Shown one piece after another: positions 1 to 64,000 of a stretch of 64,000 nucleotides of DNA (the first letter of the stretch is position 1; each line of letters begins with the position of its first letter). Source of the stretch: a virus. Made by a program: the position numbers and the translations under genes. The notes below the pieces were generated by a model that saw only the letters and a list, made by a program, of their open reading frames with translations, ran no database searches and had not been told where the DNA came from. The DNA lies in IMG/VR virus record IMGVR_UViG_3300017763_000006, positions 30,544-94,543 of that record; one strand, given 5' to 3'.

Positions 1-210
1 AACGAAGTAGAAGCCATAAAAAAAGCCGGAGGCATTGTTGTGCGACTAGACAGAAACGTCTACGACTCACCACATAAATGTGAGTCATCTCTGGACCAAG
101 AAAATTTTGATTGGAATAACTTTGACGTTATATTGAGAAATAACAATATTAAAATAGAAGAATTTATTGCAGGGCTAGAAGAAATACAACCTTTATGGAG
201 AAACTTATGA
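1..210 (+). CDS. Deoxynucleoside monophosphate kinase, C-terminal end (partial)
   Basis: The reading frame is open from the window edge to a TGA at 208-210, giving the last 69 residues of a protein. The sequence NEVEAIKKAGGIVVRL, then a Glu-Ser-Ser-Leu-Asp stretch and FDWNNFDVIL, matches the C-terminal part of phage T4 gp1-like dNMP kinases, where the NE(V/A) helix, the (I/V)RL strand and the late E..LD...FD motif are typical. Such kinases phosphorylate dNMPs for phage DNA synthesis. The P-loop end lies outside the window. The stop codon overlaps the next start (ATGA), so the two genes are probably translationally coupled. Confidence 0.6.
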   Translation, partial: NEVEAIKKAGGIVVRLDRNVYDSPHKCESSLDQENFDWNNFDVILRNNNIKIEEFIAGLEEIQPLWRNL

Positions 211-1244
211 TAATAACTTATATTAGATCTTCAAGTTATAATAATTATGGATACTGCCAGATGCAATATTTCATTACATATGTCCTCGGACATCAATCAG
301 ATAGCGGCAAAAAAGCTGATATGGGGACTATGGTTCACAAAGTGATGGAGGTTTTGGCTGGACTCAAAAAATATGAACAGGATAAGCCTAAAGTCAAATT
401 CCTAAAGGTTGACGACGACGCTATTGGTAAATTTAAGTGCAAGAAAGAAGAACTATATACTGACGAGCTAGTCAATAAATTAATTGATCTTAGCATAGAT
501 GCTTATGAAAAAAACTCTCCCCATAGCTTTAACAATAAAGACAGAGGCGAAATAGCCACAACAGCATGGTGCTTCTTAAAGCATAGCGACAGGCAGTTCG
601 ATCCGAGACTAAGAAATATACACTACCCAGAACCACATTTTGATATACCAATTGAAGAAGATTGGGCTAAGTTTGAATACGAAATAGATGGCAAGATAGT
701 GCAAGGACAGTTAGCAATCAAGGGAACAATTGACCTTGTAACTAAAATAGACGACGAGACAATAGAGGTAGTAGATTGGAAAACTGGTAGGAGAATGGAT
801 TGGACTACTGGAGAAGTTAAGGACTACAAGAAGTTGGAAAACGACCCGCAACTTCTGCTTTATTATTATGCTATATCCAAACTATACCCAGAGTTTCCTA
901 ACAGAATTATGAGTATATTTTTCTATAAAGATAAAGATGGCAATCCTGATCCATCGCCCTTCAGTTTGTGTTTTTCCCCAGAAGATGAGGATAGGTTTCT
1001 TGATATGCTAAAAGACAGATTTCAAGAAATACAGCGAAATGTATCCCCAAAACCCATTTCTAAGGACAGAAGCCACTGGAAATGCACTAGATTGTGCCAT
1101 TTCTGTAAAAACGATTGGCCCGATAGTGGAGAAAATATGTGTATATTTATAGAGAATCACTTAAAAGAACACGGAATGAAAAAAACTATTGCAGATTGTA
1201 GTAGGGATGGATTTGACATAGGATATTATGAAGCACCGGGATAA
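207..1244 (+). CDS. RecB/Cas4-like PD-(D/E)XK exonuclease with Fe-S type cysteines
   Basis: This protein looks like a RecB-family nuclease acting on DNA ends in replication or recombination. Visible motifs are GTMVHKVME (the family's GxxxHxxxE helix), GTIDLV, and VVDWKTGRR, which supplies the D-x-K catalytic signature. One Cys near the N-terminus (residue 17) and a C-terminal cluster (CTRLCHFC and a further Cys) match the four-cysteine Fe-S site of Cas4/AddB-type enzymes. I chose the ATG at 207 because GGAG at 197-200 is well spaced for it and it overlaps the upstream stop as ATGA; an in-frame ATG at 195 would add four residues. Next to the dNMP kinase it fits a DNA metabolism module. A free-standing Cas4-like protein is the alternative label. 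Confidence 0.75.
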   Translation: MIITYIRSSSYNNYGYCQMQYFITYVLGHQSDSGKKADMGTMVHKVMEVLAGLKKYEQDKPKVKFLKVDDDAIGKFKCKKEELYTDELVNKLIDLSIDAYEKNSPHSFNNKDRGEIATTAWCFLKHSDRQFDPRLRNIHYPEPHFDIPIEEDWAKFEYEIDGKIVQGQLAIKGTIDLVTKIDDETIEVVDWKTGRRMDWTTGEVKDYKKLENDPQLLLYYYAISKLYPEFPNRIMSIFFYKDKDGNPDPSPFSLCFSPEDEDRFLDMLKDRFQEIQRNVSPKPISKDRSHWKCTRLCHFCKNDWPDSGENMCIFIENHLKEHGMKKTIADCSRDGFDIGYYEAPG

Positions 1245-1246
1245 AA

Positions 1247-2101
1247 ATGTCTAAATTATTAACCATAGGAATGGCAACTTACGACGATTATAATGGAGTT
1301 TATTTCTCCTTACAATCGCTTAGAATGCATCACGATATTTGTAAATCTGAAGATGTGGAAATTATTTTAATAGATAATAATCCTGATTCTCCACACGGAA
1401 GAGCAAACGAAAATCTGATGAAATGGATAAAGAATGGTAAGTATGTACCATATACTTTAAAGCGTAGTACGTCAGTTAGAAATGAAATCTTTAGAAGAGC
1501 AGAAGGAAAATATTGTATATCAATGGACTGTCATGTATTATTCTACAATAATGCTATCGATAGATTACTAGATTATTACAAGGCAAATCCAGATTGTAAA
1601 AACATAGTACAAGGACCATTAATTTATGATCACTTATTAGAATCCGCTGCGTCAACACATTTTAAGCCCGAATGGGGTTCTGGAATGTATGGCAAGTGGG
1701 AGACTGATCACCAAGCACTAAAAACTGGAGAACCCTTTGAAATACCAATGCAAGGTCTAGGGGTTTTTTCCTGCGAGACAAAACACTGGGTAGGATTTAA
1801 TAAAAAGTTCAGAGGATTTGGAGGAGAAGAAGGATACATACATGAAAAGTTTAGACAGTTTGGAGGCAAAGCAATATGCCTGCCAGACTTCAAATGGGTT
1901 CATAGATTCGATAGACCTGATGGAGTAAAATATCCGCTCGTATTAGAAGATAGAGTTTGGAATTATTTTGTAGGTTGGCTTGAGCTTACACAAGATCCAG
2001 AACATGAAATGATATCTCAAATTTATGAACATTTTAAAACAAGAATACCAGTAAAGAGTTTAGATACGTTATTACAAAGGGCAATCAAAGAAACTTTATA
2101 G
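1247..2101 (+). CDS. Family 2-like glycosyltransferase (GT-A fold)
   Basis: The N-terminus (LLTIGMATYDDYNGVYFSLQSL) and the EIILIDNN strand are typical of GT2/GT27-like enzymes, which transfer a sugar from a nucleotide-sugar donor. SMDCHV supplies the DxH metal-binding motif in place of DxD. Later parts with GGEEGYIHEKFRQFGG and an H-R-F segment resemble the acceptor and catalytic region of polypeptide GalNAc-transferase-like proteins. Length (284 residues) fits a single catalytic domain with no membrane anchor, so it should act in the cytoplasm. It starts two bases after the preceding stop. Donor and acceptor cannot be read from sequence. Confidence 0.75.
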   Translation: MSKLLTIGMATYDDYNGVYFSLQSLRMHHDICKSEDVEIILIDNNPDSPHGRANENLMKWIKNGKYVPYTLKRSTSVRNEIFRRAEGKYCISMDCHVLFYNNAIDRLLDYYKANPDCKNIVQGPLIYDHLLESAASTHFKPEWGSGMYGKWETDHQALKTGEPFEIPMQGLGVFSCETKHWVGFNKKFRGFGGEEGYIHEKFRQFGGKAICLPDFKWVHRFDRPDGVKYPLVLEDRVWNYFVGWLELTQDPEHEMISQIYEHFKTRIPVKSLDTLLQRAIKETL

Positions 2102-2111
2102 GGAGCATAAA

Positions 2112-2687
2112 ATGCCAACACCATTATCACAAGTAGATGAAGAGTTTATTCGCACTATGTACGGATGGGAAGAAGAACTCACAGAAGAAAACTTCTATGT
2201 GCCAGCAGAAGCAGAGTACGAAGATTTTGATGAAGAAACAGAAGAACATGACGCTGCATCATTGTGGGAAAATATTCGCAAGAAGAAGGAACGAGAAGGT
2301 AAAAACTACAAGCCAGCTAAGAAAGGCGACAAGGACAGGCCAGATCCAGAAGCTTGGAAAAAGGCACAGTCTAAGAAACCGTGCGCTTGTGGTACTGGAA
2401 AGGAAGAAAAAGAAGCAGAAGGGTGTGGATGTAAGGGTAAAGCAGCCGAGTATCAGGGGAAAAAAGTAAAATTGGGCAAGCCCTTTTTGACTCCTGATGG
2501 GCCTAAGAAAAGAAGCGTTTATGTTAAGAATGGATCTGGCAATGTAGTCAAAGTTAATTTTGGCGACCCCAACATGAAGATTAAGAAGAATGATCCTAAT
2601 AGACGTAAAAGTTTTAGAGCTAGGCACAATTGCGACAATCCCGGTCCAAGGTGGAAAGCTAGATACTGGTCTTGCAAGGCTTGGTAA
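2112..2687 (+). CDS. Conserved phage protein with charged N-terminus and C-terminal RHNC domain
   Basis: The N-terminal half is acidic and then Lys-rich, with a short Cys-rich stretch (CACGTG, GCGCKG). The last ~65 residues form a distinct module: KRSVYVKNGSGNVVKVNFGD, then NMKIKKNDPNRRKSFRARHN followed by Cys, and a final KARYWSCKAW. I recognise this module as one that recurs at the C-termini of otherwise different proteins in large phages; its function is not known to me. The conserved Cys and His may bind metal, which is inference. A good SD (GGGAG) precedes the ATG. No enzymatic role can be assigned. Confidence 0.7.
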   Translation: MPTPLSQVDEEFIRTMYGWEEELTEENFYVPAEAEYEDFDEETEEHDAASLWENIRKKKEREGKNYKPAKKGDKDRPDPEAWKKAQSKKPCACGTGKEEKEAEGCGCKGKAAEYQGKKVKLGKPFLTPDGPKKRSVYVKNGSGNVVKVNFGDPNMKIKKNDPNRRKSFRARHNCDNPGPRWKARYWSCKAW

Positions 2688-2688
2688 A

Positions 2689-2949
2689 ATGAATTTTCAC
2701 AAAAGATGGAATGAACACCTAAAAGAAAATAATATGACCTATTGGCAACACCTCAAGTTTGCCGTAGGTCATGGGTTGTGTTGTGTTAAAGCTGGTATAT
2801 ATTTATGCATACATGGCTTGATGCCTTGTTTTAGGCGTAGAGCCGGAAGTAGGTTGGTACGACGACTCAACAAAGACTTCACCGATCACAAGTACGATAT
2901 CATAACAGAAAAAGCCAAGAAGAGGTCAGATAATGAGCCTAATAAATAA
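2689..2949 (+). CDS. Small DUF6356-like protein
   Basis: This 86-residue protein contains MTYWQHLKFAVGHG, then a mildly hydrophobic helix ending IHGLMPCF, followed by an R/S-rich tail. That pattern (aromatic-Tyr-x-His, Ala/Gly-rich helix, iHalxPf) resembles the small DUF6356 family found in alphaproteobacteria and phages; the assignment is from memory and the function is unknown. I placed the start at ATG 2689, just after the previous stop, rather than an upstream in-frame ATG that would lie inside the preceding gene. The 3' end overlaps the phosphatase gene by 17 bases. It could associate with the membrane through the hydrophobic helix. Confidence 0.65.
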   Translation: MNFHKRWNEHLKENNMTYWQHLKFAVGHGLCCVKAGIYLCIHGLMPCFRRRAGSRLVRRLNKDFTDHKYDIITEKAKKRSDNEPNK

Positions 2950-3631
2950 AGTAGCTTCTATTATAAGTACGTCAAGCAACATTGATGACGTAGTATATTT
3001 AAAAAACAAAATTCAATATGACGATGATCTAAGAACCTTAGACATTGATCTAAAGAGTATTATACCAGCCCCACCCAAAAACAGTAGCAGCACAACAACT
3101 AGAGAATTAGTACAAACCTCAAAAGCAACTTTGTCTCGTACAAATGCTGAACATGATCTAGTTTCTATAGTTGACCACGAACCTTTGTTTCTATTTTACG
3201 AATTTTGTAAAAAGAAAAATATAGTTTTTCCCACGATGAAATTTTTTGAAGCTTTTAATATTATTGAACAATACTCTTTTGCTCTAAAGTATTTATACAA
3301 CAGACCCAGACCAGAGCAACTAGCCCCTTATCACAATTTAGATATCAACGTAGTGTTTACAGAGACACACCATACACCCTCGTACCCTAGCGGTCACACT
3401 ATTTACTCAGAACTTGCTGCACATATAGTTTCTGAAGAGTACCCAGAATACAAAAAAGATTTTTTTACTATATCAAACTATTGCGGACTAGCTAGAATAC
3501 TACAGGGCGTACACTATGCTTCAGACAATGAAGCTAGCAAAATTGCACTAAGTAAGTTGTATCCATTATTAAAGGAGCTTGAAAATGAGAAATCAAAAAG
3601 AACCATCACGAATCCCACTGTCGGATCGTGA
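2933..3631 (+). CDS. PAP2/haloperoxidase-type acid phosphatase
   Basis: All three motifs of the PAP2 phosphatase signature are present: K119-x6-R126-P127 (KYLYNRPRP), PSGH at residues 152-155 (catalytic-type H155) and R188-x5-H194-x3-D198 (ARILQGVHYASD). The usual Ser before the second Arg is Ala. These enzymes remove phosphate from phospholipids, isoprenoid pyrophosphates or nucleotides via a phospho-histidine. There is no signal peptide and there are no strong membrane helices, so the protein resembles soluble class A acid phosphatases or vanadium haloperoxidases, and a cytoplasmic nucleotide or sugar-phosphate substrate is more likely than a lipid (inference). The first ~75 residues are an extension without clear motifs. 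Confidence 0.85.
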   Translation: MSLINKVASIISTSSNIDDVVYLKNKIQYDDDLRTLDIDLKSIIPAPPKNSSSTTTRELVQTSKATLSRTNAEHDLVSIVDHEPLFLFYEFCKKKNIVFPTMKFFEAFNIIEQYSFALKYLYNRPRPEQLAPYHNLDINVVFTETHHTPSYPSGHTIYSELAAHIVSEEYPEYKKDFFTISNYCGLARILQGVHYASDNEASKIALSKLYPLLKELENEKSKRTITNPTVGS

Positions 3632-3710
3632 ACCTACTAATGAACCAGTAAGACGGCCTCTTACACCTTTGACCGGAGACGAAAGGGAACAAGAACAGGA
3701 TGAAAATTAA
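3585..3710 (+). CDS. Small basic/acidic ORF, 41 residues
   Basis: A well-spaced SD (AAAGGAG at 3571-3577) precedes ATG 3585. The frame gives a 41-residue Pro-, Arg- and Glu-rich protein (begins MRNQKEPSRIPLSD) with no recognisable domain. It overlaps the end of the phosphatase gene and the start of the next glycosyltransferase gene (ATG 3700), filling the only gap between them, so it is probably translated and may couple the two genes. Function unknown. Confidence 0.5.
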   Translation: MRNQKEPSRIPLSDREPTNEPVRRPLTPLTGDEREQEQDEN

Positions 3711-4497
3711 AGTATTTGCTTTTCAGAAAGATGAAGACGATATACTTAGGGATTGGATAGAATATCATAGCTATCTTTTTGGAAAAGAAAACATATATAT
3801 AATTGACCATGATTCTAAAGACAGTAAGTCTATAATCACAAACAGTGGAGCTAACCTACTTCACTTTTCTGGCCCCTTTGTTCACAATAAAGGTATTCAG
3901 TTAACTAAGGTCATGAATGATAATAAAAATTCATGTGACTTTGTAATACCTTTAGATGTAGATGAATTTCTTATGACACAAGATGGAGGCGTAGAAAAAG
4001 AAGATGTGTTAGAATGTTTTAAAGACCTAAAGGGTTGTGGTGCTTACAAAATAGTTTCATATTCAATACCGGGGCATGATAAAGATCCACTCACTGAATT
4101 TACATCTGTAAGGGACAATCCTGATCATGGAAGACTTCGCAGATGGAAAACATTCTGGAGATCAAAAAACTTTGTAAGGACAGATCAAGGAAATCATGGC
4201 TGGGAAGAAGGCCCATACGAAAAAACAAAATTAGGAATGTTACACTTTCACGACAGAGGTTTTGAGCATTACAAAAGAAAATTTTTAAGGTGGCCTAAAG
4301 CTTATGGAGTAGTGGGCGATCAATTAAAGGGTGGCGCTCATTGGTACGAACAGTGGGAAGTAATTAAAGATATGAACAACAAAGAAATGTTTGAGCATTG
4401 GAAAAAAACTATTATTGCTCCAAAAAACAATGTAAGTAAATATGAATCATTCATGTTTAAAATAAAAGAATTAAGAAAACTAAGAGGGAAACAATGA
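3700..4497 (+). CDS. Glycosyltransferase, GT92/GT2-like
   Basis: The N-terminal KVFAFQKDEDDILRDWIEYH is the characteristic opening of the Glyco_tranf_2_4/GT92 group, followed by IYIIDHDSKD and FVIPLDVDEFL, where DVD is the DxD metal/donor site. The middle (LRRWKTFWRS, then HFHDRGFEHY) fits the acceptor half. It is a 265-residue cytoplasmic enzyme predicted to transfer sugar to an unknown acceptor. The last four bases overlap the methyltransferase start (ATGA), making it the first of a glycosyltransferase-methyltransferase pair. Confidence 0.75.
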   Translation: MKIKVFAFQKDEDDILRDWIEYHSYLFGKENIYIIDHDSKDSKSIITNSGANLLHFSGPFVHNKGIQLTKVMNDNKNSCDFVIPLDVDEFLMTQDGGVEKEDVLECFKDLKGCGAYKIVSYSIPGHDKDPLTEFTSVRDNPDHGRLRRWKTFWRSKNFVRTDQGNHGWEEGPYEKTKLGMLHFHDRGFEHYKRKFLRWPKAYGVVGDQLKGGAHWYEQWEVIKDMNNKEMFEHWKKTIIAPKNNVSKYESFMFKIKELRKLRGKQ

Positions 4498-5039
4498 AGA
4501 ATTACAAAGAAATCAGTGGATGGTTTAATTATGTTGATACGTTTGATTATTTAGTAAGCAACACTCCAGATGGAGGAACTTTTGTTGAATGTGGTGCATG
4601 GCTAGGTAAAAGCTCAAGTTATTTATGCAGTATTGCAGAAGCTAAAAACTTGAAAATATACATAGTTGATTCTTGGAAAGGATCTCCAACAAGATTAGCA
4701 ACTACGCATAAGTTAGCTACAGAAACCGATATATTTGAAATTTTTAAATCAAATTTAGAAGGCGCAAATTATACAGCGATAAGAGACTTGTCGGTTAATG
4801 CATGTAAAAAATTTGAAGACAATTCATGCGACGTTGTATTTATAGACATGGATCACGAATACGAATCAGTAAATAAAGATATAGATCTTTGGTTTCCGAA
4901 GGTAAAAAAGAATGGCATAATTGCTGGTCATGACTATTCAGGTGGGTGGCCCGGAGTGATTAGAGCTGTTGATGAGCATTTTGGAAAATCTAATATCACT
5001 AAAATGGGGCAATGTTGGATATATAAAAAGGAAGCATAA
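4494..5039 (+). CDS. Class I SAM-dependent methyltransferase (type 24-like)
   Basis: GGTFVECGAWLGKSSSYL is a Rossmann motif I (E/DxGxxxGxS) for SAM binding, IYIVDSW is the motif II strand, and CDVVFIDMDHEYESV with IIAGHDY matches the Methyltransf_24 family, whose members often act in polysaccharide or small-molecule tailoring. The 181-residue length is a bare catalytic domain. It overlaps the upstream glycosyltransferase by four bases and is three bases from the next methyltransferase, so the three probably act on a common glycan or metabolite (inference). Confidence 0.8.
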   Translation: MKNYKEISGWFNYVDTFDYLVSNTPDGGTFVECGAWLGKSSSYLCSIAEAKNLKIYIVDSWKGSPTRLATTHKLATETDIFEIFKSNLEGANYTAIRDLSVNACKKFEDNSCDVVFIDMDHEYESVNKDIDLWFPKVKKNGIIAGHDYSGGWPGVIRAVDEHFGKSNITKMGQCWIYKKEA

Positions 5040-5042
5040 TAT

Positions 5043-5558
5043 ATGCATAAATCAGCATACAAACATGCAGAAAATTTCTACAATAAATACTGCAAAGAAA
5101 ATATAAAGAATAAAATAGTAATAGATATCGGATCTTTAGATGTGAATGGTACAGTAAACCCAATATTTAAAGATGCTAAACAATATGTTGGCATAGATCA
5201 GTGCGCTGGTAAGAATGTAGATATAGAAGCTAGTTCTCACAGTATACCATTAGAAGATCAACATTGTGATATTACTATGTCTTCATCTTGCTTTGAACAT
5301 GATGATATGTTTTGGGTCTCTTTCTTGGAGATGTGTAGAATTACTAAACGTGGAGGATACATATATGTACAAGCTCCGTCAGATGGAAAATACCACGCGC
5401 ACCCAGTTGACAACTGGAGGTTCTATAAAGACTCTTGGGACGCGCTAAGAAAATGGGCAAAGTTAAATGATTATAACCTTGAATTAATTGAAGGATTTGT
5501 AGACGAAAAAACAGATGGACATTGGCACGACAGCATTGGAATTTATAGAAGAGTGTAA
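5043..5558 (+). CDS. Class I SAM-dependent methyltransferase (type 11-like)
   Basis: KIVIDIGSLDVNG gives motif I, YVGIDQCAGKNVDI motif II, and the CDITMSSSCFEH and GGYIYVQAPS strands match the Methyltransf_11 pattern of carrying the post-motif I and motif III positions. It is 171 residues long. The final HWHDSIGIYRRV is typical of sugar O-methyltransferase-like proteins but does not fix a substrate. AAGGA lies upstream of the ATG. It closes the first sugar/methyl cluster before a short intergenic region with a promoter candidate. Confidence 0.75.
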   Translation: MHKSAYKHAENFYNKYCKENIKNKIVIDIGSLDVNGTVNPIFKDAKQYVGIDQCAGKNVDIEASSHSIPLEDQHCDITMSSSCFEHDDMFWVSFLEMCRITKRGGYIYVQAPSDGKYHAHPVDNWRFYKDSWDALRKWAKLNDYNLELIEGFVDEKTDGHWHDSIGIYRRV

Positions 5559-5572
5559 AAAACTCGTCATCT

Positions 5573-5581
5573 TGCTATAAT
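5573..5581 (+). promoter_or_regulatory. Extended -10 promoter candidate before the polymerase gene
   Basis: The 59-base gap between the methyltransferase and the polymerase N-half contains TGCTATAAT, a perfect extended -10 (TGnTATAAT). No good -35 hexamer lies 16-19 bases upstream, which is acceptable for extended -10 promoters. A start site near 5588 would leave a ~30-base leader carrying the SD (AAAGGA) of the ATG at 5618. Confidence 0.45.
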
Positions 5582-5617
5582 TTAATAGGACAGGTTACAC
5601 GTTGCAAAAGGATAAGT

Positions 5618-7177
5618 ATGAATTGGTTCCCGTTGCATAATTTCACACATTACAGCTTATTAAAAGGTTTCTCAAAGCCTACAGAGCTTGCCAAGATATG
5701 CGCTGATAATGATTACCCAGCCTGTGGTATCGCAGACTATAAGACTATATCTGGATGCGTTTCGTTTTATCAGGCTTGTAAGAAAGTTGGCATAAAGCCT
5801 ATACTTGGATGTGCCTTCGACACCAATACTGTATTTGCAAAAAATAAAAAAGGTTGGTTTGACTTAATAGAACTAGTTTCTTCTATAGATGTATCTGGAG
5901 ATTTAGACGATAAATTTTATAAAGAAGTTATGTCTAGAGATAATCTTATATCTGTAGAAAAAAATATATCTGCTAGCTATTATGTAAAATCAGAACAGGC
6001 CAGACTGCACAGAGTATTGCTATGTTCTGAACTAAAAACAAATCTACCAAAAATACAAAAACAAATACGAAAGGGAGAACTAGACAATAAATATTTAGAA
6101 TATTTTACAAAAGAAGACAAGTTCGTACAGCCCCAACAAGTTACCAAACAGCTAGAAGAAATATATAACACCTGTGAAGAATATGATATTCTCAGTGGGC
6201 CAATGCTTCCTAAGTTTGTATGTCCAAACAATTTATCAGAAGAAGACTATCTAACCAACATGGCTCGTGAAGGATATAAAAAGTTAGTAAAAAGCAAGGT
6301 GGGTAAAGATAAAGACAAACAGCAAGTCTATGGAGACAGATTTAGAAAAGAGTTAAAAGTAATTAAAGATGCAGACCTGTTTGGTTACTTTTTGATTGTA
6401 CAAGATATTATTAGACACATAGAAAAAGATATGAGATGTTTAGCTGGGCCGGGAAGAGGGTCTGCTGCTGGTTGTTTAATATCATATCTGGTTGGCATTA
6501 CTAAAATTGACCCTGTAGAACATGATCTATTATTTGAAAGATTCTACAATGCTGGTCGTAATACTGGAGGTCACGTTTCTCTGCCGGATATTGACATGGA
6601 CGTTCCGGGCAAGAGAAGAGATGATGTTATAGATTATTTAAAAACTAAATATGGCAAAGACCATGTAAGCCAGATGATTACGTTTGGTAGATTGCAAGGA
6701 CGAAGCGCTATTAAAGAAGTGCTTAGGATAAATGATGCTTGTTCTTTTGCAGAAATGAACGCTATAACAAAAAGCATACCAAACGAAGCTGACATATCAG
6801 ATCAACTTGCAGAAATGGAAGACGAAGATAGATCAATTATAAGATGGTCCTTGCTAAACCGTGCGGATGAGCTGCGAGACTTCTGCCATATTACAGAGGA
6901 TGGAAAACTTGAGGGTGATTACGCTGAGTATTTTCAACAAGCGATTAATATAGAAGGAACATTTAAGACACAAGGCAAACACGCCGCTGGAGTAGTGATA
7001 TCAAAAGATCCTCTCCACACTGTTTGCCCGATGGTTAAACAGAAAGGATCTGACGAAAAAATAGCGGGATTAGAAATGGCAGACCTAGAAGCTTTAGGTC
7101 ATGTAAAGTTCGATGTTTTAGGAATTAACCTCTTAGACAAACTCATGAAAATTAAGGAACTAACTAATGGCAAATAG
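5618..7177 (+). CDS. dnaE: DNA polymerase III alpha subunit, N-terminal half (PHP and palm)
   Basis: This is the first half of a bacterial-type replicative polymerase. Residues 1-~70 are a PHP domain (WFPLHNFTHYSLLKGF, GIKPILGCAFD). From ~210 the palm and thumb follow: LAGPGRGSAAGCLISYL, then SLPDIDMDV, whose D324 and D326 align with E. coli D401/D403, FKTQGKHAAGVVIS, and VKFDVLGI, whose D499 aligns with E. coli D555. All three catalytic aspartates are therefore in this half. The protein ends 20 residues later, where the intact protein would enter the fingers. Its last 11 bases overlap the exonuclease gene. PHP metal ligands are degraded (the bacterial HxHxH triad reads PxHxF). It needs the product of 8359-9918 to make a full enzyme. 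Confidence 0.93.
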   Translation: MNWFPLHNFTHYSLLKGFSKPTELAKICADNDYPACGIADYKTISGCVSFYQACKKVGIKPILGCAFDTNTVFAKNKKGWFDLIELVSSIDVSGDLDDKFYKEVMSRDNLISVEKNISASYYVKSEQARLHRVLLCSELKTNLPKIQKQIRKGELDNKYLEYFTKEDKFVQPQQVTKQLEEIYNTCEEYDILSGPMLPKFVCPNNLSEEDYLTNMAREGYKKLVKSKVGKDKDKQQVYGDRFRKELKVIKDADLFGYFLIVQDIIRHIEKDMRCLAGPGRGSAAGCLISYLVGITKIDPVEHDLLFERFYNAGRNTGGHVSLPDIDMDVPGKRRDDVIDYLKTKYGKDHVSQMITFGRLQGRSAIKEVLRINDACSFAEMNAITKSIPNEADISDQLAEMEDEDRSIIRWSLLNRADELRDFCHITEDGKLEGDYAEYFQQAINIEGTFKTQGKHAAGVVISKDPLHTVCPMVKQKGSDEKIAGLEMADLEALGHVKFDVLGINLLDKLMKIKELTNGK

Positions 7178-7847
7178 AGATTACATCGTATTCGACTTTG
7201 AAACAGGAAGTCGTAACCCTCATAGAACACAACCAACACAAATAGCCGCAATAGCCCTAGACGGTCGAAATTTAGCCGTTAAGGGGTCATTTAATAGTGA
7301 GATAAAGCCCATACTAGATGACGAAAAAGCTTTAGAAGCTGGACTAGACCCCATAGAAGACGGAGCATTAAAAGTCACTGGTAAGAATCGTAAAGATCTA
7401 GCAAAAGCTCCAGCCTTAAAATCAGTATGGAATAAGTTTACTAAATTTGTAGACCAATATAATTGGAAGGGCGAACCATTTTTTGCTCCTATTCCAGTGG
7501 GATATAATATCATTGGGTTTGACATGCCGATAATCAATAGACTATGTGAACAATTTGGTCAGTGGGACAAGAGCAGGAGTCAGCAAAAACTGTTTAGTAA
7601 AGTATATAAAGTAGACCTTATGGATAATATTTTCATGTGGACAGAGGGTGATCCAAGTGTAAGGTCGATTAGTATGGACTCTCTACGAGAAAGAATGGGC
7701 CTATCTTCAGAAAATGCACACGATGCCTTGCAAGATGTGAAGGATACGGCTAATATCTTTATAAAGATGTTGAAGACTCATCGGGCAGTCTACCAAGAAA
7801 TTGAATTTGAAAAGGCATTTGCAAATGGACGAACATACGTATCATGA
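7167..7847 (+). CDS. DnaQ-like DEDDh 3'-5' exonuclease
   Basis: The DEDD exonuclease motifs are clear: FDFETGS (Exo I, D10 and E12), VGYNIIGFDMPIIN (Exo II) and HDALQDVKDT (Exo III, with the His and Asp of the DEDDh type). The 226-residue protein is about the size of bacterial epsilon (proofreading) subunits or RNase T. It begins inside the last codons of the polymerase N-half and ends 23 bases inside the next gene, so it is translated with them. The obvious role is proofreading for the split polymerase, which agrees with the degraded PHP site of the alpha subunit. An exonuclease role in recombination is possible. Confidence 0.88.
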   Translation: MANRDYIVFDFETGSRNPHRTQPTQIAAIALDGRNLAVKGSFNSEIKPILDDEKALEAGLDPIEDGALKVTGKNRKDLAKAPALKSVWNKFTKFVDQYNWKGEPFFAPIPVGYNIIGFDMPIINRLCEQFGQWDKSRSQQKLFSKVYKVDLMDNIFMWTEGDPSVRSISMDSLRERMGLSSENAHDALQDVKDTANIFIKMLKTHRAVYQEIEFEKAFANGRTYVS

Positions 7848-8358
7848 TTTGCCATACGGTTTGAAAAAAACATATAAAATTACTCCTAATGCAGAAGCAG
7901 CAGAGTTTTTACAAGCAGAAGTTCAAGAATTTTTTGGATATAAATCTAAATCCAAGAGAGAGAAATATGCTGATATATGGATTAACGAAAACTATGGCAT
8001 CAATGTTAAAACAGACAATCTAAATTCTCAACAGAACAAAGGTCGTCTTTGTACAGCAGAAGTTAATCAGTGGCTAAAAAATGAAAATAACAAATTATCA
8101 TTTATATTCATTGAGTATACTAACGACAATGGTGATCTAGAAATACAAAGCGTACAAACAAGAAACATAGAAGAGGTAGAATATGAAATAAGTAACCAAG
8201 GCAAAGGTCTACTACAACCAAAAAGGTACAGAAACAAAGTAGTGTTTAGATCAACCATATCTAGATCGGAATGGATGGAAGAATTTAAGATTAAGTATGC
8301 GGATTTTATTGACAAGCAAATAAAACGATTTGAAGAAAAGAAAAAACATTGGTGTTAG
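7825..8358 (+). CDS. Putative restriction-endonuclease-like protein between polymerase halves
   Basis: This 177-residue protein has YADIWINENYGINVKTDN, an Asp on one strand followed by a beta strand ending NVK, which resembles the D...(D/E)xK core of PD-(D/E)XK restriction and homing enzymes except that the acidic residue would be Asn. A Glu upstream (QAEVQEFFG) could be the helix acid. The rest is mixed alpha/beta with a basic C-terminal helix (KQIKRFEEKKKHWC). I chose ATG 7825 over an upstream TTG because AAAGG precedes it. It overlaps the exonuclease gene by 23 bases and its stop abuts the polymerase C-half start directly. Its position suggests the mobile nuclease that split the polymerase, but that is inference; otherwise it is a hypothetical protein. 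Confidence 0.5.
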   Translation: MDEHTYHDLPYGLKKTYKITPNAEAAEFLQAEVQEFFGYKSKSKREKYADIWINENYGINVKTDNLNSQQNKGRLCTAEVNQWLKNENNKLSFIFIEYTNDNGDLEIQSVQTRNIEEVEYEISNQGKGLLQPKRYRNKVVFRSTISRSEWMEEFKIKYADFIDKQIKRFEEKKKHWC

Positions 8359-9918
8359 ATGGAATATAATGACAAAAAAACTTGGCAGCTTTTTGAAGAA
8401 GGTAAAACAAAAGGTGTCTTTCAGCTAGAAAGTAACCTTGGTAAATCTTGGTCGAAGAAACTTGCTCCAAATAATATTGAAGAGTTATCAGCTTTAATTG
8501 CGATTATTCGCCCCGGATGCTTAAAAGCATTTGTTGATGGTAAATCTATGACTCAACATTTTATTGATCGTAAGCATGGTCGTGAAGAGGTAACATATTT
8601 GCACGAATCATTGGAAGAGGTATTATTGCCTACGTATGGAGTGCTAGTATACCAAGAACAATCCATGCGTATTGCTCAAAAAATAGCTGGCTTCAATCTT
8701 GAAGAAGCAGATGAATTACGAAAAGCTATTGGTAAGAAGAAAGCAGACCTTATGGCTAAAGTTAAAAAGAAATTTATAGCTGGAGCTAAGAGAGTCAAAA
8801 TTGTGAACAAGGAAGAGGCAGAACAAATATTTGGATGGATTCAAGCTTCAGCTAGATACGCATTCAACAAGTCACATAGTATATCTTATGCTGTCTGTTC
8901 ATACTGGAGCGCATACGAAAAGGCTCATAACACAGAGGCTTTTTTTCTGTCTTATTTGTATTACGCCAATGAAAAGCAAGATCCTCACCAAGAAGTATAT
9001 GAGTTAATATCAGAAGCAAAGCTTTTTGACATACAAGCTAGAACACCAAGCCTAATTAATTTTGAAAATAAGTTCAATGTTAGGAATCATAAAATTTACT
9101 TTGGGATTAAAGACATTAAATCGTTGACAGGTAAAACTGGAGACAAAGCTATGAGTGCGATAAAAGAAGCTGAAGAAGATATGAATAAAGATATCTCTAA
9201 ATTTACATGGATTGAGATACTACTATTTTTTGGCTCAAAAGTTAGTTCTACAGCCTTCAAAGCGTTAGCTTCCATAGGGTTCTTTAGAGACTTTAATGGT
9301 AAAGTATCTAGAAATAAAGCTTTGTATGATTACGAGATTTATAGAATTTTGACCAAGGCAGAACAGAAATGGCTTCAAAATAATTATCAAGATAAAAAGT
9401 GGACAAATTTAATTGACGCACTTACCGATTTAGCCCCAACCAAAAAACAGGGAGGTGGCACTAGCAAGATAGAAAGAAAACAGCTAGTAGAGAATGAAAT
9501 ACAACTGCTCATAGATCCACCATACGACTTGGAAGATGATGCAGCTTGGATTATTGATCAAGAGACTAGGCTGTTAGGATGTCCAGTAACAATGACTAGA
9601 ATAGAACGGTCGGACACATCTGCCGCCAATACCACATGCAAAGAAATTGTCAATGGAAAGAAAGGCAAAAACTTGTGCGTAGCAGCTAACATACAGAGAC
9701 TAGCTGAGTATAAAATCAAAAAGGGCGAATCAAAAGGCCAAAACATGGCATTTTTAACAATAGAAGATGACACCTGCATACTGGACAGTGTTGTAGTATT
9801 CCCCAGAATAAAAGAAAAGTATAAATATATATTATATGAGGGGAACAATTTAATATTCTGCGGCTATGTTAATAAAAATGATTCCTCGTTGATTGTGGAA
9901 AATGTTCACGAAGTTTAG
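8359..9918 (+). CDS. dnaE: DNA polymerase III alpha subunit, C-terminal half (fingers, OB)
   Basis: The sequence resumes DnaE where the N-half stops: DKKTWQLFEEGKTKGVFQLE matches E. coli DKKSFDML..ETTAVFQLES, followed by ALIAIIRPGC, FIDRKHGREEV, YGVLVYQEQSMRIAQ, DELRKAIGKKK and FNKSHSISYAVCSYWSA, all fingers signatures. Near the C-terminus, GQNMAFLTIEDD to CGYVNKND is the OB-fold domain. About 25 residues that link palm and fingers in E. coli are missing or shortened. I see no clear clamp-binding pentapeptide. The ATG directly follows the preceding TAG, with no strong SD, implying coupled translation. Alone it would lack the catalytic aspartates. Confidence 0.93.
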   Translation: MEYNDKKTWQLFEEGKTKGVFQLESNLGKSWSKKLAPNNIEELSALIAIIRPGCLKAFVDGKSMTQHFIDRKHGREEVTYLHESLEEVLLPTYGVLVYQEQSMRIAQKIAGFNLEEADELRKAIGKKKADLMAKVKKKFIAGAKRVKIVNKEEAEQIFGWIQASARYAFNKSHSISYAVCSYWSAYEKAHNTEAFFLSYLYYANEKQDPHQEVYELISEAKLFDIQARTPSLINFENKFNVRNHKIYFGIKDIKSLTGKTGDKAMSAIKEAEEDMNKDISKFTWIEILLFFGSKVSSTAFKALASIGFFRDFNGKVSRNKALYDYEIYRILTKAEQKWLQNNYQDKKWTNLIDALTDLAPTKKQGGGTSKIERKQLVENEIQLLIDPPYDLEDDAAWIIDQETRLLGCPVTMTRIERSDTSAANTTCKEIVNGKKGKNLCVAANIQRLAEYKIKKGESKGQNMAFLTIEDDTCILDSVVVFPRIKEKYKYILYEGNNLIFCGYVNKNDSSLIVENVHEV

Positions 9919-9947
9919 TTGTGTTTTATTGCTGTTTTAGCTAATAT
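9919..9947 (+). promoter_or_regulatory. Weak sigma70-like promoter candidate before ssb
   Basis: The 47-base gap before ssb contains TTGTGT (9919-9924), a 17-base spacer and TAATAT (9942-9947). Both hexamers match the sigma70 consensus only partly, so this is a suggestion. The gap is otherwise empty apart from the SD (AGGAG) for ATG 9966. Confidence 0.2.
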
Positions 9948-9965
9948 ACAAAGATAGGAGAAAAT

Positions 9966-10298
9966 ATGAATAATTGTTGTTTTACGGGTTATCTTGTTGA
10001 AAATCCTAGAGCTAGGCATGTAAACAATGTCTTGTTGGTAGAATTTACAATGGTAATTTATAACTATAGAAGGACCAAATCTACTGGAGAAAAAAGCAGA
10101 ATACCTACGTACATTGTGTGTGAAGCTTGGCACACGGGCGCAGAGACAATAGAAAAGTTTGCAACTAAAGGAACTAAGATGACAGTTCAGGCCACAGCTA
10201 AAAATATAGACAAGGACCACGATGATATAATTTTTAGAATTAGCGAATTTGATATTTGTAAAAACGAAGATTTTGACGATTGGACGGATTTGCAATGA
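9966..10298 (+). CDS. ssb: Single-stranded DNA-binding protein (OB fold)
   Basis: NNCCFTGYLVENPRARHV, LLVEFTMVIYNYRRTKSTG, TYIVCEAWHTGAETIEKF and GTKMTVQATAKN follow the strand order of bacterial-type SSB proteins, with W/F residues at DNA-stacking positions. The C-terminus (EDFDDWTDLQ) is acidic like the SSB tail that recruits replication proteins. At 110 residues it is shorter than E. coli SSB because it lacks the long glycine-rich linker. The ATG has a strong SD (AGGAG), and the stop overlaps the next start (ATGA). Its position directly after the polymerase operon supports a replication role. Confidence 0.85.
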   Translation: MNNCCFTGYLVENPRARHVNNVLLVEFTMVIYNYRRTKSTGEKSRIPTYIVCEAWHTGAETIEKFATKGTKMTVQATAKNIDKDHDDIIFRISEFDICKNEDFDDWTDLQ

Positions 10299-11950
10299 GA
10301 AAGAAAAAGATTCTTTTCTGTAGTGAAGCAACATTCTTAAATACTGGTTACGCAACATACACCAGAGAAATCATGAATTATCTTCATAGCACCGGAAAAT
10401 ACGAATTAGCAGAATTAGGATCGTATGGAGAACAGGATGATCCGAGAGCTAGAAATATACCGTGGACGTATTTTTCAGCCATGCTTCCTAAAGATCCTAG
10501 CCAAAGGGAACAAGAAATATTTAAATCTAAATATACCATGCAGTTTGGAGAGTATGCATTTAAAGATGTATGTTTACAATTCCGTCCAGATATAGTGTGC
10601 GACATAAGAGACTTCTGGATGTTAGAATTTCAGGAAAGATCTCCATACAGAAAATTTTATAAGTGGTGCATAATGCCAACGGTTGACGCAGAACCACAAG
10701 CCACTCAGTGGATACAAACATATAGTTCTGCTGATGCTTGTTTAACTTACTCTGATTGGTCTGGAGAGTTATTAAAAAGGCAAAGCGATGGAGCAATAAA
10801 TTATATAGGATCTGCACCTCCATCTGCACACTCAGCTTACTCAGTAATAAAAGACAAGAAAGAGTGCAGAAAAGAACTGGGATTACCAGAAAACGCAAAG
10901 ATTATTGGCACTGTAATGAGAAATCAAAGGAGAAAATTATATCCTGATTTATTTAAAACCTTCAAAATGATTTTAGAAACTGTTCCAGATCCAGAAAATT
11001 ATTTGCTATATTGTCATACTAGTTTTCCAGACATGGGATGGGATTTGCCAGAACTAATGATTAAAGAGGGCATAGCTTCAAAAGTAATTTTTACTTATAT
11101 ATGCATAGAAACAAAAAAAACATATTCCACATTCTTTGCTGGTCCTACTTCTATTTCTCCGTTTACCAATAAAATGTCAGGAGTAATAGCTAGCGTACAA
11201 CAAGGTGCTTCGTATGATAGCTTATCAACAATCATGTCCTCTTTCGATCTTTATGTCCAGTATGCTAATTCTGAAGGTTTTGGATTGCCACAAGTTGAAG
11301 CTGCTGCGTGTGGTGTTCCAGTAGCTGCCGTAGACTATTCTGCAATGCATAGCGTAATAAATCAGCTTGGAGGATTATCTTTAAAAACTAAGGCTCTATA
11401 CAAAGAAATGGAAACTGGCTGCATGAGGGCTGTTCCAGACAATGAATATGCCGCAGAAGAAATATGCAAGTTTTTTAAACTAAGCGAAGATATTAGAAAA
11501 AACACAGGTAAAGATATTAAGCAAAATTTTCTTAAACATTTTCAATGGGACAAAAGCGGTCAGGTCTGGGAGAAATACTTCGATTCTGTAGAGATAGAAC
11601 CAGATGAAAAAACGTGGTTATCTCAGCCAGATATACAAAGACCCGCAGCTAAACCAGAAGAATCAGAATTTAATAGTGTTACAGAAATGACTAACTTTTT
11701 AATAGACGAAGTTTTGCGTCAACCAGAACACAAAAATTCTTTTTTCAGTCTCAGGCTCAGAAGAGATTTACTTTATAGATTTTCAACTAGTGCTGTCGAT
11801 GGAATATATATGAACGATAGCTCAATGGTTGGAGACCCTAGCAAAAAAGCAAACTTATTTAATTTTGATAAAGCATACGAAATAATGAAGAATAGAAGAC
11901 TAGAAATTAATATGTATGAAGACATAAGGAAAAGGGCGTTTAATCTATGA
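10295..11950 (+). CDS. GT4-like glycosyltransferase with C-terminal extension
   Basis: The GT-B fold donor site is shown by NSEGFGLPQVEAAACGVPVA, which contains the EX7E motif of GT4 enzymes, preceded by IIGTVMRNQRRKLYPDLF and a DLYVQYA strand. The N-terminal domain starts KKKILFCSEATFLNTGYATY, a typical acceptor-side opening. After the catalytic domains (~1-430) there are about 120 extra residues rich in acidic residues and Ser. ATG 10295 overlaps the SSB stop as ATGA; an in-frame TTG 15 bases upstream is less likely. The gene opens the larger glycosylation island and overlaps the next GT by four bases. Sugar specificity is unknown. Confidence 0.8.
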   Translation: MRKKKILFCSEATFLNTGYATYTREIMNYLHSTGKYELAELGSYGEQDDPRARNIPWTYFSAMLPKDPSQREQEIFKSKYTMQFGEYAFKDVCLQFRPDIVCDIRDFWMLEFQERSPYRKFYKWCIMPTVDAEPQATQWIQTYSSADACLTYSDWSGELLKRQSDGAINYIGSAPPSAHSAYSVIKDKKECRKELGLPENAKIIGTVMRNQRRKLYPDLFKTFKMILETVPDPENYLLYCHTSFPDMGWDLPELMIKEGIASKVIFTYICIETKKTYSTFFAGPTSISPFTNKMSGVIASVQQGASYDSLSTIMSSFDLYVQYANSEGFGLPQVEAAACGVPVAAVDYSAMHSVINQLGGLSLKTKALYKEMETGCMRAVPDNEYAAEEICKFFKLSEDIRKNTGKDIKQNFLKHFQWDKSGQVWEKYFDSVEIEPDEKTWLSQPDIQRPAAKPEESEFNSVTEMTNFLIDEVLRQPEHKNSFFSLRLRRDLLYRFSTSAVDGIYMNDSSMVGDPSKKANLFNFDKAYEIMKNRRLEINMYEDIRKRAFNL

Positions 11951-13056
11951 AAATCTTATATATTGCACACTACAAAGAGTCATCTGGATGGTCTAATGCC
12001 GCTATACAAAATGTATTAGCACTACGCAGCGCTGGCTTAGACGTTGTATGTAGAGACATAAAGCTAACGAATAAAGAACATACTCCCGATCCAGTAATAG
12101 AGGAATTAGAGCGTAAAGACCTGAAGGGCGTTACCGATTGCATACAACACGTATTGCCTCACCACATATGCGGAACTGAAAAATTTTCAGGTAAAAATAT
12201 TTCTCATTACGTGGCTGAGTCTATGTTTACTCAAAAAAATACTTGGCACACATTTTTAGATTTAACAGATGAAGTGTGGGTTCCGAACGATACTCTAAAA
12301 GAAAATACCAAACAATTTGTCAATAAACCAGTACATACTATTCCATATGCTTTTGATACATCTGTTTATCAAAAAGAATACCAAAAAATAGATTTAGACC
12401 ATCATAACAGCTCATTTAAGTTTTATACTATAGCTGATATTAACGAACGAAAAAATATTAAATCAATAATAAGGTGCTACTATCATACGTTTAAATTTTA
12501 TGAAAATACCGTACTAATACTTAAGATATCCAAATACGGAGTTCCAGAAGAAACCTTGAGGCAATCTATAGGTCAAATGTGCCAAGAGATACAAAATGAA
12601 ATGAGGATGTATAAAGACGTTGGAAGATATCCACCTATTAGAATTTTTTGTGAACGAGTACCAACGGACACTATATATTCAATTCACCGAAGCTGTGATT
12701 GTTTCGTTGGCGTTTCACATGGGGAAGGTTGGTCTATACCAGCATTTGACGCTATGTGCTTTGGGAACAAGCCAATATGCAGCGACGAAGGTGGGCCAAA
12801 AATGTTTATAGATAAAAATGATAAGACTTCAGGATCATTGATTTCTGGATCTTACAGTATATGCAATCAATCTGACAGTGCTTTTGCGCATATATTTACT
12901 GGATCAGAATTCTGGTTTTCTCCTAGCGAGAAAAAGGTTTGTGAAACAATGAGAGAAAGATATAATAATCGTGAACGACACAAATCACCTTGGGAATTAG
13001 GTAAAAAATATTCTCACAAAGTTGTAGGACAACAAATGGAAGAGCTTTTAAAATGA
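11947..13056 (+). CDS. GT4-like glycosyltransferase
   Basis: A 369-residue GT-B protein starts KILYIAHYKESSGWSNAAIQ and carries GEGWSIPAFDAMCFGNKPIC, the donor-binding loop of GT4 enzymes with the second acid as Asp. The central FYTIADINERKNIKSIIRCY matches the interdomain strand. SHYVAESMFTQ and DEVWVPND are features often seen in group 1 transferases of phages and capsule clusters. It shares ATGA overlaps with both neighbours, so four genes in a row (9966-13538) are translated as one coupled set. Confidence 0.8.
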   Translation: MKILYIAHYKESSGWSNAAIQNVLALRSAGLDVVCRDIKLTNKEHTPDPVIEELERKDLKGVTDCIQHVLPHHICGTEKFSGKNISHYVAESMFTQKNTWHTFLDLTDEVWVPNDTLKENTKQFVNKPVHTIPYAFDTSVYQKEYQKIDLDHHNSSFKFYTIADINERKNIKSIIRCYYHTFKFYENTVLILKISKYGVPEETLRQSIGQMCQEIQNEMRMYKDVGRYPPIRIFCERVPTDTIYSIHRSCDCFVGVSHGEGWSIPAFDAMCFGNKPICSDEGGPKMFIDKNDKTSGSLISGSYSICNQSDSAFAHIFTGSEFWFSPSEKKVCETMRERYNNRERHKSPWELGKKYSHKVVGQQMEELLK

Positions 13057-13538
13057 AAACATTACAACTATTTATGTCTGATGTTAACTTGGATAACAAT
13101 AATATACTCGTAATAGGACAGGGCGTTCTATCTAATGAAATTATGGAGACCAATCATAATTTTTACATAATGACAGAAGAAAAAATAGATAACCCGTTTG
13201 AAAATTTACATCAAATAACATCTGGGCAAATACCTACTTCTATTGGCTTTGATCTTATCATAATGCAAGATTTTAATGAACAATCTTTAAGAATTCAAGA
13301 GGGTGTGTCCAAAAGACTTAATGTGCCAACAGTCAGATTATACAGAGATGGACCACCAGAATCTGTAAATCCTCAAAATAAAGAAATCTTTAAAAGATTC
13401 TCTGGTGATATTAATGTATTTTTTGACATTCTTAACTACCAAAGGTGGATAGTAAATCCAGAAGCTACAACAGAAATAATGACAGACGAAACGTCCAGCA
13501 AATGGAATGAAGTTTTTCAATTAGTACGTAAAGGATAA
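13053..13538 (+). CDS. Hypothetical protein of the glycosylation island
   Basis: No domain is recognised. The 161-residue sequence has a short Rossmann-like opening (NNILVIGQGVLSNEI), a GFDLIIMQD strand and RLNVPTVRLYRDGPPES, which recalls the N-terminal half of a GT-B glycosyltransferase (beta strand, then acceptor loop). It is too short to be a full enzyme. It overlaps the preceding glycosyltransferase by four bases and could be an accessory half or a remnant; this is inference. Confidence 0.7.
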   Translation: MKTLQLFMSDVNLDNNNILVIGQGVLSNEIMETNHNFYIMTEEKIDNPFENLHQITSGQIPTSIGFDLIIMQDFNEQSLRIQEGVSKRLNVPTVRLYRDGPPESVNPQNKEIFKRFSGDINVFFDILNYQRWIVNPEATTEIMTDETSSKWNEVFQLVRKG

Positions 13539-13541
13539 AAT

Positions 13542-13961
13542 ATGAATTTAAATATAACATGGGACGAAAAACACGATATAGACAATTACATCAATATTCA
13601 TGTCAGTGAAAACGACTATTTAGAAAAAATAAAGAAAATACCAGACGCTGGCTGCAAAGTAATTCATGTGTCAGAAGGGGCTTATTTACTAGATTATAAG
13701 AGTGTTTTTGAATTATTGCAAATGTGCGTAACAAAACTAAGAATGAACGGAAGAATTTCTATATCTGTATTTAATTTTGATTTAATATGCGCTGATTATA
13801 TTGGCGGCTCGTTAGAATCGGAAGTTCTTAGTCGATATTTATCAAATATGAATAGCAATGTAAGATATGACGAAGTAAGTCGAATTTTTTATCAAAATAA
13901 TATCAAACTACAAGGCATAGATAGAGCAGAATACTATCAAGTGCTACACGGAAGTAGATAA
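13542..13961 (+). CDS. Possible partial SAM-methyltransferase-like protein
   Basis: The 139-residue protein has GCKVIHVSEGAYLLDYKSVF, then LLQMCVTKLRMNGRISISVF, which resembles the motif III/post-III half of class I methyltransferases (helix, then R-x-x-G-x-(I/L)-x-(I/V) strand). The SAM-binding glycine loop is missing, so it may be a pseudo-methyltransferase or a partner of another protein. AAGGAT precedes the ATG. Confidence that it is a real gene is high; the fold is a guess. Confidence 0.65.
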   Translation: MNLNITWDEKHDIDNYINIHVSENDYLEKIKKIPDAGCKVIHVSEGAYLLDYKSVFELLQMCVTKLRMNGRISISVFNFDLICADYIGGSLESEVLSRYLSNMNSNVRYDEVSRIFYQNNIKLQGIDRAEYYQVLHGSR

Positions 13962-13962
13962 T

Positions 13963-14715
13963 ATGAGAAGATCTAAGTGTGTTACTACAACAAAAAAAAC
14001 AAGAAGAAGTAGAAAGTATGATGACTTTATTACTATAGTCTTGTTGCACGATCAAATAATTAACAGAATGAGGTGTCACGAACCCATATGTTTTATTGAG
14101 CTTAATGATCAACAAAAATTAATAGACAAACAAATACAAGCAATAAACAGCAGATTTAAAAACTATGAGCTAATTATATCTATAGGTAATTATGCAGATA
14201 AAATCTATGATCATATAAAAAAGAAACATAAAAACAAATCCATAAGACTCATAGAAAATATGAATTATATGGACACTAATTCCTGCGAAAGTATTAGGCT
14301 TTGCATCCACAATACAAATAACGACAAAATACTTGTTATAGACGGAAATTTATGTTTTAACGACAAAGTGTTTGACAACTTAGATTTTAACAAATCGTTT
14401 GCCTTGGTAAATAAAAACAATGAAGAGAGTTTAGAAATTGGAGTAAATGTACACAACGAAAAGATACAATTTTTGTGCTATGGAGCTAGTCAAAAGTGGT
14501 CTGAAATATTCTTTTTAAAGGGTAGTAAAATAATACTTGATTTAGAAAGCACACTAAACAAAAAATCTTTTAAGAAAAAATTCTGGTTTGAGGCTATAAA
14601 TGAATTAGTAGCCAACCACAACATTGCTGGATTTATAAACAAAAGTGAAATACTTAAAATAAAAAATATTAAAACATACAATATAGCTAGGAGACAAAAT
14701 GAAATTCTTGATTGA
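13963..14715 (+). CDS. Degenerate nucleotidyltransferase/GT-A-like protein
   Basis: After a basic N-terminus (TTTKKTRRSRK), CFIELNDQQKLIDKQIQAIN, YELIISIGNYADKIYDHI, IRLIENMNYMDTNS and KILVIDGNLCF follow the order of sugar-nucleotide nucleotidyltransferases (KPL..., strand, N..Y..TN.., DGD). The nucleotide-binding GxGxR loop is absent from the N-terminus and the DGD metal motif reads DGN. It may thus be an inactive or altered transferase, perhaps binding a nucleotide sugar. It overlaps the next gene by 17 bases. Confidence 0.6.
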   Translation: MRRSKCVTTTKKTRRSRKYDDFITIVLLHDQIINRMRCHEPICFIELNDQQKLIDKQIQAINSRFKNYELIISIGNYADKIYDHIKKKHKNKSIRLIENMNYMDTNSCESIRLCIHNTNNDKILVIDGNLCFNDKVFDNLDFNKSFALVNKNNEESLEIGVNVHNEKIQFLCYGASQKWSEIFFLKGSKIILDLESTLNKKSFKKKFWFEAINELVANHNIAGFINKSEILKIKNIKTYNIARRQNEILD

Positions 14716-15568
14716 CTCATATAGCAACCCAGTAAATAGTACGCAATCTATGTATTTTCACCATCATATAAATGCGATGGAAGAACATGAGTCTTACATA
14801 ACAAGCCCGTCTTTGCCGCTTTTTGACACTCTTGACGCATTTGGCCCTGACGTATACATAACATCTGCTAAGACTTTAAGATGGGACTATGTAGAATATA
14901 TCAAAGATACCGGGTCAGAAATTAAGACATTTATAAGCCTTGATGATACTAAATTAGGTAATATACATAGTGTGGTAGAAACTTTAAAAGAAAACAATAT
15001 TAAAGCAAGGTTTTTCTTAAACGGAAGTACGCAGATTGGATTAAAATCTTTAAAAATTTCTACTATTCCAATTCTTCCAGCTATAGATAGCAATTTAAAT
15101 ATTTACTTTAATGAGTCTCAAAGATACCAGTGGAAAAATAAAATAGATTATCTTATAGTTTCTAGCTCTGTTGAGAATTTGCACATACCATCGTCTATAG
15201 GGAATAATAGCACCTTTCATATATATTCTTCAGATGGCAAGGGAGATTTGCTTGAAACAATAGTGACTTGCAATAACGAATTATTTCATAATTACCATAA
15301 TATTATTTTCGACAATTTAGATTTAGGTGTAAGCCAAATGTTTTTACAAGCTATAATTAGCGGAACTCCAACGTATTATTTTGATCCCAACGGTAATCAT
15401 GATGAAATGTTATCTAGGATACTAAAAACTGAGCAAACATTAAATTGGTTAGATAAATCTAAAGTTACCGATTTTTCAGACATAAGAAAACACATTCAAG
15501 AAAAACACAAATCAGAAAATAGAGTCAAATCACTACTTTCGCAACTACCACAGGTGTGCCATGCTTAA
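14699..15568 (+). CDS. GT-B-like hypothetical protein
   Basis: The 289-residue protein starts KFLIDSYSNPVNSTQSMYFH and has a DVYITSAKT strand, PILPAIDSN, and near the C-terminus LGVSQMFLQAIISGTPTYYF, which resembles the donor-site helix/strand of GT-B glycosyltransferases (EA..cG.P). The EX7E motif is not complete. AGGAGA precedes the ATG. A glycosyltransferase-like fold is likely from context and pattern, but activity is uncertain. Confidence 0.55.
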   Translation: MKFLIDSYSNPVNSTQSMYFHHHINAMEEHESYITSPSLPLFDTLDAFGPDVYITSAKTLRWDYVEYIKDTGSEIKTFISLDDTKLGNIHSVVETLKENNIKARFFLNGSTQIGLKSLKISTIPILPAIDSNLNIYFNESQRYQWKNKIDYLIVSSSVENLHIPSSIGNNSTFHIYSSDGKGDLLETIVTCNNELFHNYHNIIFDNLDLGVSQMFLQAIISGTPTYYFDPNGNHDEMLSRILKTEQTLNWLDKSKVTDFSDIRKHIQEKHKSENRVKSLLSQLPQVCHA

Positions 15569-16310
15569 ACAAGATAGAATACAAGTGCATATGCACCTAT
15601 ATTATAAAGATCCATCTATTTATTTGATGGACAAAATAAGACAGAAATGGGATGGAAGAGTTAATATATCCTTAAACGACGATGGAGAAGCTAATGATAC
15701 AATTGTAGAATATGCACAAAAAATATTTCCAGAAGTGCGTACCGTTACAACTCCAAACTTAGGAAATGATCAAATAGGTTTTAAAAAATCTATCGCCACA
15801 AACAAAGAGTCTGGCAAAGATTGGATATTTTATGTTCATGACAAATCTCAAGATAAACAGAAATGGGTAGATGACATAGTAGACCCAATAATAAATCAAG
15901 AAGAAGTAGTAGATGAATTAATAGAAAAAGACGAATATGGAATTATATCATCTGCTAAAAGATGTAACAAAATATTTGATGAAGAATATCTTATAGAATT
16001 TAGTAAAAAATGCAAGCTTTCAGAAAAGAATTTAGTTGTAGGGTCAAGACATACTCTTGTGTGGTTAAGAGAATTACAATACATATTGTACGATATTCAT
16101 GGGTTCATAGATAGAAAAAATATCAATTTTCAGTTTACTGCTGGAACTATGTTTCTAATTAACGAAGATATCGTCAAGCTGTCACATGATTGTATACATG
16201 AAAATTATTTTGAAAAACAATACAGACCAGATGGAAAAGTCGAACACGCATTAGAGAGATTTTATTATTATGTTTCAGCGTGTCTTCGTAAAAAAATAAT
16301 GTTTATATAA
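15561..16310 (+). CDS. RgpF-like (rhamnan synthesis F) glycosyltransferase-associated protein
   Basis: The sequence has NLGNDQIGFKKSI, WIFYVHDKSQDKQKWVDDI, FTAGTMFLINEDIV and VEHALERFYYYVSA. These correspond to the RgpF family signature (N.G.D...F, L.H.K, aGTmFw, HalER), a family that builds rhamnose-glucose polysaccharides and O-antigens. At 250 residues it is a single domain. It follows the GT-B-like gene with a short overlap, so the island carries at least four recognisable sugar-transfer proteins in a row. The actual sugar is not shown by sequence. Confidence 0.75.
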   Translation: MLKQDRIQVHMHLYYKDPSIYLMDKIRQKWDGRVNISLNDDGEANDTIVEYAQKIFPEVRTVTTPNLGNDQIGFKKSIATNKESGKDWIFYVHDKSQDKQKWVDDIVDPIINQEEVVDELIEKDEYGIISSAKRCNKIFDEEYLIEFSKKCKLSEKNLVVGSRHTLVWLRELQYILYDIHGFIDRKNINFQFTAGTMFLINEDIVKLSHDCIHENYFEKQYRPDGKVEHALERFYYYVSACLRKKIMFI

Positions 16311-16320
16311 GGAAACAAAA

Positions 16321-16749
16321 ATGAAAAATTTAGCAATTATTATTGGTGATTCTGGAGTAGACATAAAAGGCATGAATACTCTTATTAGTATAATTTTAAA
16401 ACACTGCGATGTTGATAATTTGTCTATTTTTTCTGATCAAATAATAGGTAATTTACCTTGTTCTAAATTTTGTTTTGCCGAAGTAGTGTCTTTTCAGGGT
16501 GAGATAATCGCATTTACTGTAAACGACGTATTAAGTATTTTAAAAATGCATCCTAATAAAAAACCATTATTCTTGTTTGACAAGCAGAATAGAGGGAATA
16601 TGATAGAATTTATGAAGTTGTTAGATAATATTAAATTAACTATAATATCAGAAGAGTGCCAAGAACTTGCATTAGAGTGTTATCGTATTACATCACAAAC
16701 GCCAAAAACTCTATTACAAGCTTTAGGTATAAAAAAGGAGATAACTTGA
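16321..16749 (+). CDS. Hypothetical protein
   Basis: No family is recognised for this 142-residue protein. It opens KNLAIIIGDSGVDIKGMN, has a KPLFLFDKQNRGN segment and ends in a Lys-rich stretch. An alpha/beta fold is likely from the alternating hydrophobic strands. It is preceded by AAGGA and ends eight bases before the homing endonuclease gene. Confidence 0.65.
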   Translation: MKNLAIIIGDSGVDIKGMNTLISIILKHCDVDNLSIFSDQIIGNLPCSKFCFAEVVSFQGEIIAFTVNDVLSILKMHPNKKPLFLFDKQNRGNMIEFMKLLDNIKLTIISEECQELALECYRITSQTPKTLLQALGIKKEIT

Positions 16750-16756
16750 TAATAAT

Positions 16757-17524
16757 ATGAAAGATCAAGACATAATTAAAATGTACTCTAAACAAAAAAT
16801 GAGTACCTACGAAATAGCTAAACAGCTTAACACTTATCCCAACAAGATAAGAAGAGTATTGCTAAAAAACGGTGTGCATATGAACGACAAAAGCACAGCC
16901 CAAAAAAACGCAATTAAAAATGGGACTGCAAAAATACCAACAAAAGGTAGATGCAGGAGCAAGGAAGAAAAACTCAAAATAAGTTCATCTCTAAAAAAGA
17001 GGTGGAGCGAAATATCAGAGGATGATTATAATGAACATGTAAGGAAGGCTAAAGAGCGTTGGAGTAATTTGTCAGAAGCAACTAAGAGATCCATGAATGA
17101 AGCAGCAATCAAGGCGATACAAAAAGCTGGTAAAGAGGGATCTAAGTTAGAGAAATTTCTAGTTTCAGAATTAAGAAATCATGGGTATGAAGTAAGACCT
17201 CATGTTAAAAATCTAATACCAAATGAGAATTTAGAAATTGATATGTATTTTCCAGATATGAAATTAATAGTAGAGATTGATGGACCGTCTCACTTTATGC
17301 CAATATGGGGAGAAGACAAGCTTAGAAAGCAGATAAAAGCAGATTCTCACAAAACTGGGTTGATTTTAAGCAAGGGTTTTGCTATAATAAGAGTAAAGAG
17401 TCTAGCTGACTCTATCTCTCTGAGTTCTAGGGAAGAGCTAAAGGATAATCTAATTAAGCTTCTAGGTGAAATAAAGAAGAAGTTTCCAAAACAGTCTGAT
17501 AGGTACATTGAAATTGAAATATGA
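16757..17524 (+). CDS. Vsr/DUF559-like homing endonuclease with HTH and NUMOD3-like region
   Basis: Residues 1-40 form a helix-turn-helix (MSTYEIAKQLNTYPNKIRRV). Residues ~60-120 (SKEEKLKISSSLKKRWSE and repeats) look like the NUMOD3 DNA-binding modules of homing endonucleases. The C-terminal half has a Vsr/DUF559 nuclease core: LEKFLVSELRNHGYEVRPHV, LEIDMYFPDMKLIVEIDG, then SHF and later KADSHK and FAIIRVK, giving the E...D...ExDG..H...D set seen in I-Bth0305I-type enzymes. It therefore is probably a mobile nuclease making a site-specific break. It sits between unrelated genes, and its stop overlaps the ATG at 17521 upstream of the next gene. Confidence 0.8.
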   Translation: MKDQDIIKMYSKQKMSTYEIAKQLNTYPNKIRRVLLKNGVHMNDKSTAQKNAIKNGTAKIPTKGRCRSKEEKLKISSSLKKRWSEISEDDYNEHVRKAKERWSNLSEATKRSMNEAAIKAIQKAGKEGSKLEKFLVSELRNHGYEVRPHVKNLIPNENLEIDMYFPDMKLIVEIDGPSHFMPIWGEDKLRKQIKADSHKTGLILSKGFAIIRVKSLADSISLSSREELKDNLIKLLGEIKKKFPKQSDRYIEIEI

Positions 17525-17535
17525 AAGGACAAGAA

Positions 17536-18297
17536 ATGGAAGTAGCAGAAGATATGTTTGAAGGAGTAGAAGAATTGAAGACACCATCAAATACTGATAC
17601 ATCAGTAAAAAATGTTGTGTTAGAAGATGCGCCGTCTATGCTTTCTCCAGAGTGGCATGACTATGCCATGACACTTTTTCAGGAAGACGAATTAATGAAC
17701 GGTCATCCGCTAGTAACAGGGCTTAGAAGGGTTTCTGAGTTAGTTCTAGGGCCGATGTCTTTTAGTGGTCCAACGTGGGTAAAGCCCACAGATCGTGATG
17801 ATCATCATGGAAGGGCTACTGTTATATTTACCATAGAGTTTGCTAATGGTCTAAGGTGTGCAGAAGTAGCAGATTCGTGGGAGGGCAACACTGATGACAT
17901 GTTTTGCGCATTCGCTGTGGCAATTGCTAGCACAAGAGCAGAAGCTAGGGCGCTTCGTAAGGTTCTAAAGATCAAAGGTGTTGCAGCGGAAGAACTTACC
18001 AAAAAAGATACTGCTAAAATTGTAAGAGATCTATCTAAGCAAACAAGCAGTACATCTGGCGATTACGACGATTCCAGTAGAATGAGCGATGCACAATTCA
18101 ATTTTATTGACGTTAAATGCAGACAACTAAACGTAAACGGCAAGAAACTATTTAAAGAAGTGTGCAATGTAGACCAAAATCGTAAAGTTTCTAAGAAAGC
18201 TGCTAGTGAAATTATTGACGTACTCAATAACTATCAAAAAGACAAAAGTTCAGTACCCGATGGTATTGTTGGTTATAACGAAGAATGGAGAAACTAA
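17536..18297 (+). CDS. Putative ssDNA-annealing/recombination protein (ERF/Rad52-like)
   Basis: The central region (HPLVTGLRRVSEL, RATVIFTIEF, DMFCAFAVAIASTRAEARAL then RKVLKIKGVAAEEL) resembles the substrate-binding core of phage annealing proteins, in which a final helix of the type A.TRA.gRALR..L is common. A flexible linker leads to a C-terminal helical domain (MSDAQFNFIDVKCRQLNV ... KKAASEIIDVLNNY) like the C-terminal domains of ERF and RecT-type recombinases. I chose ATG 17536, preceded by AAAGG at good spacing, over ATG 17521, which overlaps the endonuclease stop. Together with the zinc-ribbon gene it makes a recombination pair. The family call is from pattern only. Confidence 0.55.
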   Translation: MEVAEDMFEGVEELKTPSNTDTSVKNVVLEDAPSMLSPEWHDYAMTLFQEDELMNGHPLVTGLRRVSELVLGPMSFSGPTWVKPTDRDDHHGRATVIFTIEFANGLRCAEVADSWEGNTDDMFCAFAVAIASTRAEARALRKVLKIKGVAAEELTKKDTAKIVRDLSKQTSSTSGDYDDSSRMSDAQFNFIDVKCRQLNVNGKKLFKEVCNVDQNRKVSKKAASEIIDVLNNYQKDKSSVPDGIVGYNEEWRN

Positions 18298-18629
18298 TGA
18301 AGTTAACTTATACAACAGCGAATAATAGAATTAGAGCAGAATTTGATGCAGACACGCATCGGGAACTGTTTACTCAAATTTCCAAATTCCAAGAAGTATT
18401 TGAGGAAACTAAGTGTGGAAAGTGTGGTTCTGAGAATCTTAGATTCGTAGTAAGAACAGTAGACGAAAATGAATATTTTGAACTACGCTGCGCAGACTGT
18501 GGGGCAAAGCTAGCCTTTGGATCAATGAAGAAGGGTGGAGGGCTATTTCCCAAGCGTAAGGACGGGGATAATTGGCTACCAGATGGCGGCTGGCTAAAGT
18601 GGAATCCAAAGACAAAGGCTATGGAATAA
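18297..18629 (+). CDS. Zinc-ribbon phage protein
   Basis: The 110-residue protein contains CGKCGSEN and, about 25 residues on, CADCGAKL, a CxxC...CxxC zinc ribbon, followed by LFPKRKDGDNW and GGWLKWN. A similar protein recurs beside phage recombination genes. ATG 18297 overlaps the preceding TAA and has GGAG at 18287-18290; an in-frame ATG at 18285 would lie inside the upstream gene. It is the last gene of the plus-strand block, directly before the terminator. Confidence 0.75.
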   Translation: MKLTYTTANNRIRAEFDADTHRELFTQISKFQEVFEETKCGKCGSENLRFVVRTVDENEYFELRCADCGAKLAFGSMKKGGGLFPKRKDGDNWLPDGGWLKWNPKTKAME

Positions 18630-18630
18630 A

Positions 18631-18659
18631 ACCATTCCAGTGAGGGGAAAGTGAATGGT
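18631..18659 (+). other. Upstream hairpin before the terminator
   Basis: ACCATTC (18631-18637) pairs perfectly with GAATGGT (18653-18659) around a 15-base loop. It lies just after the zinc-ribbon stop and one base before the terminator stem, so it may support 3'-end stability or termination. Confidence 0.4.
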
Positions 18660-18660
18660 G

Positions 18661-18690
18661 GGAGGGGCTTAATCGCCCCTCCTTTTTTTT
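18661..18690 (+). terminator. Rho-independent terminator of the plus-strand block
   Basis: GGAGGGGC (18661-18668), a six-base loop and GCCCCTCC (18675-18682) form a perfect 8-bp GC-rich stem, followed by eight T residues (18683-18690). It ends the plus-strand genes exactly where the convergent minus-strand gene stops (18,689). Confidence 0.9.
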
Positions 18691-19432
18691 ACAAAAAGTC
18701 TACTGTAAAATACAGAGCATATTGTTTCTTTTGACCAATCTGAGTTGGAGAGCAAGACAAAGCTACATACCAATCGTGTTGAGTAAATCTACCACTGTCT
18801 CCCTTTCCGTAGTCGTCAGCGTTAAGAGCGAGGTCTCCAGTGATATATGTAAGGTATGATCCTGTCATATCTGCTGCTTCTCCAGCTAAACCGCTTGGTC
18901 CGGGCGAGTTAGTCAATGAAATAGCTTGAGGTTGTGAAGAATATGTTTCTCCGACTACTTGCCAAACATTGCTAGTGGGGAAAGCTCTGTGTTGTAACTG
19001 TGATGTTGTGTGGGGCTTACGAACTTCGTATAAATATGTAGTAACATCTACAGCATGACTAGTAGTAGTTTGTCTATCATATATAATTACTTTTGGTTGT
19101 GATGATCTAACGGCAGTTTCATTTGTAAACCTAATATTTAGTGTAGCGTTAGCATTACTAAGAGTACTTAAATTTACTGGAGATGAACCATTAATCTCTA
19201 CAGTCCCCTGAATGCCATCTCCACCAGTGGTGGCATATGCATTATTGTGAAGCTGAAGGGTTCCATCAGCGCCGTTTTCGTCAACAATCCAAGTTGTTTC
19301 TTGGACACTATTAATAGCTATAGGGAAGCCAAAATCGCTCCCAAAAAACCCAATTCCGCTGCCGTTTTGGTAGTCAATTACCTGTTGGGCATCGCTAGTA
19401 TTCAAATTTCCTCTAAATGTGATTTCTGGCAT
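18689..19432 (-). CDS. Hypothetical virion/fibre-like protein
   Basis: The 247-residue protein has no signature motif. It is rich in Ser, Thr, Gly and Asn with alternating beta-type strands (ATLNIRFTNETAV, QPKVIIYDRQ, YALYFTVDFL), typical of phage virion proteins or fibre domains. It lies downstream of the large tail genes but is set apart by a 47-base gap with a GTGTATAAT motif, so it may be its own transcript. GGAG lies well placed upstream of the ATG. Confidence 0.6.
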   Translation of the reverse strand: MPEITFRGNLNTSDAQQVIDYQNGSGIGFFGSDFGFPIAINSVQETTWIVDENGADGTLQLHNNAYATTGGDGIQGTVEINGSSPVNLSTLSNANATLNIRFTNETAVRSSQPKVIIYDRQTTTSHAVDVTTYLYEVRKPHTTSQLQHRAFPTSNVWQVVGETYSSQPQAISLTNSPGPSGLAGEAADMTGSYLTYITGDLALNADDYGKGDSGRFTQHDWYVALSCSPTQIGQKKQYALYFTVDFL

Positions 19433-19459
19433 GTTTTTTTCTCCGATAGTGAGGGAACT

Positions 19460-19473
19460 ATGTTATTATACAC
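19460..19473 (-). promoter_or_regulatory. Late-promoter candidate, GTGTATAATAACAT
   Basis: Read on the minus strand, GTGTATAATAACAT occupies the gap before the 247-residue gene. TATAAT is at 19470-19465. A start about seven bases further would give a ~25-base leader carrying GGAG. The same GTGTAT(A/T)AT core recurs at 58,008-58,021 and 63,533-63,546. Confidence 0.45.
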
Positions 19474-19479
19474 GAAAAA

Positions 19480-22400
19480 TTAGCTAAATGTAACCGTTAT
19501 ATAGTTGTGCATTTGATACCCCGTTGTTGAGTCTGGATCTTCATGTAGGGCTATTCCTATGTCATTATGGCAGTAGGAAAATACTTCATAATATCCGGGG
19601 TGCTTATAAGTATAAGATTCTGTGACCTCGTTTTGAAGGTTGTCTTGTCCATTATCTTCCACAGAAATGCTCACACTTCTGGTCCCATATACCCTTCTCT
19701 GACCACTAGTGCTGGGTAAAGACACTCTAGTCATAGAACTCCTACGTTGTGGGGGATGGTCACACATCGGCCTGCTTTGTACCAAGCCGTTTAAAAATGA
19801 TATTACAGCTCCATCTCCTTCGGAATCCAAGGTCATTACTACTGGGAAGTTATTAGGCTCAAAGCCTTCACCAATTTCATCCCAATCGCTGTCTCCATCT
19901 ACTGGGTGTGTTAATGTTCGTTTCTTAGAAAATGTAGTAGTATTAGTGTCTTTACTTTTTGCGATGTCAAAACTTACAATACCCCCATCATCATCAACTT
20001 CCGTGACTTTTATAAGCACCCCCCTGTCTCCTGCCAATATGTCGTCTACTGTATAGTCTGTTCCAGCGGTAACAACAATTTTACTTGCTTTATCTACACC
20101 GATAACTAGTTTATCCCAAAAATAACCATATCCAGTTAATAACTTACCTCTTCTGTGAAAACTTGCATTCCAGTAAGCTTCAGGTCTCAACACTGTACTT
20201 GAGTATATTTTATCATTTTCTGCTACGCTGTTTCCGTCATTGCCTGAATTATATTTCCACTTTTTTAATACTGAATCACTATTATCTGGAGTATAATCTA
20301 CTTTATTTCCATATGTAGGAACTCTGTAATCTATATCTAGTTCGATGGGATGAACATTAATTGTGGTGTCTACATATTCTGTACCGTTCCATGTAGGCAC
20401 TGTTTTTTCTTCTGTAGTAGGATCAGTTGCGTCTGCATTAAAATGTAATGGAGTTGCGTACTGCGGTAGCCAAGCGGTATCTTCTCTAGGCCAACCATCC
20501 CAAACATCTATATGTACAGCTCCAGTTCCAAAAGAATATATACTGTCACTAGCACTGCCCCAAACCACCGTAGTCCCACTAATCACTCTGCCTCCGGGGT
20601 CTGAACTCCAAGCAAACATGGCTCCAAGAATAGTTACTTGTGGGCCTTGTAACCCTCCACCTCCGTAAAATACTCCTTGAGTACCAAACGTCTGACTCGT
20701 ATCAACATTGAGGTCAAAGCCTCCTTTTTTGTATAATTTTCTTCTAGCCGCAGTAAGGCCAACTGCTCCCGCTCCCAAAAAAGGACCATCATCACCAAAA
20801 AATACGTATGACCCATTGGGTTTATAAAATGGTGCTTCTTTGGTAACATACGCATCATATTTTGGACCGGCATAGCCTGCTGGAGCATCATTGTAAAGAT
20901 GCCCATATGCCTCCTCTACTGTTCCGGCAATAGTGCTAAAGGAATGTCCACCAAACAAATCTGTACCCTTGGGGTATCCTGTGTGATTGGCTATATTTGC
21001 ATAAAAATTTCTTCCTCTTTTCTGAGAATTATTGGTTATAGCGTCAATGATCTCAGTATTTTGATCTTTATGTCCGTACAGCTCTCCGGTTAAAAAAGAA
21101 AATTGAATTTGATTTTCATTTGAAGGAGTGAGACTTAATCCCGCCGTCTGAGGTGTAGAGTTGGGAAGTGTTAATAGAGAAAATCGTGCAGTTTGTAAAT
21201 CTGAAAGACTTCCAATATTAATGGCTTTTAGTACTTTGTCATAGTCATATATTGGCGATCCGTCATCTGCTCTTGTTCCTAGTGTAGCAATTTCTGCTGG
21301 CAATTGTTCTGTAGGATACGATTTGCCGTCTATTGTGACTTTAGATTTTTTATAACCTAAAGGAAAAACTGGCCCCCAGAATACAGGTATATCTCTATAT
21401 TCTATACTATCTAAAGCGACATTTGTTGAGTCGCCTATACCAATAGCCGTGTTAACTCGACCAACATGAGTTTTCTGAGCATCAGGAGTTCCACCCCAAG
21501 CGTGTTCGTGACCATTTAAGTTGCCTCCGGGTATTCCATTTCCCGTTTGATTAAATATTGTATCTTGAAAATAACCATTAGCTAAACTTCTAGTCTCCGT
21601 CGTCGCTGAATAAATTTTTCTCCATATGAACTCTGGCAATTCAGTTTCTTTTATAATGTCTCCATTAAAAGTTCTAAACCAATCGTCCGAGCTTGCTAAA
21701 AACTTACCAAACTCCCAGTGGCCCTCCCAAGCTGGAGGTCTTTCTTGAACGACAGACTCCCCTAATTTTACTAGAATATTTTCTCCATCTATAGAATGAG
21801 CAATAGCAACTTCACCTCTAGTAAAAAGATTAGCAGATCTATTGACAACCCTAATCTTTTCTACTCTATATTCATTACTCCAAGAGCCATCTTCTTCGTT
21901 TGTTGAATGTCCAGTTCTTATAAAGTTGGGACCAAAAGCGTGGGGATTTTTATTTTGGACTTGAACTGGAGCGGCTAATCCAGTAGTAAAATTAGACATA
22001 TCATTCTCTCTTTGAGAACCATAAAACTCATCAGGATTTCTATTTTCTAGATTTCCAGTATCTAAATCGCTAGCAACAATTTCTGCTCCATCTATATCTT
22101 CTAATATAGTTACCAAAAACGCTCCACCAGTTTCCCAAACTCCTAAATTATGATTGTATATTAACTTTAAAGGAGCGGCAACCATTGAAGAATAATCTTC
22201 CTCAGTTATGTTTACATAACCAACATCTGCTGCGTGTTCGTTTGGTGTCTTTGCATTTTTTTTACTCTGTTTGTGTGCATACCTTGCTCCACTATGTCTG
22301 CGTGGGTGAGAGGCAAACAGGGTCGAAGACTTAAAGGCGGGAACTCTATCTTTACGTTCGTTGTGTCTCTTGTGAAAATATATACGAACTGATTTCTCAG

Positions 22401-22839
22401 TTCCAAGTTTACTTTCACCACCAATATTAGCATAGATACAACCATACGTACTATTCTGTATTTTTCTAATAAGCTTTTCATCTCCTGTTACATCGTCTCT
22501 TCTCTCTTGATAAGTGCTTTCATTTGTATATTCAATTAGATTCTTTATATCTTGTTCTGAGATTGTTATAGCAGTAAATGATCCATCTGTTTGTGCTAAG
22601 TCGTATTTCCATGTGGGAGTTGTTCCTATGAGGTCAGTTATCATGCCCCATATATTACTATATAGAGTAAAGTCAATAGCGTATTGTCCTTCCTCATTTT
22701 TCGCACCCAACTTGATCGGTGCGTTTTTGAATACTTTAAAGTCTTTTTCTGACATAACAGCTAGACCATATTTTTGCAACGGGGCTATATAAAAATAATG
22801 ACCGCTATCTATAGTTGATACTGCATTTCCTTCAAACAT
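19480..22839 (-). CDS. Large tail/baseplate structural protein, 1,119 residues
   Basis: No enzymatic motif is seen. The protein is rich in Gly, Asn, Asp and aromatic residues and has tail-structure-type segments: GAFLVTILEDIDGAEI, VVNRSANLFTRGEVAIAHS and LNGHEHAWGG. A long run from ~450 to ~800 is Gly/Tyr-rich and looks like an extended beta structure. It follows the hub-like gene by nine bases with GGAGA before its ATG, so it belongs to the same tail operon, probably as a tail-tip or baseplate component. Specific function unknown. Confidence 0.65.
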   Translation of the reverse strand: MFEGNAVSTIDSGHYFYIAPLQKYGLAVMSEKDFKVFKNAPIKLGAKNEEGQYAIDFTLYSNIWGMITDLIGTTPTWKYDLAQTDGSFTAITISEQDIKNLIEYTNESTYQERRDDVTGDEKLIRKIQNSTYGCIYANIGGESKLGTEKSVRIYFHKRHNERKDRVPAFKSSTLFASHPRRHSGARYAHKQSKKNAKTPNEHAADVGYVNITEEDYSSMVAAPLKLIYNHNLGVWETGGAFLVTILEDIDGAEIVASDLDTGNLENRNPDEFYGSQRENDMSNFTTGLAAPVQVQNKNPHAFGPNFIRTGHSTNEEDGSWSNEYRVEKIRVVNRSANLFTRGEVAIAHSIDGENILVKLGESVVQERPPAWEGHWEFGKFLASSDDWFRTFNGDIIKETELPEFIWRKIYSATTETRSLANGYFQDTIFNQTGNGIPGGNLNGHEHAWGGTPDAQKTHVGRVNTAIGIGDSTNVALDSIEYRDIPVFWGPVFPLGYKKSKVTIDGKSYPTEQLPAEIATLGTRADDGSPIYDYDKVLKAINIGSLSDLQTARFSLLTLPNSTPQTAGLSLTPSNENQIQFSFLTGELYGHKDQNTEIIDAITNNSQKRGRNFYANIANHTGYPKGTDLFGGHSFSTIAGTVEEAYGHLYNDAPAGYAGPKYDAYVTKEAPFYKPNGSYVFFGDDGPFLGAGAVGLTAARRKLYKKGGFDLNVDTSQTFGTQGVFYGGGGLQGPQVTILGAMFAWSSDPGGRVISGTTVVWGSASDSIYSFGTGAVHIDVWDGWPREDTAWLPQYATPLHFNADATDPTTEEKTVPTWNGTEYVDTTINVHPIELDIDYRVPTYGNKVDYTPDNSDSVLKKWKYNSGNDGNSVAENDKIYSSTVLRPEAYWNASFHRRGKLLTGYGYFWDKLVIGVDKASKIVVTAGTDYTVDDILAGDRGVLIKVTEVDDDGGIVSFDIAKSKDTNTTTFSKKRTLTHPVDGDSDWDEIGEGFEPNNFPVVMTLDSEGDGAVISFLNGLVQSRPMCDHPPQRRSSMTRVSLPSTSGQRRVYGTRSVSISVEDNGQDNLQNEVTESYTYKHPGYYEVFSYCHNDIGIALHEDPDSTTGYQMHNYITVTFS

Positions 22840-22848
22840 ATCAATCTC

Positions 22849-25800
22849 CTAATCGTAATATGATATTTCGTTGTCGTCGTCAATAGAATCTTTATACAAC
22901 AAAAGATCTATGGGTTGATCCATACAGGGGAAAATATTGTGCCAAGTAGAAGAAGCTGGATGAAATACTTCGTCAATGCTAGAAGATATAGAAAGCCAAT
23001 ACTGTTTATAATACTGAAAAGCATTTTCTGATAATACCTTACCAGCATCGCCTGTAGCCTTAGCGCTCTGAACTGCACCAGTAACGTTCGTCATAGCCTT
23101 AGACGCAAAATCTCCATTGTCTGGCTTTTCATTTGCATCTGCTACACTACCTACACTAGAAGTGGCGTTTCCTTCTTCGTCTACGCTCGTAGTATCTATA
23201 CTTCCCTTTTGGACATTGACTGTCATGGCAAACTGATTTGGTGGTTGAGCTTCACCTCTATCTTCTGCTGTCAGTTTACTCCCGTAATCTTTATCTTTTT
23301 CTGCTTGAGCTTTTCTTCTAAAGATAGCCTCTTCTTTTTTCATAGTAGTATTATTACGTGGGTTAATAATTTGATCTTTAATTAACCTATTTGTTTGATC
23401 TTTAATTTTTTGCTTATCCCTACTCATTTTTGTCATTAGGGCTTGTTTTTGTTTTTGCATTTTCCCAAAAGAAGGAGTGTAGCTATCCATAGTAACAGTC
23501 GTTCTGATACCAGTAGTTGAAAAAGAAACATTAATATTTGTTATAGCTGGACCGCCAGTTGATAAAAACCCTCCAATGCTCATGCCTCGGGGCCAACCAA
23601 CCATAGTAAAAGAAGCTCTTTCTTGTTCCATGTCAGCTTCCGCAGTCTGCTCAACAGCCATGAAGCCAGCTTTATTCATATCTGCATATGATCCACCATA
23701 GTTCCAAGGGGCTAAACTTTCGTCATGACTATATTCAATTTTACCATCGCCTCCAGTTTCGTTAAACCAAGGACCATAAGATCTTTCAGTAGACCTTAAA
23801 GGAATAGCTGCCATTTCTGGAAACAAAGGTCCGGGCGAGAACATCTTAATTCTTCTATCAAGACAAAAACTTAATCCTTCTACAGCCTTCATTAGATTGT
23901 TTCTTATCTCTGTAGAAGTAGAATCATCACCGCCCTCTAACTTTATTGCTGATGGGATTGTTACTGTGGTGAATCCGGGCATACCCTTAACAACATCTTC
24001 TCTAAAAAAGTGTCCAACATTAGAAGCGTTAACCTTCATAGACTCTCCGTTAGTTTCCGTTCCCTCTTCTGTTAAAACAGCTCTTGGAATAGTTATTAAA
24101 GCATAAACATGATAGTAGTTTTGTGGGCCTTGTTGAAGAAGAGCTTTATCTAAATCTATATATTTCACGATAACACCCGGAGAGCCTTCATCTTCGCCAT
24201 CAATTGCGGCTTGAAAACCTCCCTGAAGCACCAGATCTGGTGTTTTTCTTGGGCCATAAATTTTAGGCACAATTGGATTTATTACTTGCTCCTCGCCTTC
24301 TTCGTCATATATTTTTTTCTTCTCAACTTTTCCCTCAAGGTCTGCTCTACGATAGGCAGTGCAGCCATATACATTAACCGTTCCTCTTTTAAAAACAGGA
24401 GCAACAAACAATCTTTGGTCTAAATCTGCTTTTACGAAAACTGTATGTTTTGTACCAGCAGGCCAAGCTCCATTGCCTTGTTTAACCGCCTGTTTTCCAG
24501 TAATTGGATTATATGAATATTTAAAAGTAGTATCCTTGTCAAAGGAGTCCATACTTATAGCGTCCTCATATGGAAGCCTAACATAAGGAGGTACTCTACC
24601 ATTTTCTTCAAAGAAAGAACGTATGATAGGTGGAGCGTAAGTGCCATATGGAGGATCATTACCACCAGCTGGTTCAGGATAATAATTAAACACATATTCA
24701 CCCACGGCTGCATTGTATCCTATGGTTAAAGCCCCTCTTTGCCTCGCGTCGGAAAAACTTACAGTCTTCAAGTGTTCCGTATGCTTTATGTAGTCGTATG
24801 TTCCGTCTACGCCAAGATTTAAGGCGGGTATGCTATGATCATTGTTTCTGGGAGGAAAGCCGTAAAAATATTTTTTAGACCCATAATTAAGATTTGGTTT
24901 TTGAGGTATTTTAATTAAGAATTTTTTCCCTAAACATTCATCTGCTACAGCTTTTACAAAAGCGAAAACTTTTTTTGCATTATCTAAACCCTTTTTTGTC
25001 ATATATGCTGAAACTGCATCTTCAAAGTTTTTATTTGCATCATTACTTGCTCCTCCCTTTGGAGAATTAGCTTTAGGTTTTGCTTGTCTTAATTGTTCAT
25101 TAGCTGCAACACCCTTTGCATCTACAACTTTAGGGTTTTTATTACTACCGCCAGTGTTAGAACCAGTGAATAGACCAATAGCCCCAGCCCTACCCCAATA
25201 TAGAGGATATCCATAAGGAGGAGAACACCACTGCTCCGTATCCTGTCCATTCTGCCAATGAAGATGATCTATCTTACATGGTGGATGGGTACATCGAGGG
25301 ACGGTACATTCTCTATTACCGATGATCGTTCCGTCTAAGCCAAGAAAATTTAGAATCGATCCAGTAACACCTTGATTAAAAAAATCTAAATTATCGATGG
25401 CTTCACCATCAAAGATAACTTCATGGAAAACCATATTATAGGATTGTAAAAATTCTACCCATTTGTCAAAAGATATATCAGCAGCTCTTAGTTCCATTTC
25501 TGTAGTAACATAAAATTCACCAACCCCCATAGCGTTACACGAAGTAGCATCTAAAATAATTTGAGTCCACGGGCCACGACCTCTTGGAAAAGTCACGACG
25601 TTGCTGTGCAAAAGTCCATAATATGGAATAATTTGTTTTTTTAAATTTCTGTCTATTTCATGTAGACCATGAGAACCGCCCTTGCGATCTTGTTTACCGT
25701 CAAAATAATAATGAGCTACTTCATTTGCTCCAGTTACAAATCTGTCGGTTACTTCATTAGCTAACTCAACTCCAATGTCTTTGCTAGTTACATCAAATGG

Positions 25801-28725
25801 TAAGTCTGCAATATATGAAGCAGAAACCTTTCCAGATGGATTATTCCTATTAATGGTAGTAACCTTTATTATGCCATCGATGTCATTGTTGTTGAATATT
25901 GAATTCGCATTCGCGCCCCAAGGAGGATATGTCATTGTATTAGAAAAAGGAAGCAAGTGTACCATAATTTCGTGATTACAAGCATCTGCTAATTCCATAC
26001 AAAGGTCTAATATACTCATTGTATCATAATTAATCTGATACATAGGATCTGGAATAGGTATTGCTTGTATGTCTATAGCATATTTTTTATTTCTGAACTT
26101 ACAAAATCCTCCATATTGTAAGTATTGACTGCTCGGGAAGGCTGAGGTCGGAGTCCATTTATGAAATCCGGTTAACATATTTAAGGCTTGAAGAACTCTA
26201 AAACAAGGTATTCCTAGTTCTGATCTAAGAGAGTATCCTATTCCTGTAAGTGGTCGATCTAAATTAAAAGGACTTGTTTCAAATGTTCCGTCAGCCTTTA
26301 CAATTTCTTTCGCATCTCCACCATCATCCGGTATGCTCCAGCTATTTTTCGTATAGCTTGCATTATAGAAATCTGCCAACCGTGCGCCACTAGTTTCATC
26401 TGTCAAGTAAATATGTTCTAAAAAACCATATATATTTATAAGATTATCATTACCAAATGTAGTTCCAGTATGATTGTTTAATATCAATTGGAAGTTTTGT
26501 AGTATTTCTCTAGGATCAACAACAGTAACATTATGCATAGTTCCACCAGTAGCATCTTGATTAGTATTCCAAGACTGAAGTAGGCCACCAAAGGCAAAAT
26601 GCGGAGATTGCCCAGTGCTTGTCCAACCGTACAAATCATATATTAATTTATGAAATCCGTTAACCCCATCATCAGGATAAGTAATGTTGTTGCTGTCTGG
26701 ACCCCCAATGTGACTCGTATTATGCCCCGTCATAGGTTTTTGCAAGCTTTCGCCAAAACAAAAGAATACTGGATCACCAACTTCAATATCTTGGTATTCG
26801 CTTGTATCGGTATATCCCGGTACGGAAGTCGAATTTCCTTCCTCATCAAGAGTTGTGGTGGCGTATTGCTCTTGGCCTATATAACTTGTTCCTGTAACTG
26901 TTTGTCTCCGTCCAAATTTATCTACTTTCTTATGAACAGTATTGACTACTGAGTCTTCTACAAGTGTTACGTTCATGGTCGTAACGCTATCACCGAACCC
27001 GCCGTTTAAAGAAAAATCAGCGACAGAAGCGCCTAAAAATACATGTTGCGGTAAGCTAGGATTAGAAGCGCTGCCATATGAGCCAAACTCTCTTTTTAAC
27101 TGGGGGGGAAGAGTGGTAGTTGTGGTAGTTGTTATTATCCCGCTAGGTGGCTCACGAAACAAAGTCGTCTTTTGTTTTTCACCTTGAAATATTTTGTTTT
27201 CTTCATGACTATCAAGAAAAGCAGATTTAGCTTCGTTGAATTTTATTTTTTCATCAAGATAGTAATAGTCGCCATTCTGAAGTTTTACTTCTACATCTTG
27301 TTTTCCCTCCTTGGGCATTTCTTCTTCTGGTATCTCGATTGGTAAATAAATTTCTTCAAATATACCAGACACACCAGAAGGAAAAGATATCGGACTTTCA
27401 TATCCTTCTTTAACTTTAATACCACGAGAAGTCGGAAGAACAGTATCATAGTTTATGCTAAGGTCTTGAACAGTTCTTCCTTCTCTTCTAAGCTTAAACC
27501 AAATAAGATTTGGTGTTCCAGAGGGATAGGAGGTTGCTGGATCTCCTGTAATAGTTCCATCTCCATATGAATTGTGTTGACTACCGCCTACTACGGATTT
27601 TGCCTCATTATAATGCAGTGGTTGAGGGTCTTGATCTTCTTCTGATTTTTTATAAAAGTAATCATTAGATACATTAAAGACTTTGACTTTTGGCTGTATG
27701 TCATAGTCACCGATTTCAATTTCTTGTGTTACTATCCCACTGTTGGTGTTCCAGCCACCAGATGCCTGAATAATCCAATATGTTGAACCATGAAATATAT
27801 GACTTTTTGGAATATCAATATAAAATTCTTTTTTATTTTCACCGGGACAAAAAACAAAATCGGATTTATATATAGTTGGTGTTTTTTGATGGAGAGGTTT
27901 ATCGTTCAGTACACCTACGCCATCCTCTATTAAATTTTTATTGTATATTGTAACATTTGCTTTAACTATACCCGTTGGTCCAATGTCTACGCCTTCAAGC
28001 ATAAACGTTGGATTGCTATCTAGAGTAAGTTGAATTTTATAGTCTTCTTTTACCCGCTCTCCATCGGCTATTCTTTTTGCTGAGTCATGTTTAAAGTATG
28101 AGCCACACGAAATATTGACATCTGGTTTATCTATTCCAGAAGCCTGCCTAACATCCAAATGGCGGCATAAATCTTCATCAGACATCCCCTCCAAATAACC
28201 GAACCAAGGAGGCAGGTGAGCTGGTTGTATATCATAATCATAAACAGAGAACGATTGTAAGAATTGCCCTTGGCAATTATAAGAGCCTATTACCGCGATT
28301 TTCCACTTTGTTGTCCCATGAAATTTTATACTTTTTGGAATCTCTAAATTCAATTCTACTTTGTTTTCACCGGGACAAAAAACAACTTGACTTACTTGGT
28401 ATCCACCATTAGATATAAGCCTTGGAGATTCTTGAGTTAAGAGATCTTCTGGTGGATCTTCAGCACCAAACCTAGCGCCCTCCACGTTGTCTTCATATAT
28501 ATAAACTTTTGCTAAACATATTCCCTCAGAAGTTGGAATATCATTAAAAAGAAATGAAGGAGTACTTTGCAACACAATGTTAATTTTGTATTCTTCAGGG
28601 GCTTCCGGTGAATTGTGATTATAAGTCGGTTCTAGACCTTCAACGGAGACGTATGGCAAAGGTTCTATTCCACTTGCTTCTCTAGTGTCTGAATGCCAAC
28701 ATTCGTTGTAATCATCTATATTCAT
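22849..28725 (-). CDS. Giant baseplate hub-like/tail-tip protein, 1,958 residues
   Basis: Residues ~1-350 are two tandem Ig-like repeats, each carrying (V/D)FVFCPGENK.., a strand with IPKS..FHG(S/T)..W and a final DYDIQP. A Thr-rich linker near 533 follows. The region ~900-1,010 (YQINYDTMSILDLCMEL, then DIGVELANEVTDRFVTGANE) resembles late-control/hub domains of phage tails; that is a weak similarity. Near 1,139-1,166 is a Cys/His cluster (CTVPRCTHPPCK.D.LHW and a later WC). The C-terminal quarter has coiled, Lys/Gln-rich helices (KMQKQKQALMTKMSRDKQKI). Its place downstream of the tape measure fits a tip or hub. Confidence 0.65.
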   Translation of the reverse strand: MNIDDYNECWHSDTREASGIEPLPYVSVEGLEPTYNHNSPEAPEEYKINIVLQSTPSFLFNDIPTSEGICLAKVYIYEDNVEGARFGAEDPPEDLLTQESPRLISNGGYQVSQVVFCPGENKVELNLEIPKSIKFHGTTKWKIAVIGSYNCQGQFLQSFSVYDYDIQPAHLPPWFGYLEGMSDEDLCRHLDVRQASGIDKPDVNISCGSYFKHDSAKRIADGERVKEDYKIQLTLDSNPTFMLEGVDIGPTGIVKANVTIYNKNLIEDGVGVLNDKPLHQKTPTIYKSDFVFCPGENKKEFYIDIPKSHIFHGSTYWIIQASGGWNTNSGIVTQEIEIGDYDIQPKVKVFNVSNDYFYKKSEEDQDPQPLHYNEAKSVVGGSQHNSYGDGTITGDPATSYPSGTPNLIWFKLRREGRTVQDLSINYDTVLPTSRGIKVKEGYESPISFPSGVSGIFEEIYLPIEIPEEEMPKEGKQDVEVKLQNGDYYYLDEKIKFNEAKSAFLDSHEENKIFQGEKQKTTLFREPPSGIITTTTTTTLPPQLKREFGSYGSASNPSLPQHVFLGASVADFSLNGGFGDSVTTMNVTLVEDSVVNTVHKKVDKFGRRQTVTGTSYIGQEQYATTTLDEEGNSTSVPGYTDTSEYQDIEVGDPVFFCFGESLQKPMTGHNTSHIGGPDSNNITYPDDGVNGFHKLIYDLYGWTSTGQSPHFAFGGLLQSWNTNQDATGGTMHNVTVVDPREILQNFQLILNNHTGTTFGNDNLINIYGFLEHIYLTDETSGARLADFYNASYTKNSWSIPDDGGDAKEIVKADGTFETSPFNLDRPLTGIGYSLRSELGIPCFRVLQALNMLTGFHKWTPTSAFPSSQYLQYGGFCKFRNKKYAIDIQAIPIPDPMYQINYDTMSILDLCMELADACNHEIMVHLLPFSNTMTYPPWGANANSIFNNNDIDGIIKVTTINRNNPSGKVSASYIADLPFDVTSKDIGVELANEVTDRFVTGANEVAHYYFDGKQDRKGGSHGLHEIDRNLKKQIIPYYGLLHSNVVTFPRGRGPWTQIILDATSCNAMGVGEFYVTTEMELRAADISFDKWVEFLQSYNMVFHEVIFDGEAIDNLDFFNQGVTGSILNFLGLDGTIIGNRECTVPRCTHPPCKIDHLHWQNGQDTEQWCSPPYGYPLYWGRAGAIGLFTGSNTGGSNKNPKVVDAKGVAANEQLRQAKPKANSPKGGASNDANKNFEDAVSAYMTKKGLDNAKKVFAFVKAVADECLGKKFLIKIPQKPNLNYGSKKYFYGFPPRNNDHSIPALNLGVDGTYDYIKHTEHLKTVSFSDARQRGALTIGYNAAVGEYVFNYYPEPAGGNDPPYGTYAPPIIRSFFEENGRVPPYVRLPYEDAISMDSFDKDTTFKYSYNPITGKQAVKQGNGAWPAGTKHTVFVKADLDQRLFVAPVFKRGTVNVYGCTAYRRADLEGKVEKKKIYDEEGEEQVINPIVPKIYGPRKTPDLVLQGGFQAAIDGEDEGSPGVIVKYIDLDKALLQQGPQNYYHVYALITIPRAVLTEEGTETNGESMKVNASNVGHFFREDVVKGMPGFTTVTIPSAIKLEGGDDSTSTEIRNNLMKAVEGLSFCLDRRIKMFSPGPLFPEMAAIPLRSTERSYGPWFNETGGDGKIEYSHDESLAPWNYGGSYADMNKAGFMAVEQTAEADMEQERASFTMVGWPRGMSIGGFLSTGGPAITNINVSFSTTGIRTTVTMDSYTPSFGKMQKQKQALMTKMSRDKQKIKDQTNRLIKDQIINPRNNTTMKKEEAIFRRKAQAEKDKDYGSKLTAEDRGEAQPPNQFAMTVNVQKGSIDTTSVDEEGNATSSVGSVADANEKPDNGDFASKAMTNVTGAVQSAKATGDAGKVLSENAFQYYKQYWLSISSSIDEVFHPASSTWHNIFPCMDQPIDLLLYKDSIDDDNEISYYD

Positions 28726-28735
28726 AATAATTTAC

Positions 28736-30262
28736 CTATGATGGATAAGGCTCGTAAACCCAAGTGATATTTCTTACGTAACGATTCTCGTTAGGATTCC
28801 AAGTCGAACTGTCTGCTGTTGTGTAAACAAACTTATTAAGACTTGATGACGGCTTATAACTAGTTACAATTGTAGAAGTTCCGGGTCCACTGCTATATCC
28901 CTTATTGGGAAAGTAGACAACTTCAAGTGTGAAGTCTTTCGTGCGTTCGCTAACGGTTCCTGTGTCTTGTAAAATTGGTCCTATCGATCTTCCTATTACT
29001 GGAACTATATTAAGAACAGTAGTGCCTCCACTGTCAGTGCATTCTATTTTTTCAAAAGAAGTAGCTAGTACGCCATCTACTTTAATTAGATTTTCAGGTC
29101 TAGTATTATATACTACTGTAAAATCAATGCTTCCTACATTATAATTTCTAGTTGTATTCCAACTTAATGAACTAGAGTTAATTGAATTAGAAAAAGTGGG
29201 GAATGTGCTTTTAATTTTAGTTACAAATTGCTCGCTGAAGCTACTAAAAGCAGTTTTAGCATTGGTCATACGACTCGTTGTTGAAGAAGCTGAACTTAAT
29301 CCTAGTATGCTTCCACTGATAGTAAATGAGGTATTTGGATCTTCTGCTGACGCACTATATTCTAAATTATATTGAGCTAACGCTTTTTGAGAACGTGTAG
29401 AAGGAACTAGTATAAATGTAGAGGTTTTAGTAGCCTCTGTTGTTGTAGGGTTTACGGAAGTACCTGAAGTAAAATTCTTTACTTTATAAAGTGTTCCAGT
29501 TTCATCTCCTCTCCAACCACTTCCAGACAAATAAATATTTTCACCTGTGGACGATGAAAATCTAGACTTGCTATTTACAAAGTCAACAGCATTAACAGAT
29601 CCGTGTTTGCCGCCGCCAGAAGATGCAGAAGCTGTAATGGTCTCTGTGGCTGTATAGTAACCGCCAGTTAGTAATCCTTGATTAGAAGAAGTTAGATGGT
29701 CGTAATCTTCGTTAATAGTTATTGATAAACTGTAAGAAAAATCAGTATGATAATACGTATCCTCTCTACTATGACCCGTTTCAAAAGTTATAGAATATTT
29801 TGAATAACTTACATACGGGCCTTCTTCGTGATTAATGCTTTTTACTTGGCAGCCATAAAATGTCTTTATTAACGAACCTTGGCTATCATTAATTTCTATA
29901 GTATAGCTTTTGAATTCTGTTAAAGCATCATCCAGCACTTTTTGTTTTGCAAAAATTGCACTTGCGCCAGTAGCAAAGAGATAGCCGTTCATCGTTATCG
30001 TTGTTATTACAGAAACTTCGGTATTTGCAGTACCAATACCAGTGATACTAGTAGAAGAGTCCTCAGAGGTAACAGCGTGTTGTACAGATATAAGCGGTGC
30101 GCAATGTTCAAAAGTATAATTATTTGTTGTGCCAAAGTTAGATCCAAATTTGTCATTAGGGTCATCGCTTTGTCTTTCTGGATATATATAGATGAGGTTG
30201 CTAACTTCAGGAGTATCTAAGTAATCTTGAAGTTTTTGTTCTTCTTCTTTTTTATTACTCAT
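28736..30262 (-). CDS. Tail structural protein, shorter tandem paralogue
   Basis: This 508-residue protein is similar in order and motif to the N-terminal ~500 residues of its upstream neighbour: APLISVQHAV with TITMNGYLFA, a FYGCQVKSINHEEGPYVSYS segment, FILVPSTRSQKALAQYNLEY, NIVPVIGRSIGPILQDTG and a final (N/T)(I/W)TWVYEPYP. The neighbour has APRISIQNEI, FYNCKLNTLDFEEGSWLGWC, LILVPNQAPFM and AIPVIGKLNGPRLQNTN at the matching places. It thus arose by duplication. It is predicted to be a tail-tip or tube-associated structural protein; function unknown. ATG 30262 follows the upstream stop by two bases. Confidence 0.7.
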   Translation of the reverse strand: MSNKKEEEQKLQDYLDTPEVSNLIYIYPERQSDDPNDKFGSNFGTTNNYTFEHCAPLISVQHAVTSEDSSTSITGIGTANTEVSVITTITMNGYLFATGASAIFAKQKVLDDALTEFKSYTIEINDSQGSLIKTFYGCQVKSINHEEGPYVSYSKYSITFETGHSREDTYYHTDFSYSLSITINEDYDHLTSSNQGLLTGGYYTATETITASASSGGGKHGSVNAVDFVNSKSRFSSSTGENIYLSGSGWRGDETGTLYKVKNFTSGTSVNPTTTEATKTSTFILVPSTRSQKALAQYNLEYSASAEDPNTSFTISGSILGLSSASSTTSRMTNAKTAFSSFSEQFVTKIKSTFPTFSNSINSSSLSWNTTRNYNVGSIDFTVVYNTRPENLIKVDGVLATSFEKIECTDSGGTTVLNIVPVIGRSIGPILQDTGTVSERTKDFTLEVVYFPNKGYSSGPGTSTIVTSYKPSSSLNKFVYTTADSSTWNPNENRYVRNITWVYEPYPS

Positions 30263-30264
30263 TC

Positions 30265-32961
30265 TTAGTCATCTCCTTGAATTTGACCCATAGGCTGTAT
30301 GTTAAATTCACCTAAAATATTAACTTCATCTGGTTTCTTAATACGTAGGGTGAAAAAAGTTTTAAGTATTTTTTCCTTATGTTCGCCATCATCGTCTAAT
30401 ATTGGTTCTCCGTCGTCATCGTACATCATTTCTTTTTCTGTCGAAAGATCTTTAGCGCCAATCTCCACGGTGTGTAGCATGTAATGAGGAATTATTTCTG
30501 ATACTTCGCCAGTTTCGTCGTCATAAATAATCTCGTCTGGCTCCCACTCTTGGTGGACAACCCCACTTCTAATAAATAATTTTGCCGAGTACCTCCCAGT
30601 TCTAACTATTTTAAACATACCTCTTGGATTATTTTTTAAGTAAAATGTTGCATGTCCAGCCCTAATGCCTCCACTACTTTCGTTAGATGCATCATATTCA
30701 TGCTGATCTAAAGAAACATCAGCCACAAAATAGTCTTGCCTAAAAATGTCAGAATGAAGTGTGACTGCTGATGGTTGTACTACTATGTTTTTTGGTTGTT
30801 TCCATTCTTTATGCACGAATAAATTATATCGAACATGCTCATAAACAGTAACGGACTGTCCTCTCTCGGCTGATAGTGATTCACTTGCTGGAGTATTTTT
30901 TGAGTAAATATTAGCCACATATTTAGTTTTATAAGCTAATGTTTCCCCTTCTTCTACTGAAACTCCAGAGTGGGGCAAAGGATATAGCGGTTGACCAGTA
31001 AGGTATAAAGCTTTCCAAGCACCTCTCGTTTCCCAATCTGAGTTATAACTACTTTGCGGGGCTTCTCTAATCTCAAACCTACTAGCGTCCTCTCCCTTAA
31101 GTGTAAGGGACGTACTTAGTTCATCTTGATCATCATTGTGGATAAAAATATTTAATAAATGGACTGCACCGTTTTTATTGCCGTACTCTCCAATGTGTCC
31201 TTCATTTTCCAAAAATCTAGACTGAGATATTGGATTGTGAATAGCTCTTAAAAAAGTATCTTCTATTGGATCACCATTTTCGTCAAGTTCGGGATCAAAA
31301 TTATCTTGATTAACAAACTTAAACACTCTGCTATGAGGAAGCATTGTATCGCCACCGTCTTTAAAATCTTCATCCTTATACCAACCACCTCCAGTTTCCA
31401 AAGACCCAAGAGTTGGCAAAACTGGAGCTTTTGATAGATGGATGGGGTCTGAATAAGCAGGCGCAAAAGTCTGTAGTCTAGCGGGAAGGTATGTCCAATT
31501 AGCAGTGAGAGAATAGGTATTATTAGTGGGATCGTATGTTTCACTTTCAATATTAGAAAAAATTTGTTTTTGATCATAATAATTAGTAAGAGCTTGAGGT
31601 TCATGGCGTGACAATAGATCGGCAATAGATTCCCATTCAGAATTATTATTACTCCCGTTCACAAAAGTTACATCTAAATTAAGAGTTTTTAAAGCTTCTG
31701 TGACACTATTGGTGTTTTGCAATCGTGGGCCATTGAGTTTTCCTATAACTGGTATGGCAGCAAAAACATTCCTCTGCGGTGTGAGAGAAATATTTACATC
31801 TTGCTTTGTTGCATTTGTAATAATAAAATCATAATTAGATATATCATAATCAACTTGGTAACTAATGACATTGGTTGTTCGATCTAATGTAGCGCTTTTC
31901 TTTAATGCAGATCCCATGATATCCCATTCGTCATTCGTTCCATCTCCCGAAAAACCTCTTAAACTCTCCGTGTCGCCAAGAAGACTAGAGTTTAATGCAT
32001 TAGAAAATATTTTATCTGCAAATTCTTTAAAATGCTCATAACGAACTGATTCCGATCCTTCGACTAAAGATTTGAATTCTCCGCTTATGGACAAAACAGA
32101 AGCAGCTGAATCAGCGCTACTTTCTCTTGACTCATTGTAGCTTGCAATCGCCGTCATAAAGGGAGCTTGGTTCGGCACGAGAATTAGTGTTTGAGTTAAT
32201 GAAATTTGCCCAGTTGTTGGGCTTGAAGAAGTTTCAGAACTGGTAACATAAACATTCCACACTACCCCTCCACTATTATATGTATCTCCATTACTTAACT
32301 CCCAATATTCCATTAGTTCTGCCATTCCCCTGTCAACTTCAGAGACTCTAGCTGTTATCTTATATGTAGCTGTTGTGTGACCTCTAGTAGCAATTGTTTT
32401 ATCTGATAGGTCGATGTAGCCTAAACCATCTTCAGAGCTTGTAGAAAAATTTTCAGTATGCTCTAAAAATGTAGTTTCAACGCTAGACTCTGATTTAAAA
32501 CTAGCAGTAAATTTGCACCATCCAAGCCAGCTACCCTCTTCAAAATCTAAAGTATTTAATTTGCAATTGTAAAAACTTCTTACGATTGTTCCATAGGCAT
32601 CTGTTATATTAAATTTAAAACGCTTATAAGATGTAATATCATCATATAAATCATCTTGAGCTTCCATCAATTTGTCAATGGGCTTGGTTGGCGGGTTTTC
32701 TGCTAATTCTTCCTCAGTTAACGGTTCTCCAAACAGAACCCCATTTACAGTAATGGTAGAACTTTTAGAAACTTTGCCATAAGCAGTTTCAAGAATTTCG
32801 TTTTGTATAGAGATGCGAGGAGCCATGCCACCAAAACTAAATGTTTCGACGGCGGGACTTTCCTCCCCGGATGCGATAGCGGCTTGTATGTCGTCCTCGG
32901 TATACCCAAATATTTCTGCGGTTAATCCGTGACGCTTATCTTCATCTTCTCTTGCTGGCAC
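30265..32961 (-). CDS. Tail structural protein, longer tandem paralogue
   Basis: The N-terminal ~530 residues are paralogous to the 508-residue gene that follows, with the same ordered motifs (SITVNGVLFGEPL-type strand, FYNCKLNTLDFEEGSWLG, LILVPNQAPF, AIPVIGKLNGPRL). The remaining ~370 residues are an extra beta-rich domain (SLTLKGEDASRFEIR, NPRGMFKIVRTGRY, HTVEIGAKDLS). I chose GTG 32961 as the start because GAGGAGG (32976-32970) precedes it at eight bases; a TTG at 32982 is upstream but has no SD. The start lies 20 bases inside the end of the giant gene, so translation is coupled. Product is 898 residues. Confidence 0.7.
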   Translation of the reverse strand: MPAREDEDKRHGLTAEIFGYTEDDIQAAIASGEESPAVETFSFGGMAPRISIQNEILETAYGKVSKSSTITVNGVLFGEPLTEEELAENPPTKPIDKLMEAQDDLYDDITSYKRFKFNITDAYGTIVRSFYNCKLNTLDFEEGSWLGWCKFTASFKSESSVETTFLEHTENFSTSSEDGLGYIDLSDKTIATRGHTTATYKITARVSEVDRGMAELMEYWELSNGDTYNSGGVVWNVYVTSSETSSSPTTGQISLTQTLILVPNQAPFMTAIASYNESRESSADSAASVLSISGEFKSLVEGSESVRYEHFKEFADKIFSNALNSSLLGDTESLRGFSGDGTNDEWDIMGSALKKSATLDRTTNVISYQVDYDISNYDFIITNATKQDVNISLTPQRNVFAAIPVIGKLNGPRLQNTNSVTEALKTLNLDVTFVNGSNNNSEWESIADLLSRHEPQALTNYYDQKQIFSNIESETYDPTNNTYSLTANWTYLPARLQTFAPAYSDPIHLSKAPVLPTLGSLETGGGWYKDEDFKDGGDTMLPHSRVFKFVNQDNFDPELDENGDPIEDTFLRAIHNPISQSRFLENEGHIGEYGNKNGAVHLLNIFIHNDDQDELSTSLTLKGEDASRFEIREAPQSSYNSDWETRGAWKALYLTGQPLYPLPHSGVSVEEGETLAYKTKYVANIYSKNTPASESLSAERGQSVTVYEHVRYNLFVHKEWKQPKNIVVQPSAVTLHSDIFRQDYFVADVSLDQHEYDASNESSGGIRAGHATFYLKNNPRGMFKIVRTGRYSAKLFIRSGVVHQEWEPDEIIYDDETGEVSEIIPHYMLHTVEIGAKDLSTEKEMMYDDDGEPILDDDGEHKEKILKTFFTLRIKKPDEVNILGEFNIQPMGQIQGDD

Positions 32962-35900
32962 GTTTTGGTCCTCCTCTAGCAACTAAAGACATAGTACTAT
33001 GTAAGTTTATATCATTTAGTTTGTCAACATCATTTTCAGAATGCTGGTCCACTACTGTTTGATAAGAACCGTAATAATCCGATGGAACACCACTAGCATA
33101 TAAGTTGATAATTCCAGAATCTTGAACGGCACTATAGCAGTATAAGTCTGCTTTATTATACACGGAATCACGCTCAGGCCCAAGCGATAATAGGGGCAAA
33201 CTGCCAGATTCTGGGAGTCTATAAGCATCCGTAAATAAATTCATATCATTTTCAATAGGTCTTCCAAACAGGTAAGATCCTCTGACAGCTTTGATGTATG
33301 GTCTATGAGTAACGTAGCCCTTATCTAGCTTGTCTTGACCAGAAACTTCTATGAAAATTTCACCTTCAGCATTTGCCACTACTCTTCCTCTCTGGAAGAA
33401 TTGTTTATTTGGAGTAATCCCATTAGAAATATTGAAAACTGTGGATTCTATTTCAAGGTCTCCATCTCCATATACCCTGCCAGAAATATAGGTGTCTGGA
33501 TGAGGGAAAGAAGGTCTGAGCTTCCTTAACATGCCGTCATAAGCAAATACAGAGCCTGCCTTATCATTACCGGATATTTTTTCAACAGGAGCAGAAATAC
33601 CAAGAATATAATCTCCATCATTTCTCTTAGCTCTACTTAAAGATATATTACTTCCAAACATAATATTTTCTTGAGAATTTTGAATTCTAGTACCACTGCC
33701 CAAAGTAGATATTTTATGAATTTCATCCCAAGTCTGTTCTTTAGTTCCCCAATCTGCTATGCGATTCTCATAAGTAAAGACAGAACCATGATTGAGTATG
33801 GAAACGCCACTACTTATAAAATCTACTCGTTCGCTAGCAAAACCTAGATCGTGAGGTATAACCGTAGAAATATCAAACTGATTATTAAATTCTTTTCTGA
33901 TAAACTCTGAGGGCGTATGCTCAAAGAATATATCGAAAGAATGGTTTGGAGCAGATATAGCCAAGATGTCAGAATCAATAGCAATGTCATAACCAAACAT
34001 GTCTGATTTATAAGAATTTAATTGTAAAAATTCATTTGTATAATTATGATTTCCATATATTCCAGATGCCTGTTCTGGATTAATCCCGCTAAACCCAACG
34101 CTAAGTTGCTCTGGTCTTATCTTTTGAACACAATCCCAAGGTAGTCCAGTTGTTATTTCTAAGGAAGTAGATCCGGCTCCATTGCTCTTACTTGTATCTT
34201 TCTCTAAAATGTAAACAGCTCCAGCCCCACCGTTAAATCCAACTTCTGTTCCGTATGTTGGACCGTTGAGAGAATTAGAAACAACATCATCCCACTTAGT
34301 AATATTAGTAGTATTATATGGAGTAAATGGAGCGCCAACATAAATCTTGTCATCATAAATAGTAACTTTATATCCAAACAAATCACCGGGATATCCAGAA
34401 CCAAAGAAATTAAAATCTAGATGGTCTTTACCAGTGGCTCTCATTAAAGGAGGAATTCTTTCTTGATATCCAGCATCTTTGTAAACCACGCCGTCTACAG
34501 TATCGTGGAACTTAGACTTGGATGAATAGTGAGCTTGAACTACTTCAAAATTGTTTACGTACCAATCTTCATATAGTTGATCTATTGCTTCGTATTGTCC
34601 TGCTTTTCTCATTGCATCTACAGTGCTTGACTGAAGAGGTGGTGGTAGTTTTCTAAACTTACCAATGTCTACAACCTCATCTATAGGTAGCATTGAATCA
34701 AAAGGCTGTCTAACAAAATCTTGAGGAGGCGTAGGTAGGATTTGTTTTTTACCCTCAGTGTCAGAGTAAGAGGTGGCAGATAGGCTATTGCTTTCATATC
34801 CTCCAAATCTATAATTTAACCCATCATTGTCTGGATAAGCATTGATTAATCTACTTGGACTAGACCTTTCTGGAGAAATTATTTTGTAAAAATCAGGATA
34901 CTGTCTACCAGCTTCAGGAGAAGGGAAATTAGTATGAGGATACAGGCTACTTAAGAAGAAAGCTAAATCTCTATTAGCAGAGTCTGAACCTTCAGCCTTA
35001 ATAGTTGGTCCTTGTATAATACTGGGATCACTAATAATTGTAACCCTAGATTTGTTACGCCCAACAAAGTATCCAGCTTGATGGTATACTTCTTGAGCAA
35101 TTACAACAGGTCCGTCTTCTATATCTCCAGCTCCAGCCCCATATCCAAGAATAGGCTCTTCTGCGCATATTTCACTACCGGGGCTAGCTTGTTCACAGTA
35201 CTGTTGGCTAGGATGGCTAATTTCTCTTAAATAATCTTGTTGATATGAATATTCGGGACTGCCCGGAACTGTTACAAAGTACTTTTCTGTTATAGGTGTT
35301 TTAGTTTCAATGTATTTTTGGTTTACAGGAATTCTTACTCCAGAAACAGCAAATAGCTTAATCGTTCTGTTGTTGGATAAGTCTTGTTCGCTGCCAATGT
35401 CTGCTTTTCTATAAGTTTGATTTCTGTGAACAAACAGTTCTATTTGCTCTACATCTGTCGGAACTTGTATGTCTACAGTCTTTGTTGGTACAGATGGGCT
35501 TAGTGATATGGTTGCCCCAAGACTAATAGTAGTTTCAGAAAAACTTCCATCATCACCATAATCTTCAATAGTATATGAACCACCAGAATCTTGGTTTTCT
35601 AGACTAACGTTTCGACTACAGTTAGATATGTATATATCAAACGGCTCAGATTCTAAAGCGGTATCATTGTGAGCAGAAAAATACAACCTAAACAAATTGA
35701 AATCATCATGGTGTTCTTCTTTTTCTGGAACACTAAACGACACCTTCGTTATTCCAGTTCTTAGCTGTGGTTCTATATTACTTGCTGACCTAGTGTCTTG
35801 AATTGATTTTTTGAAAGCAGCTAATTTAGTAGCACCGTTTAATTTAATTGGAATAATATCATGAAAGTATCCTGTGCAATATCTTTGACCACCAATTACA

Positions 35901-38900
35901 ACGCAATCAATGTTAATAGTAAAGTCTTGTACCTTACCTCCAACGATGAAGTCAGATGCAGAATCAAATCCTTCTAACACGCTTCCATAAACACTCATAT
36001 TGTTTAAACCGCCGCTACCACGAGCATCTCTTAGAGAGGCGTATCTATTCTGACCATCTAAGAACAATGGCCTCATACTTACTCCTAACTGCTCGCATAT
36101 GTATGCGGCAACATTTGCCGATTTAATGTAGTGTTGATCAAGAGATGATTCGTCCTCAGAAGAAACCTCATTAGCTTCTCCTAATGGATTTTTACCATAT
36201 GTAATAACAAGCTTCTTGTTGCCCAAGGCCAGAAACTCTTTAAGTCTTAATATGTCACTTGAGCTAGGCATTTGGTCAGTGTTAGCTATCCAGCCCACAT
36301 CGTATGCGTTGCCAGACATTCTAAGATCATCTAATGAAACATTAACACTGGACATGTCTATATTCAAAGATGTCATTGAAGACTGTATTCCGCTATCTTT
36401 AAATCCAGACTTATATGTTTCTCTCTGGGTAAATCCTCCTATTTGAGCAACCTTAGACTCTCCATATTCATTTTTTGCTAAGATATTAAAATACAAATTA
36501 AGATTTATATCACCTTCAGAACTTAGTAATACATCAGTCCTTTCTGTTGCAGTACCGGCTATAAGGACAACAGAGGAGCCATTATTATCACTAAGTTTTT
36601 CTTCTACTACAAAATTTATTTCTGGCTCTACACTATAAAATTCTTCAAATGAATTTATACTAGAACTTAGCTTTGCTTGTAGTACAGCATCTTTGCCGTC
36701 GTATTCTGTAGGGTTAAACCAAGCACTATTAGACTGTACATTATTCAAATTGTAAACAAGAGAATCAAAGTTACCACTAGCTTCAGACCACATAAATGCT
36801 ATTCCAGAGTATGGGGCAACATTTTTGGTTGGGAAATTATACGTAGTTTCTCCAGCAATATTGTAGCCTATAATTCTCTCTCGTTCTTGAATAGACTCAG
36901 GAACTGGAGGTACAACAATAGTTTTAGTAAGCTGTTCGTAGGCTGCAAACATTGGAATAGGTTCACTATTCTCTCTGTTGTTAGAGTGGGGAGTTGGAAC
37001 AACAACTTCATCACAAGCAGTACAGTTCCAATCTTCTGTCTTGTGGGTTCCGTACAGCATTGCTAGATTATGCTGGTAATTAATCCACAATACGTTTCCC
37101 TTACAAGGTCTGTATTCGCATTGGTCCCAATATTTTGCTCTTAAATCTCCCTCTGTTATAATTGGTAGTTCACATCTAGAATGAAGGTCTCTGTAATTTT
37201 TCTTGGGTGTGATTCCTATTAAGCTAAACGAATCTGTTGGAGGCTTAGTAGTTTCAGTACATTGGTACAAATCAGAAGCAAAGTCATCGAAGAACCTAAT
37301 GTCTCCAACGCCAAAGCCTTTTAGCTTCAACCCCTTAAACTGCCCTATTGGACTCATAGTTTTTTCAGGGACAGTAGACTGTCTAATGTTATAATAAAGG
37401 TCTGTGCTTGGTTCTACTAAAGATTCTTCTGCGTCTCTAGCAGGATAGATACGCATCTTAATTTCTAATTTTTCCAATATATAATTTATAATGTTATTAG
37501 AATAATTATAAGCTCCACCGGCTTCGTAAATAGGATCATTGCCTACAAGAACTAGATTCCTATCTCCATAAGCGAGCCATTCCTTAATATTGTTTATTAC
37601 CTCGTCGCTCTGAAAAGATATCTCTGGGGTAATTATAAAAGCTAGCCCAGCATCTTGAGGTATACTAAGCTCCTCATTGTATACGGTTCGTCTGAAATCA
37701 TATCCCATTCCAGAAAACATACCAGACATAGAAGGTAAGAAATACTCAGCATCTTCTGGTTCAGCTAGGCTTTCATGCAAATTTCCAAAAGCATAGAACT
37801 CTACCACTTTACTATTGTGTGGATAGTAATCTCTACTCTCTAATAATCTAACGGCTCCAGCGTTAACATAATTTTGCCACTGCCAATTTTCACCACCGTA
37901 GTTAGTTTCCTGCGTGGATTTTTGATCATACCTGAACCAAGTTATAGTAGAATCTCTTTCTCCCATGCTGTCTGTAGGACAACCAATAGCCACCAAACTA
38001 CCATCCTCGTTGGTGTCTACGCTATATCCCATTCTAGATGTAGGTATATTATTATATAGTTGACTCCAACCTCCTCGTGTTGATTCTTCATCTCCTTGGG
38101 AATCGCTTGCTCCATGTAATTGAGAATATGTAATTTCTTTATTAAGCCTATATGGTTTAATTGAATAGTTCTCTATAAATCTAAACCTTAAAGACTCAGA
38201 GGATTTGTCCCAAAGTTCTTGTTTTAGATTTTTTGTAAAGATAGTATCAGTAGATTTTTCTTGCCATTCTTTATAAAGATTAAAAGCTTCTCCAAAAGTA
38301 GCATCTGAAACCTCTCTGGCATATTCAGTAGATAGGTAACTAATGTAAACATTTTGTATATAATTATCTAAAGTATTTTCATAATTATTATTGTACTGCC
38401 AAACCTGCACTGCGCTGTCTGCGTATGGAGACCCAATAACCAGTGTTTTTCCGTCGTCGCTAATCGCAACATCATGACCAAATCTATCTGAAAAATCATC
38501 GTTATAGGTAGTAGGCGAATCTATGTATTGTACTAACTCAAAATTATTTTCGTCTTTGTCTTTTTCAAATACAAATACTGCGCCGCCGCTAGGAGGTAAT
38601 AAATTAAATTCAGAATCATCATTGTTAAATTTGCCTAAATCTGACCCTAATAATCTAAACGCATTATTTTGATTGAGGGTAGGTATATCTGTCAAGTTCT
38701 TTAAGCACTTAACGCTTTGGGCTATCCAATCTTCGTCTATAGCGCTGGTAACTTGGACATAACCTTCTGCGGCTTCGCTTCCATAAATTGGAGCATTAAG
38801 AACGCCGTTGTCGTAAGTATATTGTTTGTAATAATCAATGAACTTATTTAAAGCTCCAGTTCTTAAACCGTTGTCATAATATCCAACAGCTTGAGTTCCT

Positions 38901-41900
38901 AATGATCTAGAATCATCTACGTATATGCCAAGCAAAGGTGGTAGCCCACTATGTATTACGTTCTCAGTTAATGGAAAAGTAGTTTGGAAGATGTCTACTA
39001 ATTCATTAAACATTAGATCGTCACGATCTTTATACTCTTGAGTTTCTACTCTATAAGAATAGTGTCTATGGACTTTGTGTTTAGTAATAAAGTTTGGTTG
39101 TGGATATTGGAAGTCTAAAGAACTTTCCTGATCAACATCTCCCCCAAGAACTGGCTCAAGTAGAATAATTTTAATATCAAAAACTACTGGTGGGTCGCAG
39201 AAATATCTAAATAGTATATCTCTATCTTGAAGCTCCTCAAGTATAGAAGACCAAGTTTTTCCCGGTGGATCAGATACAAGTTCGTTATTGAATATAATCA
39301 TGCCTATCGGGACAGGATAAGGTTCAACAGGAGAAAAACGTCTACTCCACATTGTACCCGGACCACCAGCTATAAGGACATCCTTATCTTCCCTAGACGC
39401 ACAGTCTAAAGAATGTCCAAGCTCTCTGCCTTCACCAAGGTTATACCACTGTTTTACTTCTGCTCTGAATGAATTATCTACTCCGGGGAAGGTCTTAAAA
39501 GTAGATGAATATGCATCTCTTCTAAATCCTGTGGGTAATACAAGTTGTTGTTGTAGAATAAATTTAGCCTTGTCGTCTTGATTTGTCCAATCTGCGCCAG
39601 ATGGTTCTGGATCTTTTTTATAGACGTAAATTTTACCAGAATTTTTTAGAACATAATTTGAGTCATCATCATTGTAAAAATCATTCGCCCCAAGCGTTAA
39701 GTCTTCTTGGGGATGACCAACCATTAACATATCTTTATGAGCAGTAAGTCCGTGTCCAAATCCTCCACTTGGAAGAATATTCTCAGCTGTTAGTTTTAAT
39801 CCAGAGTAGGCTACCTCTGGAACAGTTTCTCCGGGCTGAAGACTACTAGTGCCATATTCCCATTCTGACATTTCTCTAGGAACTTCAAGTATTTCTGCAT
39901 CACCAGTTTCTCCAATTACCAAAACGCTATAAGGAGCCTTTGGTATTAAGTTGGTGAATTTTCTTATTCCATAATAATGATTTTTGTATGTTTCTGTCAA
40001 AGAACCAAAAGCGGGAACGCTACTGTTAGTGTAAGTCGTAAACGATCTAATTACTCCACCGTCCACGCACTCTGGAGAGTACCAAGTTACGTCGTGAGTT
40101 TCTAAAGGTTGTTCCGTACACTTCAAGAATGCAGAGCTTTCGCAACCACCATAGCACACAGTGTTAACTCCCCGTATTTCATCAAGAGAAGAAACTGAAG
40201 TATATTTTTCGTCATTAGGACTTATGGGTAATCCATAATTAGTTCCATTCCAAGAATAAGACTCTAAATATGTGCCAACTTGACCTAATGGTTTTTTGTT
40301 GTATGTATTCATTCCGAAGTTAGCAAACAAAGTATCTTCTATTGGCCTACCAAGAGAAAGGAGTGGTAAGCTAGCGTCACTGTTGAAGGTTACGAATTCT
40401 GGACCCCTAGTTATCATTCCCATGCTACCCTGAACAGAATCAATTAAATTTTCAAAAATGACATCTTCACAATAAGCAAAAGTACTAATAGACGAGGACT
40501 TAGTGTCACCAGAAAAATCGTAAACATTTAGAGAAAGTGTGCTACTAATATTTACAGCGTCAGGAGCAAAAGAGTCTACCACCAAATCTACGCTGGCGTT
40601 AGTATATTCAGGGCTACACCTAACATATAACGGGAATTTGTCTGGAGCAGAACCAAACATGTCTCCAAAGTTTTCTTCACCGCCAGTTCCGATAGAGCCA
40701 ATTTGAATAGTATACAAATTAAGATCTGACGACTCAGAGTAACAACCGCTGGTGAATATTGGCATCTTGCCACTATCTTCTATAAACGCAGCTCCACTAG
40801 CCCAAAGCCACATTGTATCTTCTTCAATACCGTAAGCATCAGTATAGAGATCAATAGTTTCTTCTCTGTAAGCTTCTCCAGAAGCGTATATCCAAAGTTC
40901 ATCACTTATTTTTTCTTCTTCAAGTAGAGCTTCTTTCAAAGAAACGTCTAAAGAATGTATTTTAATTTCTGACCAACTGTAGGTTCCAGAAGGATAAACT
41001 AAATCATATTGAACAAACATTTGATCAACGTCTCTAGCAAAATAACGCTCTGATAATTCTTGATCTAAAACATCTCTATTGAAATACGACCAAGGTTCAG
41101 ATTCACTATCCTTAATGTCAGATATTGTTAATTCTGTAGTAATTTTATTCCAGCAATCTTCTGGATTTAAATAATGAGACTGTCTATTTACCAAACCATA
41201 GTTTTCAGTTGGGAACAGCTCGCTTTCTTTTGAAGGAGCATACAGGCTAACAATAAGTTTAGCTCCTTTATTGCCATCGGGCCAAAGTATGTCGCTGTCG
41301 CAATCGTGTTGAACAACTGTATTTATTCTAAAAGCATCGCCGTCAACAACATAGCCTCTAGGAAATCTCTTAGACAATCTTGGTGGAGCTGAGAAATAAC
41401 GATTTTCTAAACCGCCAAGGTGAAATCTCAGCATGTCATTTTCTACCTGAGAATGATAAGCCAATCCAGACGCATGAGCTAAAGAGGTTGGTAGATTAAG
41501 ATCTATTATATCTTGATATTCTAATCCGTTATTATAGAACTTATGATATATATAATCTCTTCCTACTCGTAACTTCATAACATCAAAGTCTAAATTGAAA
41601 TCACAATACTTAAATGCTCCTAACTGCCAAGAGTCCGTATCTTCATCTACAAATCGCCACAAAGGATTATTGTCTGATTCGTTAAAACCAAAAGATAATG
41701 AATGACCAGCAAAGAACGAATCTACTGAATCCACTTGGTAAGAAACATTCTCGCTTGAACCAATAATTCCTCTACCAACACTAAGATCATCTGAGCTTAA
41801 CGATCCCTCTATGCCGCCAGACCAAGGCGTGTGAGAAAGACCAATCTCGCTAACAAAGGCGTTGAATCCGACACCACTGCCACTAGAGTAGCCCAATGTT

Positions 41901-44900
41901 AAGTCACTGTTACCACTATGCAGAACAAATGGACTAGACTCACCTCTGAGCTTTTGCCAATCTAAAGGATTTGAAGTGTTGCCTCTTTCACTGTAGGTAT
42001 ACAGGCGCATCTTATTGTCGCCGTTTGCATTATAAGTAACCAGAGCAGACATTGGGAACATATAATTTCTATAATCATAAGCATCTTTGATGGAAATAAT
42101 TTGACCAGCGTTATCTCTTGCGCTAGCGGTTAGATGACCATCATCGTAATGCAGAGCATATTCTAAGTCTTGACCATTATCCCACTTGGAGGCTAACACG
42201 CCAGTTGCCCACAGGTTATAGCCCACGCCACTAACAGTGACATCTGGAGAAAATCTTGTATACAGAGAGAATCCACTGGCGGTAGGGACGTTGCCAAAAT
42301 TAATATAACCATCAACACCAGAAACTCTTACAGCTTTATCAAAAGAGTCTATAATCTGACCTTCAATTTCACTACCACCATATGTCCAATCTATAGATTT
42401 GTAAGAAGTGTTATGCTGAGAAGAGAATAAAGAATCGCTCTGGAATCTCATTCCCCTGTTTTCTATTATGCTGCTTTCTAAGTTAGAATTAAACACACCA
42501 GAATATTGAGTAGCACCAATAGAAGAATATACAGCGTCATTATCTATGTTATGAAAATCATAATAGCCAAGCAAGAAAGGCTGATTAAACTGAGGATTCT
42601 CAAAGGAGAAATCAAACTCTGTAGCATCAAAAGGACCGCCAAAAACGCTACCACTTGATCCACGCCATCTACGTGAATAATTAGTTTTTAAGGTATCTTC
42701 ATATACTTGATATGCATGTGGTATATTATCTATCTGTGAAAGATATGTACTATCTGTAAATAGTTTATTAGCATAATGATCTTGGGATAAGTAGAATTTT
42801 TCTGGATGTATACGTGTGTCCGTATTCCACAATTTCTTTGTTTCATACCCAAGCGTAAACATCTGCAACGACGAGGCGGGCTTGTACTTAATAACTAAAT
42901 CTGCTCCTTGGAATGAAGCGCCACTAGGAATTGGATATATATCTACATACAAAGACTCAAAGAATTTGCTGTTTGTAAATTTTTGAGGTTGACCCAGTTC
43001 TGGAATTTTGTCATAAATACTAAGAGGTATTGTATACTGTTTAAATTCTGTGCTGTCAACTACAACTGTATTGTCAATAATATAATGATCACCAGCTGGA
43101 CTATCAGTAATATCTTGATCATAGTAAGCAAACTTGTCTGATATAGTTTCAGAAGACAATCCTAATTCGTCGATGTTTAAGAAGCCAGAGACATTTGGTA
43201 TACTCCCAGTTTTACCATTTGTGTTTTGTAGAAATCCTCCAACCTGATCCGTCTGTACTAAAACTTTATCATCACTATATCCAACTACGTCGATAGGAAA
43301 ATCTGGTGTATTTGGCGCTTTTCGTGCTACAATAGAAAGATAAATCTCTTCCACTTCAAATGCGCTGTCGTCGCTGTAGATTAATTCGTAATCTGCTTTG
43401 CTCCAAGAATTATTACCAAAGTTAAAATCTCCACCAACTGGTTCTAATACAGAAACTGGTGTCTTGTGTTCAAATAACAGTTGCAGCTTCCCAGAGTCCT
43501 GTACTGGCTGAGTTTCGTGTAGCGTTACATGTCCCTCTATAAAATAGTTATTTAATCTTTCACTAAGTTCTCTAACAGACCTTGAGTCTTTGTTGTTACT
43601 GTAATATATGTTGCCGTCAATGTCTGGAGAAGTTTTCCAAATATTCGTAGTATTAGTTGGATATATATTATTACTATAATCTGTAGAAAGAACTCTAGTT
43701 GGTCTTAATGTTCTTTCTAATAATGTTCCTGTTTTAACTGTCTCTAAATGTAAAGGAAGTTTTCCGTCTGATATAATGCCACTTCCAAGACCTCTATTAT
43801 CAATTTCTATTGCAGATATTCTCAATCCATTTGTTGGTCTAATTCTATAGTCATTGGATTGTGTTGATATAGGCGCTCCATCAATTGATAAGTAATCATT
43901 TGGACCGGCTGGAACAAATCTACTATCAAGATTACAATGATGTTCAAATCCTTTATTAAAATCATCTTCACTAAAAGGCGTATATTTACAGTAACCCTTA
44001 ATGTCTAAACTTAAAGTGTACCCAGAGTCTTCTCCTAAAACGGGATATTCTGGATGGTAAGTGTCTAGCCTAGCCAAGTTTTGCTCTGGCTCACTAACAT
44101 ATGTAACATAATGAAAATGATTTTGTTTTTCATAATCTTGCTGTCCAGTAATTTTAAAATCTTTATATTTTGCAATAAGATTTCCAGAAGGATCTTCTAG
44201 TCTAATATTAGATATATCATAAGTAGGGGGTATATCTGTTTCATGATTAGTAATAGGAGCGGCAGCTCTCATAAAAAAGAAACTGTCTAATGGCGTAATT
44301 TGAGGTGGGCTAACTTCACACTTGTACGTGAACTCTCCCTCTGAGTATATAGAAGAAGGAGTTATATAAGAAAAAAGATCGTCACTTACTATATATCCTT
44401 CTGAATTATTTTGTACAATATTTCCTACGTGTGTTCCTTCATCAATACTTCTGTATACTCCAGAGCTATCTTCTCTTTCCGTGACAAATGATACTCCGTT
44501 CTTTTCTGTTATAATATCTTTTATTGGATATAGTTTGTCTGTAGCTATGAAATTATCTATATCTAATATCTTATCAAAGTGACCATGAAGTTTTTCAAAG
44601 TACTTGCTTTTTATTTTTCCATTTACTGAAATTTTTACAGAGAAGTTACTAATAGGCTTGTTAGCTCTAGATGTAAATTCTATATTTTTTGAATGATCTT
44701 TTCTATCTGTTCTGAGATTCCACTCAACCATCGGACCTTTAGAATAGACCTTTGTAGAGTTATTTGCATTTAAAGGTACATACAAACTTTCTGGTATGGC
44801 AGATACTCCATAATCAATATAGTTTTGAGATTCAATATCAAATAATATATCAGATATATTTGTTATGGCTCTTTTTATCTGAAGCGGTGTAGACTTTAAT

Positions 44901-45169
44901 TTAAGAGAGTTTTTAATCTTGATTGTTTTAGCTAAAAATTGAGGTTTAGGATCTAACCCTCTGTTTGTACTTTCAGAAGAACCAAACGTTGATCCAAATA
45001 CTTCTTCAACAAAACCACCGTAGACAACTGCTAGTTTTGATCTCAGTTTAGCGACACCTTTTAGTCTCCCCTTAATGGAAGCTCTTTTTGTAGCGTCAAC
45101 ACGCATAGAGAAAGGCTGTCTTATCTTAGCCCTAATATCTCCATGATTATCTTTACAAGAATGCGTCAT
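32942..45169 (-). CDS. Giant 4,075-residue tail protein with FG-GAP propeller repeats
   Basis: Residues ~1-940 are beta-rich with no clear family. About 950-1,117 (VDGYINFGNVPTASGFSL to FVSEIGLSHTPW) looks like a LamG/concanavalin-type jelly-roll. About 1,380-1,480 has short repeats such as IDLYTDAYG, MWLWASG and MPIFTSG, and a similar stretch returns at ~3,990-4,030. Seven FG-GAP-type repeats are visible at ~1804 (GFGHGL), 1917 (ELGHSL), 2230 (FGHDVAISDDG), 2380 (MGYSVDTNEDG), 3598 (FGYKVTIYDDKIYVGAP), 3725 (FGYDIAIDSD) and 3838 (FGSNISL), mostly ending in a GavyvFe-type strand. A DDSRS (DxSxS) segment lies at 2085-2089, between repeats 2 and 3. Two paralogous alpha/beta domains lie near 2,430-2,590 and 2,925-3,075. 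It is a virion surface or tail-fibre candidate, perhaps adhesive. Confidence 0.75.
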   Translation of the reverse strand: MTHSCKDNHGDIRAKIRQPFSMRVDATKRASIKGRLKGVAKLRSKLAVVYGGFVEEVFGSTFGSSESTNRGLDPKPQFLAKTIKIKNSLKLKSTPLQIKRAITNISDILFDIESQNYIDYGVSAIPESLYVPLNANNSTKVYSKGPMVEWNLRTDRKDHSKNIEFTSRANKPISNFSVKISVNGKIKSKYFEKLHGHFDKILDIDNFIATDKLYPIKDIITEKNGVSFVTEREDSSGVYRSIDEGTHVGNIVQNNSEGYIVSDDLFSYITPSSIYSEGEFTYKCEVSPPQITPLDSFFFMRAAAPITNHETDIPPTYDISNIRLEDPSGNLIAKYKDFKITGQQDYEKQNHFHYVTYVSEPEQNLARLDTYHPEYPVLGEDSGYTLSLDIKGYCKYTPFSEDDFNKGFEHHCNLDSRFVPAGPNDYLSIDGAPISTQSNDYRIRPTNGLRISAIEIDNRGLGSGIISDGKLPLHLETVKTGTLLERTLRPTRVLSTDYSNNIYPTNTTNIWKTSPDIDGNIYYSNNKDSRSVRELSERLNNYFIEGHVTLHETQPVQDSGKLQLLFEHKTPVSVLEPVGGDFNFGNNSWSKADYELIYSDDSAFEVEEIYLSIVARKAPNTPDFPIDVVGYSDDKVLVQTDQVGGFLQNTNGKTGSIPNVSGFLNIDELGLSSETISDKFAYYDQDITDSPAGDHYIIDNTVVVDSTEFKQYTIPLSIYDKIPELGQPQKFTNSKFFESLYVDIYPIPSGASFQGADLVIKYKPASSLQMFTLGYETKKLWNTDTRIHPEKFYLSQDHYANKLFTDSTYLSQIDNIPHAYQVYEDTLKTNYSRRWRGSSGSVFGGPFDATEFDFSFENPQFNQPFLLGYYDFHNIDNDAVYSSIGATQYSGVFNSNLESSIIENRGMRFQSDSLFSSQHNTSYKSIDWTYGGSEIEGQIIDSFDKAVRVSGVDGYINFGNVPTASGFSLYTRFSPDVTVSGVGYNLWATGVLASKWDNGQDLEYALHYDDGHLTASARDNAGQIISIKDAYDYRNYMFPMSALVTYNANGDNKMRLYTYSERGNTSNPLDWQKLRGESSPFVLHSGNSDLTLGYSSGSGVGFNAFVSEIGLSHTPWSGGIEGSLSSDDLSVGRGIIGSSENVSYQVDSVDSFFAGHSLSFGFNESDNNPLWRFVDEDTDSWQLGAFKYCDFNLDFDVMKLRVGRDYIYHKFYNNGLEYQDIIDLNLPTSLAHASGLAYHSQVENDMLRFHLGGLENRYFSAPPRLSKRFPRGYVVDGDAFRINTVVQHDCDSDILWPDGNKGAKLIVSLYAPSKESELFPTENYGLVNRQSHYLNPEDCWNKITTELTISDIKDSESEPWSYFNRDVLDQELSERYFARDVDQMFVQYDLVYPSGTYSWSEIKIHSLDVSLKEALLEEEKISDELWIYASGEAYREETIDLYTDAYGIEEDTMWLWASGAAFIEDSGKMPIFTSGCYSESSDLNLYTIQIGSIGTGGEENFGDMFGSAPDKFPLYVRCSPEYTNASVDLVVDSFAPDAVNISSTLSLNVYDFSGDTKSSSISTFAYCEDVIFENLIDSVQGSMGMITRGPEFVTFNSDASLPLLSLGRPIEDTLFANFGMNTYNKKPLGQVGTYLESYSWNGTNYGLPISPNDEKYTSVSSLDEIRGVNTVCYGGCESSAFLKCTEQPLETHDVTWYSPECVDGGVIRSFTTYTNSSVPAFGSLTETYKNHYYGIRKFTNLIPKAPYSVLVIGETGDAEILEVPREMSEWEYGTSSLQPGETVPEVAYSGLKLTAENILPSGGFGHGLTAHKDMLMVGHPQEDLTLGANDFYNDDDSNYVLKNSGKIYVYKKDPEPSGADWTNQDDKAKFILQQQLVLPTGFRRDAYSSTFKTFPGVDNSFRAEVKQWYNLGEGRELGHSLDCASREDKDVLIAGGPGTMWSRRFSPVEPYPVPIGMIIFNNELVSDPPGKTWSSILEELQDRDILFRYFCDPPVVFDIKIILLEPVLGGDVDQESSLDFQYPQPNFITKHKVHRHYSYRVETQEYKDRDDLMFNELVDIFQTTFPLTENVIHSGLPPLLGIYVDDSRSLGTQAVGYYDNGLRTGALNKFIDYYKQYTYDNGVLNAPIYGSEAAEGYVQVTSAIDEDWIAQSVKCLKNLTDIPTLNQNNAFRLLGSDLGKFNNDDSEFNLLPPSGGAVFVFEKDKDENNFELVQYIDSPTTYNDDFSDRFGHDVAISDDGKTLVIGSPYADSAVQVWQYNNNYENTLDNYIQNVYISYLSTEYAREVSDATFGEAFNLYKEWQEKSTDTIFTKNLKQELWDKSSESLRFRFIENYSIKPYRLNKEITYSQLHGASDSQGDEESTRGGWSQLYNNIPTSRMGYSVDTNEDGSLVAIGCPTDSMGERDSTITWFRYDQKSTQETNYGGENWQWQNYVNAGAVRLLESRDYYPHNSKVVEFYAFGNLHESLAEPEDAEYFLPSMSGMFSGMGYDFRRTVYNEELSIPQDAGLAFIITPEISFQSDEVINNIKEWLAYGDRNLVLVGNDPIYEAGGAYNYSNNIINYILEKLEIKMRIYPARDAEESLVEPSTDLYYNIRQSTVPEKTMSPIGQFKGLKLKGFGVGDIRFFDDFASDLYQCTETTKPPTDSFSLIGITPKKNYRDLHSRCELPIITEGDLRAKYWDQCEYRPCKGNVLWINYQHNLAMLYGTHKTEDWNCTACDEVVVPTPHSNNRENSEPIPMFAAYEQLTKTIVVPPVPESIQERERIIGYNIAGETTYNFPTKNVAPYSGIAFMWSEASGNFDSLVYNLNNVQSNSAWFNPTEYDGKDAVLQAKLSSSINSFEEFYSVEPEINFVVEEKLSDNNGSSVVLIAGTATERTDVLLSSEGDINLNLYFNILAKNEYGESKVAQIGGFTQRETYKSGFKDSGIQSSMTSLNIDMSSVNVSLDDLRMSGNAYDVGWIANTDQMPSSSDILRLKEFLALGNKKLVITYGKNPLGEANEVSSEDESSLDQHYIKSANVAAYICEQLGVSMRPLFLDGQNRYASLRDARGSGGLNNMSVYGSVLEGFDSASDFIVGGKVQDFTINIDCVVIGGQRYCTGYFHDIIPIKLNGATKLAAFKKSIQDTRSASNIEPQLRTGITKVSFSVPEKEEHHDDFNLFRLYFSAHNDTALESEPFDIYISNCSRNVSLENQDSGGSYTIEDYGDDGSFSETTISLGATISLSPSVPTKTVDIQVPTDVEQIELFVHRNQTYRKADIGSEQDLSNNRTIKLFAVSGVRIPVNQKYIETKTPITEKYFVTVPGSPEYSYQQDYLREISHPSQQYCEQASPGSEICAEEPILGYGAGAGDIEDGPVVIAQEVYHQAGYFVGRNKSRVTIISDPSIIQGPTIKAEGSDSANRDLAFFLSSLYPHTNFPSPEAGRQYPDFYKIISPERSSPSRLINAYPDNDGLNYRFGGYESNSLSATSYSDTEGKKQILPTPPQDFVRQPFDSMLPIDEVVDIGKFRKLPPPLQSSTVDAMRKAGQYEAIDQLYEDWYVNNFEVVQAHYSSKSKFHDTVDGVVYKDAGYQERIPPLMRATGKDHLDFNFFGSGYPGDLFGYKVTIYDDKIYVGAPFTPYNTTNITKWDDVVSNSLNGPTYGTEVGFNGGAGAVYILEKDTSKSNGAGSTSLEITTGLPWDCVQKIRPEQLSVGFSGINPEQASGIYGNHNYTNEFLQLNSYKSDMFGYDIAIDSDILAISAPNHSFDIFFEHTPSEFIRKEFNNQFDISTVIPHDLGFASERVDFISSGVSILNHGSVFTYENRIADWGTKEQTWDEIHKISTLGSGTRIQNSQENIMFGSNISLSRAKRNDGDYILGISAPVEKISGNDKAGSVFAYDGMLRKLRPSFPHPDTYISGRVYGDGDLEIESTVFNISNGITPNKQFFQRGRVVANAEGEIFIEVSGQDKLDKGYVTHRPYIKAVRGSYLFGRPIENDMNLFTDAYRLPESGSLPLLSLGPERDSVYNKADLYCYSAVQDSGIINLYASGVPSDYYGSYQTVVDQHSENDVDKLNDINLHSTMSLVARGGPKRASKRR

Positions 45170-45187
45170 AAATCCTTTATCCTTTGT

Positions 45188-48100
45188 TTACTTAGGTAGC
45201 GTTGAGGTTCCCTTGACAAGCCTACCGCCATCTCCAACTTTAAATGTTTGAATTTCTTTCTTAACTTCTTCAAGAATTTGCGAGCTAACATTTTCTTTAA
45301 CAGCTTGTAATATTCCACCGCCGTTAAGATTAATATTAACTTCCACTGGTTGAACTTGTACTGTCATGCTTACATTTTCTAGCCTTGACACAACGTCAGA
45401 AAAGTCACTTGTAAATTGATCAAATATACTTGTTAAAGCATCAACTGGAACGCCAGACCCTTGGTCAGAAGCTTCTGTTTTTTCATTGTTAAATGTTTGC
45501 GTAAGCATTTTATTCATGTTTGCCAGATGAGTATCTATGCTGGTCAGTAATGATGTTACTGGAGCTAAATCTATAGCCTGTGAAGGTGATCCTTCTGCTG
45601 CCATCATTTGTCCACCAAACAGTGAAGACATTGACGCAGAGTCTGCTGCCTTGAACGGACTACCAGCAGAGTATCCTCCGTTGTCAAATGTACCTTCAGG
45701 TTTGTATTGGCTCGCATCAGCTACAGAAGCCATAGGATCGGCACTAGTTCCCCTAACAAAGTCTGCTACGCTAAATGTAGATGCAGTATCAGCTGCTTGT
45801 TTTTGCGGATCTTCTTGTCCACCAAAACCAAACGCAGAAGCAATACTGCTACCAACATTTCCAGCCATTTGTGCAGCACCACTTGCAATACCAAGCGGAT
45901 CTAGAATACCTCCGGCAGTTTCAGCAGCCCCAGTAACCGCGCCAATAGGATCACTAGCAACACCGGCAGCACCTCCAGCCATTTGTGCAACACTGGTTGC
46001 GACTCCAAGAGGGTTCAACATCGAAGTTACAGAGTCTACCAAAGATTCTGCTGTGCTTCTACCAGCGCTAGCTCCAACCTCGCCCGCTCCTACGTATCCA
46101 CCAAGACCACCAAGGCTTTTTTCGCCTTCCTTTCTTCCAATGTCAGCTCCAATATCTCCTGCAACACCCTTAATGCCATCCAAAAACATATTAGGAATGC
46201 CTTCTCGTGAGTTTACATCAACCACTGAAGCTCCAGCTTCTCTTTCTGCTTGTCTCGCATTTTTAGCTTCAATATTAGCTTGCTTGCGATCAGCATAAGG
46301 ATTGACATCTTCAACAACACTTTTTAGATTTCCTATTATTCCGTTGCCCGCGCTAGATGCTTTGTCTTCAGTTTTACCGCCTAGACCCAACATATCCATT
46401 CCACTTGACAAAAGAGAACCGCCTAGATCCGCTGCCTTAGAACCAATACCAAGTGGGTCTAATACAGACGAAACGCCGCTCATTACTTTTGACATCATTC
46501 CCTTTGATTCAGTAGCTGCAACAGATGCGATTGAAGCTTTAGCTTTGTCTTCGCCTCCCATTGGAACGCCCTTGCCAGCATCTTCACTATAAGTCTTTGT
46601 AAAGTTAAATAAGTCTTGGGCTTTTTCACTACCGGGACCAACAGACATTGCTCCACCGTCACAACACAGTGCGCCACTCTCTAAAGACTGAAGAATCTTT
46701 TGAAGAACATCTACTTCTTCTTTAGAACTTTCTGGTGTAACTTCTACTGCTGCTTCTTTAGCAGCTTCAGATGCAGCTCCTTCTTTTTCGTCTGTAGGAC
46801 CAGTTTTTGATTTCTTGTACAGTTCAACATCCATCATCTTTTGTTTCTTTTCTTCATCGCTAGTATTTCCATAAAGCCAATTGTCAGACTCTATACCTCT
46901 ACTCTTTTCAATATCTTTTTGTCGATCATCAATCATTGTTTGCAGTCTTGCTGCTTCTCCATCGTCTCCTCTTTCTGTCGCTGCCTTCTGTTGTTTCTCA
47001 AGTAGTACTTGACTATTAACAAGGCTTTGTGTTTCTGATGATAATCCATAACTAGGAGTTGCTGGTTTTGATTCTTCTTTTTGTGCTGTTGACTCAACAG
47101 TTGCGTCTACAGCTTGCGATGCTATGTTTTCTTTAGCTGCTTTTACATCTTGATCTATTTTAGCTTCGTCTATTGATGCGGCAGATTCTACTTGTTGTTT
47201 GTTTCCAATATACCCCGGCTTTACTGTTGCAGCTTCTTCAGCAAGACCAGCTTCTGGGCTTTTTTCTTTCTCGCCCGGAGCAGCTGGTGCTTCTAGTACA
47301 GTTTTTTCTGCTTCAACTCCACTAAGCAATCCAACAACATCAAATCCACCGATAGTAGACTTGAGCGCTTCATAACCAGTTGAAATACTGTCAGCTAATG
47401 AGGTAAGTGGGTCTTCTGAGTCAGCTAAATTTGCTTCCATAGCTTTTTGTATATCACTAGAAGCATTTTTATAAGCTACTCCAAAGTCAATAGTGTCATC
47501 TTCCTTCTTAAGTCCAGACTCTCTAGATTCACTCTTAGATATAAAGTCATCAATATTATCTGCCTTATATGTTCCTTTAACTTGTTCTTCTGACATTCCA
47601 AGTCCAGCAGCTACTTCTTTTATGCCTCCTCCTTCTTCTTTGACTTTCTTTGCGAAATTAGTTTCTGCATTTCTTTGTGCTAGTTCATCAGATCTAATCT
47701 TATCTTGTACGCTTAAGTCTTTATAGGCTCCTATTCTTCCAGTTGACTTAGCTTCATTTAATCTTTCGCTTGCAGCTTCAGTCTTTCTGATAGATTTTGC
47801 CTCATCAGTCCTTGCGTTAATAGCGCTCTTTGTAGTCATGACCCCTTCAATAATCTTTGTTACAGGAGCCATAAAACCTTCTAATGCTCCCATTCCGTAA
47901 TCGGAAACTGAACCATCAGAAGTCCTCTCAGACATTTCAGTGAATCGTTTGCCAATACCTTCATTAAAGTTACCTGTGGCTAAATCTTTTAGTGCTTCTC
48001 CCGCGAGCATAACACCGTCTATAGCAGTACTTGCACCCATGCCGCCAGTTCCCTTGGCTAACATACCACCTGTTTTTCCAATACCCTGAGTAAATAAAGA

Positions 48101-51100
48101 TTTTGTAAATTGGCCTGTAGCTTGCCCAGCCGCACTGTTAGCCAAATAACTACCGCCCCTCATGATTCCACTACCAACTGCTCCAACGCCACTCTTGATT
48201 CCACTACCAACTGCTCCAACGCCCCTACCAATCGCTCCAGCAACGCTTTTTGTGCCTCGGTATGCTGCACCAACTGTATTGTCAGCAAGCTTAGAACCAA
48301 AGTCAAGAGCAGGTTGTCCAAAATTCTTACTTGTTTGATATGCTTTACCTAGACGTTCAGTAATACCAGTAGCTCTAGTATTTATACCGCCTGCTAACTG
48401 ACGACCACTATTGAACTTATCAGCTATACCTTTTCCAAAGTTGCTAATTCTTCCAAGTATGCCTGTCTTTGTAGAAGCTTTAACTGCGTCATCGCCAAGT
48501 GTAGCTGCCTTTGCTGCCTTTGAAGCTTGTGCGGCTTTTGTAGCTTGTCTGGCTTGTCTGGCTTTTGATATTCTGTTGGCAAGCTGTCCACCTTTCTCTG
48601 CAAATTTTGGCCCATAATTAATTGCAGCTCTACCCATTTGAGCAATGCCTCCGGGTGAGGACAGAACATTTTTTAATGTACCTAAAACAGTACTGTTCTT
48701 GTTTACAGCGTCAGAAGAGTCTGGGAAATCTCCAGAGTTTACAACATTAACATCGCTGGTTCCACCGCAACACAAGTCAGCTTTACTCATAGATGTAGGA
48801 GACGTAGCGGATGTGTTTTTAAAATCTTTCTCTGCTGTTTCAGGAGTAGATCCTTCCGCGCCAGAACCTTTAGTTCCTTCGCCATCTCCTTTGCCTTCTT
48901 TTGCTTCAGCCACTCTTTTATTAACTAAATCAACCGTCGCCTCTACTAGTTTATCTAGTGAATTAACTAGTTGTCTTTGTACATCAACTGCTCTTTGCGC
49001 ATTTTCCACATTAATGTCTGCATCGCCCTTCATTGATTCAGCAATTCCCTGACCCTGTTTTTGCAATGCTTTAACTTCTGGGCTAGCTTTTGTGCCTTTA
49101 GATGCCATTTCAGATGCTGACTGTGCATCCATGCCTCCTCTCATAAGTCCTGTTGTCCTAACTCTTTGATTGAGGTCTTGTATGTTCATGCCTCTATATT
49201 CTTTAACGCCAGCTTTTTCCAGCGACTCTAGGTTCTTAGATCCTCTACCATAATCTGTTCTGCTAAATCCACCCATTAGCGCTGAATTGCCAGTAGCAGC
49301 AGCTGCAACTGCTCCTTGAGCTGCCATCTCTTCTACAAACTTCTCATAGCTTCCACCAAGCAGTGCATCAGCAGCTTTTTTCTCAGCAGCTTCTTTAGCT
49401 TGTATGGTTTTAATTTCACTCTCAATAGCTTTCATCAATTCTCGTTTAGTCGCAAGTTCTGCTTCAGCAAATGTGCTTACGTCTCTTTCCATTCTCTTGA
49501 AAGCATCTGTTCTCATCTCTCCTTGGGCTTCAACAGCTCCTGCTGTAAATTCTCCTTTATCGTCTGTTTCTCCCGCTCTCATTTGAATGTCTCTAACATT
49601 CTGCTGCGCTCCCCTAACTTCTGACTGTCTTTGAGCCATGCTAGCTGGGTCCATTGTCATCTTTGACAAACCTAGTCCTTCATTTGCTAGATTTCTTTTA
49701 TCTAGTGCTGCACTAGTTCTATCTTCCATAGTAACTTCAGCACCACCAAACTTTTCTATCCAATCCTTAGATTCTAATTCAACATCAATGGCCTTTTGCT
49801 TTGCGTCAATTAAAGCATCTTCTAAATCTAATAATTTTTCACCAGCTTTTATTCTTTGGCTTTCAACTTGTGCAAGTTTTTGTAAAGCTGGTATAACTTG
49901 CGACATTGTAGTCTCACCAAGATCTTTAAGAACATCATCAAGAGCTTGCATGTCACCCGCAAGGATTGCGTTCATTTCTGTCTCACCAATGTCAGCTCCC
50001 TTGAGAGCGTCTAATATTCTTTCTTTTACTTCTGGTCCTATGTCGTCTGGTATTTGATTTACAATGGCTTCAGCAAGAGCCTCTTGTCTTTCAGGTCCAG
50101 TGCCAGCTCCTCCAGCGCCCCTTTGGAACTCAGCCATTAGATTTTCTTTTGCTTCTTTGGTTGCATTAACATAGAATTTTTGAGCAGCATTAATAGCGTT
50201 TATATTTTCTTCAAATTTCTTAATTTCTTTGCCTTTGCCGCCAAGTCTTTTAAGTGCAGCAGAAGCTTGGCTAACTGCATTGTTCCAAGTGCCATCTCCA
50301 ATACCTTGAGCCGCACTTGTGACACCAGCTTGTAATGTTGCTATCGTACTTTCTAAACCGCTAGTGCTACCATCCATTGCTCTCTCTAGGTTTTCTGCTT
50401 GAAGAGCTATGGCTCCAGCAGCGGCCTCTACGCTTTGGAATCCTAAATTCATCGCCTGAAAAGCTTTTTTTGTTCTTTCAGCTTCTTTGGCTACATTTGC
50501 AAATGCTTCTCGTAATTCTTTTTGATCAGCAAGAGCTGCTAAAGATGGATTAGCTGCATTTAACATTTGCATAAAGTCATCAAAACTACCGCCAGCAGCA
50601 GCTACTTGTTTTTGCAAAGCGTTCATCATCGGTTGATTTTGACTTACATACTCTCGCTTGGCTTGATCGCCTTCTTTTGTTCTTGCTTTATTTTCTGCTT
50701 CTACTTTTGTTTTACGTTGTTCACTTGTTCCAAATCCAAAACTAAAACCAATTAAGCTAACTAAGAAATCACCAATAGCGGTTGACATTGTATGTATGGT
50801 TGCAGTTGCGTCAGCATTAGCTTGAGCTATCTCTCGTTGTGTTTGGACTACTTGCTGACCAGTAGAAGCCGTTCTTGATAAAGCCTCACCAGCTGTTATG
50901 AGACCCCTGTTAAATTCATCCTGAGCCTTGGAAGCTTCTTCTCCAGATTTTTTAAGCATTTCATTAGTTTTTACCAACGACGCTTCAGCCCTTGCTCTAG
51001 AAACAGCGGCCTTTCTTGCTTTTTCACCACTTCCAGTTAACCAATTTAATATTTTACCTAGATTAAATAAAGGTAAAGCAATCATCCAAAGACCTTCTTG

Positions 51101-54100
51101 AAATTGTTTCCATCCCTCTTCGTCTGAAGCAGATGCGCCCGCTTTATCAACATCCCCAGCTTCAACGGCAGCTTCTTTCATTTGCTTGGCGTACTCTTCT
51201 CCAGCTCTACCAACAGCTCCTAACACTAAAGCAAAACCAACTAACACAGCAGTAACTGCAATAATAGCAGCAACAACAGGAAACATAGCCACCAATTCCG
51301 CTATTTTAGCAATAGCTACAGCAAACGATCCAGTAGCTTCAGCACCATCAGCCACGAGCGCAGTAGCACTCGCCGCAGCTTCAGCCTTATCAGCGGTTCC
51401 AGCAGCTATAGATGCTGCAATAGCTGCTCTTTCAGCTTTCATCAATTTCTGCATTAACCCTACATTTCTTCTTGTGGCGAGAATGTTATCGCCAACTCCT
51501 TTTTTTAGACCTCCAAAGATGCCAGTTAAACTCATAGCTCCAGACTGAAAACTCATTATTGCACTATGGGCTTTTGTTGCTCCATCAGCAAGCAATTTCA
51601 TACCACCCATTGCTTGAAAAGTTCCAATCAAGGCAGTAGCTTGTACCGCTAAATCAACAAACTGTTTACCAAGATGAGCCATGAACCCAGAGTTCTCGTC
51701 TATAGTAGGAGACAATGCTACTAAACCAGCAGTAATAGCACCTAGAGCCATCATCATTCCCATGAATTGCCCTGAACTATCTTCTACCGCTTTATTGTTA
51801 TCATTTTTAGCACTAGTACTATCATCAGCAGCGTCGGCATCTGCCTGTGTCGAAACGACATGTTGCTGCGTTGCTTCCATGTCAGCCAAGACTTGCGCCG
51901 TGTGATCAACTTGTGCTTGTGCGGCATCTACTTGAGCTTGGCTTCCTGACCCAAGTTGTGTGGTCATGGTAATTAAAGCTTGAGCAACAGTGTTAGCGGC
52001 TTGACCAAGAGCCTGCAAAGCAGATTGCAATCCGCTAGTATCAATCATTATTTGCCCGCCAGATTGAACTCCACTTCCACTACTTCCCGATTGGAAGCCT
52101 TGAACCATAGTTCCAACGATTCCACCTTTGGCATATTTGCCAACCTTATTCATTTTATTTAATTTGCCATATCCAATTTCTTGTGCAGATTTCTTATTAA
52201 TGACAAACTCGCCGGGAGTCAACAAAGCAGGCGTTGTGTCGCTTCCCGATGGGCCACCAAATGCTCTCGTAAGCAATTTCTGTGCTTGCTCTGATCCTGA
52301 TTTTCCTTGTGCAGAATTGGGGAATCCCATGCCTTGTCTAGCGCCTTGAGCTGTTTTGTAAGTGTTAAAAGCTTTTTCGGCTATAGGCGTAATAACTTTT
52401 TTCAATTCATCGGCAGCATTTGCTGCTTCAAAGTTTTTAATCTTCTTTGTAAAACTAGCAATATTATCACTACTATAAGTATTCTTAGCATCACCAGCAT
52501 CACCAGCGTAAGAACCCAAACCAAACATACCAGCGGTTGGGCCTAAGCCTTTAGGAAAATCAAAGTCTGCACCAGCATCTCTATCGTTTCCATATGGCGT
52601 ACCTAAACTGAGTATGCTAGCCTCAAACAAACTACCTACTACTGCCTCAAGGTTAGCAGATTTAAGTATGGAGGCTTGGTTTCCGGGTTGAGCTTTAAAA
52701 TCTTCTGATAAGTCTGTAGCTCCTTTTGCTACAGTTTTATGAATTCCCGTCAATAATGTGTTTTCTAATTGCTCTGCTTTACTTTTTTCTAAAGATCCAG
52801 CAAATATATTAAACCCTTGTTCTCTTCCTTGAGACTTAGCTTTAATCTGATCTTTTTCTTTCTTTATTGCTAAACCTATCTGTGAATCTTTTTTAGTACC
52901 AGCAATAATTTTATTTAAAGCAGCATTATTATCTAGTGCTTTAAGAATTTCAGATTGTGGAATTGTTCCTTCTATAGCTTTAGTTTTGCCAACCGGATTT
53001 AAAAATGCACCAGTATATGTCCCTTTGTCTTTGCCAAGAGCAGCCGCAGTTTTTTTGTCTAGTGAATCTAAGTCTCCAAGCAATCTAACTCTACCAATTC
53101 CATCTTCACCTTGTCTGCCCGTTTTGCTTAGTTGTGATCCTTTAGACATTTTTCCTTTCATTTCGGCAACCGTCAGACTACTATTGTTTGGCATATATTC
53201 TTCTGCTTCTCCTCCGTAATTTAACATCTGAACAATGCCACCCTTGTTGTACTTCCCGCTGTTCATTGCAGACAACTTGTTTTTACCAAGTTTGCCCACG
53301 CTGCTTTTCTTAATGACAAATTCACCGGGAGTCAACATTGCTGGAACAGTATCTTTATTACCAACGCCGGGAACTAAACCTCCACTCGCAAAAGCCTGTA
53401 TCTTGCCGCCGTCTTTTTTGCCAATAGATCCAGCCAAGCCACCTAAGAACCCACTAATATTCTGAGTGAATTTTATAGCTGCGAATCCAGCAAGTAGTGG
53501 TAATATAGGTCTTACTGCATCTGCTAATTTAATCATAGCGCTAGCTAAACTTAATACAGTGTCAGCCATTATTTGGAATGTAGAAGTTGTTGTTACATTA
53601 CGTATTAATTCTAAGAACTCTTCTTTAACTTTAGTTATCTGTACAGCTAGTGCAGCTTGAGCTTTTGCTGCGTCACTAGCTAAACTTCCAGAGCCAGCCT
53701 GAGCTACATTCAAAGCCTCTTGAGCTACAGAGAATTGTTGAAGCAAAGGTAAAACTTTACCAATCTGCCTAAATCCACCTAACTGTTCTGCAATTTGAAC
53801 AAATGTTAAGTCTCTCTCTCCAAGACCTTTTAGAGCTTGGGACAATCTTCTGGTAGCTTCATACGGACCTACGAACTTACCTTCAATATCAGTTAGCTCT
53901 ACGCCAAACTGTCTGAGATATTCAATAGTTTGTGGGCGTTGAATACGAGTAAATATAGTACGTAAACCAGTAGCAATACTTTCAGCAGACTCTCGCGTAG
54001 TAGCTCTAACACTAGTAAATAATGCAATAAGTTCATTTAAGTCACCACCAGCAGACTTAAACACACCACCAGTTCTACGAATGACTGCAACTAAGTCACC

Positions 54101-54751
54101 AGCCTCAACAGCAAACTGACCAGCTACAGCATTTAAAGAACCAAGTTGAGCTTCTAATGCAGCAGCGCCTTGACCAAACTGATTAAGAATAGCAACAGCA
54201 CCTTCAGCCGTTTGAGAGATATTGTCAAACGTAGGAGCTAACTCTGTTTTAGCTAAAGTCCCTAATGCTATCTGGGTGTCTTTAGCAGACAAACCTGTCT
54301 GAGCAAGAATACGAGAAACGCTTAATAAGCTTTGAGAAGAAACACCCAAACTAGTGGAAAGATTAGAAATAGTTCCAACAAGACCATTTAGTCCCGCTAC
54401 TGTTTTACCAGTTACTTGAGAAATCTTTACGAGTTCTCTTTCAAAATCAATAGACGATTGTATAGCGCCACTAAGAGTAGTAGTAAATAAACTAACAGTC
54501 CTAGTTGCTATAGCCAGCGCGGAAAATCTTCTAATAGAAGCCGCAAAGCTTCTCCCCATCTTATTGCTAGCAGTAGTAGCTTCGTTTGTTGCTTTTGTAA
54601 TATTTTGTATATTACGTTGAGCTTTTGCGGCGTTCTGAACCTGTACCTGTACATTGACCCCCTGCAACTGCTGTTGTATTTTGTTCACAACCTGAGTAAC
54701 ATTTTTGGGAGCTTGTAACTGTAACTCTGCCGTCAGCACGAATTTTGCCAT
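45188..54751 (-). CDS. Tail tape-measure protein, 3,187 residues, with embedded nuclease-like domain
   Basis: The N-terminal ~450 residues are the phage minor-tail/tape-measure domain (AIATRTVSLFTTTLSGAIQ, NSSIDFERELVKISQVTG, FGVELTDIEGKFVGPYEATR). Two TPGEFV modules follow at ~455 and ~829 (LTPGEFVIKKSS, LTPGEFVINKKS), each ending in KGG. Between them, E710 (GSLFEAS), D729 (ADFDFP) and D754-A-K756 form a PD-(D/E)XK-like set. Hydrophobic segments occur near 1,150-1,190 (VVAAIIAVTAVLVGFALVLG). The rest is long, Ala/Lys/Glu-rich helical sequence with Gly/Ala repeats (DPLGI.S.AA..AG) and two Cys-Cys motifs (LCCGG, LCCDGG). Length sets the tail length: ~1.5 A per residue would mean roughly 0.4-0.5 um. 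Confidence 0.92.
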   Translation of the reverse strand: MAKFVLTAELQLQAPKNVTQVVNKIQQQLQGVNVQVQVQNAAKAQRNIQNITKATNEATTASNKMGRSFAASIRRFSALAIATRTVSLFTTTLSGAIQSSIDFERELVKISQVTGKTVAGLNGLVGTISNLSTSLGVSSQSLLSVSRILAQTGLSAKDTQIALGTLAKTELAPTFDNISQTAEGAVAILNQFGQGAAALEAQLGSLNAVAGQFAVEAGDLVAVIRRTGGVFKSAGGDLNELIALFTSVRATTRESAESIATGLRTIFTRIQRPQTIEYLRQFGVELTDIEGKFVGPYEATRRLSQALKGLGERDLTFVQIAEQLGGFRQIGKVLPLLQQFSVAQEALNVAQAGSGSLASDAAKAQAALAVQITKVKEEFLELIRNVTTTSTFQIMADTVLSLASAMIKLADAVRPILPLLAGFAAIKFTQNISGFLGGLAGSIGKKDGGKIQAFASGGLVPGVGNKDTVPAMLTPGEFVIKKSSVGKLGKNKLSAMNSGKYNKGGIVQMLNYGGEAEEYMPNNSSLTVAEMKGKMSKGSQLSKTGRQGEDGIGRVRLLGDLDSLDKKTAAALGKDKGTYTGAFLNPVGKTKAIEGTIPQSEILKALDNNAALNKIIAGTKKDSQIGLAIKKEKDQIKAKSQGREQGFNIFAGSLEKSKAEQLENTLLTGIHKTVAKGATDLSEDFKAQPGNQASILKSANLEAVVGSLFEASILSLGTPYGNDRDAGADFDFPKGLGPTAGMFGLGSYAGDAGDAKNTYSSDNIASFTKKIKNFEAANAADELKKVITPIAEKAFNTYKTAQGARQGMGFPNSAQGKSGSEQAQKLLTRAFGGPSGSDTTPALLTPGEFVINKKSAQEIGYGKLNKMNKVGKYAKGGIVGTMVQGFQSGSSGSGVQSGGQIMIDTSGLQSALQALGQAANTVAQALITMTTQLGSGSQAQVDAAQAQVDHTAQVLADMEATQQHVVSTQADADAADDSTSAKNDNNKAVEDSSGQFMGMMMALGAITAGLVALSPTIDENSGFMAHLGKQFVDLAVQATALIGTFQAMGGMKLLADGATKAHSAIMSFQSGAMSLTGIFGGLKKGVGDNILATRRNVGLMQKLMKAERAAIAASIAAGTADKAEAAASATALVADGAEATGSFAVAIAKIAELVAMFPVVAAIIAVTAVLVGFALVLGAVGRAGEEYAKQMKEAAVEAGDVDKAGASASDEEGWKQFQEGLWMIALPLFNLGKILNWLTGSGEKARKAAVSRARAEASLVKTNEMLKKSGEEASKAQDEFNRGLITAGEALSRTASTGQQVVQTQREIAQANADATATIHTMSTAIGDFLVSLIGFSFGFGTSEQRKTKVEAENKARTKEGDQAKREYVSQNQPMMNALQKQVAAAGGSFDDFMQMLNAANPSLAALADQKELREAFANVAKEAERTKKAFQAMNLGFQSVEAAAGAIALQAENLERAMDGSTSGLESTIATLQAGVTSAAQGIGDGTWNNAVSQASAALKRLGGKGKEIKKFEENINAINAAQKFYVNATKEAKENLMAEFQRGAGGAGTGPERQEALAEAIVNQIPDDIGPEVKERILDALKGADIGETEMNAILAGDMQALDDVLKDLGETTMSQVIPALQKLAQVESQRIKAGEKLLDLEDALIDAKQKAIDVELESKDWIEKFGGAEVTMEDRTSAALDKRNLANEGLGLSKMTMDPASMAQRQSEVRGAQQNVRDIQMRAGETDDKGEFTAGAVEAQGEMRTDAFKRMERDVSTFAEAELATKRELMKAIESEIKTIQAKEAAEKKAADALLGGSYEKFVEEMAAQGAVAAAATGNSALMGGFSRTDYGRGSKNLESLEKAGVKEYRGMNIQDLNQRVRTTGLMRGGMDAQSASEMASKGTKASPEVKALQKQGQGIAESMKGDADINVENAQRAVDVQRQLVNSLDKLVEATVDLVNKRVAEAKEGKGDGEGTKGSGAEGSTPETAEKDFKNTSATSPTSMSKADLCCGGTSDVNVVNSGDFPDSSDAVNKNSTVLGTLKNVLSSPGGIAQMGRAAINYGPKFAEKGGQLANRISKARQARQATKAAQASKAAKAATLGDDAVKASTKTGILGRISNFGKGIADKFNSGRQLAGGINTRATGITERLGKAYQTSKNFGQPALDFGSKLADNTVGAAYRGTKSVAGAIGRGVGAVGSGIKSGVGAVGSGIMRGGSYLANSAAGQATGQFTKSLFTQGIGKTGGMLAKGTGGMGASTAIDGVMLAGEALKDLATGNFNEGIGKRFTEMSERTSDGSVSDYGMGALEGFMAPVTKIIEGVMTTKSAINARTDEAKSIRKTEAASERLNEAKSTGRIGAYKDLSVQDKIRSDELAQRNAETNFAKKVKEEGGGIKEVAAGLGMSEEQVKGTYKADNIDDFISKSESRESGLKKEDDTIDFGVAYKNASSDIQKAMEANLADSEDPLTSLADSISTGYEALKSTIGGFDVVGLLSGVEAEKTVLEAPAAPGEKEKSPEAGLAEEAATVKPGYIGNKQQVESAASIDEAKIDQDVKAAKENIASQAVDATVESTAQKEESKPATPSYGLSSETQSLVNSQVLLEKQQKAATERGDDGEAARLQTMIDDRQKDIEKSRGIESDNWLYGNTSDEEKKQKMMDVELYKKSKTGPTDEKEGAASEAAKEAAVEVTPESSKEEVDVLQKILQSLESGALCCDGGAMSVGPGSEKAQDLFNFTKTYSEDAGKGVPMGGEDKAKASIASVAATESKGMMSKVMSGVSSVLDPLGIGSKAADLGGSLLSSGMDMLGLGGKTEDKASSAGNGIIGNLKSVVEDVNPYADRKQANIEAKNARQAEREAGASVVDVNSREGIPNMFLDGIKGVAGDIGADIGRKEGEKSLGGLGGYVGAGEVGASAGRSTAESLVDSVTSMLNPLGVATSVAQMAGGAAGVASDPIGAVTGAAETAGGILDPLGIASGAAQMAGNVGSSIASAFGFGGQEDPQKQAADTASTFSVADFVRGTSADPMASVADASQYKPEGTFDNGGYSAGSPFKAADSASMSSLFGGQMMAAEGSPSQAIDLAPVTSLLTSIDTHLANMNKMLTQTFNNEKTEASDQGSGVPVDALTSIFDQFTSDFSDVVSRLENVSMTVQVQPVEVNINLNGGGILQAVKENVSSQILEEVKKEIQTFKVGDGGRLVKGTSTLPK
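48163..48223 (-). repeat. Tandem 33-base repeat inside the tape measure
   Basis: The 28-base string at 48163-48190 recurs at 48196-48223, an offset of 33 bases (11 codons). It encodes the tandem peptides GVGAVGSGI-K-S and GVGAVGSGI-M-R of the tape measure. It probably arose by replication slippage and could change the tail length by 11 residues per unit. Confidence 0.8.
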
Positions 54752-54771
54752 CTAATACCCCTATTAAATTT

Positions 54772-54785
54772 TTAGTATATCGCAC
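54772..54785 (-). promoter_or_regulatory. Weak late-promoter candidate before the tape-measure gene
   Basis: On the minus strand GTGCGATATACTAA lies in the 60-base gap between the chaperone-like gene and the tape measure. It matches the GTG + AT-rich -10 pattern of the other late sites only loosely (TATACT at 54779-54774). A start near 54767 would leave a 16-base leader with the AGGGG before the ATG. Confidence 0.25.
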
Positions 54786-54811
54786 TGTCGTTAGCCTGTC
54801 CGCTTTTTATC

Positions 54812-55723
54812 TTAGTTATCTACCTCGTCTTCTCCAGCTTCTTCATCTTGTGGAAAAGTTTGTTGAACTGGATCTTCTTCTTTTGCTTTTTTTGTTTTCT
54901 TTGGCTTTTCTGGCTCTACATCATTAACGTCATCTTCATAGTCAGCTTGTAAAAGAATTTGACCAGCATCAGATAGTAAGTTCCCCTCTCTATCTACTCT
55001 CTGACCTTCATCATTTATTAACCAACCTTTGTCGTTAACCTTAGTGCCATCTACGTCTATTTTATTTCCATCTTTATCAATAAGAGAAAGATCGTCATCT
55101 ACAAGTTTGAATCGTTTAAGAAATTGATTTTCTGGCAATCCTTCCTCGTAGCTCTTATCTAAGTTATATATCATTTCTCCCAATGCTGCTGCTGCCGCAA
55201 ATGCAACGGGATCATCTGATTTTTCCTCATACTCTGCTAAGTTATTATACACTTTTTCTCCGGTAGGATAATAGGTACAGCCAGCAACTAAATAATTAAA
55301 TTTTGCATTATCAGAAAGACCTTCTGCGGTATTAGCTTCTAGTCCAATTTTTTCAGAAATAAGCTCCCGTAATTGGTTTCTAAGCCGTCTAATTTCAAGA
55401 GCCTTTTCCTTACCCTGAGACACTTTAAGCTTCTTACCGTTGACACCAAGGGCTATTTCACGCTCTAGAGATTGTATCTGCTCTGTTATCTTGTTTTGCT
55501 GGTCCTCTTTTTCTTCGTTCCATATTCCATTTTCCTTCATAAATTTATTCAAAGTTAATTTAGTAAATAATCCATCACGTACAGATTCAGTCCATGATTT
55601 AGCTCCAATTTTTTGAGCTTTAGTCAGCTGTGAAGAATTTGGTCTTCTGACGACTATTTTAATAACTTCGCCGTCTTCAAGTTCTACGTCCACATCTTTT
55701 TCTTTAATTCTTTCCTTACTCAT
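54812..55723 (-). CDS. Tail assembly chaperone-like protein (paralogue of 56039-57112)
   Basis: The 303-residue protein directly upstream of the tape measure contains LNKFMKENGIWNEEKEDQQN, EIRRLRNQLREL and DNAKFNYLVAGCTYYPTGEK. Similar pieces, in the same order, occur in the 357-residue gene upstream (MQMDGIWTDKEEQELMGMK, KTARSAERAYQYL, AAKVSFILKNTVFL). Position between tail tube and tape measure, and helical composition, suggest a tail assembly chaperone (gpG/GT role), but there is no frameshift product visible. The C-terminal ~90 residues are acidic and repetitive (KDGNKIDVDGTKV.. then a Lys/Glu tail). Confidence 0.55.
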   Translation of the reverse strand: MSKERIKEKDVDVELEDGEVIKIVVRRPNSSQLTKAQKIGAKSWTESVRDGLFTKLTLNKFMKENGIWNEEKEDQQNKITEQIQSLEREIALGVNGKKLKVSQGKEKALEIRRLRNQLRELISEKIGLEANTAEGLSDNAKFNYLVAGCTYYPTGEKVYNNLAEYEEKSDDPVAFAAAAALGEMIYNLDKSYEEGLPENQFLKRFKLVDDDLSLIDKDGNKIDVDGTKVNDKGWLINDEGQRVDREGNLLSDAGQILLQADYEDDVNDVEPEKPKKTKKAKEEDPVQQTFPQDEEAGEDEVDN

Positions 55724-56036
55724 GTTTATCTCCTTTATTTTGAACCTGTAAATGTAAAGTATTCCTTAGCCACTCAATCTCGTATTGAGACAATTCAATG
55801 TCTATATTCCTAGCCTGATGATTGCCCTTATCTAAAACTTCAGATCTAACTTTTTGAAAAAGCTCACCCATTTTTTTGTGTTCTTCAGTTTCTCCTTCCC
55901 ACAAAAAACCAAAGTGTTCCTCGATAGAACTCAGAGATCCTATCATGGTTGTTTGTATTTTTTTCTTTAGTATAGAGGAAAGTCTTTCTTTAGACTTTTC
56001 TTTATAATTACTAAATCTTCTGAATGAATAATCCAT
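55716..56036 (-). CDS. Conserved phage tail-region protein, 106 residues
   Basis: The sequence FRRFSNYKEKSKERLSSILK, TTMIGSLSSIEEHFGFLW and LDKGNHQARNIDIELSQYEI belongs to a conserved family I recognise from phages, whose members share the TT(M/I)IG(S/A)(L/I)..IEE.FG.LW core. Its role is not known to me. It sits between the two chaperone-like paralogues and overlaps the next start by eight bases, so it is part of the tail assembly operon. Confidence 0.7.
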   Translation of the reverse strand: MDYSFRRFSNYKEKSKERLSSILKKKIQTTMIGSLSSIEEHFGFLWEGETEEHKKMGELFQKVRSEVLDKGNHQARNIDIELSQYEIEWLRNTLHLQVQNKGDKHE

Positions 56037-56038
56037 TT

Positions 56039-57112
56039 TTATCTCCTTCTTTGTGATCCCATGTTCTTCATAGCTAAGATTTGACCCTGTTCTTGTACGT
56101 CTGGCAGTTCATGATACGACAAGCTACCAGCCTTCTTGGTTGCTCTTGCTCTTGTCTGAGCCACTTTTTTTGCTAAAGGAGAATTCATATCTTGGATTTG
56201 TTCTGCTCCCCATCCTTCTTCTTGATTGATCAATATAAACTCTTCTGTATTTTCGCCTGTCCTGTTATAACCAGATCTTTCTTGATTTACACTTCCCATT
56301 GGTCTTTTTTTCTTACCGTTTTCTTTCTCTCTGTCTCTCTTTTCTTGTTCTCGTTTTTTTCTACTATAAACAAACCAGCCATCTAATAAATCGTCGTCTT
56401 CTATAACAGAGGGTTCTGGCGGCTCATAAGACTCCATTATATTATCATAGGTTGTAGACCAAAGAATAATATTCCTTTGGTTTATGGTTAAGTCTTGATC
56501 TTCTTTCATAAATAATAAATTAAATTTTACATGCTTACTAGAAATCCATAGAGATTTCCAAGGTTCAGACCTAGCAAGCTCTCTAGTTACATTGTCTTGG
56601 TTCATGCTTTTGTTGTAGAAATGCATCAAGTCATTGGTGTCGTGATTTTTCTCAACAAGTTTATTATTTAAGAATACAGTGTTTTTTAATATAAACGAAA
56701 CTTTTGCAGCTTCAGCAAAGCCTTCGCAGCTATTTGTGTAGAAAGAATTTTTGACAGAAAGCAAATATTGATAAGCTCTTTCTGCTGACCTAGCCGTTTT
56801 TCTTAATTTACCTACGGCTTTGGAATTCATCCTACTTTCATACATATTCAACTTAATATTATCAATTCTTGTCTTCATTCCCATAAGCTCTTGTTCCTCT
56901 TTGTCGGTCCAAATCCCATCCATTTGCATGTATCTGTCTAAATCTTTGTTCGTCATCAAGTTATCGTTTAAAGCCTCATTATAAGCTTTTTCATACTCAT
57001 AATGAGACTCAACGATCTGTTCCAAAGTTGCCGGAATTATTTTTAAGTTCCCCTCTAAAAAAATTCCAGTCCTTAACAGTGAGACTAAAAAGTCTCTTTC
57101 TTGATGTTCCAT
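56039..57112 (-). CDS. Tail assembly chaperone-like protein (paralogue of 54812-55723)
   Basis: The 357-residue protein shares ordered motifs with the 303-residue gene (see there), notably DRYMQMDGIWTDKEEQ and the following basic helix. The C-terminal third is very basic and polar (KKREQEKRDREKENGKKKRP), likely disordered. It lies directly after the tail-tube candidate. A predicted chaperone role rests on context and the paralogy; it is not proven by any motif. Confidence 0.5.
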   Translation of the reverse strand: MEHQERDFLVSLLRTGIFLEGNLKIIPATLEQIVESHYEYEKAYNEALNDNLMTNKDLDRYMQMDGIWTDKEEQELMGMKTRIDNIKLNMYESRMNSKAVGKLRKTARSAERAYQYLLSVKNSFYTNSCEGFAEAAKVSFILKNTVFLNNKLVEKNHDTNDLMHFYNKSMNQDNVTRELARSEPWKSLWISSKHVKFNLLFMKEDQDLTINQRNIILWSTTYDNIMESYEPPEPSVIEDDDLLDGWFVYSRKKREQEKRDREKENGKKKRPMGSVNQERSGYNRTGENTEEFILINQEEGWGAEQIQDMNSPLAKKVAQTRARATKKAGSLSYHELPDVQEQGQILAMKNMGSQRRR

Positions 57113-57144
57113 TACTATCCTGATCTTCTATACTTTACTACTCC

Positions 57145-57975
57145 TTAAGTAGTCAAAGCATTGTAACCGATATAGTTGTAAACAATGGTAGCATTTCCAC
57201 CACCAGCGTCTCCACCGCTATAATTACTGCCTGCTAATCTTCCGGTCATACTTACGCCTTCATACGATTTGGTCTCGTTTACTGTCGCGTCTAAATCTGA
57301 GGCTGAGTTGTAAGTATCACCACCCCTATTTCCAGTGGCAGTAGCTAAGTACTCCCAATCAGAGCTACACTCAACTGGGAATGTTGCTGGTCTGGCATAA
57401 GGAGATTTTTTCCCTAACTGGAACAAATCTTCTCTACCGACATCACAGCTGAATGAAACGCTTTGCGCTCTTGATTCCAAAGCTACGTCTTGCCTTCGCT
57501 TGAAAGTACTCGTTGAGCAAGCACCACCCGGTGTTGAAATTGTTGGTCCAGATCCATTATACCAATTAATATCATTACCTACTACTGTACATGTTTCAGT
57601 AGCAAAACCGTCTACTGGGAATGTTACACCCCAAGAGCTAATTACCATACTTGTTGCATTGACAAAATTGACCTGTGTTGCAAAACTGCTTGATGTGTCA
57701 TCTGCTACTTTCATTACCACACTGCCCGTGAAATTTGATACAGATGCGGTGTCACCACCAGCAGTATTCCAAAACGAGCTAGAAGCGCCTTGCCAAGCTC
57801 TTTCTGTCGATATTTCTACGTTAGGAACTCCTTCAAGATTTTTACAAATCGACAAAGTTCCAAGCTCAAATGCTTGCTCAAAATCAACTGATGCATTCAC
57901 AGAAATACTCTGCAAACCTCCAGAAATTCCAAGAAAGCTAGCTGACTGAACAGCATAAAAGATTCTATTGGACAT
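57145..57975 (-). CDS. Major tail tube protein candidate
   Basis: The N-terminal FYAVQSASFLGI then VDFEQAFELGTLSICKNLEG and VPNVEISTERAWQG matches the pattern of phage tail tube proteins (LG.LSI.E..EG.P.VE.S.E). The rest is a beta-rich 276-residue protein with a strand pattern ending YNYIGYNALTT. A strong SD (AAGGAGA) and a GTGTATTAT-type promoter motif upstream suggest high expression, as expected for a major structural protein. Position before the chaperones and tape measure fits the usual tail-gene order. No sheath gene adjoins it. Confidence 0.7.
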   Translation of the reverse strand: MSNRIFYAVQSASFLGISGGLQSISVNASVDFEQAFELGTLSICKNLEGVPNVEISTERAWQGASSSFWNTAGGDTASVSNFTGSVVMKVADDTSSSFATQVNFVNATSMVISSWGVTFPVDGFATETCTVVGNDINWYNGSGPTISTPGGACSTSTFKRRQDVALESRAQSVSFSCDVGREDLFQLGKKSPYARPATFPVECSSDWEYLATATGNRGGDTYNSASDLDATVNETKSYEGVSMTGRLAGSNYSGGDAGGGNATIVYNYIGYNALTT

Positions 57976-58007
57976 ATTTCATTCTCCTTAAAAAGTGAGG
58001 GGTTACT

Positions 58008-58021
58008 ACTTTATAATACAC
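58008..58021 (-). promoter_or_regulatory. Late-promoter candidate before the tail tube gene
   Basis: Minus-strand GTGTATTATAAAGT lies in the 52-base gap upstream of the tail-tube candidate, with a TATTAT or TATAAA -10-like core. A start ~7 bases further leaves a ~25-base leader with AAGGAGA. It shares the GTGTAT(A/T)AT core with the sites at 19,460 and 63,533. Confidence 0.4.
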
Positions 58022-58027
58022 AAAAAG

Positions 58028-58975
58028 TCAGAATTTAGTAGAAATTAGCTCTGTAGTAATTCTTACTACTCCAGCATATAGATTTGAATTAATCATATCT
58101 ACAGCCTGTACTGTTGTATCTTTCATTCGGAATGTTTCGCACCCATAATCATCTACTAATTCTGGGTATCTTGGCGCTCCAGACACTGTATATCCAAAGC
58201 TATTTAGAGGAAAAGCACCAGAATCAGCTATTTTATTAGAATCAAACATTTTAACAGTACTATCATTTTGCATAGATACTATGTCTATAAGCTTATTTCT
58301 AGTCATATCGTCTTCTGCAATACAATGGAATAGTACGTCTGTATTAACGAACTGTCCAGATGGGCCTAGCTGGTATCCCTTGAGGGTACGAGTAGGAACT
58401 ATTTCTATTGCTATTGCTGGTAGTTGAATTTGCATCTCGGTGGGAACCTTTACATTATCTCTGTTGGATAAATCCATAGAATTTATGTACAATTCACGCA
58501 ACCAAGGAACAGAAGCAGCATAAATAACGCTAATATATTTGTAGCTATATTCAGCTTGAACTTTGCTGCCGGTTGGAATAGGGTTGTCAAATATCACCCT
58601 TCCATTAAAGTAATCAACATTATGAGCGTATGCGCCAGCAGTGTCTGACGGATAAAATACATTATCAACATATATTCCAGATATTCCCGGTAGCGAATCG
58701 TCAGATCCCACCAATGGCTCTGGATCGAACCCAACCCCGCTTTGCCAAACCCAGTTCTTTCTAAAACCTTCCCACGCTTCACCCGCTAAGAAGTTCGTGT
58801 TATTTGTGGGCTTTAGGAGGCTATAATCATTTCCGTTGTAATCTTGCTCTCCAAGAGTTACATTGAAGTAGTTGCCCTTTTCTAGAAGCCCCCAATCAAA
58901 ATACTCAATGAGATTATCTTGTGTCTCATTAGCAATTGTATATTCTAGTATTTTATCAAAACCTTTTAATGTCAT
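58028..58975 (-). CDS. Neck or tail-completion structural protein
   Basis: The 315-residue protein has SGIYVDNVFYPSDTAGAYAH and then VDYFNGRVIFDNPIPTGSKV with AEYSYKYISV, a pattern of beta hairpins (ngr.if..pi..~~.v.a.ysyk) that I associate with phage virion proteins. LPAIAIEIVPTRTLKGYQLG follows. Its start overlaps the upstream stop by four bases (ATGA). Exact role unknown; its place between the neck-like proteins and tail tube suggests a head-tail joining or tail-terminator function. Confidence 0.65.
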   Translation of the reverse strand: MTLKGFDKILEYTIANETQDNLIEYFDWGLLEKGNYFNVTLGEQDYNGNDYSLLKPTNNTNFLAGEAWEGFRKNWVWQSGVGFDPEPLVGSDDSLPGISGIYVDNVFYPSDTAGAYAHNVDYFNGRVIFDNPIPTGSKVQAEYSYKYISVIYAASVPWLRELYINSMDLSNRDNVKVPTEMQIQLPAIAIEIVPTRTLKGYQLGPSGQFVNTDVLFHCIAEDDMTRNKLIDIVSMQNDSTVKMFDSNKIADSGAFPLNSFGYTVSGAPRYPELVDDYGCETFRMKDTTVQAVDMINSNLYAGVVRITTELISTKF

Positions 58976-59598
58976 TTTAATATTGACTCCAGTAATAGGT
59001 TTAGTTGTGATTCTTGTTCTTTGCCAGACAAAGCTCTAGTTATAAAATTATCATCTACAGTTCCAGAATACCCCGGTGGAACACGAAAAGACCCAGAATT
59101 TGTCATGCTTCCCATGCCAGACCTACCGATTCCAGAATTGGGTTTGTAACTATAATTTTTTACAATAATCCTATCTCCAAACTCTAACATCCATTTCAAC
59201 CAGTGTAAATCGCCACCATCATAGTCTACATGTCCTTGGGGAAGAGATATGAGATTGGCAAAATTACTTGGTTGGAAATAAATAAATATACCACCTTTAG
59301 TAAAATCTTTACTTACCGTTTGAACACGAGCGAAAACTGAAGATTTAACAGCGTTACTAATCGCGCCAACAGCAACGCTTTCACTTCCTTTATACAACCC
59401 AAACGGGCCGGATAAAACACCAGCTGCTAAGTCTACCATTTCTGGACAAGAACTTATCCACTCAGACGCTAAAGACCTGCACCCTGATTCTACTTGCCCT
59501 TTTTTAGATTTTAATTGTTGATTTACTAAATCTGATAAAGATATATTAATCTTACTAGATATCGTTTTCATTGAATCTAAAAGTTTTATGCTAATCAT
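58972..59598 (-). CDS. Neck/virion protein
   Basis: The 208-residue protein has a helical N-terminal part (STSKINISLSDLVNQQ-like region) and PEMVDLAAGVLSGPFGLYKG, then IFIYFQPSNFANLISLPQGH and LHWLKWMLEFGDRIIVKNYS. The latter two belong to a recurring virion-protein pattern, with the LHWL..(M/L)LE.GD.I strand typical of minor neck proteins. I chose ATG 59598 because it overlaps the upstream stop (ATGA); an upstream in-frame TTG at 59619 lies inside the previous gene. Function unknown in detail. Confidence 0.65.
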   Translation of the reverse strand: MISIKLLDSMKTISSKINISLSDLVNQQLKSKKGQVESGCRSLASEWISSCPEMVDLAAGVLSGPFGLYKGSESVAVGAISNAVKSSVFARVQTVSKDFTKGGIFIYFQPSNFANLISLPQGHVDYDGGDLHWLKWMLEFGDRIIVKNYSYKPNSGIGRSGMGSMTNSGSFRVPPGYSGTVDDNFITRALSGKEQESQLNLLLESILK

Positions 59599-60071
59599 GA
59601 TATGCGTTTCCAAAAACAAGCAAAGTATCTATTAGTCTTAAGGCCCATAGGAATGTGACCTCCAACTCTTTCAAAAGTCATTTCTGTTCCTTTGTCTATT
59701 ATCAATCCCTTTGCGGATAAAACTTTTTGCAAATCGGTCATCATGCCTATTGTTTGTATTGAAGCGTCCGGTGCGACCACGCCTTCGGCAATACGAATCC
59801 ATTCTTTGCTATCCCAGTAAACTTTTAATACAATGTCTGTTTTAACTTCTACTTCTTTGATAGTCACCTTTCCACGGTTTCTATCACGACCTCCTCCTCG
59901 TCTATGATCATTAATTGAGTTAATGTCAGGAAGATTGTTATCTGGGGTTTTAATTATAACTTCTTTTTTTTCAATAGACATAAGTTGACATGTAGATCCA
60001 AATATATCAAACGTGGAATCTATAATGTCATAATATTTATCGAAAACAGATTGTGGTATGTTTAATGGCAT
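59595..60071 (-). CDS. Head-tail connector-like protein
   Basis: The 158-residue protein starts NIPQSVFDKYYDIIDSTFDI, continues FGSTCQLMSIEKKEVI and has a beta-rich end (GTEMTFERVGGHIPMGLKTN). The opening helix with 'F.kyy.iiDstfdifG..C.L' recurs in phage head-tail connector/completion proteins. It overlaps upstream and downstream genes by one (TAATG) and four bases, showing tight operon coupling. The assignment rests on pattern and context. Confidence 0.55.
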   Translation of the reverse strand: MPLNIPQSVFDKYYDIIDSTFDIFGSTCQLMSIEKKEVIIKTPDNNLPDINSINDHRRGGGRDRNRGKVTIKEVEVKTDIVLKVYWDSKEWIRIAEGVVAPDASIQTIGMMTDLQKVLSAKGLIIDKGTEMTFERVGGHIPMGLKTNRYFACFWKRIS

Positions 60072-61420
60072 TAATCAATCCTGTGTGCAGCAATAAAGAA
60101 GTTTGTAGTCTGACCAGCGAAAGTAGAGGGAGAGTAGAAAATTCCAGACACAGTGTTACTACCAGCAGCAAATGCGTGAGTGATTAATAAATTGTCATTA
60201 AGATTTCCAGAAGGCGAAATATTGACAACATAATTAGAGGATGACGAGATGTCGCTGACAGTAAAGGATTCTGCCCTTACTTCACCAGCAGACATAGAGG
60301 CTAAAGTTTTTTCGACAGTAGCAGTATGTGGATATAAAATTCCAGAAGCGTTATCTAAATAGTCATCAATTCTTCCAGAACTAGCAAGTTCAAAATCACG
60401 AAAATCAGAGGTATAACTATTAGTATGAGTAGTTAAGGCTCCAGAAACAATATCAATCCCAGACTGTAAATATCCACTTGCTATAAATACTCCACTGTCC
60501 GTATACTCGTTGAGGTTTCCAGACAAGGCAATCAATGCGGCTTGTCCAAGAAAGTGATTAGTAGATAAATCAGTCATAGGTAAATCGTCTACAACTAAAT
60601 TCCTAAAAAGAGGATAATCTTCAGAACAGGATGGATCGCAATCATCTATTGGTCCAGCAAATACAGTATGAGCAGTTTGTTTTTTCAAAAGAAGATTTTC
60701 ATTTACTTCTCCACTAACCTCAATTACTAAATTTGCATTTGTGTTACTATCAACTACGTTGGGAGAAAAATGTACATATTGAGTACCGCCTTGATATGGA
60801 GACTGTGTTAATCCCAGAGACGCATTTCCTCCATTGCCACTATCATAGTAAACGCCCGTTGCTCCAACAAAGTAACCAGATGCTCTAACCCTACTTTCAT
60901 AAGACAAGCCGTCTCCTCCAACGTCAACCCCATAGTAGTGATTTGGTTGATTGATTCCTACAGAATTGAGTGATGAGTCATAAGTAATATCTGAAAAATA
61001 ATTCAATACATTTTCGGAATCCCACACAGCTATACCTTTTCTTTGTGGGACGTTGCATCCGGGCAGACCAGAACCCATCATTACAGCATGAGTTGCAGGA
61101 TAGGTTATAAATACTTCTTTGACACCCGGAGGAAAATCTATTTTTGAGTCATCTGTATTACTCGACCTAAACGGGTGACGCACAACTTCGTTATAAGTAA
61201 TTGCGTCTGCTTCTGAAAAGTCATGTCTCAAAAGAACTCCAGAGCCGATTTCATACCTAGTACCATCAGTCACTGCATAAAAAAATACGTCCTGATGATT
61301 GTAAAATCGTTCTAGATCACTGAAACCATCAGCAGTTCTAGCCAAGGCAAAATTGCCTAAGCCCTGCGTATAAGTTAATTCCTTAACGCGATCATGTAGT
61401 TGTATGCGATTTTGTGACAC
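60071..61420 (-). CDS. Virion structural protein with fibre-like C-terminus
   Basis: The N-terminal ~130 residues (DRVKELTYTQGLGNFALART, GFSDLERFYNHQDVFFYAVT, DFPPGVKEVFITYPATHAV) match a common phage virion module that begins DRVkE.t.t.G.G...L and ends (F/V)(I/V)TYPA. The C-terminal half has repeated Ser/Gly-rich strands (SGNLNEYTDSGVFIASGYL) typical of fibre-like tails. It starts with GTG (61420), preceded by GGAGA. It belongs to the virion operon; its position on the particle is unknown. Confidence 0.65.
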   Translation of the reverse strand: MSQNRIQLHDRVKELTYTQGLGNFALARTADGFSDLERFYNHQDVFFYAVTDGTRYEIGSGVLLRHDFSEADAITYNEVVRHPFRSSNTDDSKIDFPPGVKEVFITYPATHAVMMGSGLPGCNVPQRKGIAVWDSENVLNYFSDITYDSSLNSVGINQPNHYYGVDVGGDGLSYESRVRASGYFVGATGVYYDSGNGGNASLGLTQSPYQGGTQYVHFSPNVVDSNTNANLVIEVSGEVNENLLLKKQTAHTVFAGPIDDCDPSCSEDYPLFRNLVVDDLPMTDLSTNHFLGQAALIALSGNLNEYTDSGVFIASGYLQSGIDIVSGALTTHTNSYTSDFRDFELASSGRIDDYLDNASGILYPHTATVEKTLASMSAGEVRAESFTVSDISSSSNYVVNISPSGNLNDNLLITHAFAAGSNTVSGIFYSPSTFAGQTTNFFIAAHRID

Positions 61421-61442
61421 TATTTATCTCCAATCTTATTGC

Positions 61443-62441
61443 TTAAGGTGCTGCTGCCCAATCTATTACTACTGCTGGATCTGAACTCGCCGTCCCAGAA
61501 GGATTACCAAAAACTACTAAGTCGTTATAATACGCATCAGTATAATCACCGTTATCATCAAGGACATAAAAAGTCAAAGATTCAGCATCTCTGTCTACAA
61601 TACCAACCTTGATTCCGTTGGCAAAGTCAGAACCCTGAGTGTAACCATTTCTACCAGTACTTTCTCCAAATGCAACATAATCAGTTGCGTTTTCAAACAA
61701 CTCAGCTTTAAAGTAAATTCTAAATTTACCATTGGCTAAGTCTCCGTTAGACTCTCTAAGTCTTTCAACTTTAGAGATATTGTAAGAGGAATGAATAGCT
61801 ACTGTGTCTGTATTACCAACGCTGCCAGAGACAGAATTAAAATTTAACCACGCTTGAGCAGTGGATCTAGCAGTTGAAATCTTAGTATTATCACTGGCAA
61901 ATTTAATGTCGGTCTCATTTCCAATAACTAATGTCTCACTGTCTGGACCGTGATACTCAAAAGAAAAACCATGATTGGCATATCCAGAACTAGATATACT
62001 ATAATTATCTAGCTTGAAATCTCCTTGCATACTTCTTCTTCCATCCATGTGGAAATACTGAGCGTGATCGTCTCCAGTTCCCGTATCAGCTAAATTGTTA
62101 TGGCTAATACCTTGGGGGCCGGGATATGGATGTACTTGTACAGCGCCGTTGCCAATCTCGTTATCAAACTGGATTCCACTTTCAACTATAACCAATCCTC
62201 CAGTAGTTACTGAAGTAGTTGGGTTGGTAGTTGTTTTAATATGTATGTTGTTAGTAAATCTCAGCTCTGGTTCTTCCCACTGACCACTAGCAACAATGTG
62301 CCTAATAGAATTAGCAACATCCCGCATCGTTTCTCTAACATTTTTAGCGCTGATAGCTCCAGCGTTATTGTCTCTCAACTGCTCGTTAATGTTAGCAACA
62401 AGCTCTGGTATATCTTTTATGTTTGCTGTATAGTCTGGCAT
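61443..62441 (-). CDS. Fibre-like virion protein
   Basis: Residues ~1-60 form a helical part (PELVANINEQLRDNNAG...VRETMRDVANSIRHIV), then beta-rich sequence. A motif HNNLADTGTGDDHAQYFHMD with a following GRRSMQG is the typical DDH-x-Q-Y repeat of phage tail fibres (binding His-rich fold). AAAGGAGA precedes the ATG. It is therefore a fibre-type structural component. Its receptor is not shown by sequence. Confidence 0.65.
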   Translation of the reverse strand: MPDYTANIKDIPELVANINEQLRDNNAGAISAKNVRETMRDVANSIRHIVASGQWEEPELRFTNNIHIKTTTNPTTSVTTGGLVIVESGIQFDNEIGNGAVQVHPYPGPQGISHNNLADTGTGDDHAQYFHMDGRRSMQGDFKLDNYSISSSGYANHGFSFEYHGPDSETLVIGNETDIKFASDNTKISTARSTAQAWLNFNSVSGSVGNTDTVAIHSSYNISKVERLRESNGDLANGKFRIYFKAELFENATDYVAFGESTGRNGYTQGSDFANGIKVGIVDRDAESLTFYVLDDNGDYTDAYYNDLVVFGNPSGTASSDPAVVIDWAAAP

Positions 62442-62453
62442 TTATGATCTCCT

Positions 62454-62975
62454 TTAATGTCTGAAAAATCCACCTCTATGGTCATGATCTGAATATTGTC
62501 TCAAAACGTAATCGCTACCCGGACTGTAAGGTCCAAGTATAGCAGTACCAGCAATACTATTACCAGCACTATAATCTAAAAGCAGTTGTTGGTATTTACC
62601 ACATAAGTCTTTATATAAAGCTAGTATGGTAGAAGCTACACCTCTCAGATCAATCGCAGATGGTCCATCTTTAATCGATATTGTGTTTCCGGCTTCCTTC
62701 TTGACTTCGCTTCCCAGTATAATACAAGCACACTTTAAGCTTACTAGCGATATAAAGTCTGAATCTTTAGTCTCTGCATCTGTTGGATCTGGAGACAGCG
62801 AACAATCAGCTATGCTGATAGTATATTCTTGTCGTAAAGTAGTTTCAGTAGACAACAATTGAGCTGCTACTAATATAGTAGTCTCCAATCTCTTAGAAGA
62901 ATACGTATAATTTGCTGGGTCAACATCATTAATAAGATGTCTAACCATTGTCGATATTTGACCTTGCCAAGACAT
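62454..62975 (-). CDS. Head completion/neck-like protein
   Basis: The 173-residue protein has STMVRHLINDVDPANYTYSS, an IILVAAQLLSTE-like helix region and DGPSAIDLRGVASTILALYK. The opening 'RhLI.Dvd....YsskrLe..i..AAqll..E' is recurrent in phage proteins at this place in the gene order. The C-terminus (SDYVLRQYSDHDHRGGFFRH) is His-rich. No enzymatic motif is visible. Its neighbours are structural, so a neck or head-completion role is likely. Confidence 0.6.
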   Translation of the reverse strand: MSWQGQISTMVRHLINDVDPANYTYSSKRLETTILVAAQLLSTETTLRQEYTISIADCSLSPDPTDAETKDSDFISLVSLKCACIILGSEVKKEAGNTISIKDGPSAIDLRGVASTILALYKDLCGKYQQLLLDYSAGNSIAGTAILGPYSPGSDYVLRQYSDHDHRGGFFRH

Positions 62976-62982
62976 AAGCTAC

Positions 62983-63288
62983 CTATAAGTTACAGTGGAC
63001 TTGAAATGTATAAATATCTGTATAGTAAGTTCCGTTGGTTAAAACAACCTTTGCTTGAAGTTTGTAATGACCAGCTTCATCTAAATCGCCAACCAAAGTG
63101 TCGTAGTAAACTTGACCGTCCGTGCCGTCACCAAGCAGTGTTCCAGCTTTGTTTACAATTTCATCATCTGGTTTTTTAAATACCATAGTTATAGAAGATG
63201 CTGTTGAAATATCAACAACAACTCCATCGTCTTTTATTGTTGCTAGAAATCTAGTTCCAATATCGTTTACATGTATTTCGCTTGCCAT
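62983..63288 (-). CDS. BppU-like Ig domain virion protein
   Basis: The 101-residue protein IHVNDIGTRFLATIKDDGVV, DISTASSITMVFKKPDD and YYTDIYTFQVHCNL follows the Ig-like domain seen at the N-terminus of phage baseplate upper (BppU) and fibre proteins ('i.v.D.GT.f...i.D.dG..vDiS.A....~f.kPd'). It is a stand-alone single domain, perhaps decorating or linking virion components. The gene is tightly coupled to neighbours. Confidence 0.7.
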   Translation of the reverse strand: MASEIHVNDIGTRFLATIKDDGVVVDISTASSITMVFKKPDDEIVNKAGTLLGDGTDGQVYYDTLVGDLDEAGHYKLQAKVVLTNGTYYTDIYTFQVHCNL

Positions 63289-63289
63289 A

Positions 63290-63352
63290 TTATCTCTTCA
63301 GGGTTATATTTGAAGTTTGCTTGATAGATAGGGTTACATTTACCGTCTTCAT
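63290..63352 (-). CDS. Tiny ORF (20 residues), uncertain
   Basis: ATG 63352 overlaps the stop of the 57-residue ORF (ATGA) and the frame ends two bases before the BppU-like ATG. It would encode MKTVNVTLSIKQTSNITLKR. Coupling by overlap on one side and its position support translation, but so short a peptide may be only a translational bridge. Confidence 0.25.
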   Translation of the reverse strand: MKTVNVTLSIKQTSNITLKR

Positions 63353-63522
63353 AGTATAATTCCTTCACTCTTCTGAAGGGTCATATCTAATAATATAGTA
63401 CTTTGTATACAAGAAATACTATCCTGCTGCTGTTGAATATGTAAAATAAGATCGTGATCTCTACCATTATAATATACCGATTCTAACGTAGAGAACGGCA
63501 ATAAGCTAAAGAACCCAAACAT
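63349..63522 (-). CDS. Small virion-operon ORF, 57 residues
   Basis: A strong SD (GAGGTGA at 63532-63526) precedes ATG 63522. The 57-residue product starts MFGFFSLLPFSTLE and has a Gln-rich helix (HIQQQQDSISCIQS). The N-terminal hydrophobic stretch is too short for a certain membrane segment. No domain is recognised. It fills an otherwise empty 200-base interval between the 106-residue gene and the tiny ORF, and its stop overlaps the next ATG. Confidence 0.55.
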   Translation of the reverse strand: MFGFFSLLPFSTLESVYYNGRDHDLILHIQQQQDSISCIQSTILLDMTLQKSEGIIL

Positions 63523-63532
63523 ACTTCACCTC

Positions 63533-63546
63533 ATGTAATTATACAC
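63533..63546 (-). promoter_or_regulatory. GTGTATAAT motif before the small ORF
   Basis: Minus-strand GTGTATAATTACAT lies in the 30-base gap between the 106- and 57-residue genes. It shares the core with the sites at 19,460 and 58,008. A start seven bases downstream of TATAAT would fall at the SD itself, so if it is a promoter the leader is nearly absent; this weakens the promoter reading here. Confidence 0.35.
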
Positions 63547-63552
63547 TAAAAG

Positions 63553-63873
63553 CTATTCTGATGGAGGACTGATGACTTCATTTTCTATACCAAGTTCAGC
63601 AACATACGCTATGATTCCACCCATAGCTGCTTGCAGACTTGGGCTTTCTTGTGCTTTTTCTAGCATATTGCTCACACGAATCCATTGACCATTTCCCGGC
63701 TCAAACTCAGCTACACCGTCAAACATGCCATATTTGCGTAGTTTAACCTCTCCAGATATATCTGAATTAGGATCTGGTCCACGAATAATTACTTCTTCAA
63801 TCCACACTCTGTCGTAAGTTTTTGCAGGAATAACCTCTGGGTTAACTGCATCTAAAATTGGTAAATCTGACAT
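63553..63873 (-). CDS. Conserved small virion-region protein
   Basis: The 106-residue protein has VIPAKTYDRVWIEEVIIRGP, LRKYGMFDGVAEFEPGNGQW and QESPSLQAAMGGIIAYVAEL. It is mixed beta then helical with no motif I can name; similar small proteins occur between phage fibre and structural genes. AAGGAGA lies well before the ATG. Fourteen bases separate it from the upstream fibre-like gene. Confidence 0.65.
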   Translation of the reverse strand: MSDLPILDAVNPEVIPAKTYDRVWIEEVIIRGPDPNSDISGEVKLRKYGMFDGVAEFEPGNGQWIRVSNMLEKAQESPSLQAAMGGIIAYVAELGIENEVISPPSE

Positions 63874-63887
63874 TACATTCTCCTTAT

Positions 63888-64000
63888 TTAAGTTTTAATA
63901 CAAGCTAGTAAAGCTACGTTTCTTGGTCTAATTTCTGAATCGTCCCAAGCTGTACCCATTGCGGCTGATGGGGCAGACCAACCTCCTACAAACAATCTGC
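63888..64000 (-). CDS. Fibre-like protein, C-terminal end (partial)
   Basis: The minus-strand frame is open from the window edge to TAA (63890-63888) and gives the last 36 residues: RLFVGGWSAPSAAMGTAWDD then SEIRPRNVALLACIKT. The GTsW.DS.iRP.NVA(L/Y).acIK pattern is the C-terminal end of phage tail-collar/fibre domains. The gene begins outside the window. Confidence 0.7.
   Translation of the reverse strand, partial: RLFVGGWSAPSAAMGTAWDDSEIRPRNVALLACIKT

Follow-up and report, generated by a model that had tools for sequence, protein, structure and literature searches.

The window analysed here is a stretch of 64,000 bases that forms part of an IMG/VR virus record of 94,543 bases. On its minus strand, it encodes a tail tape measure protein of 3187 residues (45188–54751), identified by its N-terminal part: in a PHROG search with the window protein, residues 17–437 match PHROG 4211 ('tail length tape measure protein') with an E value of 4.4e-18. 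Sequence inspection revealed two modules carrying the motif TPGEF, at residues 474 and 845, which are kept in relatives and enclose a region termed the slot. The first module (residues 455–508; 53228–53389, minus strand) forms the left boundary of the slot, and the second (residues 830–880; 52112–52264, minus strand) the right boundary. The slot in between (residues 509–829; 52265–53227, minus strand) shares about 20% identity with its counterparts in relatives, compared with 53%–75% for the N-termini. Two hydrophobic segments are located downstream of the slot, one at residues 996–1014 (51710–51766; Kyte-Doolittle 19-mer mean of 1.84) and a stronger one at residues 1159–1177 (51221–51277; mean of 2.96), the latter being a candidate membrane helix. 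A third TPGEF module is present near the C-terminus of several tape measures of the group, for example at residue 2653 of L007, residue 2323 of L008 and residue 2720 of L019.

Adjoining the tape measure gene is that of a giant protein of 4075 residues (32942–45169, minus strand), which has no PHROG match and contains an FG-GAP repeat above the Pfam cut-off; the further large open reading frames beyond it match no family. On the plus strand, a DNA polymerase is split over 5618–9918, with ORF 5618–7177 corresponding to positions 245–615 of PHROG 405 and ORF 8359–9918 to positions 627–1073; between the two halves lie a polymerase exonuclease subunit (7167–7847) and ORF 7801–8358. Two adjacent glycosyltransferase-like genes (PHROG 2170; 10280–13056, plus strand) are found near the replication genes.

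Relatives of the tape measure were retrieved via its N-terminus (residues 1–509), which gave 26 of them in viral contigs in the first search. An alignment of N-termini used as the query yielded 80 loci among at least 429 related IMG/VR stretches, and a more distant query gave 15 loci. Used as a single-sequence query against viral contigs and phage records, the slot domain itself found nothing, and the relatives were reached only through the N-terminus. Naming a host from the binned related contigs was rejected, as the bins (Verrucomicrobiales, SAR202, Micavibrio and others) were too mixed. Two distinct contigs with such a tape measure, L123 and L129, were binned in one SAR202 genome; given this and the spread of relatives over unrelated phyla, the phage contigs in these bins are probably contamination.

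The domain in the slot of the window protein consists of an N-terminal half (residues 574–673; 52733–53032, minus strand), for which AlphaFold predicts a β-hairpin, helices and a third strand, and a nuclease-like core (residues 674–774; 52430–52732, minus strand). A hidden Markov model iterated over 87 distinct tape measures recovered 71 copies of this domain in 68 tape measures, the window copy at an E value of 1.6e-23. Four positions stand out in the alignment of these 71 domains. The putative motif I glutamate, Glu710 (52622–52624), is located on a helix within the motif GSLFE and is conserved in 69 domains, being replaced by Gln in the other two. The putative motif II aspartate, Asp731 (52559–52561), belongs to an FDF motif and is found in 70 domains, with aromatic residues kept on both sides. 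The putative (D/E)xK motif III, Asp754-Ala755-Lys756 (52484–52492; Asp754 at 52490–52492 and Lys756 at 52484–52486), lies on a strand; its acidic residue is present in all 71 domains (61 Asp and 10 Glu), and its lysine in 66, the five exceptions being three Thr, one Ala and one Arg. Moreover, Gly706 is kept in 70 of the 71 domains, and Lys770 (52442–52444), on the helix after the DxK motif, in 63 of 68 and invariantly in A4. The few members in which Lys756 or Glu710 is replaced may be inactive, judging from their residues. DAT takes the place of DAK in L028, L074 and L084, with the Glu and Asp kept; these three are possibly inactive, or their lysine is displaced.

Thus, Glu, Asp, (D/E) and Lys are retained in 93%–100% of the domains despite an overall identity of about 20%, and in a first alignment of 22 domains the only invariant columns were Glu710, Asp731 and Lys756; together these place the residue pattern beyond chance. 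Exchange between Asp and Glu is frequent only at the acid of the DxK motif, a pattern that a PD-(D/E)XK-type active site tolerates. Furthermore, dN/dS within the domain ranges from 0.08 to 0.30 between close pairs with unsaturated synonymous sites, indicating that the domain is kept functional by purifying selection. The initial annotation, which had proposed a PD-(D/E)XK nuclease-like domain between two TPGEF modules, is borne out in its observations: the domain is flanked as described, Glu710, Asp754 and Lys756 are found at the assigned positions of ORF 45188–54751 on the minus strand and are conserved, and the basic helix reported after the DxK motif carries Lys770. One correction is needed, as the strand aspartate had been given as Asp729, two residues away from the truly conserved Asp731.

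We predicted the structures of the window slot and of the slot of a compact relative, L004, by AlphaFold. The window model, from a 59-row alignment, has a pLDDT of 79.3 and a pTM of 0.70; its strands at model positions 58–66, 72–76, 128–134 and 234–239 correspond to residues 577–585, 591–595, 647–653 and 753–758, respectively. In this model Glu710 is located in a helix, Asp731 at a short bridge, and the DAK motif on a strand, with a long helix after it. The L004 model (36 rows) reached a pLDDT of 90.4 and a pTM of 0.81, and its elements run in the order of helix with Glu, bridge, short strand with Asp, helix, strand with DAK, helix with Lys and strand (DSSP: H131–147, E151, E160–161, H165–174, E184–191, H203–212 and E221–223). 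The two models agree in placing the Glu on a helix, the Asp at a short strand or bridge and the (D/E)xK motif on a strand. Of the canonical first β-strand the models show no more than a single-residue bridge, and they have an additional N-terminal sheet. The predicted order of elements in L004 is compatible with an αβββαβ core supplemented by an N-terminal sheet. However, Foldseek searches of the PDB with both models returned no PD-(D/E)XK structure and no confident match of any kind, so that the proposed fold, compatible in its order of elements, was not recovered by structure comparison; nor did the window model match anything in BFVD. Searches of Pfam, PHROG and PDB sequences with the domain, its alignment and single members gave nothing meaningful, with no Pfam family reaching its cut-off, and VRR_NUC was absent from 45 phage records.

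A connection to known nucleases emerged from profile comparison through a second slot family, family B, which carries a GxxFE–PxD–ExK–K pattern and occurs in eleven tape measures (L021, L063, L073, L079, L084, L095, L109, L112, L114, L115 and L120). The window family (71 rows) aligns to the family B profile with a probability of 90%, an E value of 1.4e-6 and a score of 32.8, a similarity inflated in that the seeds of families B and C were chosen by eye for the motif. In this alignment the Gly, Phe-Glu, Asp, (D/E)xK and helix Lys are in register. Controls stayed well below this score, at no more than 12.4 for column-permuted family B profiles (60 trials) and no more than 17.3 for unrelated slot domains. 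The members of family B find each other by hidden Markov model at E values below 1e-17, a result less affected by the choice of seeds. Family B in turn scored 23.6 against Mrr_cat sequences drawn from bacterial genomes by PF04471 (permuted profiles, at most 10.5; unrelated profiles, at most 15.8), with the Glu, Asp and (E/Q)xK in register, and a third slot family, family C (L056, L086 and L100), scored 27.6 against Mrr (permuted, at most 14.7). In the window domain, a short insertion separates the Asp strand from the DxK strand; compared directly with Mrr_cat, even with the insertion removed, the window family scored about 16.5, which is below the 17.3 of an unrelated domain and hence at noise. 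Since no direct similarity to Mrr rises above noise, membership in the PD-(D/E)XK group is argued only via family B. Accordingly, the PD-(D/E)XK interpretation is partly supported at the sequence level, by residue conservation and the profile chain but not by direct profile matches.

Comparison of tape measures revealed that the slot diverges far faster than its flanks. Among 755 pairs whose N-termini are more than 55% identical, the slot averages 19%–23% identity, against 55%–90% for the N-termini and 62%–76% for the second TPGEF module. The change is sharp in individual pairs: L013 and L015 are 98% identical before the slot, 24% in the slot and 97% in the second module; L101 and L105 are 97% identical before it, 38% in it and 88% downstream; and L004 and L005 are 84%, 27% and 63% identical before, in and after it, respectively. 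In most pairs, divergence extends to the 400 residues that follow the second module, and part of the slot variability may accordingly be general to tape measures. For 82 window-family domains, TPGEF-like modules were found on both sides in 66, only before in 10, only after in five and on neither side in one, several of these proteins being cut by contig ends.

A nuclease-like domain was recognised in 86 of 99 tape measures (one contig counted twice), 79 of which have the window family; the other 13 are mostly cut off by a contig end. Some tape measures that lack the window family have other nuclease-like families in the slot. Enzyme-like domains of further types also occur. ADP-ribosyltransferase domains exceed the Pfam cut-off of 23.4 in L070 (26.9 bits) and L095 (31.3 bits). 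HAD-like domains in 22 proteins, as well as kinase-like P-loop, nucleotidyltransferase-like and GNAT-like domains, were assigned from motifs and sub-threshold matches only, and an SNase-like label for L082, L085 and L031 is tentative, coming from a motif and one sub-threshold Pfam match (E value of 0.073). Two or more domain types are combined in 29 of the 99 tape measures, some relatives having three or four types; a single domain was recognised in the slot of the window protein. The long tape measures L112, L109, L110, L091 and L095 combine nuclease-like and HAD-like domains with nucleotidyltransferase-like, kinase-like or ADP-ribosyltransferase domains, and the HAD-like and nuclease-like domains are often adjacent in such proteins.

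We consider it somewhat better than an even chance that the slot is an exchange site holding, in the window protein, a divergent metal-dependent nuclease of the PD-(D/E)XK type, with Glu710, Asp731, Asp754 and Lys756 as its active site and Lys770 as a helper, which is presented to the host envelope and cuts nucleic acid. In favour of this reading are the observed residue conservation, the purifying selection seen in dN/dS, the profile chain to Mrr-type nucleases, the variability and replacement of the slot, and the other enzyme-like slot domains, together with two precedents: the lambda tape measure during injection has been found next to the inner-membrane ManYZ complex and the defence nuclease SNIPE (PMC13190303), and in Streptomyces contractile systems the tape-measure-related effector Tme carries a nuclease domain of demonstrated activity (PMC11126660). 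Against it are the lack of a direct match in Pfam, PHROG, PDB or Foldseek searches, the Mrr score at noise and the selection of family B seeds by eye; in addition, any such nuclease would have to be kept inactive in the cell that produces the phage. We infer the domain's catalytic activity and substrate, as well as its ejection and its refolding once in the host, and propose the following putative model. Initially, the tape measure would be coiled in the tail tube. At infection it would exit the tail ahead of or with the DNA and insert in the host envelope. The slot domain would leave the tail with it and refold at or beyond the inner membrane, where, in or across that membrane, it might cut host DNA, RNA or a rival's DNA as infection begins. 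Related phages would retain the tape-measure frame and swap the enzyme in the slot. As to the group as a whole, we see an even chance that a large group of tailed phages use their tape measures as delivery vehicles, whose TPGEF-bounded slot exchanges at least three PD-(D/E)XK-type nuclease families, an SNase-like family, ADP-ribosyltransferases, HAD-like and kinase-like enzymes, amounting to a polyvalent-protein system in the tail ruler.

The same observations could be read in other ways. The slot might hold a catalytic domain of another fold, perhaps a new metal-dependent enzyme or hydrolase, which acquired its Glu, Asp, Asp and Lys site by convergence and would still be a delivered enzyme. 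The confident L004 model with no Foldseek match in the PDB fits this explanation, and the reduced first β-strand and extra N-terminal sheet fit it as well; however, family B, which has the textbook GxxFE–PxD–ExK spacing and compares with Mrr, aligns to the window family with all motifs and Lys770 in register, and we regard a different fold as unlikely. It is more improbable that a nuclease in the slot acts on the phage's own DNA or within the virion, in DNA-end trimming, tail-tube clearing or assembly processing. Such housekeeping would fit a domain that is nearly universal in complete members (86 of 99 with the incomplete ones included), but a slot that diverges rapidly, has its family replaced and can hold ADP-ribosyltransferases or HAD-like domains fits a target outside the virion.

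The least probable explanation is a host-contact or structural module, in which the variability would reflect different inner-membrane partners and the Glu, Asp and Lys residues would be structural. In lambda-like phages, the inner-membrane proteins required for injection do correlate with a variable region of the tape measure (PMC13190303). Nevertheless, acids and lysines kept so strictly in such divergent sequences, with Asp/Glu exchange confined to the DxK acid, form the pattern of an active site, and recognisable enzymes occupy other slots.

The usual view of tape measures is that they act as rulers and as channels for DNA entry. Should the slot domains be active, a payload would also be carried by the very protein with which the phage first contacts the host membrane, ahead of all phage gene expression. 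Such a slot would give injected effectors a defined and movable location, account for the sharp one-segment differences among tape measures and point to a site in tail-like machines that is naturally suited to cargo. The named catalytic residues make this reading testable by point mutants. In the full-text literature searched, which mostly leaves out subscription papers, we found no phage tape measure described as carrying either a PD-(D/E)XK domain or a slot for exchangeable enzymes.

Among known systems, the closest molecule is Tme of the Streptomyces davawensis contractile injection system (PMC11126660), likewise a tape-measure relative with a nuclease domain, hydrophobic segments and proposed tail-like delivery. 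Tme, however, has a C-terminal nuclease of the EndA type (DRGH, H-N-N) with demonstrated activity and belongs to a bacterial contractile injection system, whereas the window protein is a phage tape measure with an internal, predicted E/D/DxK domain. In its motifs this domain shares the order of helix Glu, strand Asp and (D/E/Q)xK with Mrr_cat (PF04471) and other PD-(D/E)XK nucleases. Slot families B and C compare with Mrr, but the window family matches Mrr_cat only through family B and differs by its insertion before the DxK motif and its extra N-terminal sheet. Tape measures with cell-wall hydrolase domains, such as the SPbeta YomI relatives annotated as lytic transglycosylases, also contain an enzyme, but one acting on peptidoglycan. 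Polymorphic toxins (PMC3482391) and MuF phage toxins (PMC5576092) similarly join a conserved delivery part to an exchangeable enzyme part; in polymorphic toxins the exchangeable part is C-terminal, whereas in the window protein it is internal (residues 509–829 of 3187). The nearest concept is that of the polyvalent proteins of phages and plasmids (Iyer et al. 2017, PMC5512222), which unite ADP-ribosyltransferase, nuclease and other domains in one chain and have been proposed to enter the cell together with the DNA. Those are described as separate virion or transfer proteins, some of them fused to MuF, portal or RNA polymerase, and PMC5512222 nowhere uses the term 'tape measure'; in several of the relatives analysed here, three or four domain types are found within a single tape measure.
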